This document shows positions 1 to 26,205 of a DNA stretch of 26,205 nt, in pieces; positions within the stretch are counted from its first letter, which is position 1, and each line of letters opens with the position of its first letter. The notes under the pieces are model-generated. The model ran no database searches and was not told where the DNA came from. It saw nothing but the letters and a program-made list of their open reading frames with translations. Both the position numbers and the translations under genes were made by a program. This DNA is from a virus, in IMG/VR virus record IMGVR_UViG_3300025896_000171, positions 1-26,205 of that record; one strand, 5' to 3'.

Positions 1-315
1 ACTGTAGCGTCATAATAAGATGAGTGTAAAAGGGTACAGCGTGACCGCCCTAACTAGTAATAGTTGCTTTAGTTGAATGTGGCATTGGACTTCGGGTCAA
101 AATGTTAATCTTAGTCCGTAAAGGGCTAAGTGTGACTGAAGCATCAGGTCAAGTATTCATTATGTAGTTCATGTGTTAAGAAACAACACAAGTATCATAC
201 TAAATCGTGTTAAATCTAAAAATTGTAGTCTATTAAAAATTGAATGAGTAAGAGCGTAAGCGATACGAAATTCAAGAGCGAATGCTTCGCTCTCCCAAGT
301 TAATATAAATGAACA
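1..315. other. Non-coding stretch at left edge
   Basis: No reading frame of convincing length or start context exists on either strand here. An 18-codon ATG frame near position 20 lacks a ribosome binding site. The visible content is a weak hairpin (stems 172-177 and 185-190) and the stronger hairpin at 275-293, annotated separately. I looked for tRNA-like arms and did not find a consistent cloverleaf. In a genome packed this tightly, 315 bases or more without a gene is unusual. It may hold promoters or a small RNA, but nothing in the sequence proves this. Confidence 0.6.
275..293 (-). terminator. Hairpin downstream of the leftward gp26-like unit
   Basis: An 8-bp perfect stem (AGAGCGAA / TTCGCTCT) with a 3-base loop lies 23 bases beyond the stop of the 73-residue leftward frame. 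Read on the - strand it is followed by TTGAATTTC, which is T-rich but not a clean T-tract. It is a plausible terminator for the - strand unit. Confidence 0.45.
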
Positions 316-537
316 TTAACGACTACGAGCAAACCCCTTCTTGCCATACATCGCTTCTGTTCGTTCTTTTATTACTTCACTAAGCACAACCCGTTCGAGG
401 TGTGTCATGTCCCAAACTTCTTCGGGACTAACTGTACCCCATACACTTAACGTAGATACTTCTTTTATTAGGGCCCTTGCGTCGGCTTCGATAGTATTGA
501 TGAATCGCAGTATCTTTGCGTCATCAATACCGAGCAT
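316..537 (-). CDS. Short chaperone-like frame, probable -1 frameshift extension of the gp26-like protein
   Basis: This 73-residue frame starts with ATG at 537 and overlaps the stop of the gp26-like gene as TGATG. It could be reached by translational coupling or by a -1 slip at 552-558, which would give a fused product of about 371 residues. Its C-terminal half is charged and helical, with the pattern SPEEVWDMTHLERVVL followed by an Arg/Lys-rich end. That pattern is typical of tail-assembly chaperone extensions. It occupies the place of T4 gp51, a hub-assembly catalyst, but it is far shorter than T4 gp51 and I cannot show homology. The frame stays open upstream of the ATG as far as the slip site, which supports the fusion model. 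A free-standing small protein remains possible. Confidence 0.6.
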   Translation of the reverse strand: MLGIDDAKILRFINTIEADARALIKEVSTLSVWGTVSPEEVWDMTHLERVVLSEVIKERTEAMYGKKGFARSR

Positions 538-1430
538 CAAGAGCCTGCGCCGAAAAAACTTGTAGGATCAAACAACATATCCGAAGTAAACTGTTCTCCA
601 CAGTGGTCACATTTTACTTCTAATGTACGAGTAATACCGTAGTCTCCGAATCGTTTAATCTCAGCGTCAAGTCGTTCATTACTTGCACGGTCTAAGTTCT
701 TAACCCATTCTTGAATATGGGCTAAATTTGTAACTTGTACACCATCTGGCAATGTTACTGACATGATACTTTCGGCTAAAATATCCTGACTCAGTGCAAC
801 TAACTGATCGTATCCGCTGTTTGCAATTGCAGCTTTATCGTCGATTGTAGTTTTCTCATTTGCTTCTGCTGCTTGCATGTGGCGCATAGTTGTAAACTGT
901 ACACGTAGCAATTTACTTTGTGCTGCAAGAGAGTACGGCTTTAGTGCAACTGTTACGCCATTGCTCAATGTAACAACACCAATTTCTTCTGGAATTGCTT
1001 TCATTGTTGCTAATACACTACCAAGTCCAACTGTTACTCGTTGAGTTTTACCTTCGCTTGCATCACAGTTATGACTGATATCAAGTTCCATATCATCACC
1101 ATAACTTGCCATACGCATAGCAACTAAGATTGTATCAATGTCCGGTGCTGGAATTTCGTTTACATTTTTAATGTCGGGACATACTGATGCAATAACTTGC
1201 TTAAGAGCTTCACCGTTTAGCAGTGCGTCAGGATTCTTCAGAATGAGTTCGTCTTTTGCAGTCATCGGAAATACAGCCAACTCATTTGTGTCTGACATCT
1301 TAGGTGTATCTTTATAAAAACGACCACCACTTGGCAATGCAATATAAGTTCCAGGTTTTCGGTAATATTGAGCAAGTGGGTTTGCTGCAACCTGTTTAAC
1401 AGGCTTGTTTAGTGGGTTTGAGTTATCCAT
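537..1430 (-). CDS. 26: gp26-family baseplate hub / tail assembly protein
   Basis: This 297-residue protein fits the T4 gp26 baseplate family. Near the N-terminus it has a YYRKPGTYIALPSGGRFY segment, followed by PMTAKDELILKNPDALLNG and then DIDTILVAMRMASYG. The C-terminus carries a CDHCG knuckle and ends DPTSFFGAGS. T4 gp26 has about 208 residues, so this is a longer version. The start is set by AAGGA nine bases upstream of ATG at 1430. It is divergent from the tape measure gene and about 90 bases from it, the usual neighbourhood of tail chaperones that bind the tape measure. The FF of the terminal FFG is encoded by TTT TTC within a slippery heptamer, so a fraction of ribosomes may shift into the next frame. 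Hub component versus tail chaperone cannot be settled from sequence alone. Confidence 0.8.
   Translation of the reverse strand: MDNSNPLNKPVKQVAANPLAQYYRKPGTYIALPSGGRFYKDTPKMSDTNELAVFPMTAKDELILKNPDALLNGEALKQVIASVCPDIKNVNEIPAPDIDTILVAMRMASYGDDMELDISHNCDASEGKTQRVTVGLGSVLATMKAIPEEIGVVTLSNGVTVALKPYSLAAQSKLLRVQFTTMRHMQAAEANEKTTIDDKAAIANSGYDQLVALSQDILAESIMSVTLPDGVQVTNLAHIQEWVKNLDRASNERLDAEIKRFGDYGITRTLEVKCDHCGEQFTSDMLFDPTSFFGAGS
552..558 (-). other. Candidate -1 programmed frameshift site (T TTT TTC)
   Basis: Read on the - strand, the codons AGT TTT TTC contain the canonical X XXY YYZ heptamer T TTT TTC in the correct phase, five codons before the TGA of the gp26-like gene. After a -1 slip the codons are CGG CGC AGG CTC TTG ATG, with no stop, and run into the 73-residue downstream frame. 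This is the layout of the lambda G/GT frameshift. I did not identify a convincing downstream pseudoknot. Confidence 0.6.
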
Positions 1431-1446
1431 GTGTTTAATCCTTATC

Positions 1447-1454
1447 GGTAAATA
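1447..1454 (+). promoter_or_regulatory. Candidate late promoter upstream of the tape measure gene
   Basis: GGTAAATA lies 67 bases before the tape measure ATG, in the divergent intergenic gap. It matches six of eight positions of the T4 late promoter TATAAATA. Two further copies of exactly GGTAAATA occur upstream of 11168 and 18538. No -35 element is expected for this promoter type. Confidence 0.35.
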
Positions 1455-1480
1455 GGTGTATAGAACCTACATCATAATCC

Positions 1481-1488
1481 TATTTATG
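1481..1488 (-). promoter_or_regulatory. Candidate late promoter for the gp26-like gene
   Basis: On the - strand this reads CATAAATA, seven of eight positions of the T4 late consensus TATAAATA. It lies 50 bases upstream of the ATG at 1430. The same octamer occurs at 17879 on the + strand at a similar distance from a gene start. Together with the element at 1447 it would make the 1431-1521 gap a divergent promoter region. Confidence 0.4.
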
Positions 1489-1521
1489 TACAGTGTTAAA
1501 GGTATAAGGACCGGAATATAA

Positions 1522-4500
1522 ATGACTCCAGAAGAAGCAGCAGCCATAATTGAAAAGTTTCTGTCAAAGTTAAGCACCATGACGGGGCAACTTGGTCGCG
1601 GCGATTCAAATACACCTGGTAGCAAAAAAACTGGTTCAATTCCAGGGGCCAAGAAGACTGCATCGTCAGACGCTGAATTGCGCGAACATGCTAAGTTACT
1701 TAAACAAGCAAATGATAAACTTGCTGCTGGCTTAAAGTTAAATGCTAAACAAGAAAAGGCAAAGCAAAAGGAAATTGATGATCTTGATGATCTTGCTAAG
1801 GCAACTGATAAGTTAGAAAAGTCAACTGACAAATTATCAGATAACTGGAATGATACAGGAAAGGCCTTTAAGCGATTTGGGTCATCAATGATCACTAGTA
1901 ATGTAGATGTAAAATCTGCAATGGGGTCATTGGGAAGTAGTTTATCATCTGGCGGCAGCGCCGTTGGTAAATTTGCAGCTGGAGTCTTAAGCGGTGCTGG
2001 ATACATGCTGGGTGGTATGCAAGAATTTGCAAAAAATGCTGCTGACATGGGCGCGTTTGCTGATCTTGGCACGTTTAGAGTTGGTTCAGTAACGCAGATG
2101 AAAATTCTCAGTGGCTTAGGAAATAGTTTTATTAAAGTAATTGAAGGCAGTAAAGGCGGATTTAAAGCATTTGGCGCTAACAGCGAAGATGCTGCTGAAA
2201 ATTTAAGCAATTTGTCACGTGGCTTAAAGTATGGCGGTAGTTATTTGAATACTGCAATGAAGAAAACTTTAGGTACTGATTTTGTTAAGAGTGTTAATCG
2301 TGCATCTAATGCAGCGGCTGCAATGGGATTAACAGATGAAGCTCGTGCTGACCTTATGGGATCACTGGCACAATCATCATCATTGGCCGCAACAAGCGAA
2401 GTAGATGCACAGCAACGATTAGTAAAGCAGTATGCTGATACATTGGAAAACACACGCAAATTAAGTAACGCATTTGGTATAAGCTCCACTGAAATTCTAA
2501 AAGCAATGGCTGAATTTAGAGGAACAAGTGCTGGCCAAGCAGGTGCATTAGCTGGTAATGAAGGTGCGCAAAATCTTGCACCAATTATTAAGGAACTGCT
2601 TAAAGAAAATGATCCAGAAAAAGTTGCAAAAATTGCATTGGGATTGTCGTCGGGTAATTATGCACTAGCTCAAGCAAACGTATCAAATGCAGCGGCAATG
2701 CCATTGCTTGATATGTTAAATCAATCGGTACAAGGTACTGCTGGCGGCACGAATACAGAGTTGTTGAATCAAAATCTGAAAAGCCAGCAAGCCTGGATGG
2801 AAAATTTCTCCAAAGAACGAATTGGTGAAAACTTCCAAGGCTTGCAAAATGCACAATATTCTGCACCAGGCATTGCAGCAGGTGTGTTTGCCAAGCGAAT
2901 GAGCGAAGGCGGCAAAGACGAAGGCAAAAAAGCCCCAGGGGTATCAGAAGCTGATAACATCAAGTCAATGAATACATTAGAAGCTGCACTGGGCAGTTTA
3001 CGTAGTGCAGTTCTTGGACTGACTGCAACAATGATTACAACATTTGGTACATTGGGCGCATTATTAGCAGGCGGCGCAATTGGCGGACTACTAAGTGGAG
3101 CAGGCAAAGGTGTAATGGGATCAATTGGTAGTAAAGTTGGCGGTATGTTTGGCAAAAAGCCAGAGCTACATGGCCCTCCGAAGCCTCCACACTTGCAAAC
3201 AGGCGGAATGTTTGATAAGATGAGCGGATCAGCTGGTAAAGGCATGGGTGTATTTGGTAGTTTCTTAGAACAAATTGGAAGCACTGGGGCAGTCAAAGGA
3301 GCGGCTACATTAGCTATACTTGGTGGCGCACTATTATTAGCTGGCAAAGGATTCAAAGAGTTTAATGAAGTCAATTGGGAAAGTGTAGTGAAAGGAACTG
3401 TGGCATTAGGCGGTTTAGTAGTCGTAACAAAAATTATGAGTGCCGCTTCAACTGCAATGATCAAAGGTGCAATGGCAATTGGCGTGCTTGGTGGCGCAAT
3501 GTGGGTTGCTGGTAAAGGTTTTAAAGAGTTCAATGACATTAATTGGGAAAGTTTAGCCAAAGCAGGCGTTGCTATTGCTGGGCTTGGCATAGCGGCAGTG
3601 GCTATGGGCGCATTTGCACCAGCAATAATTGTTGGATCAATTGCACTTGCTGCTCTTGGTGCTGCAATGTTTGTATTTGGCAAAGGTGTAAAAACTTTCA
3701 ACGAAGTAGAATGGGGTAGTTTAGCAAAAGGAATTGTTGGTATCGTAGGACTTGGCATCGCAGTCACTGCAATATCGCCTGCACTTGCTGTGATGTTAGT
3801 TGCAGCAATTCCATTGGTGGCATTTGGTGCTGCTCTTGGGATATTTGCAATGGGCATTAAACAATTCAATGACGTAGAATGGGGTAGTACCCTTAAGGGA
3901 ATGTTAGCAATTGTTGGACTTAGTGTTGCAATGGTAGCCATATCTCCGGCACTTGCTGTGATGCTAGTTGCATCTATTCCTCTACTTGCATTTGGCGCAG
4001 CTCTTGGAATATTTGCAATGGGTGTTAAACAGTTTAACGAAGTTGATTGGAGCAGTATTCCAAAAGGATTGGCAGCAATAACTGCACTTGCATTTGGCGT
4101 GTTGTTAATTTCACCAGCACTTGCAATTATGGCAATTGCATCTATTCCTCTACTTGCATTTGGTGCAGCACTTGGTGTATTTGCATTGGGTATTAAGCAA
4201 TTCAATGATGTTGACTGGGATAGTGCATTTAAAGGAGTGCTCGCAATTGGAGCATTAGGACTTGCAGTAACCGGATTAACAATACTGCTACCTGGTATTT
4301 TGTTAGGAAGTATTGCAATGACTGTATTAGCAGTATCAGTTACTGCATTGGGTATTGCACTAATCCCAGCAGCATTTGCAGCCAAGATGTTTGCAGATTC
4401 TCTTGAAACTGTCAGTAACATAAACGGGGATAACCTTATTAAGATAGGCGCCGGTCTTGGAGCCATTGGTGTAGGCATGGTTGCATTTGCAGCAGGCATG

Positions 4501-5046
4501 ATAGTTGGCACATCAAGTAGTGTATTAACTGGCATTATGAGTTTGTTTGGAGCTAAGAGTCCATTAGATAAGATAATGGAATTTGTACCATACGCAGATG
4601 CTATTAGTGCAATTGGCACAGGTATTAAGAATTTTGGAGAAGGAGTGCTTGCTGTACAACAAGGTACAGCAGATATGGACCCAGATATACTTGGCACTTT
4701 AAAAGATAAACTACTTGAATTTGCACAAGCAGGATCAAGCGATGAAATGAAATTAACTGCACAGTACCTGGCGCAGATTGGTGCATCACTAACTGGAATT
4801 AACAGTTTGGCAACAATGTCATTCCCGGATGTTGCAACAATGTCAACTCCAACTGATATGACTGCTAATTTAGGAATGACCGCTAATGCAACTGGCCCAA
4901 TTGGAAATATGTTGAATAATTCAGCAATTACACCAGACATTGTTGCACAACTAATGTCATACTTGTCAAGCATTGAAAACGATTTAGCGGCGATCCGCGG
5001 AAATACAAAATCAAACGGGAATGAAGCTCCGGTTAGATTAGCATAA
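1522..5046 (+). CDS. Tail tape measure protein with six 56-residue hydrophobic repeats
   Basis: This is a 1,174-residue protein. The first 120 residues are charged and coiled-coil-like, rich in Lys, Asp and Leu. Gly/Ala-rich segments follow, with hydrophobic stretches around 500-530. From residue 608 six copies of a 56-residue unit recur at an exact 168-base interval (anchors at 3343, 3511, 3679, 3847, 4015, 4183). Each carries GxKxFNxVxW and a paired hydrophobic segment. A degenerate copy appears near residue 957. Length, low-complexity hydrophobic character and position beside a probable chaperone pair are those of tape measure proteins, which set tail length and may insert into the host membrane. 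It is about twice the length of T4 gp29. AAGGA lies 11 bases before the ATG. No peptidoglycan hydrolase domain is visible. Confidence 0.8.
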   Translation: MTPEEAAAIIEKFLSKLSTMTGQLGRGDSNTPGSKKTGSIPGAKKTASSDAELREHAKLLKQANDKLAAGLKLNAKQEKAKQKEIDDLDDLAKATDKLEKSTDKLSDNWNDTGKAFKRFGSSMITSNVDVKSAMGSLGSSLSSGGSAVGKFAAGVLSGAGYMLGGMQEFAKNAADMGAFADLGTFRVGSVTQMKILSGLGNSFIKVIEGSKGGFKAFGANSEDAAENLSNLSRGLKYGGSYLNTAMKKTLGTDFVKSVNRASNAAAAMGLTDEARADLMGSLAQSSSLAATSEVDAQQRLVKQYADTLENTRKLSNAFGISSTEILKAMAEFRGTSAGQAGALAGNEGAQNLAPIIKELLKENDPEKVAKIALGLSSGNYALAQANVSNAAAMPLLDMLNQSVQGTAGGTNTELLNQNLKSQQAWMENFSKERIGENFQGLQNAQYSAPGIAAGVFAKRMSEGGKDEGKKAPGVSEADNIKSMNTLEAALGSLRSAVLGLTATMITTFGTLGALLAGGAIGGLLSGAGKGVMGSIGSKVGGMFGKKPELHGPPKPPHLQTGGMFDKMSGSAGKGMGVFGSFLEQIGSTGAVKGAATLAILGGALLLAGKGFKEFNEVNWESVVKGTVALGGLVVVTKIMSAASTAMIKGAMAIGVLGGAMWVAGKGFKEFNDINWESLAKAGVAIAGLGIAAVAMGAFAPAIIVGSIALAALGAAMFVFGKGVKTFNEVEWGSLAKGIVGIVGLGIAVTAISPALAVMLVAAIPLVAFGAALGIFAMGIKQFNDVEWGSTLKGMLAIVGLSVAMVAISPALAVMLVASIPLLAFGAALGIFAMGVKQFNEVDWSSIPKGLAAITALAFGVLLISPALAIMAIASIPLLAFGAALGVFALGIKQFNDVDWDSAFKGVLAIGALGLAVTGLTILLPGILLGSIAMTVLAVSVTALGIALIPAAFAAKMFADSLETVSNINGDNLIKIGAGLGAIGVGMVAFAAGMIVGTSSSVLTGIMSLFGAKSPLDKIMEFVPYADAISAIGTGIKNFGEGVLAVQQGTADMDPDILGTLKDKLLEFAQAGSSDEMKLTAQYLAQIGASLTGINSLATMSFPDVATMSTPTDMTANLGMTANATGPIGNMLNNSAITPDIVAQLMSYLSSIENDLAAIRGNTKSNGNEAPVRLA
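3343..4350 (+). repeat. Six tandem 168-bp repeats inside the tape measure gene
   Basis: The anchors (GGC AAA or GCA ATG before a GxKxFN motif) sit at 3343, 3511, 3679, 3847, 4015 and 4183, exactly 168 bases apart. The DNA has diverged between most copies, but copies four to six share runs such as the codons for PALAVML and IPLLAFGAAL. The exact spacing without indels suggests that repeat length is constrained. Confidence 0.85.
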
Positions 5047-5070
5047 TAAAACTGAATAAGTAACAATACT

Positions 5071-6759
5071 ATGTCATGGAAAAAACACTTTAAAATTTGG
5101 GAACCAGAAGCTGAACTGGGAAAATCAAGCCGCGGCGGCAGCGCAGCCTCTTCATCAAAATTTGCATCTTGGTTACAAGAAGTATATACTGGACAACCAA
5201 ACCGTACTGATCGATATACACAATACGATCAAATGGATATTGACAGCGAAGTAAACGCTGCACTTGATACTATTGCTGAATTTTGTACTCAAGCAGAACC
5301 TGATACCAATTTACCATTCCGTGTAATGTGGAAGAATGAGCCAACTGAAAGCGAAAGTAAAGTGGTTGCAGAGTCACTTAAAAAGTGGGTAGCAATCAAC
5401 AAAATGGAACAACGTATCTTCCGTATCTTCCGTAGTGCAATCAAGTATGGCGATCACTTCTTCCTTCGCGATCCAGAAACATTTGAACTATATTGGGTAA
5501 ATCCAATTGATGTCAAACGTGCAGTTATCAATGAAGCCGAAGGCCGCGCAATTGAGCAGTATGTTATTTCTAACATCCACCCAAATCTTGCATCTAAGGT
5601 TGCTACGCAACCAATTGACAATGTGCAAACATTAGCAGGTTCTGTTGTAACTAATGCAGCCGGTCCATATTCACAAGCAAGCAATTTCTCTAAGCCTGGC
5701 GCACAGGGTGGAGAAGTGGCAATTGATTCAAACGATGTAATTCACATTAGTCTTAACGAAGGCCTAGATAGTTCATGGCCGTTTGGCGCAAGTATTCTTG
5801 ATAGCGTATTCAAAATCTACAAGCAAAAAGAAATGCTCGAAGATGCTGTCATCATCTATCGTGTACAACGTGCGCCGGAACGCAGAGTATTCTATATTGA
5901 CACAGGCAACTTGCCAAGTCACCAAGCGATGGCATTCGTTGAGCGTGTTAAAAACGAAATTCACCAAAGACGTATTCCAACTCGTAGTGGCGGCGGGTCA
6001 GCAGTTGATGCAAGTTATAATCCACTTAGTATTATGGAAGACTTCTTCTTTGCGCAGACAGCCGACGGCCGCGGTTCAAAAGTAGAAACATTACCTGGCG
6101 GCACAGGCCTTGGTGAAATTGATGACTTGCGTTTCTTTACCAACAAGTTGTTACGTGGCCTACGTATTCCAAGTAGTTATTTGCCAACTGGTCCAGATGA
6201 TAGTGCTGCAACATTCAACGATGGTCGCATGGGTACTGCATTGATTCAAGAATATCGATTTAATCGTTACTGCCGTCGATTGCAAGGACTTGTTGCACCG
6301 TACCTTGACAAAGAGTTTAAAGTCTTTATGAAACATCGTGGCATTAACATTGATAGTTCAGACTTTGATCTTGATTTCTTAGAACCGCAAAACTTTAGTG
6401 ACTACCGTGAAATTGAAGTAAACAGCGCACGTTCAGCAGTGTTTACACAGATCTCTGAAATTCCGTATATCAGCCATAGATTTAAACTTAAAAAGTTCTT
6501 GGGACTAACTGATGATGAAATCTTAGAAAATGAACGCTTATGGAAAGAGGAAAATGCTGGTTCAACTGCAATGGAATCAGATAATGAAGAATCTCCTGGC
6601 TTTGCTGCAACTGGTCTCAAAGGGCCCAGTGAAACTGACATGGATTTAACAGCCGGAATGGGCGAGTTAGGTGCAGAAGAACCAGCAGTACCCGGAGCCG
6701 AAGGTGGTGCGCCATTAGCAAGTGCAGCGCCAGCAGCGCCTGGCGCACCAGCAGCATAA
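5071..6759 (+). CDS. 20: Portal vertex protein (T4 gp20 family)
   Basis: This 562-residue protein has the gp20 portal signatures: an N-terminal DRYTQYDQMDIDSEVNAALD segment, then FRIFRSAIKYGDHFF, then RAPERRVFYIDTGNLP, and LRIPSSYLPTGPDDSAATFN in the second half. Portals form the twelve-subunit ring at one capsid vertex, which nucleates prohead assembly and passes DNA during packaging. Length is close to T4 gp20 (524 residues). The extra residues are mostly a C-terminal Pro/Ala/Gly-rich tail after about residue 500, probably disordered. The start ATG follows the tape measure stop by 24 bases and has only a weak ribosome binding site (AATAAGTAAC), so translation may rely partly on upstream ribosomes. 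T4 has tail tube and sheath genes upstream of gene 20; here the neighbour is the tape measure. Confidence 0.95.
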   Translation: MSWKKHFKIWEPEAELGKSSRGGSAASSSKFASWLQEVYTGQPNRTDRYTQYDQMDIDSEVNAALDTIAEFCTQAEPDTNLPFRVMWKNEPTESESKVVAESLKKWVAINKMEQRIFRIFRSAIKYGDHFFLRDPETFELYWVNPIDVKRAVINEAEGRAIEQYVISNIHPNLASKVATQPIDNVQTLAGSVVTNAAGPYSQASNFSKPGAQGGEVAIDSNDVIHISLNEGLDSSWPFGASILDSVFKIYKQKEMLEDAVIIYRVQRAPERRVFYIDTGNLPSHQAMAFVERVKNEIHQRRIPTRSGGGSAVDASYNPLSIMEDFFFAQTADGRGSKVETLPGGTGLGEIDDLRFFTNKLLRGLRIPSSYLPTGPDDSAATFNDGRMGTALIQEYRFNRYCRRLQGLVAPYLDKEFKVFMKHRGINIDSSDFDLDFLEPQNFSDYREIEVNSARSAVFTQISEIPYISHRFKLKKFLGLTDDEILENERLWKEENAGSTAMESDNEESPGFAATGLKGPSETDMDLTAGMGELGAEEPAVPGAEGGAPLASAAPAAPGAPAA

Positions 6760-6784
6760 ATCATTATAATTGATAAGTAAGAGT

Positions 6785-6994
6785 ATGAGATTTAATGACC
6801 TTACAGCAATCAAAGACGAAGTCGAAGAAGAGATCGATCCTGACGTTGCTTTCTATAGTGATACAAGACGTAAACGCCTAACGCTTGAACACGTTAATCG
6901 TTTACGTAAGCTACGTGATTTGCGCAAGTACGAAACCTCTAAACGGTTAGACTTGGTACAAAAAATGTACGCTAGACCCGAAGCTCCGGTCTAA
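6785..6994 (+). CDS. Small conserved protein between portal and prohead core
   Basis: This 69-residue protein is acidic in the first third (EVEEEIDPDVAFY) and strongly basic afterwards (DTRRKRLTLEHVNRLRKLRD). I chose ATG at 6785, preceded by AAGTAAGAG; an in-frame TTG at 6770 is a less likely start. Small proteins of this charge layout sit between genes 20 and 21 in aquatic T4-like phages. By position it may be a head core or vertex component comparable to T4 gp67 or gp68, but I cannot show homology to either. Codon use and strand match the flanking head genes. Confidence 0.7.
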   Translation: MRFNDLTAIKDEVEEEIDPDVAFYSDTRRKRLTLEHVNRLRKLRDLRKYETSKRLDLVQKMYARPEAPV

Positions 6995-7018
6995 TACTAA
7001 ATTATATTTTTCTAAACA

Positions 7019-7051
7019 TTATGGTGGAAAACTAACGTTTTTCCACCATAA
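7019..7051 (+). terminator. 13-bp perfect hairpin within the head gene cluster
   Basis: Stems 7019-7031 and 7039-7051 are perfectly complementary around a 7-base loop. The upper stem is A/T-rich (GGAAAA / TTTTCC). No T-tract follows, so it may be an mRNA processing or stability element rather than an intrinsic terminator. It lies 25 bases after the 69-residue gene. Confidence 0.5.
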
Positions 7052-7138
7052 CTGCACTCTTCTCCTACGTCAATAGTAAGTAGTTATTGGTACAGCATAC
7101 TTTACTATGCCTGCCCCTTAGCTAAGGAGAAAACACTA

Positions 7139-7843
7139 ATGACTAAAACGATTTTAGAACAAGCACTGGACCATCTTTTGAATAAAGAAGATGATAAAGC
7201 CTCTGCATTGTTACATGATTATTATGTTGGTATTGGCCGTAAAGTCTATGAAGACATTATGACTGACGACATTAACTTCGAAGACGAAGATGAAGTTGGA
7301 ACTGCAATTGACGAAGTTGATTCAGATTTAACTGAAGAAGGCGAAGACGAATTTGCTCCAGAAATGGGCGATGACGAAGCCACTGCTGATTTAGGTGACG
7401 ATATGGGCGCCGAAGAAGCAATGCCAGTTGATGCAGATTCAGCTGATGTTGCAGATGCAATGATGGACGTAGAGTCTGCATTGGCCAAATTAAAAGCAGA
7501 ATTTGAAGAGATGGTATCTGGTGCCGGCGAAGAAATGGGATCTGAAGAAGAAGGAATGGGCGATTTAGAAGCTGAAGAAGAATTTGCACCAGAAAGCATT
7601 GGCGAATCAGCAGAACTAACAGCAGTTTCAAAGCCAGATAACAGCGATAAAGCTGATGCTAAAGTTAGCCCAGTAGCAAAACGTAACCCAATGATGGCTC
7701 GCCCAGCGACCAACTTTGCAGGCGGCGCCGCTCAAGGCGTAGTAAGCGGTACAACACCAGCTAAAGCCCCATCTGCACAAGATATGGGTGGAACTACAAA
7801 GCCAGCATTGTCAAAAGTTGCTAGACCCTCAGTAAGAGGTTAA
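7139..7843 (+). CDS. Acidic prohead core protein
   Basis: This 234-residue, very acidic protein has a short N-terminal helical region (about residues 1-40, including LHDYYVGIGRKVYEDIM). A long Asp/Glu-rich segment follows (about 45-165) with EDEFAPE / EEEFAPE repeated, then a Pro/Ala/Thr/Lys-rich basic tail. It lies directly before the prohead protease gene, where T4 keeps the small acidic core proteins gp67 and gp68. Acidic core proteins are cleaved by gp21 and leave or stay in the head as peptides; possible [L/I]-x-E sites such as IGE-S occur here. ATG follows AAGGAG closely. The N-terminus resembles core proteins of cyanophage-type T4 relatives by memory, but assignment rests mainly on composition and position. 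Confidence 0.7.
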   Translation: MTKTILEQALDHLLNKEDDKASALLHDYYVGIGRKVYEDIMTDDINFEDEDEVGTAIDEVDSDLTEEGEDEFAPEMGDDEATADLGDDMGAEEAMPVDADSADVADAMMDVESALAKLKAEFEEMVSGAGEEMGSEEEGMGDLEAEEEFAPESIGESAELTAVSKPDNSDKADAKVSPVAKRNPMMARPATNFAGGAAQGVVSGTTPAKAPSAQDMGGTTKPALSKVARPSVRG

Positions 7844-7848
7844 ACATC

Positions 7849-8481
7849 ATGAACCTTCAGCCACTACGTGAAAATTTAAGTTTCGACCAAGCCAAAATGG
7901 TCGTTGAAACCAAAGAGTCAGCCAGTGGCGGTAAGGATCTCTACATGAAAGGGATTTTCATCCAAGGCGGCAAGGAAAACCATAACGGTCGTACTTACGG
8001 TGTTAATGAAATCTCCCGTGCTGTAGAGAGCATTCGTACACGATTAGATAGTGGTTTCTCAGTGCTAGGCGAAGCTGACCATCCAGATGATCTTCAAGTA
8101 AACATTGACCGAGTAAGTCATATGATTACTGAGATGTGGATGGAAGGTGAAAACGGTTATGGTAAGCTAAAACTTATTCCAACCCCAATGGGAAATATTA
8201 TCAAAACATTGCTTGAAAGTGGTGTTAAGTTAGGTGTTAGCAGCCGCGGTAGCGGTAATGTTACAGAATCAGGCGCTGTTAGCGATTTTGAAATTGTAAC
8301 TGTTGACGTTGTAGCACAACCTAGTGCTCCAGATGCCTATCCAACAGCAATTTATGAACGAGTAATGGGCAGTCGTAGACGTGCCGCTCTAATGGATGTG
8401 GCCTTTGCGGCGACCTACGATAGGTCCGCACAAAAGCATCTCGAATCAGAGATGCGTAGATTCATTCAGAATCTAAAATAA
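7849..8481 (+). CDS. 21: Prohead core maturation protease (T4 gp21 family)
   Basis: This 210-residue protein is close to the T4 gp21 length (212). It has the family's two key blocks: SVLGEADHPD with the catalytic-candidate His78, and GVKLGVSSRGSG with the nucleophile Ser at 131 or 132. FEIVTVDVVAQPSAPDAYP follows. The N-terminal YMKGIFIQGGKENHNGRTY segment is also typical. The protease lies within the assembling prohead, cuts scaffold, core proteins and capsid protein after [L/I]-x-E, and then destroys itself so DNA can enter. The start ATG lies five bases after the upstream stop, with AAGAGG inside the end of the previous gene, which suggests coupled translation. The gene stands directly before the scaffold and capsid genes as in T4. 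Confidence 0.95.
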   Translation: MNLQPLRENLSFDQAKMVVETKESASGGKDLYMKGIFIQGGKENHNGRTYGVNEISRAVESIRTRLDSGFSVLGEADHPDDLQVNIDRVSHMITEMWMEGENGYGKLKLIPTPMGNIIKTLLESGVKLGVSSRGSGNVTESGAVSDFEIVTVDVVAQPSAPDAYPTAIYERVMGSRRRAALMDVAFAATYDRSAQKHLESEMRRFIQNLK

Positions 8482-8498
8482 GTCTGAGGAAAAACACA

Positions 8499-9605
8499 AT
8501 GACACAATTTACAGAAATGTTAGGTTCAGTAGTTTTATCCGAAGAGGTGCGCGATAATATCAACACCGCTTGGGACAAACACTTAGCCGAAAGCCGTGAA
8601 GCAGTGACTGCTGAACTCCGTGAAGAGTTCGCTGGTCGTTACGATCACGATAAGGGACAGTTAATCGAAGCTATGGATACACTAATGCAAGATACTATTG
8701 CAGCTGGTGCAGCCGAGCTAAAAACATTACGCGAAGAAGCAACAGCTCAACGTGTAAAGTATGCTGGTAAGATTAAAGAAGATGCTCAATTGCTACAAAA
8801 ATTAGTACTTGAAACATTATCAAAAGAAATTAGTGAACTACGTTCTGATCGTACAGCTTCTAAAGCTGCTATTGGTCAACTTGAAGAATTTGCTTTACGC
8901 AAGTTAACAGGTGAACTAAGCGAGTTACACGAAGACCACAAAGCTCTAGTAAACGCTCGCGTTAAACTTGTAGCCGAAGGTCGTAAAGCAATCTTAGAAA
9001 CTAAAGCTACTTTCATTAAGAAAGCCAGTGAAAAAGTTAATAGATTAGTTGCTGAATCTTTCAAGAAAGAAGTAACTCAGCTTAAAGAAGATATTCGTAC
9101 TGCTAAAGAAAATAACTTTGGTCGTAAGATTATGGAAGCGTTTGCAACAGAATTTATGGCAAGCAAGTTTGCTGATGGCACAGCCGTTAGTGCATTGAAC
9201 CGTAAAATCACTGATATGCAATCAGAACTAACAGAAGCTCAGCAAGCAATTGCACAAAAAGAAACAGTAATTACCGAGTCGCTTCGTCGTCAGCGCATTG
9301 CGGAAGATCAAGCACAGCGAGTTCGCGTAATGCAAGATTTATGTTCACCATTGTCGAAAGACAAGCGTGGCATTATGGAAGAGTTACTTGAAAGCACAGA
9401 TACGTCTAAGCTAAAAGATCAATTCCAGAAATTCTTGCCATCTGTCCTTAACGAAGAAGTTCGTCGAGAGAAGAAAACACTTGTTGAAGGACAACAATCG
9501 CAGAAGACTGTGATTACAGGTAACAAAACAGCGCAAGCCGTTGAAGTTGCTCCAGCCGAAGCTGACGAAACTATTCGTCAACTGCGAAAACTCGCTGGTA
9601 TTTAA
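8499..9605 (+). CDS. 22: Prohead scaffold protein (T4 gp22-like)
   Basis: This 368-residue protein is almost entirely charged and helical with heptad-like spacing, as expected for a scaffold that fills the prohead core and is degraded during maturation. It is longer than T4 gp22 (269). Long Lys/Glu-rich helices span about residues 20-280. The C-terminal half has SPLSKDKRGIMEELLE and a short terminal helix RQLRKLAGI, a region that in this family contacts the capsid shell. Several LxE sequences (for example LTE, LSE, ISE) could be protease sites. Position between gp21 and gp23 and the GAGGA ribosome binding site fit. Sequence similarity to T4 gp22 is low by eye; identification rests on order and architecture. 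Confidence 0.88.
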   Translation: MTQFTEMLGSVVLSEEVRDNINTAWDKHLAESREAVTAELREEFAGRYDHDKGQLIEAMDTLMQDTIAAGAAELKTLREEATAQRVKYAGKIKEDAQLLQKLVLETLSKEISELRSDRTASKAAIGQLEEFALRKLTGELSELHEDHKALVNARVKLVAEGRKAILETKATFIKKASEKVNRLVAESFKKEVTQLKEDIRTAKENNFGRKIMEAFATEFMASKFADGTAVSALNRKITDMQSELTEAQQAIAQKETVITESLRRQRIAEDQAQRVRVMQDLCSPLSKDKRGIMEELLESTDTSKLKDQFQKFLPSVLNEEVRREKKTLVEGQQSQKTVITGNKTAQAVEVAPAEADETIRQLRKLAGI

Positions 9606-9628
9606 GAATTAACTAAGGAGACATTATT

Positions 9629-10831
9629 ATGTCACAAGCTCTATTTGAAGCTAAAAACTGGTCTGCTACTAAGTCAGCCCTTACTGAAGGCCTAACTGGT
9701 CAACGTAAAACTACAATGGAAGTATGTTTAGAGAACACTAAAAAGTATCTAACAGAAACTGCCACAGCCGGCGGCACTGCTTCTGGTAACATCAGCGTTC
9801 TTAACAAGGTTATTTTGCCTGTTATCCGTCGTGTTATGCCTACTACAATTGCTAACGAATTAGTTGGTGTTCAGCCTATGCAAGGCCCAGTTTCACAGAT
9901 CCATACACTTCGTGTACGTTATGCTGAAGCTGCTGCTGCTCAAGACGGTTACGCTGCTGGTAACATTGGTAAAGAAGTTACTGCTGGTGATGAAGCACTA
10001 AGCCCATTCTCAATTGCAAGCCAGTATTCTGGTTCTTCAGCTGGTAAGGGAACTGCTACAGGTACGTTAGAAGGTACTGGCGGTAAGAAAATGAACATCC
10101 AGATCTTGAAAGAGACTGTTGAAGCTAAATCACGTAAGTTGTCAGCTCGTTGGACATTTGAAGCTGCTCAAGACGCACAAGCCATTCACGGTGTTGACGT
10201 TGAAGCAGAAATCATGGCTGCATTGGCTCAAGAAATTACAGCTGAAATCGACCAAGAAGTTATTGGTTCCCTAATCGGTCTTGCTGGTTCTGCTTACGCT
10301 ACATACGACCAGTCAGCTGTTTCTGGACAAGCTGTATTCGTTGGTGACCAACACGCTGCTCTTGCAGTATTGGTTAACCGTGCTGCTAATGATATTGCTG
10401 CTCGTACACGTCGTGGTGCTGGTAACTATATCGTTGTTAGCCCAACTGCTTTGACAATTCTACAATCTGCTACTACTTCAGCTTTTGCTCGTACTACAGA
10501 AGGTACATTCGAAGCACCAACAAACACAAAGTTCGTTGGTACATTGAACAGTTCAGTTCGCGTATATGTAAACCATTACGCTAGCGATGCTGCTCCAGTT
10601 CTAATCGGTTACAAGGGTGCTAACGAGATGGATGCTCCTGCATTCTATTGCCCATACATTCCTTTGATGAGTTCTGGTGTTGTTCTTGATCCTAATACGT
10701 TCGAGCCAACAGTATCGTTCATGACACGTTATGGCTACGTTGAATTGTCAAACAGCGCATCATCTCTTGGTAACGCTGCTGACTACGTTAACACTATTGC
10801 TATCGACGCAACTAAACTAAGCTTCATCTAA
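9629..10831 (+). CDS. 23: Major capsid protein (T4 gp23 family)
   Basis: This 400-residue protein is shorter than T4 gp23 (521). It shows the family's SVLNKVILPVIRRVMPTTIA block, then ELVGVQPMQGP, the central RWTFEAAQDAQAIHGVDVEA, and the C-terminal PTVSFMTRYGYVEL. It forms the HK97-fold capsid lattice. The N-terminus should be removed by gp21: ALTE-G (after residue 20) and YLTE-T (after residue 43) both fit [L/I]-x-E. The second lies just before the conserved core, so it is my preferred guess. The ribosome binding site is a strong AAGGAG, and the gene is followed by a stable hairpin, consistent with very high expression. The missing length compared with T4 probably reflects a reduced insertion domain. 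Confidence 0.95.
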   Translation: MSQALFEAKNWSATKSALTEGLTGQRKTTMEVCLENTKKYLTETATAGGTASGNISVLNKVILPVIRRVMPTTIANELVGVQPMQGPVSQIHTLRVRYAEAAAAQDGYAAGNIGKEVTAGDEALSPFSIASQYSGSSAGKGTATGTLEGTGGKKMNIQILKETVEAKSRKLSARWTFEAAQDAQAIHGVDVEAEIMAALAQEITAEIDQEVIGSLIGLAGSAYATYDQSAVSGQAVFVGDQHAALAVLVNRAANDIAARTRRGAGNYIVVSPTALTILQSATTSAFARTTEGTFEAPTNTKFVGTLNSSVRVYVNHYASDAAPVLIGYKGANEMDAPAFYCPYIPLMSSGVVLDPNTFEPTVSFMTRYGYVELSNSASSLGNAADYVNTIAIDATKLSFI

Positions 10832-10860
10832 TCTAACAAGATTAGTTAAGTTTAACTAAG

Positions 10861-10886
10861 AAAAGGGCAGGCAACTGCCCTTTTCC
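10861..10886 (+). terminator. Hairpin terminator after the capsid gene
   Basis: A 10-bp perfect stem AAAAGGGCAG / CTGCCCTTTT closes on a GCAA tetraloop (GNRA type). The T-run is part of the stem. It lies 30 bases after the capsid stop and only 17 bases before the next ATG, so the next gene must be read by leakage through it or from an unseen promoter. Confidence 0.75.
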
Positions 10887-10902
10887 ATTGGGTAAGTATA
10901 CT

Positions 10903-11133
10903 ATGTTCACAAGTATGCAAATTAGATTAGAACGTGCTGGTCACTGCCAAAAGTGTGAATTTTATCGCCGTGCCACCAAGCAGTGTACAAAATGCGGTTG
11001 CTTAATAAATTTAAAAGTTACAATAGCAAAAGAAGAATGTCCAATTGGCACTTGGAAAGAAGCTCCAACTGGAACAGACTTTATGTCTAATATTGCAACT
11101 CAGATTCATTCCTTTTTGAATCCAAAAAAATGA
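10903..11133 (+). CDS. Small Zn-ribbon-like protein downstream of gp23
   Basis: This 76-residue protein has six cysteines at 15, 18, 28, 31, 33 and 46 in the pattern CxxC, CxxCGC and CP. The lysine after CGC and the CPxGxW close match the small phage zinc-binding family (DUF6171-like as I remember it). The motif is common in phages, often beside capsid genes, and its role is unknown. ATG at 10903 is preferred over the TTG at 10888 because GGGTAAG precedes it. The gene begins right after the capsid terminator, so it is probably expressed far less than gp23. It has no membrane segment and no recognisable enzyme motif. Confidence 0.75.
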   Translation: MFTSMQIRLERAGHCQKCEFYRRATKQCTKCGCLINLKVTIAKEECPIGTWKEAPTGTDFMSNIATQIHSFLNPKK

Positions 11134-11139
11134 TCCTCT

Positions 11140-11147
11140 GGTAAATA
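11140..11147 (+). promoter_or_regulatory. Candidate late promoter before the holin gene
   Basis: GGTAAATA lies 20 bases before the holin ATG, in a 34-base gap. The same octamer stands before the tape measure gene and before the fibre gene at 18538. The short distance leaves room for only a brief leader containing the AGGAG-type binding site. Confidence 0.35.
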
Positions 11148-11167
11148 CATTCATAGGAGACATTGCG

Positions 11168-11614
11168 ATGCCAAAATACGATGATTATGATGACACAGGG
11201 GCAACTGCCTCAATGAGTCCAGCTGCACAACAAAATATCAGTAATAAACTAGCCGCAGGTGGCTGGAGTTCTGCTGATGACGCAGCAAAAACAAAAGGCA
11301 TTGCTGACGCTGCTGCAATTACTACTGCTGGTGGAGCAACAACATTACTTGAAACTGATGATAAGTTTGGTAAGTTTGTAAACAGCAAATGGCGCCCACT
11401 TATGGCATTCCTTTATATGATTACTTGCTTCACTGACTTTGTGTTATTTCCAATTTTATGGTCAATACTACAGGCAGTCCAAGGAGGACAAGTAACAAGC
11501 CAGTGGAGCCCTCTTACACTACAAGGCGCCGGCTTATATCATTTAGCAATGGGCGCAGTATTAGGATTGGCTGCATATGGCAGAAGCCAAGAAAAGATTG
11601 CAGGTAAATCCTAA
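11168..11614 (+). CDS. Holin-like membrane protein
   Basis: This 148-residue protein has a soluble N-terminal half (about 1-70, Asp/Ala-rich) and two membrane segments: about 77-103 (after KWRPLMAF) and about 116-137 (LYHLAMGAVLGLAAYG). The arrangement, with WRP before the first helix and SPLTLQGAGLY before the second, matches the 3-TM holin family first described for gene transfer agents (GTA_holin_3TM, as I recall it). Holins open the inner membrane at the end of infection. ATG has TAGGAG nine bases upstream. Its stop overlaps the next ATG as TAATG, so it is coupled to a fibre-type protein. No endolysin or spanin gene lies nearby. A structural membrane protein cannot be excluded. Confidence 0.7.
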   Translation: MPKYDDYDDTGATASMSPAAQQNISNKLAAGGWSSADDAAKTKGIADAAAITTAGGATTLLETDDKFGKFVNSKWRPLMAFLYMITCFTDFVLFPILWSILQAVQGGQVTSQWSPLTLQGAGLYHLAMGAVLGLAAYGRSQEKIAGKS

Positions 11615-12759
11615 TGGCAATTAAGACGAATCATGCAACTGATTCATTGACACCTACGTCGGGTGTATTGGAAGTGAACGCAACTGGGGCAATTGCATTG
11701 CCAGTTGGACCAACAGCTGATCGTCCAATGATCAGCGCAGCAGGTTATATTCGGTTTGCTGATGAAATTGTAACACCAGAGTATTATGATGGTACAAACT
11801 GGCAAACTATCTCAAATAAAGAATATGTTGATAGCAGAGTAGGAAACTCTGGAACATCGCTAACTACGGTAATTGCCAATCTAACATTGGATGATCTTGC
11901 TGATGTTAACATAAATGCTCCTGGATCTAATCAATTACTATCATACGATACTGAACTTGGACAGTTTACAAATAAAACACAAGCCCTTGCAATCGTCACA
12001 CGTATGTTTGCAGGAGATGGAATCGCCATGACGTTTGATATTTTAACAAACGTTTCTGCAATTCAAAATTTAGTAGTAAGTATAAATGGTATTCAACAAG
12101 AACCATACTACAGCTACACATTAGTTGATGGTCATATTATCGCATTTGACGAATCACCAGCAGCTGGTGATAGAATTCAGATCAAAATTTTGAATGCAAC
12201 TGTATCAACTGATCGTGCAAGACCAAGAGTCCTTAACGTATCATATGGTGTAGTTGCACAGTTTACTACAATTACTATTGTAGCCACAGACATTATATAC
12301 GGAACAGGTGCCAAAATTGGCGGTCAGTCTATTACAAGAATTGACTATCCTGGTCAAGGAAGAATTCAACTTATGGTTGAAACAAGTCGCATGAGTGGTA
12401 TGCTCTGGCAGTATCCACAAGACTTAACATTGGTAGATACCTCTGGGAACGAATTCGCTTTCCCAAATTTAATAAACTACGGTGCCACCCACCCGCAGTG
12501 GATTGAATCTAATTCTTATATTGGAAGTTTTAAAGGTGGTAGTGTAATTAATTACACACTTCAGCTAAATAATGCTGTTAGTATAACAATAAACCCTGCT
12601 TATGCAGGTGAGACTGCTATTCCCTGGTTATCTATTAGCAACTCTAATATCGTAGGTACTGCCCCTATAAACAGTAGTCCTAGTCGATATGAATTCACAA
12701 TAACTGCAAGCAATGGAAGCGTTGATATAACGAAAAACTTCTGGCTACTTGTAATTTAA
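11614..12759 (+). CDS. Virion fibre/adhesin-type protein with Ig-like C-terminus
   Basis: This 381-residue protein opens with an N-terminal segment common in phage fibre proteins (RFADEIVTPEYYDGTNWQTI, then a KEYVDSRV helix start). Around 90-130 it has DLADVN...LLSYDTELGQF. At 132-194 a FxGDG...VSINGIQQEPYYSY...AAGDRIQIKI module follows, and the same pair of modules ends the 1,655-residue fibre encoded next. The last 80 residues fit a cadherin/He_PIG-like Ig fold (WLSISNSNIVGTAP, then YEFTITASNGSV). It starts inside the holin stop (TAATG). It is probably an external tail or capsid decoration. The exact position in the virion is not deducible. Confidence 0.75.
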   Translation: MAIKTNHATDSLTPTSGVLEVNATGAIALPVGPTADRPMISAAGYIRFADEIVTPEYYDGTNWQTISNKEYVDSRVGNSGTSLTTVIANLTLDDLADVNINAPGSNQLLSYDTELGQFTNKTQALAIVTRMFAGDGIAMTFDILTNVSAIQNLVVSINGIQQEPYYSYTLVDGHIIAFDESPAAGDRIQIKILNATVSTDRARPRVLNVSYGVVAQFTTITIVATDIIYGTGAKIGGQSITRIDYPGQGRIQLMVETSRMSGMLWQYPQDLTLVDTSGNEFAFPNLINYGATHPQWIESNSYIGSFKGGSVINYTLQLNNAVSITINPAYAGETAIPWLSISNSNIVGTAPINSSPSRYEFTITASNGSVDITKNFWLLVI

Positions 12760-12816
12760 ACATCCTTCTTACGTTGGTTGGCGCCATACTTAAAATGCCA
12801 AAAACAAAACTAATTT

Positions 12817-12832
12817 GATCTCATTAGAGATC
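12817..12832 (+). promoter_or_regulatory. Small inverted repeat in the leader of the giant fibre gene
   Basis: GATCTC-ATTA-GAGATC forms a 6-bp stem with a 4-base loop. It ends six bases before the CGAGGA ribosome binding site of the gene starting at 12852. It could be an operator or a leader hairpin that affects initiation. No promoter consensus is clear in the 92-base gap. Confidence 0.25.
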
Positions 12833-12851
12833 TAATACGAGGAAAATAAAC

Positions 12852-15800
12852 ATGCCTATTATCAAAGCAAGATCAAGTTCGATTATCGATTCAGTTGATC
12901 TACGCGGGACACCAACAGTTGCTACAGCTACTGCAGGTTCCAGCACAACACAAGTTGCTTCTACTGCGTTCGTTAGCACAGGAATCAGTAACTTAGTCAA
13001 TTCTGCACCAGCAGTATTAGACACCCTATCAGAGTTGGCAACTGCTCTTGGTAGTGATGCCAATTTTGCAACAACAGTTGCAGCATCTATTGCAACAAAA
13101 GTATCAAGTAGCGGCGATGTAATGTCTGGCTTCTTGACATTACATGCAAATCCAGCTAACGACTTACATGCTGCTACTAAATTATACGTTGATGGTTTAA
13201 TCAACGCACAGATGATTTACAGTACAGATGATGTCCCAGAAGGTGTATTAAATTCATACTACCATACTGCACTTGTTCAAGCCGACATTGGTTTAACAAG
13301 TGACAACACAGCGGTATTGAGTTATGCTAACGGTCAATTCACTTACAACCACCCAACAAGTGATGGTGTATTAGAAGGCCAGACTAATCAGTACTTCACA
13401 CCAACCCGTGCTCGTGCTGCCATTAGTTTAAACAGTGATGACAATGGTATTTTAAGTTACGCTGGTAGCACTGGCGCAAGTGCTGGACAATTTACATTTG
13501 TAACTCCAAGCACAACAAAAATCACTGAAGGTACACAGTTGTACTTTACAACAGCTCGTGCTCGTGCTGCTGTTAGTGGTGGTAACAACATCAGCTATGA
13601 TTCAGCAACTGGTATTATCAGTTCTGTTGCCACAGTTGAAAGTGTCAATGGTCAAACTGGTGTTGTTGTATTAACAACTTCACACATTGATGAAGGTTCA
13701 CAGTTGTACTTTACAGCCGGTCGTGCAGTTACTGCCAACGCTGCTGCTGTTGCTGCTGTACAAGCTGCTGTTGATGCCGAAGCTATTGCAGCTCGTGCTG
13801 CTGAAGCAACATTGACAACTGACTTAGCAACTGAAGCTGCTCGTGCTATTGCTGCCGAAGGTGTATTGACAACTAATTTAGCTGCTGAAGCCACTCGTGC
13901 TGTTGCTGCCGAAGGCGTATTGACTGCTGCTATTGCAGAAGAACATGCTCACCACACAGCCGCTGAAACTACATTGACAGCTGACTTGGCTGCTGAAGCT
14001 GTTACTGCTCGTGCTGCTGAAGCCGGTTTAGCAAGTGACTTGGCTGCTGAAGCTGTTACTGCTCGTACTGCTGAAGCTGCTATTGCTAGCGATTTAGCCA
14101 TTGAAGTTACTGCACGTACCAATGGTGATACAACAAATGCAACTGCTATTGCTGCTGAAGCTACTACAGCCCGTGCTGCTGAAGGTGTATTGACCGCTGC
14201 TGTTGCCTCTGAAGCTACTACAGCCCGTGCTGCTGAAGCCGCATTGACAACTGACTTATCAGCCGAAGCTACTCGTGCAACTGCTGCTGAAGGCGTATTG
14301 ACTGCTGCTGTTGCTGCTGAAGCAACTGCTCGTGCTGCTGCTGTTACTGCTGAAGCAACTGCTCGTGCTGCTGGTGATACTGCATTGGGTGTTCGCATTG
14401 ACAACGTATTAAGCAACATTGACCCAGCTGCTCTTGATTCCTTAACAGAAATTATTGCTGCTTATGATGCTGCTGATGCAGGTTTACAACAAGCTATCAC
14501 TGATTTGGCAAGTGCAAACGCAGCCGCTATTGCTGCTGAAGCTGCTACACGCTTGGCTGCTGATGCTGCCCACGATACTGCTTTTGTTACAGAAGCCAGT
14601 GCTCGTGTTGCTGGTGATGATACAAATGCTGCTGCTGTAGTCGCCGAAGCTGCTCGTGCTGCTGCCGCCGAAACAACTAATGCAACTGCTATTGCTGCTG
14701 AAGCTACTACAGCTCGTGCTGCTGAAGCAACATTGACAACTAACTTAGCAAGCGAAGAAACTCGCGCAACTGCTGCCGAAGGTGTATTGACTGCTAACGC
14801 AATTGCTGAAGCTGGTTTACGCGAAGCTGGTGATGTTGCTAATGCTGCTGCTACTGCTGCTGAAGCTACTCGCGCAACTGCTGCCGAAGGCGTATTGACT
14901 ACTGCTGTTTCTACAGAAGTTGCTCGCGCTACTGCTGCTGAAGGCGTGTTGACAACTGACTTAGCAACTGAAGCTGCTCGTGCTGTTGCTGCTGAAGGCG
15001 TGTTGACTACTAACTTGGCTGCTGAAGTTGTTCGCGCAACTGCTGCTGAAACAACTAATGCAACTGCTATTGCTGCTGAAACTGCTCGTGCAACTGCTGC
15101 TGAAGTAGTAAACACTGCTGCAATTGCTGCTGAAGAAACTGCTCGTATTCTTGCCGATAGCGCAGAAGCATCTAACCGTGCTATTGCTGTAAGTGCAGAA
15201 GCTACTCGTGCTACTGCTGCTGAAACTGTATTGACAAATGCAGTAGCTGCTGAAGCTGCTCGTGCAACTGCTGCTGAAGGCGTATTGCAAGCCAATGTTG
15301 ACGCAGAAGCTGCTACACGTTTGGCTGCTGATGCTGCTGAAGAAACAGCACGTATTGCTGCTGTTGCTGCTGAAGAAGCTGCTCGCATCGCTGCTGACGG
15401 TGTATTGCAAGCTAATATTGATACAAACGCTGCTGCTTACATTGCTGCTGATACTGCATTAGGTGCTCGTATTGACAATGTTCTAAGCAATATTGATCCA
15501 GTTGCACTTGACTCATTGACAGAAGTTGTTGCTGCTTTCCAAGGTGCTGATAATACTATCAACGGTGCTATCACTTCATTGGCTGCTTCTGCTGCTGCCA
15601 ACTTGGCTGCTGAAGCTAGTCGCGCAACTGCTGCTGAAGGCGTGTTGCAAGCCAATATTGACGCAGAAGTTGTTGCTCGTACAGCTGATGTTGATGCTGA
15701 AGCTGCTGCTCGTATTGCTGATGTTGATGCTGAAGAAACTCGCGCTACTACTGCCGAAGGCGTATTAACCGCTGCCGTTGCTGCTGAAGCTACTACAGCT

Positions 15801-17819
15801 CGTGCTGCCGAAGGCGTATTGACTGCTGCTGTTGCTGCTGAAGAAGCTGCTCGTGTTGCTGCTGTTACTGCTGAAGAAGCTGCTCGTGTTGCTGGCGATG
15901 ATACATTGCAAGGTCAAATCTTTGAAAATGCTACTGCAATTACTGCCGAAGAAGCTGCTCGTATCGCTGGCGATGCAACAAATGCTGCTGCTGTCGTTGC
16001 AGAAGCCACTCGTGCAACTGCTGCTGAAGGTGCATTAACAACTGCATTGGCTGCTGAAGCTACTACAGCTCGCGCTGCTGAAGTTGCAAACGCTGCCGCG
16101 ATTGTTGCTGAAGAAACTCGTGCCACTGCTGCTGAAGTTGCTAATGCTACTGCAATTTCTACAGAAGCTACACGTGCCACTGCTGCTGAAGCTACATTAA
16201 CAGCCGCTGTTGCTGCCGAAGAAACTCGTGCCACTGCTGCTGAAGTTGCTAATGCTGCTGCAATTACTGCTGAAGCTGCTACCCGCGCTGCTGCCGACAC
16301 TGCTGGCGCAACTGCATTGTCAACTGAAACAGCTCGTGCTGTTGCTGCTGAACAAGCAAACACTGCTGCTATTGTTGCCGAAGAAACAGCTCGCATTGCT
16401 GCTGTAAGTACAGAAGCTGCTGCTCGTGCTGTTGCTGATACTGCATTGGGTGCTCGTATTGATGATGTATTAAGCAACATTGATCCAGCTGCTCTTGATT
16501 CCTTAACAGAAATTATTACTGCCTACAATGCTGCTGACTCTAGCTTAACACAAGCCATTAGTGATTTAGCAAGCGCAAGTGCTACGGCAACTGCAAACGA
16601 AGCTGCTACACGTTTATCTGCTGACAATGCACTATCAACTGCATTAGCTGCTGAAGTAAGTCGTGCAAGCACAGCCGAAGCGGCAAATGCAACTAACATC
16701 AGCCTTGAAGTTGCCGATCGTACAACTGCTGACACAACATTGCAAGCCAATATTGATGCTGAAGCTGCTACTGCTCGTGCTGCTGAAGGTGTATTGACTG
16801 CTGCTATTGCTGCCGAAGCCACTCGTGCCACTGCTGCTGAAGTTGCAAACACTGCTGCAATCGCTGCTGAAACTGCTCGTGCTACAACTGCTGAACAAGC
16901 AAATGCTGCTGCTGACGTAATTGAAGCTGCTGCTCGTGTTTCAGGTGACTTGGCTGTTCAAGCTAACGTTGACGCAGAAGCTACTGCTGCTCGTACTGCT
17001 GAATCTGCATTGGGTACTCGTATTGATACATTGAACACAGATAACATTGCTGAATTAAGCGGTGCTATTAACTTGTTCTTTACAGAAGGCCGCGCTAAGG
17101 CTTCTATCAGTAGTGGTGCAAATATCCAGTATAACAGTTCAACTGGTGTTATCAGCACATTGGCTGCGGTTCAAAGTGTTAACGGCTTAGATGGCGTTGT
17201 TACATTGACTACAGACAATGTATCCGATTCAACAGCAACCAACAAGTACTTTACAAACGCACAAGCTCGTAGTGCTGTTTCTTTAGTTAGTGACAACACT
17301 AGCATCTTAAGTTACAATGCAGGTACTGGTGCGTTTACATTTGCTGTTCCTTCAACAGATGCAATTGCAGAAGGTGCAGTAAATCTTTACTACACCGATG
17401 CTCGTGCAGATGGACGTATTGCTCTTGCTAATGTAGGTGATTTAGCCGACGTTGATACAAGCGGTACATTAAGTGATGGTTATACATTAGTTTGGAGTTC
17501 ATCACAAGGCAAGTTTGTGGCGCAGAACATTACAACTACTGTTATAACACAAAACTTTACTGGTGACGGCACAACTGCTTCGTTTAGTACAGGTGTTGAA
17601 GTTGGTTCAATCCAGAATACGCAAGTATTCGTTAACGGATTGGTACAAGCTCCAACTTACTCATACACAATGAGCACTGTAAACGGCGTATCAAGTATTG
17701 TGTTTGATGCTGCTCCGGAAGCTAACGACTTCATTATGGTTCGTTTAACACCAACAGTTACTTTAAGTGCTGGTGGTATCTTGAACCAAAATAGTGATAT
17801 TGATGGTGGTACATATTAA
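12852..17819 (+). CDS. Giant Ala/Glu-rich coiled-coil tail fibre
   Basis: This is a 1,655-residue protein. Residues 1-120 form a typical fibre attachment region (TTQVASTAFV, then VLDTLSELATALGSDANF, then ATKLYVDGLI). Residues 120-295 carry repeated modules built on LYFTxxRARAAxS and ISYDSATGII. Residues 296-1390 are a low-complexity coil of AAExTRATAAEGVLT-like units. The coil is interrupted three times by a conserved module (starting at about 514, 872 and 1201: RIDNVLSNIDP followed by ALDSLTEI). The C-terminal part returns to LYYTDARA modules and ends with the DLADV/GDG/VNG module shared with the protein at 11614. Trimeric coiled-coil fibres have this design. Ribosome binding site is GAGGA. 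No S74-type chaperone is present at its C-terminus. Its receptor and place on the virion are unknown. Confidence 0.85.
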   Translation: MPIIKARSSSIIDSVDLRGTPTVATATAGSSTTQVASTAFVSTGISNLVNSAPAVLDTLSELATALGSDANFATTVAASIATKVSSSGDVMSGFLTLHANPANDLHAATKLYVDGLINAQMIYSTDDVPEGVLNSYYHTALVQADIGLTSDNTAVLSYANGQFTYNHPTSDGVLEGQTNQYFTPTRARAAISLNSDDNGILSYAGSTGASAGQFTFVTPSTTKITEGTQLYFTTARARAAVSGGNNISYDSATGIISSVATVESVNGQTGVVVLTTSHIDEGSQLYFTAGRAVTANAAAVAAVQAAVDAEAIAARAAEATLTTDLATEAARAIAAEGVLTTNLAAEATRAVAAEGVLTAAIAEEHAHHTAAETTLTADLAAEAVTARAAEAGLASDLAAEAVTARTAEAAIASDLAIEVTARTNGDTTNATAIAAEATTARAAEGVLTAAVASEATTARAAEAALTTDLSAEATRATAAEGVLTAAVAAEATARAAAVTAEATARAAGDTALGVRIDNVLSNIDPAALDSLTEIIAAYDAADAGLQQAITDLASANAAAIAAEAATRLAADAAHDTAFVTEASARVAGDDTNAAAVVAEAARAAAAETTNATAIAAEATTARAAEATLTTNLASEETRATAAEGVLTANAIAEAGLREAGDVANAAATAAEATRATAAEGVLTTAVSTEVARATAAEGVLTTDLATEAARAVAAEGVLTTNLAAEVVRATAAETTNATAIAAETARATAAEVVNTAAIAAEETARILADSAEASNRAIAVSAEATRATAAETVLTNAVAAEAARATAAEGVLQANVDAEAATRLAADAAEETARIAAVAAEEAARIAADGVLQANIDTNAAAYIAADTALGARIDNVLSNIDPVALDSLTEVVAAFQGADNTINGAITSLAASAAANLAAEASRATAAEGVLQANIDAEVVARTADVDAEAAARIADVDAEETRATTAEGVLTAAVAAEATTARAAEGVLTAAVAAEEAARVAAVTAEEAARVAGDDTLQGQIFENATAITAEEAARIAGDATNAAAVVAEATRATAAEGALTTALAAEATTARAAEVANAAAIVAEETRATAAEVANATAISTEATRATAAEATLTAAVAAEETRATAAEVANAAAITAEAATRAAADTAGATALSTETARAVAAEQANTAAIVAEETARIAAVSTEAAARAVADTALGARIDDVLSNIDPAALDSLTEIITAYNAADSSLTQAISDLASASATATANEAATRLSADNALSTALAAEVSRASTAEAANATNISLEVADRTTADTTLQANIDAEAATARAAEGVLTAAIAAEATRATAAEVANTAAIAAETARATTAEQANAAADVIEAAARVSGDLAVQANVDAEATAARTAESALGTRIDTLNTDNIAELSGAINLFFTEGRAKASISSGANIQYNSSTGVISTLAAVQSVNGLDGVVTLTTDNVSDSTATNKYFTNAQARSAVSLVSDNTSILSYNAGTGAFTFAVPSTDAIAEGAVNLYYTDARADGRIALANVGDLADVDTSGTLSDGYTLVWSSSQGKFVAQNITTTVITQNFTGDGTTASFSTGVEVGSIQNTQVFVNGLVQAPTYSYTMSTVNGVSSIVFDAAPEANDFIMVRLTPTVTLSAGGILNQNSDIDGGTY
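13740..17020 (+). repeat. DNA-level repeat array in the giant fibre gene
   Basis: Short units built on GCTGCTGAAG plus CGTGC(T/A)ACTG recur over about 3.3 kb, coding for AAE.TRA.AAE.VLT units. Many stretches are almost identical at synonymous positions, so recent duplication or gene conversion is likely. The array is coding throughout and has no spacer-like unique segments of fixed size. Confidence 0.85.
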
Positions 17820-17844
17820 TCTTAAAGTAATTTAAGGTTTAGAT

Positions 17845-17871
17845 AAGGAAAGGCGCAATGCGCCTTTCCTT
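17845..17871 (+). terminator. Terminator after the giant fibre gene
   Basis: A 12-bp perfect stem AAGGAAAGGCGC / GCGCCTTTCCTT with a 3-base AAT loop lies 25 bases after the stop. The last T-run is part of the stem, and CTGATC follows. It is very stable and clearly separates this gene from the next one. Confidence 0.75.
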
Positions 17872-17878
17872 CTGATCG

Positions 17879-17886
17879 CATAAATA
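17879..17886 (+). promoter_or_regulatory. Candidate late promoter before the 166-residue fibre protein
   Basis: CATAAATA, seven of eight positions of the T4 late consensus, lies eight bases after the terminator and 44 bases before the ATG at 17931. An imperfect inverted repeat (ACATATTA-CCG-TAATATATGT, 17895-17915) follows and could be a leader hairpin or operator. Confidence 0.45.
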
Positions 17887-17930
17887 GAACTGATACATAT
17901 TACCGTAATATATGTAAAACGAGTCAATTA

Positions 17931-18431
17931 ATGCCAATTTTTCGCGGAAAAGAGTTTGTTAGCACCATATCAGACAGCAAGGATAGTGTCAGAGTAGCCA
18001 CGCGGTCGCATGTACCATTGCTTGCTGCAATTTCTATTATTGATGAAGTCAATCTAGTACATCAGGATCGTGTATTATTAGCTGGACAAACCAATACTGC
18101 TTACAACGGAATTTACATTTGGAATTCTGTAACTGGTAAACTAATTCGCGCAACTGATGCTGACTCAACAATTGAAGTATCAGGCGGCATGCGAATGTAT
18201 GTTGAAGAAGGCGCCACTAATGCGCAAACATATTGGACATTGACTACGCCCGGCGTAATAATTTTAGGAACAACTGGTTTAACCTTTGCGCGTGACAATC
18301 GTGTAGGCAACTTTGATCAATCAGGTACTCACGGTTCAGCAGCACTTACAAATATTCTTGTACTAGACGAATCGGGTCAAATCACCTCAATAACACCTGT
18401 ATCCATTAATTTAGATGGCGGAGAATTCTAA
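17931..18431 (+). CDS. Phage fibre/receptor-binding-type protein, 166 residues
   Basis: The protein consists of one module widely found in phage tail and fibre proteins. It runs as SVRVATRSHVPL, then DRVLLAGQTNTAYNGIYIW, RATDADS, VEEGATNAQTYWTLTT and LGTTGLTFAR, covering residues 20-130. The module normally sits inside larger fibre proteins, so a small stand-alone copy could be a tip, collar or accessory adhesin. ATG at 17931 has only a weak binding site (ACGAG, nine bases before). It is a separate unit, with a terminator before it, a candidate promoter in its leader and a small hairpin behind it. No catalytic residues are apparent. Confidence 0.7.
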   Translation: MPIFRGKEFVSTISDSKDSVRVATRSHVPLLAAISIIDEVNLVHQDRVLLAGQTNTAYNGIYIWNSVTGKLIRATDADSTIEVSGGMRMYVEEGATNAQTYWTLTTPGVIILGTTGLTFARDNRVGNFDQSGTHGSAALTNILVLDESGQITSITPVSINLDGGEF

Positions 18432-18440
18432 GACGTTTGT

Positions 18441-18463
18441 ATAGCTTTACAGCTATTTGTTTC
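18441..18463 (+). terminator. Weak hairpin after the 166-residue gene
   Basis: ATAGCT-TTAC-AGCTAT forms a 6-bp stem ten bases after the stop, followed by TTGTTTCT. The low-stability stem with a T-rich tail makes it a possible weak terminator. Confidence 0.35.
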
Positions 18464-18470
18464 TACTAAA

Positions 18471-18478
18471 GGTAAATA
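18471..18478 (+). promoter_or_regulatory. Candidate late promoter before the 640-residue fibre gene
   Basis: GGTAAATA lies 59 bases before the ATG at 18538, just after the weak hairpin. It is the third exact copy of this octamer placed in a gap before a gene. Confidence 0.35.
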
Positions 18479-18537
18479 CTTCTGGAAGGCAGGATCCGAT
18501 CACCCTGCTAAACATCCAAGAGGAGTATATACTCAAA

Positions 18538-20460
18538 ATGGCTAATCAAATCATTTTAAAGCGTAGTTCAACGGCAGGCAAGGCACCACTTGTAGCGCAG
18601 TTGGCATTAGGCGAAATCGCTATCAACACACATGATGGTAAAATCTACATTAAGAAAGATGACGGCGTACCTGCTGTTGTTGAAATTGGTGGAGTTACAA
18701 GCGTTAACACACAAGGTGGTGACGTAGTTTTAGGAACTGCAAATATTGCAGAAACAGGTTCCAACCAATACTTTACAACTGCTCGCGCTCGCGCAAGTAT
18801 CGTTGCAGGTTCTGGTATTTCTTATAATAGCACTACTGGTGCTGTTAGCACAAGTCAAAATTTGACAACAACTGGTGCACCAACTTTTGCTGGTGTAACT
18901 TTAACTGACACAGCAAGCACAAAGAGCATTGTTCCAAGTCTAAGTAACACTTATGATCTTGGTACTGTTGCTAATCCATGGCGCCACGTTTATGTTGGTC
19001 CAGGTTCTTTGTATGTTAACGGTAAGCAAGTTTTAACTGAAACTAGTGGTACAATGACATTCACAGCTGACTTAGATCAGAACATGCGTGTTACAACAAC
19101 TGGTACTGGTTTACTTCAGTTCGGTTCAAGCACAACAGGTGTAAACATTGACGGTACGTTACAATTTGCTGCTGGCAAACGTATTATTTCTAGCGATGGT
19201 ATTAAAGTTCAATTCGGCGACGATGTTGAATTAAACGGCAACAAAGTTATTGGTTTGGGCGTACCTACTGCACTAACTGATGCAGCCACTAAAGGTTATG
19301 TTGATACAAGCATTTCTGCAATCAGCACAAGCACAATCAGCCAAGGTAACAGTAACATTTCGGTTGTTGACAGCGGAACTGGTACAGTAACAGTTACAGT
19401 TGACGGTAGCACAGCATTGACAGTTACATCAACTGGTGTTGTTATTGCTGGTAACATGACAGTTGAAGGTACAACTACAAGCGTTAACTCTAATACAATC
19501 AGCTTGGCTGATAACATTGTTACATTGAATAGTGACGCAGTTGGCGTCCCAACTCAAAACGCAGGTATTGAAGTTGAACGTGGCGATGAAGCAAACGTAC
19601 AATTACGTTGGAACGAAGGTTTACAAAAGTGGACATTCACTAACGATGGCGCAGTTTACACTCAAATTGCAACAAGCACAGATTCATTGGCAGAAGGTAC
19701 AACAAACTTGTTCCACACTGCTGGTCGTGCTCGTGCTGCTCTAAGTGCAAGTACAGCATCTGGCGTAAGCTATAACAGTGCAAGTGGTTTAATCAGCTTG
19801 GGTTCTATCCCTAATAGCTCATTAACTAACAACAGCGTTACAGTTAACGGTGCAAACGTTGTATTAGGTGGTTCAATTACGTTAGGCGTTGCTGACATTT
19901 CTGGTGCTGCAACTACCACTTCTGTAACAGCCGCTATTGCAACTGCTGCAACTGATGCAACTACTAAAGCTAACGCAGCTCAAGCAGCCGCAATTGCTTC
20001 TGCTGCAACTGATGCAACTACTAAAGCTAATGCAGCTCAAGCAGCCGCTATCAGCGCAGCCGCAACTGATGCAACTTCTAAAGTAGCAGCTGAAGCAACT
20101 GCTCGTAATGCAGCCATTACTGCTGCCGTAGCGTTAAAAGATAACACAGACGAAATTACAGAAGGTACTACAAACTTATTTTATACAGATGCACGAGTTG
20201 CAACTCGTGTAACTAGTGGTTTGACATACTTCCATGCTACTTTCCAATCTGTTACATCTGTACAAGCTACTGCTAACGCAACTGGATCAGTTGCATTTAC
20301 ATTTGCTGACTTAGCTACTGCTAAAGGCTATAACGTGTTCTTAAACCGTATGTTGTTACGTCCAACTGAATTCTCAGTTAGTGGTTCTACACTAACTATT
20401 GCAGCTGGTATGTTGTCAACAGCTGATGAAGTTGAAGTAAGCGGATTAAAATTCGCGTAA
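18538..20460 (+). CDS. Tail fibre protein with Mtd-like N-terminus
   Basis: I place the start at ATG 18538, which has AAGAGGAG upstream and gives 640 residues; an earlier in-frame ATG at 18457 lies in the leader and lacks a binding site. The N-terminus (ILKRSSTAGKAPLVAQLALG, then EIAINTHDGKIYIKKDDG) is the virion-attachment type seen in many phage fibres and in the major tropism determinant N-domain. Following modules include YFTTARARASI, KVIGLGVPTALTDAATKGYV, a TTTSVNSNTISLADN beta-helix-like segment, and a coiled coil (about residues 465-530). The C-terminus (FNR-like LNRMLLRPTEFSVSGSTLTI) is a small beta domain. It has no S74 chaperone. It shares a perfect 95-base stretch with the next fibre gene. 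Confidence 0.82.
   Translation: MANQIILKRSSTAGKAPLVAQLALGEIAINTHDGKIYIKKDDGVPAVVEIGGVTSVNTQGGDVVLGTANIAETGSNQYFTTARARASIVAGSGISYNSTTGAVSTSQNLTTTGAPTFAGVTLTDTASTKSIVPSLSNTYDLGTVANPWRHVYVGPGSLYVNGKQVLTETSGTMTFTADLDQNMRVTTTGTGLLQFGSSTTGVNIDGTLQFAAGKRIISSDGIKVQFGDDVELNGNKVIGLGVPTALTDAATKGYVDTSISAISTSTISQGNSNISVVDSGTGTVTVTVDGSTALTVTSTGVVIAGNMTVEGTTTSVNSNTISLADNIVTLNSDAVGVPTQNAGIEVERGDEANVQLRWNEGLQKWTFTNDGAVYTQIATSTDSLAEGTTNLFHTAGRARAALSASTASGVSYNSASGLISLGSIPNSSLTNNSVTVNGANVVLGGSITLGVADISGAATTTSVTAAIATAATDATTKANAAQAAAIASAATDATTKANAAQAAAISAAATDATSKVAAEATARNAAITAAVALKDNTDEITEGTTNLFYTDARVATRVTSGLTYFHATFQSVTSVQATANATGSVAFTFADLATAKGYNVFLNRMLLRPTEFSVSGSTLTIAAGMLSTADEVEVSGLKFA
19943..20037 (+). repeat. 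95-bp perfect repeat, copy in the first fibre gene
   Basis: This stretch is identical base for base to 21485-21579 in the next fibre gene and lies in the same codon phase (second codon position in both). It encodes the coiled-coil unit AATDATTKANAAQAAAIAS and its partial repetition. Confidence 0.9.
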
Positions 20461-20473
20461 TATAACTGGCTAA

Positions 20474-20499
20474 AGACAGGGGTTTGACATCCCCTGTCT
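20474..20499 (+). terminator. Hairpin after the 640-residue fibre gene
   Basis: A 9-bp perfect stem AGACAGGGG / CCCCTGTCT with an 8-base loop starts 14 bases after the stop. No T-tract follows, so efficiency is uncertain. Confidence 0.55.
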
Positions 20500-20571
20500 G
20501 TACGTTGGCAACAACGGACATGGAATAACAATAGTTTATTCTTCGTGCTAGTAAACTCAAAGGAGAGAAAA

Positions 20572-22554
20572 ATGTCTGAACGTAAATTAAAAAATAGTGG
20601 TACCACAAGCGAAGTATCATTGGACAAAACAAAAAACTACAAATATGACAAGAGTGGTGCTCTTGTAGAAGCAACAACAGTTGGTGATAACGATATCGTT
20701 TTTAGTGGTAGCAAGTCTAGCTTGCGCCGCTTGTCTGATTTGGAACGTAACGTTTCAATTCTTGCAGCCACATTGACAACAACTGACGGTGGAGTAACTG
20801 ACGCGCAAGATGATACGTTTGCTGGTATTTTTACAACTGCACAACGTTTCAAGGGTACAGTTCAAATTGACGGTGCAGCAACATTTGCTTCAGATGTTGC
20901 AATGTCTAGTAAGAAGATTACTGGTTTGGGTACACCAACTGCAACTGCTGATGCAAGTACTAAAGGTTATGTTGACTCTACAGTAGCTACTGAAGTTACA
21001 GCTCGTAATTCAGCAATCGCAACTGCAAAGAGCGAAGCAACTAGTGCAGCCGCAACTGATGCAGCTTCTAAAGTAGCTGCTGAAGCAACCGCTCGTGATA
21101 CAGCTATTGCAACTGCAAAGAGCCAAGCAATCAGCGCAGCCGCAACTGATGCAACTACTAAAGCCAACAGTGCGCAATCAAATGCAGCAAGTGATGCAAC
21201 TACTAAGGTAGCTGCTGAAGCAACTGCACGTGATACAGCAATTGCAACTGCTAAAGCAGCCGCAATTGCTTCTGCTGCAACTGATGCAACTACTAAGGTA
21301 GCTGCTGAAGCAACTGCACGCGATACTGCTATTGCAACTGCCAAATCTGCTGCACTTAGTACTGCTGCTACTGATGCAACTACTAAGGTAGCTGCTGAAG
21401 CAACTGCACGCGATACTGCTATTGCCGCCGAAGCAACTGCTCGTGATACAGCTATTGCAACTGCTAAAGCAGCCGCAATTGCTTCTGCTGCAACTGATGC
21501 AACTACTAAAGCTAACGCAGCTCAAGCAGCCGCAATTGCTTCTGCTGCAACTGATGCAACTACTAAAGCTAATGCAGCTTCAGCAGCCGCTATTGCCGCA
21601 GTAACTAACGGTGCAGGCGCAGCTTTTGATACATTGGTTGAAATCCAAAATGCAATGGCAACTGATGCTGAATTAGCATCTGCTATCGCTGCAATTTCTA
21701 ACGTAGCAACTGCAACTAAGTTACAAACAGCCCGTGCAATTCAAGGCGTAGCCTTTGATGGTTCTGCAGCAATCACTGTAGTAACTGCTGGTACAGGTAT
21801 TAGCGTTGTTGGTACAGCAGTTGCTAACACTGGTGTATTGAGCGTTTCTGGTACAGCACCAGTTGTTTCAAGCGGTGGTGCATCTCCAGCGATCAGTATG
21901 GCTGCTGCAACATCTCTTGCTAACGGATACATGACAAGCACATACGCTGCTAAGTTAGACGGTATTGCCGCAGGAGCAACTAACGTAAGTAATACAAACC
22001 AATTGACTAACGGTGCCGGTTTTATTACTGGTATTTCAAGTGCAAACGTTACAACAGCGTTGGGCTTTACTCCGTATAACAGTACTAACCCAAGTGGTTA
22101 TATCGTTGCAAGTAGTAATACAAGTGGTACACATACTGGTGCAGTAAGTACAGTCAGTGCATGTTCAACTGGTGCTTTAGCAGTATCTGGTGGCATTACT
22201 GCTACTGGTGAAATTACAGCTTACTACTCTGACGTTAACTTAAAGAAAGATATTGTAGAAATTACAGATCCTATTGCTAAAGTTATGTCTTTACGTGGTG
22301 TTACTTTCCGTCCTAACCAAACAGCGTTAGACTTAGGTATCATTGACAAAGAAGAAGTTGGTGTTATTGCTCAAGAAGTTGAAGCAGTATTGCCACAGTT
22401 GGTAACCCCATCTGCATTCAAAGGCTTCAAGACTGTCAAGTATGACAAGTTGACCGCGTTATTGCTCGAAGCAGTAAAAGCGCAACAATTACAAATCGAC
22501 GCTCTTAGAGCAGAAATTTCTAAATTGGGTGGTTCAGCTACAACTGAACTATAA
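20572..22554 (+). CDS. Tail fibre with C-terminal S74 self-cleaving chaperone
   Basis: ATG at 20572 follows AAAGGAG and gives 660 residues. The N-terminal 120 residues are unique (MSERKLKNSGTTSEVS). KKITGLGTPTATADASTKGY, as in other fibres of this block, and an Ala-rich coiled coil (about 140-345) with a 90-base repeat follow. A FDTLVEIQNAMATDAELASA module, a beta-rich region and a C-terminal peptidase S74 domain complete it. The S74 start reads YYSDVNLKKDI, with Ser553 and Lys558 in the Ser-x4-Lys spacing of the known catalytic dyad, and later GVIAQEVEAVLPQLV. The domain of about 108 residues helps trimer folding and then cuts itself off. This is probably a receptor-binding fibre. Confidence 0.88.
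   Translation: MSERKLKNSGTTSEVSLDKTKNYKYDKSGALVEATTVGDNDIVFSGSKSSLRRLSDLERNVSILAATLTTTDGGVTDAQDDTFAGIFTTAQRFKGTVQIDGAATFASDVAMSSKKITGLGTPTATADASTKGYVDSTVATEVTARNSAIATAKSEATSAAATDAASKVAAEATARDTAIATAKSQAISAAATDATTKANSAQSNAASDATTKVAAEATARDTAIATAKAAAIASAATDATTKVAAEATARDTAIATAKSAALSTAATDATTKVAAEATARDTAIAAEATARDTAIATAKAAAIASAATDATTKANAAQAAAIASAATDATTKANAASAAAIAAVTNGAGAAFDTLVEIQNAMATDAELASAIAAISNVATATKLQTARAIQGVAFDGSAAITVVTAGTGISVVGTAVANTGVLSVSGTAPVVSSGGASPAISMAAATSLANGYMTSTYAAKLDGIAAGATNVSNTNQLTNGAGFITGISSANVTTALGFTPYNSTNPSGYIVASSNTSGTHTGAVSTVSACSTGALAVSGGITATGEITAYYSDVNLKKDIVEITDPIAKVMSLRGVTFRPNQTALDLGIIDKEEVGVIAQEVEAVLPQLVTPSAFKGFKTVKYDKLTALLLEAVKAQQLQIDALRAEISKLGGSATTEL
21193..21462 (+). repeat. 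90-bp tandem repeats in the S74 fibre gene
   Basis: GATGCAACTACTAAGGTAGC with following sequence recurs at 21193, 21283 and 21373, exactly 90 bases (30 residues) apart. It encodes DATTKVAAEATARDTAIA coiled-coil units. The unit after the third copy is truncated, giving AAEATARDTAIAAEATARDTAIA. Confidence 0.85.
21485..21579 (+). repeat. 95-bp perfect repeat, copy in the S74 fibre gene
   Basis: This is the partner of 19943-20037, 1,542 bases downstream (a multiple of three). The reading phase is the same as in the first copy, so a crossover would keep both parts in frame. Confidence 0.9.
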
Positions 22555-22580
22555 TCTAGTGAAAAGAGGAGGCAAATAAA

Positions 22581-22763
22581 ATGGCAATTCTTCCAGCAAC
22601 TGGATCATCAATTTCGTTTGGTAATGTCAAGCGCGGCTATTCTAATACAACTGGTGCAAACGTATCGCTACGTGGAACACTTGGAGGATACTTAGGTATT
22701 TCTGCAGGCTCAGTTGGATTAAGTTCAACATTTGGTGGACGTACAACACCATACGCTATCTAA
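22581..22763 (+). CDS. Small Gly/Ser-rich virion-associated protein
   Basis: This 60-residue protein begins MAILPATGSSISFGNVKRGY and is rich in Gly, Ser and Thr, with no membrane segment or cysteine. Short proteins with an (P)ATG-x-ISF start followed by a Gly-rich body occur beside fibre genes in many phages of aquatic bacteria, and the same start also heads larger tail proteins. It has a good AGAGGAGG binding site and sits 26 bases after the S74 fibre stop, before a strong terminator, so it is the last gene of the fibre unit. A fibre-tip or assembly role is a guess from position. Confidence 0.6.
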   Translation: MAILPATGSSISFGNVKRGYSNTTGANVSLRGTLGGYLGISAGSVGLSSTFGGRTTPYAI

Positions 22764-22777
22764 ACAATAGCATGCTA

Positions 22778-22804
22778 AGAAAAGGGCTTCGGCCCTTTTC
22801 TTTT
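22778..22804 (+). terminator. Intrinsic terminator of the fibre unit
   Basis: A 10-bp stem AGAAAAGGGC / GCCCTTTTCT closes on a TTCG tetraloop with C-G closing pair and is followed by TTT. This is the most classical terminator in the window. Confidence 0.9.
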
Positions 22805-22858
22805 GGCTAACTTTTCTAGTGTAGCGTCGATACATAGTTAAACATAGAAGGAGCTACC

Positions 22859-23365
22859 GTGTCACTAACACAAAACGAAATTTTAAATAATACAAGGGCA
22901 GTATTAAAACAAGTCCCATTCCGTACAAACTTTGAGAGAGACAATTTTGTATACGGCGTAGCAACTGGCCCCCGTTTACTTGTGTCTCTTTGCCAAGAGA
23001 TGGAGTTTCTAAATAACGAGGCAGATAAGGCAACTAATGATTGGTCAAGGGACGCAATTATTGAAGAAATGAATACAATTAACGCCAAAATTGCAGAATT
23101 ACAAGCCGAAGTTGGTAGTGATGTACGCACAGCACTGGAAGCAGCCGAACCCGCATTTTGGGTAGACGATCTTGCTAAAAAAGCAGCAGTTGAAGCAATT
23201 TGCCAATCGGTAACAGTGGCAAATATGGATCAGATGTTAAAGCTACCTGCAGAGTTATATGAGGATACCATTGTTAAATGTCAAACCTTCTTAAATGTGA
23301 TTAATAAGACAACTCGCCAGGCCGAACGTAAAGCCAATGTGAGCAATGTTTCTAATAACGAATAA
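22859..23365 (+). CDS. Uncharacterised helical protein, 168 residues
   Basis: The frame starts with GTG at 22859, supported by GAAGGAG eight bases upstream. The protein is charged and predicted helical throughout, with a coiled-coil-like centre (IIEEMNTINAKIAELQAEVG, about residues 61-80). An N-terminal segment VPFRTNFERDNFVYGVATGP looks conserved in style. I do not recognise a family. Its stop overlaps the ATG of the glycosyltransferase-like gene as TAATG, so the two are translationally coupled and may work together. It follows the strong terminator of the fibre unit, so it needs its own promoter, but I see no clear consensus in 22805-22850. Confidence 0.7.
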   Translation: MSLTQNEILNNTRAVLKQVPFRTNFERDNFVYGVATGPRLLVSLCQEMEFLNNEADKATNDWSRDAIIEEMNTINAKIAELQAEVGSDVRTALEAAEPAFWVDDLAKKAAVEAICQSVTVANMDQMLKLPAELYEDTIVKCQTFLNVINKTTRQAERKANVSNVSNNE

Positions 23366-24021
23366 TGTTTGGTAAGTTAAGCAATAGTATATTTGACAAG
23401 CAACCTGCACTTAGCGAGCAGGTTGTTATTTGTGTTCCTACCAATGGAATGGTGCATGCACAATTTACCTATTGCCTAATCAAAGCAATACAGTACACAG
23501 AGAAGCAGGGTATCCCTGTAATTCTCGATATGGATGCTGGAACAGTACTAAGCAATCAACGACAGGTGTTACTGACAACGGCAATTGATACGCATGATGC
23601 AGAGCATATTATGTGGCTCGATAGCGACATGACATTCCCAGAAGATGTTATCGTTCGGTTACTTGAACATAATAAACGTGTAGTATGTGCAACGTACTCC
23701 AAGCGGGTACCGCCATTTCATCCAACTGCCTTTATAAGCATTGACCCGGTAGAACCAGTTGATACAGAAGGGCACGGTCTTGTAAATGTTCGATATACTG
23801 GATTTGGTTGCGTATTAATGAAAGCAAGTGTAATTGACGATATGCCAAGCCCACATTTTCCATTAAAGTGGCATGCGCCGAGTTCAACTTGGCATGGTGA
23901 AGATATGGGATTCTGTGACTTGCTAGATCACAATGCTATTAAGATATTTTGCGACTTAGATCTTAGTCGCGAGATTGGGCATTTAGGTCAGCGAGAGTTT
24001 CTAGTGAATCAGGCAAACTAA
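23365..24021 (+). CDS. GT-A-type glycosyltransferase-like protein
   Basis: This 218-residue protein has the layout of phage-encoded GT-A glycosyltransferases. The N-terminal strand VVICVPTNGMV starts it, MWLDSDMTFPEDVI follows with a DxD-type motif at 86-88 (metal and sugar-nucleotide binding), then TGFGCVLMKASV, HGEDMGFCDLLD (acceptor/base region, Asp180) and SREIGHLG with His206. These features match inverting glycosyltransferases, but donor and acceptor cannot be told. Possible targets are virion proteins, host surface or DNA; the nearby fibre block makes virion glycosylation plausible. It is coupled to the upstream 168-residue gene (TAATG). Its last 59 bases overlap a convergent reading frame on the - strand. 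Confidence 0.75.
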   Translation: MFGKLSNSIFDKQPALSEQVVICVPTNGMVHAQFTYCLIKAIQYTEKQGIPVILDMDAGTVLSNQRQVLLTTAIDTHDAEHIMWLDSDMTFPEDVIVRLLEHNKRVVCATYSKRVPPFHPTAFISIDPVEPVDTEGHGLVNVRYTGFGCVLMKASVIDDMPSPHFPLKWHAPSSTWHGEDMGFCDLLDHNAIKIFCDLDLSREIGHLGQREFLVNQAN

Positions 24022-24400
24022 CAAAAAACGCACACCATCGTCTTAACTTTTTAAGATTAACAGCAGCGGACAATTGATACTCTGGGTGGTTGTTGCTTTG
24101 TAACATACTACGCATAAAAGCACCGTCAATGACGGTGCTTTTTATTAAGTGCATTTTTAATTCATGATCTGATACAACACTATTAAGAAGTGGATGTGTC
24201 CACGTTTCATCATTTATCAATCGTCGAAGTTCTAAAAACCAACGTTCGGTATACGCAATGTTATCTTTGTACAAATTATTAAGAAGTGGATTGTTAAGCC
24301 ACGTTGCCCAACATTGCTGAAAATTAAGCTGGCGGTGCGGCCCTGTGTATATTTCCAATGGTTGTTTGTTAATGGTGTTTTTAATTACTCGTAACGCCAT
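23963..24400 (-). CDS. Uncharacterised protein, convergent with the glycosyltransferase gene
   Basis: This 145-residue frame starts with ATG at 24400, 20 bases inside the end of the Nudix gene, and ends within the convergent glycosyltransferase gene. Composition is protein-like, with aromatic-rich and basic patches (CWATWLNNPLLNNLY, TERWFLELRRLI, LKKLRRWCAFFV) and no low complexity. I recognise no family. A strong bidirectional terminator hairpin lies inside it at 24117-24143, encoding KSTVIDGAF. Transcripts ending there would lack the last 50 codons. Either the gene is real and read through the hairpin, or only its upstream part is translated, or the frame is fortuitous. Confidence 0.5.
   Translation of the reverse strand: MALRVIKNTINKQPLEIYTGPHRQLNFQQCWATWLNNPLLNNLYKDNIAYTERWFLELRRLINDETWTHPLLNSVVSDHELKMHLIKSTVIDGAFMRSMLQSNNHPEYQLSAAVNLKKLRRWCAFFVSLPDSLETLADLNAQSRD
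24117..24143. terminator. Bidirectional intrinsic terminator between convergent genes
   Basis: A 12-bp perfect stem AAAAGCACCGTC / GACGGTGCTTTT with an AAT loop has A/T-runs on both arms, so it can act in both directions. It lies 96 bases after the glycosyltransferase stop. It is also inside the - strand frame 23963-24400, where it is read in frame. Confidence 0.85.
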
Positions 24401-24812
24401 TTAGCAAACCTTCTAACGATTCTTTAAAGCCACGACTGCTAAACATTTTTGCAGTATTACGATGCAGCGGTTGCGGCCATTCCCAGAGATTAACCCAGCA
24501 GTAGCCAGCACTTTCCTCATCTATCATAGGAATAAATTCGTCTTCGCATAAAATCAAATAACTAACATGGCGAAAGCGTTTATCACGGGTGGTAAACGTG
24601 TATACGTGACTCATTGCAATTGTATTAGGAACACCTGGAAAGCCAAGTTCTTCACATAGCTCACGCTTTAGCCCATTAAGATCACCCTCGTCGCCATCTA
24701 ACTTACCTCCCCACAATCCCCAACACATGCTATGTGTTTCCGACGGGCTACGAAGTTGCATCATAACCCTGCCGGTATTTTTACTTACAATTAATGCGCC
24801 AACAGCTCTCAT
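24381..24812 (-). CDS. Nudix hydrolase
   Basis: This 143-residue protein carries a complete Nudix box: G36-x5-E42-x7-R50-E51-x2-E54-E55-x-G57 within GKLDGDEGDLNGLKRELCEE and the following LGF. The preceding WGLWGGK and the N-terminal strand RAVGALIVSKNTGRVMMQLR fit the fold. Nudix enzymes cleave nucleoside diphosphates linked to another group (for example oxidised dNTPs, NADH, ADP-ribose or capped RNA); the substrate here is not evident. T4 also encodes a Nudix enzyme (NudE), though not beside gene 15. It starts eight bases after the gp15 stop and overlaps the next frame by 20 bases, so it is cotranscribed with tail genes. Its binding site is weak (GTAAG). Confidence 0.92.
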   Translation of the reverse strand: MRAVGALIVSKNTGRVMMQLRSPSETHSMCWGLWGGKLDGDEGDLNGLKRELCEELGFPGVPNTIAMSHVYTFTTRDKRFRHVSYLILCEDEFIPMIDEESAGYCWVNLWEWPQPLHRNTAKMFSSRGFKESLEGLLNGVTSN

Positions 24813-24820
24813 ATTCTTAC

Positions 24821-26170
24821 TTAGTTTACAATGCGCCAGTAACCCTGCTCGAAGATACCTTCAAGTGCAAGTACCCAATCAGTTCCTGTAAAATATAACT
24901 TGGCCATTGTATTTGCATTGGTAGTATATGCAACAGAGTTAACAGCACTTGCATCAAAGCTAACAATCCAATTGCTACCATTGTATTCAATGATATCATT
25001 TGCATCAGCAACAAGATTCCCCCACATGCTATTTTGTACAACTGACTTAGTTAGTAAATAACGCTGCCCTGGCGCAACTGCTGGAATGTTTCCATTACCT
25101 GGGTGGCTACCAGTTGGGTCAATAATACCATTAATCATTGTAATAGTATCAGTTGGCAATGTTGACAGATCAGTGGTGTATGACAACACATTTACGTTTC
25201 CTGGTACTTCTGTAATTTTTAAAATTACTTCATGTGCATTACTAATATCGCCAAGCTTCAATCTAATTTCTGTAATGCCATTGTGCATACCACCGTAATG
25301 ACTAAAGTGATCGGCCCAACTTAATTTGGCGCCATCACCGCCTGAGGCTGATGTATCAGAATTGTTACTGTTTAGTAGTTGAATAAAGTCATCAGTGACT
25401 CGAATATGCCTATCCTCAAACGTAATCCATTGACGGCTTGAAGGAGCATTATTGTTAATAACAATGTCGTCAATAAATCCGTAGTTTGCATCTACATTAT
25501 TGATGATGCTGTGAATAAGCACCTGTCGCTTGACCTTGGCAGGCGGCGTTAAGAAAATTGGTAATTGGAAGATTAAACTTGCAACATCAATGATATCATC
25601 AGTACCTTGCGGAATGCTACGTGCAGTCCATGTAATGTTTATAAGTTCAACAACTGCTAAACTTGTCCAGTCATACGGATTTTGGCTGCTTTGCAAGTTA
25701 ACTGAAGGATTAAACAGCAATAAGATTTGTTCCAATAGCTGTAGCTTTTGTTCAGTATTACTGGTCCAAATATCTACGTTAATTGTCAAATCAAACGGGA
25801 TAGGAGCATGCCGCTCTAGTGTATAAGTTTCACCAACTTGGTCTTGATAATTCCCAGCAGCTGGATCATATTGCTTTTCGTAAATCTGCACACTATCTTC
25901 AAACGACGGCGTCATTCTACGTTCTGCATTTGGTAACAGTTCTGCAATATAGCAACTAATAGCAGGCACACTTAACATTGTGTTCTCACTATTATTACGA
26001 AGTATGTGCTGACTCATACGAGTAGTGTCGCCGTAACGAACAGGAACCTGATGATAGTTGTCAAGTCCGTTTGCATCTTTGCCCATCTTTACACTGAACC
26101 CACCAAACAGTCTCATGAACTGTAGTAACCAACGTCTTATTTGTTGATCATAAAAATAGGACTGGGCCAT
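24821..26170 (-). CDS. 15: Tail sheath stabiliser / completion protein (T4 gp15 family)
   Basis: This 449-residue protein has the gp15 signatures of T4-like phages: YDQQIRRWLLQFMRLFGGF at the start, VPVRYGDTTRMSQHILRNNS, ERHAPIPFDLTINVDIWTSN followed by TEQKLQLLEQILLLFNPS, then DWTSLAVVELINITWTAR and FLTPPAKVKRQ. gp15 forms the ring that caps tube and sheath and meets the head neck. It is longer than T4 gp15 (272). The extra C-terminal region (about 270-449; GQRYLLTK, NDIIEYNGSNWIVSFD, GYWRIVN) resembles the extension I remember from cyanophage versions. ATG has GAGGAG upstream and overlaps the stop of the preceding gene as TAATG. Confidence 0.88.
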   Translation of the reverse strand: MAQSYFYDQQIRRWLLQFMRLFGGFSVKMGKDANGLDNYHQVPVRYGDTTRMSQHILRNNSENTMLSVPAISCYIAELLPNAERRMTPSFEDSVQIYEKQYDPAAGNYQDQVGETYTLERHAPIPFDLTINVDIWTSNTEQKLQLLEQILLLFNPSVNLQSSQNPYDWTSLAVVELINITWTARSIPQGTDDIIDVASLIFQLPIFLTPPAKVKRQVLIHSIINNVDANYGFIDDIVINNNAPSSRQWITFEDRHIRVTDDFIQLLNSNNSDTSASGGDGAKLSWADHFSHYGGMHNGITEIRLKLGDISNAHEVILKITEVPGNVNVLSYTTDLSTLPTDTITMINGIIDPTGSHPGNGNIPAVAPGQRYLLTKSVVQNSMWGNLVADANDIIEYNGSNWIVSFDASAVNSVAYTTNANTMAKLYFTGTDWVLALEGIFEQGYWRIVN

Positions 26171-26205
26171 TATAGCTCTCCTCGCTTAATAGCTTCTCGA
26201 CGCAG
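26170..26205 (-). CDS. C-terminal end of an upstream gene (partial)
   Basis: The frame LRREAIKRGEL followed by TAA runs in from the right edge and overlaps the gp15 start as TAATG. It also contains the gp15 ribosome binding site. In T4 the gene before 15 is 14 (neck protein), so this may be a gp14 homologue, but eleven residues cannot prove it. Confidence 0.55.
   Translation of the reverse strand: MRREAIKRGEL

Follow-up and report, generated by a model that had tools for sequence, protein, structure and literature searches.

The gp26-like gene of the window, as we call the whole analysed stretch of 26,205 bases, very probably yields two products from one start, a TAC-N/TAC-NC pair of the G and GT type, by a -1 slip at the heptamer T TTT TTC. 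The features concerned are listed in Table 1. On the minus strand the gene ends ACA AGT TTT TTC GGC GCA GGC TCT TGA, with four sense codons lying between TTC and TGA. The -1 frame reads CGG CGC AGG CTC TTG ATG CTC... and closes at the TAA at position 316, so that the fusion of the 0 frame with the -1 extension (the predicted long product, TAC-NC) would have 371 aa. The original prediction had placed the heptamer in the right phase shortly before TGA, with the -1 frame open into a 73-residue frame and products of about 371 and 297 residues; these readings proved exact. The sequence TTTTTTC is rare in the window, with 2 occurrences on both strands versus 8.1 expected.

Table 1. Positions of the chaperone gene, the putative frameshift elements and the tape measure gene in the window
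Feature	Position	Strand	Basis
gp26-like 0-frame gene, 297 aa, predicted short product (TAC-N)	537..1430	-	PF12322 and phrog_150 matches
Slippery heptamer T TTT TTC, in phase (X XXY YYZ)	552..558	-	Direct reading and conservation in relatives
Spacer from heptamer to stem, 6 nt	546..551	-	Alignment
Stem 5' arm GGCUCUUG	538..545	-	Invariant in 14 window-clade sequences; pairing
Stem 3' arm CAAGGGCC, one G-U pair in the window	472..479	-	Pairing
0-frame stop TGA, overlapping the ATG (535-537) of the -1 frame	537..539	-	Direct reading
-1 frame extension, 78 codons and TAA (putative T-type domain)	316..552	-	Open frame, selection, helical model, profile matches
Tape measure protein gene, transcribed away from the chaperone gene	1522..5046	+	phrog_4372, tail length tape measure, E 6.3e-28

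Profile search assigned the 0-frame protein to PF12322 (T4_baseplate; T4 gp26/gp51) over residues 52-293 (E 1.4e-14), with 54.8 bits against a curated cut-off of 24.5. It also matched phrog_150 (baseplate hub; E 1.2e-18). The gene carries an in-phase heptamer near its 3' end and an open -1 frame, both conserved, as in frameshifting tail assembly chaperones of the G/GT type. The 73-codon frame has its own ATG, in the TGATG at 539..535. From the window alone, translational coupling, in which this frame is a separate gene started from that ATG and no frameshift occurs, is therefore equally possible, and it is the relatives that decide.

We compared the locus with 80 uncultured relatives, 13 named phages with large genomes, and the gp26 regions of six more phages (S-PM2, P-SSM2, HTVC008M, DLP6, KVP40 and phiW-14); L030 was excluded, its gp26 frame not reaching the slip site. 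An in-phase slippery heptamer was found near the gene end in 99 of 99 analysed loci, at identities down to about 25%. The -1 frame was open for 57-81 codons in the analysed loci whose contig was long enough. The codon preceding the T-heptamer encoded S, N, T, H, D, R, Y or A, and its third base was always T. The 0-frame stop (TGA, TAA or TAG) varied in position from 0 to about 11 sense codons past the heptamer, and the -1 frame stayed open. The original prediction held that the slip site could be family-wide and that gp26-family genes should retain the heptamer and the open -1 frame at the DNA level; the relatives analysed, named phages included, bear this out. The contrary pattern, loss of T TTT TTC with both frames kept, was seen only in four uncultured loci (L042, L043, L058 and L059), which read GTA AAT TTT TCC and in which the overlapping in-phase heptamer A AAT TTT survives. 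The one exception is Vi01 (L108, Ackermannviridae; record 46764-47700), which has a T-like -1 frame after gp26 and the junction GAA ATT TTC ATT TAA, with no canonical heptamer.

A Shine-Dalgarno-like element before the slip site is known for dnaX. Purine-rich sequences of this type (GGAGGG, GAGGG, AGAGG) were observed about 8-12 bases 5' of the heptamer in L103, L104, L106 and L109, which are cyanophages, HTVC008M and KVP40; no such element precedes the heptamer in the window clade.

Phe-Phe is nearly invariant in the gp26 family, and Phe is more often encoded by TTT than by TTC. The heptamer might accordingly be a by-product of the conserved terminal Phe-Phe, with a downstream frame that is open by chance or decayed. 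However, the codon choice is improbable on this account. The 99 loci fall into 15 clusters of less than 40% identity, and T TTT TTY would arise by synonymous choice alone with P about 5e-8 (15 of 15 clusters at 40% identity) or about 2e-12 (23 of 23 clusters at 50% identity), values that count only the synonymous choices (third base T before, TTT and not TTC) with codon usage as the null and that treat clusters as independent, which is an approximation. The extension, moreover, evolves as a protein and matches gp51. We consider the chance of a by-product negligible.

Slippage could also occur in transcription, if RNA polymerase slipped at the run of T and some of the messages gained an extra U. 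Runs of 7-8 T do exist in the sub-clade L018-L029, but most members have six T. The four loci with A AAT TTT have five T after AAA, which is consistent with tRNAs slipping in tandem at A AAU UUU but not with a slip of the polymerase, and a stem behind a 6-nt spacer fits a ribosomal stimulator. Polymerase slippage is thus extremely unlikely.

In the window clade the -1 frame had a pN/pS of 0.17 and a third-position excess, equal to the 0-frame gene. The extension is therefore under selection as a protein. The model of the window extension was helical (mean pLDDT 87). A PDB fold search with this model gave no match, and Pfam, PHROGs and NCBIfam did not recognise the window extension. A Blast search of named phages with the 73-aa frame alone also gave no matches; the link runs only via the upstream gene.

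Translational coupling finds some support in existing annotation, which gives S-PM2, KVP40 and other phages a small 'gp51' gene in its own right. The S-PM2 'gp51' and KVP40.0327, both small genes after gp26, represent the same -1 extension behind an in-phase T TTT TTC, but are annotated as free-standing genes, unlike the fusion proposed for the window. In 37 of 98 extensions, however, the first 30 codons contain no ATG, GTG or TTG, and the PA5oct extension has no start codon at all in 73 codons; free-standing translation thus cannot be the general explanation. The wider window clade conserves x-R-L-L, the residues right after the slip and 5' of the ATG, even where the 0 frame has already ended. 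Coupling would also leave the persistence of the heptamer and the stem without a reason, and the same domain is fused in T4 gp51. We regard coupling in place of a frameshift as very unlikely. Some coupled starts could nevertheless occur at the TGATG of the window, so part of the short frame could arise in this way.

An RNA stem downstream of the heptamer, which had not been noticed in the original prediction, probably assists the slip. The conserved stem has 8 bp (GGCUCUUG/CAAGAGCC), starts 6 nt past the heptamer and encloses a loop of about 57 bases. Because both arms code in the -1 frame, close relatives alone are no proof of a stem. In a protein-guided alignment of 26 distinct sequences from the wider window clade, 96% of cells were paired in the stem register, compared with at most 65% after sliding by 1 to 4 bases. 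Compensatory, double-sided changes were found at three stem pairs, among them C-G to U-A in L035/L036 and G-C to U-A in L084. Two loci, L031 (GGCUCCUG/CAGGGGCC) and L074 (GGCUUCUG/CAGAAGCC), have changed pairs and a shifted 3' arm with complete pairing. When viral contigs were scanned with only the heptamer and the 5' arm as anchors, 31 distinct loci proved usable, some overlapping the first set. The 3' arm was present in 25 of these versus 1.6% by chance, and the -1 frame was open for 56-81 codons in all 31. Much of the L038-type clade and several jumbo phages had a weak stem or none, and cyanophages had other hairpins at similar spacing. For the window sequence, unconstrained folding marginally favoured another structure (-31.9 vs -31.3 kcal/mol); when the six spacer bases were left out, the conserved stem was the best fold. 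Rfam contained no frameshift element at the locus.

T4 gp26 and gp51 are both full-length PF12322 proteins (E 9e-64 and 4e-52), with some 48 additional residues in gp51. In hhalign comparisons the cyanophage extension matched the gp51 C-terminus (96%, E 1.8e-9), and the window-type extension matched both the cyanophage extension (E 6.6e-6) and the gp51 C-terminus (E 6.8e-5). Fusing both frames of P-SSM2 raised its phrog_150 score from 275 to 321 bits. Of the 282 phrog_150 positions, the P-SSM2 fusion covered 5-278 and T4 gp51 covered 13-280; the match ended at 232 for the P-SSM2 0-frame protein and at 235 for T4 gp26. T4 gp26 thus ends where the short product ends, and gp51 carries the extension in frame. 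By these comparisons T4 gp51 is the equivalent of the frameshift product and gp26 that of the short product. The window gene has the make-up of a T4-type long chaperone (gp51-like; PF12322 with a C-terminal helical extension) only through its -1 frame. The existing annotation of KVP40.0327 already notes similarity to the C-terminus of T4 gp51.

T4 has two genes, 26 and 51, where the window has one frameshifted gene; gene 51 is collinear with 27-28-29 and gene 26 is divergent. Two genes are also present in 44RR, an RB49-type phage, an Acinetobacter phage and Klebsiella KM3. In the tree, gp26 and gp51 of the two-gene phages formed one group (93/98) that excluded the frameshifting lineages, and KVP40 adjoined this group weakly (68/40). 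This grouping fits a duplication within Straboviridae. We think it likely that the ancestral state of the T4 superfamily was frameshifting at T TTT TTC, with a covarying stem at 6-nt spacing in many lineages, and that T4 is derived, duplication and fusion (26, 51) having replaced the frameshift within Straboviridae after the KVP40 split.

The chaperone and tape measure genes of the window read outward from a common 91-bp gap (1431-1521), which confirms the divergent arrangement claimed originally. G/GT genes are usually, though not essentially, collinear with and directly upstream of the tape measure gene; in the window the genes are adjacent but divergent. S-PM2 has gp26, the extension and a large protein with a tape measure match in collinear order, that is, the order G-T-tape measure. 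Together with the correspondence of the fusion to T4 gp51, this supports the original assignment of the gp26-like protein as a G-type chaperone and of the short frame as its T-type extension. In lambda G/GT, too, a -1 slip takes place at a heptamer shortly before the first frame ends, the second frame is small, and there is a link to the tape measure and tail assembly. The window gene differs from it in belonging to PF12322, in its larger N domain and in being divergent from, not upstream of, the tape measure gene.

Beyond the tape measure gene lie homologues of the gp20 portal, a gp21-type protease and the gp23 major capsid protein, which mark the window, a virus record of 26205 bases, as a fragment of a T4-superfamily genome. 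No T4-type late promoter (TATAAATA) was found anywhere in the window. Just past the end of the -1 frame, a hairpin AGAGCGAA-GCA-TTCGCTCT (270-300, minus strand) may be a terminator; no clear T run follows it, and it was not in the terminator scan output. Decoration-type and Ig-like domains (phrog_2647; He_PIG) occur in structural genes at 17931-18431 and 11614-12759, beside a 1655-aa tail fibre-like protein (12852-17819). A tail sheath-family protein (phrog_11196) is encoded at 24381-26170 on the minus strand, with a MutT/NUDIX hydrolase gene directly behind.

The slip site, the open and selected -1 frame, the stem and the equivalence to gp26 and gp51 are all shown at the sequence level, and we infer slippage at the ribosome and the chaperone role. 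Most ribosomes would read the 0 frame to TGA and make the 297-aa gp26-like chaperone. Some would slip back one base with two tRNA-Phe on T TTT TTC, assisted by the RNA stem 6 nt downstream, and would read 78 more codons to give the 371-aa protein, extended by a helical domain. The short and long chaperones would then work on the tape measure protein and bring in tube subunits. T4 and its close kin make the same two products from genes 26 (short) and 51 (long, fused). T4 gp26 and gp51 have been classed as chaperones of hub assembly; gp51 is needed for assembly and is not in the particle (PMC3004832). The N-domain model (mean pLDDT 83) had no match with E < 1 in a PDB fold search, known tail chaperones included, and fold comparison did not reveal homology to lambda G or HK97 gp13. 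Because fold search does not link the N domain to solved tail chaperones such as HK97 gp13, the case for the proposed chaperone role is built on T4 genetics, on architecture and on cited work.

G-T frameshifting has been described as widely conserved 'except T4' (Atkins et al. 2016; PMC5009743). Vladimirov, Gautam and Davidson 2022 (Virology 566:9-15) is cited for poly-T slip sites in T4-like TAC-N genes, and for some T4-like phages having a short gene and a fused long gene instead (PMC12846349, PMC10885494). As far as that work is represented in the papers citing it, the window gene seems to be of the same kind as its T4-like TAC-N/TAC-NC genes. The principle is thus known and our locus is a further member; the frameshift originally predicted is supported, but, going by those citations, is not new in kind. 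In the literature searched we found no description of the stem with its covariation, of A AAT TTT as a replacement, of extensions lacking a start codon or of the divergent gene order in jumbo and uncultured lineages, though the 2022 paper may cover them. What we add may be the jumbo (RaK2/PA5oct/Atu_ph07 type) and uncultured lineages, the covarying stem and the placement divergent from the tape measure gene.

With these findings, T4 relatives would no longer count as exceptions to a rule of tail assembly that is nearly universal. Small genes annotated as 'hypothetical' or 'gp51' behind gp26 are most likely not genes in their own right, and their annotation would be corrected in many phages. 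The findings also support a role as a short and long chaperone pair for the long-unexplained gp26 and gp51 of T4.

Follow-up and report, generated by a model that had tools for sequence, protein, structure and literature searches.

A perfect in-frame repeat between adjacent T4-like tail-fibre genes as a probable footprint of shaft exchange at a locus with split and fused relatives

Tail fibres set the host range of phages, and what is known of the transition between one-fibre and two-fibre states comes mostly from a handful of phages that are T5-like or bear spikes. In the T-even group, Tetart, Desplats and Krisch reportedly described in 1998 a recombination of the distal tail fibre in which repeated conserved motifs reshuffle the adhesins of T4-like phages; that case concerns swaps between phages, unlike the fusion considered here, in which two neighbouring genes lose the joint between them. 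Among T5-like phages, neighbouring fibre genes are already known to fuse by recombination: the lateral fibre of DT57C, DT571/2 and DT530 is encoded by ltfA and ltfB, and the deletion fusions DT530(1) and DT571/2-ABF, in-register deletions yielding a single ORF, were ascribed to homologous recombination (PMC4728585). Among the papers found in searches for fusion of fibre genes between repeats, this is the closest precedent. For phage PP01, deletions of 579-686 bp in gp37 are reported to have been repeatedly selected in experimental evolution (PMC6027323). There, too, a T4-like fibre gene loses large parts of its shaft, but the deletion lies within one gene instead of fusing two. Finally, XD2 and XD3 domains of CBA120 TSP4 and T4 gp10 are described as docking a second fibre or spike trimer, with the XD2 domain of TSP4 supplying the TSP2 binding site (PMC8825819). 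The locus described below offers a series from nature in which both states occupy one position, a domain pair confined to the two-gene state, and a repeat that probably marks recent exchange.

The window, the whole analysed stretch of 26,205 nucleotides from a viral record, carries a pair of neighbouring fibre genes at a locus where relatives carry a single one, as was described for ltfA and ltfB; all features given here lie on the plus strand. Gene 1 (18538-20460, 640 aa) encodes the putative base fibre, with a conserved N-terminal part, an alanine-rich shaft and a C-terminal domain termed G1z (20224-20457), and it lacks the S74 chaperone. Gene 2 (20572-22554, 660 aa) begins with a domain termed G2a (20572-20871), followed by an alanine-rich shaft, a variable middle or tip module (21604-22227) that is unlike that of the close relative L015, and a Peptidase_S74 chaperone of endosialidase (22228-22404; Pfam PF13884, E 5e-12, 46.3 bits against a cut-off of 22), which agrees with the assignment of this domain in the initial annotation. 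Both Ltf proteins, in contrast, carry S74. The intergenic stretch (20461-20571) spans 111 bp, and 110 bp in most close relatives. The N-terminus of gene 1 had also been called Mtd-like, a label that was not confirmed: this region has no Pfam family, and its sole profile match is a phage long-tail-fibre profile over residues 4-51. A sequence search of the PDB gave no match for gene 1 and four for gene 2, the best being the distal subunit of a long tail fibre, aligned over the S74 end.

Positions 19943-20037 in the shaft of gene 1 and 21485-21579 in the shaft of gene 2 are identical at 95 of 95 bases and lie 1,542 bp apart, a distance divisible by three, with codon phase 1 in both ORFs; the perfect phase-matched repeat reported earlier is therefore real. 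Both copies fall inside alanine-rich arrays, namely 19903-20136 in gene 1 (57-bp or 19-aa period) and 20968-21618 in gene 2 (90-bp and 57-bp periods). For ltfA and ltfB, direct nucleotide repeats in register between the two genes and a 19-aa repeat block in the shaft are likewise described, although the repeats there are located in the C-terminal regions and those here in the alanine-rich shaft. The window contains 34 maximal exact direct repeats of at least 24 bp, every one with an offset divisible by three, among which the 95-bp pair is the longest and further exact repeats of 49, 43, 31, 27 and 25 bp link the two genes. The pair is thus the extreme of a repeat-rich region with 57- and 90-bp periods, and not an isolated repeat. 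Its identity ends abruptly, with 5, 11 and 21 mismatches when 10, 20 and 30 bp are added on each side.

Repeats of about 95 bp can confuse short-read assembly, and similar arrays might have been collapsed into identical copies. We regard such an artefact as very unlikely: a second IMG/VR contig (L009, 7,746 bp) is 100% identical to window positions 18453-26198 with both copies included, though possibly from the same read set or assembler; the flanks of the two copies clearly differ; and similar sharing occurs in other genomes at 41-53 bp, well below read length. Two known kinds of fibre diversification were also considered and rejected. An invertible switch of the Mu or P1 type does not fit copies that are direct and not inverted; the region 16000-26205 holds two inverted pairs, both weak (82%), and no DNA invertase gene was found among the 17 ORFs of the window scanned with Pfam, the record being a fragment. 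A diversity-generating retroelement, as in the Mtd system, was dismissed because the copies have 0 mismatches and hence no adenine-specific differences; the same scan of 17 ORFs yielded no reverse transcriptase.

Similarity of the encoded proteins does not explain the identity: synonymous-codon shuffles restricted to the arrays (n=1000) gave a mean match of 23.3 bp and a maximum of 50 bp, none of the 1000 reaching 95 bp; shuffles of the whole genes (n=500) did not exceed 40 bp. Between genomes, arrays match over at most 33 bp, and the best between-genome copies of the block are 90.3% (L014) and 89.5% (L018) identical, versus 100% for the two copies of the window. These observations support the suggestion, already made in the initial annotation, that the repeat is the trace of a recent exchange, and a recent in-frame exchange is the best reading. 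Ordinary turnover of low-complexity arrays, by slippage and homogenisation under biased codon usage and with no tie to fusion, would account for the tandem arrays of both genes with their internal exact repeats of up to 56 bp and for the prevalence of ACT among array threonine codons (46 of 54). Among the nine close two-gene genomes, the blocks shared by the gene 1 and gene 2 arrays exceed all 500 shuffles in five (the window, L010, L012, L014 and L038), which speaks for exchange; in the other four the excess is weaker or absent, which speaks for turnover and against exchange, the observed value being reached by 1 (L037), 4 (L039), 9 (L011) and 201 (L015) of 500 shuffles. Turnover is nonetheless an unlikely explanation, given the 50-bp ceiling of the array-only shuffles and the fact that slippage within a gene is unable to copy a block into another gene. 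Moreover, the block comprises 1.67 repeat units, whose AAC/AAT difference recurs in identical order in the two genes, and the other alanine-rich gene of the genome (12852-17816) shares at most 18 bp with gene 1 and 17 bp with gene 2.

Comparison with relatives uncovered the class of chimeric fibre genes that the initial annotation had predicted, at the same syntenic locus. These relatives have either two genes or a single gene composed of the gene-1 N-terminal part, a repeat shaft and the gene-2 S74 end, an arrangement comparable to the ltfA-ltfB fusions, which join the N-terminal part of the first gene to the tip of the second. Both states retain the upstream gene (17931-18431) and the three downstream genes (22581-22763, 22859-23365 and 23365-24021, together 22581-24021). 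A tree of residues 60-450 with 25 rows includes 15 fused, 9 split and one aberrant form and entails about 5 changes of state, 4 of them forced by starred branches, suggesting that the locus has passed back and forth between the split and the fused state several times among these phages. In particular, the fused L018 and L032 nest inside the two-gene clade of the window (support 100/100); upstream of the array they match gene 1 of this clade and downstream its gene 2. Comparable gene-1-like and gene-2-like halves are seen in L029 versus L036 and in L035 versus L022.

The fused relatives might, however, not have been fused in place, but have received whole segments horizontally from fused-type phages, in which case the 95-bp repeat would be an unrelated recent conversion. 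The 25-row gene-1 tree requires 12 or more changes of S74 type, so tips move often; furthermore, the arrays of L018 and L032 contain extra modules missing from the window genes and their junctions are not clean, so that it is possible that these two were captured from another fused phage. On the other side, their downstream halves find their nearest match in gene 2 of that two-gene clade and not in distant fused genes, and no G2a is left in the fused records tested. We consider horizontal acquisition doubtful as against fusion by loss of the joint.

The joint consists of G1z, the intergenic stretch and G2a. The latter domain, with a near-invariant SGSKSSLRR..D.ERN..ILA motif, is present in all eight two-gene records and in none of 14 others, including records of 285 kb and 172 kb. 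Among distinct G2a genes with an upstream ORF, 50 of 53 are preceded by a G1z end. Conversely, 67 gene-1-type ORFs were counted at non-duplicate loci up to L161, each closed at the 3' end and followed by at least 700 bp: all 19 that contain G1z are followed by G2a, versus none of the 48 without it, and S74 ends 20 of these 48 and none of the 19. Some rows of both counts had also been used in building the G1z and G2a profiles; queries with G1z only recovered 11 loci, with G2a next in 11 of 11. These patterns indicate that the two domains are strictly coupled and that fusion takes out exactly this joint, and they suggest that G1z and G2a are probably a matched pair of docking domains, in which G1z, the proposed docking half, would physically bind its partner G2a. 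No such pair is described for DT57C-type phages in the available excerpts of PMC4728585. The model of G1z (pLDDT 97.3) has as its closest solved fold residues 187-250 of CBA120 TSP4, the beta-jellyroll domain XD2, with Z 7.8 and rmsd 1.9 over 64 aligned residues, a value short of Z 8, in a range in which a common arrangement may score just as high; Foldseek gave E 0.011. While this resemblance recalls the docking domains of TSP4 and gp10 mentioned above, G1z differs from them in standing alone at the C-terminus of a long fibre, with a partner that has no known relative. A structural search with G2a gave no match, tblastn searches of 50,697 phage records with G2a and G1z gave none at either E 0.01 or E 0.1, and no G2a was found in bacterial and archaeal genome assemblies. 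One could further speculate that the joint as a whole is a portable cassette that enters and leaves fibre genes through recombination of shaft repeats, so that fibres alternate repeatedly between one piece and two (hinged or branched) with base and tip kept, the in-frame shared repeats being kept in step by exchange and so keeping the route open. This proposal is possible, though on balance we would hold it only tentatively. L022 was set aside as proof of horizontal transfer of the joint, its placement being only suggestive (p-AU 0.099).

We favour, with a probability of roughly 0.7, the reading that the 95-bp identity was left behind by a recent in-frame exchange, through gene conversion or unequal crossing-over, between the alanine-rich shafts of adjacent T4-like phage tail-fibre genes whose two-piece fibre can be fused by loss of the joint, the two states having interconverted repeatedly. 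The two-piece fibre would comprise a base piece ending in G1z and a second piece starting with G2a and bearing the tip with its S74 folding chaperone. Recombination of shaft with shaft, within one genome or between co-infecting genomes, would delete G1z, the intergenic stretch and G2a and join the base shaft in frame to the tip shaft, giving a one-piece fibre that combines the gene-1 base with the tip and chaperone encoded by gene 2. Homologous recombination in the shafts is presumably the route, and the fused product would be expected to alter receptor use. For ltfA and ltfB, fusion was seen in culture, whereas the present case is built on comparative sequence; with this locus, the split or fusion step becomes directly testable.

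Joining the flanks across the 95-bp repeat of the window gives one open frame of 824 aa, which falls within the 761-1253 aa of complete fused ORFs with a full gene-1 region. The earlier prediction that a crossover would yield an in-frame fibre thus holds; besides the intergenic region that it named, the 1,542 bp removed take in the last part of gene 1 and the first part of gene 2. Since the removed stretch carries the probable docking pair, the meaning of the event changes: the joint is lost, and the base of one fibre and the tip of the other are kept. A built-in fibre switch, in which the repeat would be maintained for recombination and both forms would coexist in populations at appreciable frequency, would draw on the perfect in-phase repeat, on this open product and on the fusions that DT571/2 and DT530 yielded in culture. 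Yet the deletion would be irreversible without outside DNA, and the long exact repeat is genome-specific and not conserved among relatives. The exact 42-base core of the repeat occurs in a single contig of viral_contigs, in two copies; no contig of this set has the repeat in single copy or represents a deleted form of the genome studied. In 8 of 8 pairs of near-identical contigs (at least 99.7%) taken from different samples, state and length are the same, and the window and L009 share the same state. A fast or built-in switch is thereby unsupported, and we judge it quite unlikely; the locus looks like a natural means for phages to remodel the fibres that bind their hosts, and not like a demonstrated on/off switch. 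No reciprocal hybrid, with a G2a start and a G1z end, was seen among the ORFs of L009-L161. A simple 1,542-bp deletion at the 95-bp repeat was rejected as the origin of L018 and L032, which retain long arrays; relative to the window, the stretch absent corresponds to about 20196-20981 in L018 and about 20127-20990 in L032.

The window, in which Pfam identifies the portal gp20, the S77 prohead protease, the gp23 capsid protein and the gp15 sheath stabiliser, is a 26,205-bp contig of a T4-like phage. Its first fibre gene (gene 1, 18538-20460) and the second fibre gene with a terminal S74 chaperone (gene 2, 20572-22554) contain Ala-rich arrays with periods of 57 bp and 90 bp, between and within which there are many exact in-frame repeats. 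The longest is a pair of 95-base copies (19943-20037 in gene 1 and 21485-21579 in gene 2), whose claimed identity (95/95 bases), 1,542-base offset and shared codon phase in the two ORFs are borne out by sequence comparison; similarity drops rapidly in their flanks.

When synonymous codons inside the two arrays were shuffled, with proteins and codon usage preserved, none of 1000 trials exceeded 50 bp of identity, versus the 95 observed. In the close clade, where nine two-gene genomes were tested with 500 shuffles each, sharing between the gene 1 and gene 2 arrays exceeded all shuffles in five, namely the window (95) and the related virus loci L010 (41), L012 (48), L014 (50) and L038 (53), while the observed value was reached by 1 (L037), 4 (L039), 9 (L011) and 201 (L015) of the 500 shuffles in the others. 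The gene 1 array of the window matches the gene 2 arrays of other genomes over 33 bp at most; its two copies are 100% identical, versus 90.3% for the best copy elsewhere among the loci compared; and a third Ala-rich gene of the window has only 17-18 bp in common with genes 1 and 2. Taken together, these observations match the pattern expected from recent exchange between gene 1 and gene 2, which would be a repeated but not universal event in the clade. This third gene (12852-17819) is fibre-like, encodes 1,655 aa, contains many 54-bp repeats and has no long exact stretch in common with genes 1 and 2; several relatives possess an upstream gene of similar size.

Scans of viral_contigs with each gene, followed by ORF mapping, uncovered two fibre architectures at one syntenic locus, flanked by the gene at 17931 on one side and by those at 22581, 22859 and 23365 on the other. 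In the two-gene form G1z, a C-terminal domain, closes gene 1, and gene 2 has the N-terminal domain G2a at its start and S74 at its end. The one-gene form runs from the N-terminal part of gene 1 through repeats to an S74 end. Chimeric fibres such as the initial annotation had envisaged are found in relatives at the syntenic locus. In the 25-row tree built from residues 60-450 (nine two-gene, 15 fused and L092), architecture changes five times, at least four of them by well-supported branches, and the motif-assigned S74 type 12 times. The fused L018 and L032 are nested in the window's 100/100 clade, and in sliding comparisons their first half is nearest to gene 1 of the clade and their last part to gene 2, the switch point lying within the array. 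The same relation links L029 with L036 and L035 with L022, two cases from other lineages whose shaft repeats are different. In the shortest fused form (L062-L064) gene 1 contributes just the first 103 residues. L092 (1817-6915) has a long gene 1 (1,077 aa) lacking G1z and S74, followed by an S74 gene lacking G2a, an unusual arrangement that may be intermediate or decayed. Collagen-like Gly-Pro-Thr repeats lie between shaft and S74 in L010, L015, L018 and L032; gene 2 of the window has a different tip module there instead. Adjoining the locus is a glycosyltransferase-like gene (23365-24021; weak Anp1 and PHROG 34859 matches) that is kept in close relatives.

The initial annotation also suggested that the repeat could be a built-in route to fibre switching. 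We consider this improbable, as the sole contig in viral_contigs with a 42-base core of the repeat carries it twice, and near-identical contig pairs agree in state and length in all eight cases. Its other suggestion, recent exchange, is supported, as is the existence of a fused fibre class. L020 and L023, which are 93% alike, are separated by a 93-bp shaft insertion, and shafts thus change length on this scale.

A crossover between the copies would remove 1,542 bp comprising the remaining gene 1 shaft with G1z, the intergenic stretch and the gene 2 start with G2a, a joint whose two domains are coupled. Among 22 records, G2a is present in all eight with two genes and in none of the other 14 (13 fused and L092), which include records 285 kb and 172 kb in length. 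A profile scan brought the set of distinct G2a genes, earlier loci included, to 61; the upstream ORF is on the contig for 53, and 50 of these ORFs end in G1z, two are another G2a gene and one is neither. Of the 67 distinct ORFs that contain the gene-1 region, all 19 with G1z and without S74 are followed by G2a, which is next in none of the other 48 (20 ending in S74, 28 in neither). Queries with G1z alone recovered 11 loci, including the newly found L244 and L248, with G2a next in every one. Neither domain had a match in 50,697 phage records, and G2a was not found in the bacterial and archaeal assemblies of genome_contigs. L079 has four G2a-type fibre genes (3330-5222, 8240-10354, 10525-12372 and 12511-14517), three in tandem with a G1z-ending gene before the first of these three, which we read as serial duplication of the second fibre.

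The G1z model is of high confidence (pLDDT 97.3), and its best solved match is CBA120 TSP4 residues 187-250 (Foldseek rank 1, E 0.011; Z 7.8), the XD2 domain, to which TSP2 binds (PMC8825819). Since this Z score is below the level that excludes a common arrangement, and scores of 7.0-7.5 are also obtained for other neck and tail proteins of phages, the match supports, without proving, a docking-type fold. The G2a model (72.0) is of lower confidence, with predicted β-hairpins and one helix, and had no match in the structure search.

The most probable scheme is that gene 1 forms the base fibre, with an end that would dock the gene 2 fibre as a hinge or branch, and that the two shafts of similar repeats recombine in frame and occasionally fuse the genes, with loss of the joint. 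What the sequences show directly is the repeat footprint, both architectures and the coupling of the two domains; that the domains dock, how the genes fuse and whether host range is affected we infer. According to PMC4728585, such a process is already described in another phage group: in T5-like DT530 a single ORF arose from an in-register deletion that the authors attribute to recombination between identical ltfA and ltfB sequences, and DT571/2-ABF joins LtfA residues 1-663 to LtfB 288-767 with a changed host range. New here are its repeated natural occurrence in T4-like phages of this group, the location of the repeats in shaft arrays and the S74 chaperone on one gene alone, both unlike ltfA/ltfB, and the G1z/G2a pair, of which we found no description in the open-access literature searched.

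Elsewhere in the window, a 168-bp tandem repeat (3697-4218; 2-3 copies, ~75% matches) lies inside a tape-measure-like gene (1522-5046).
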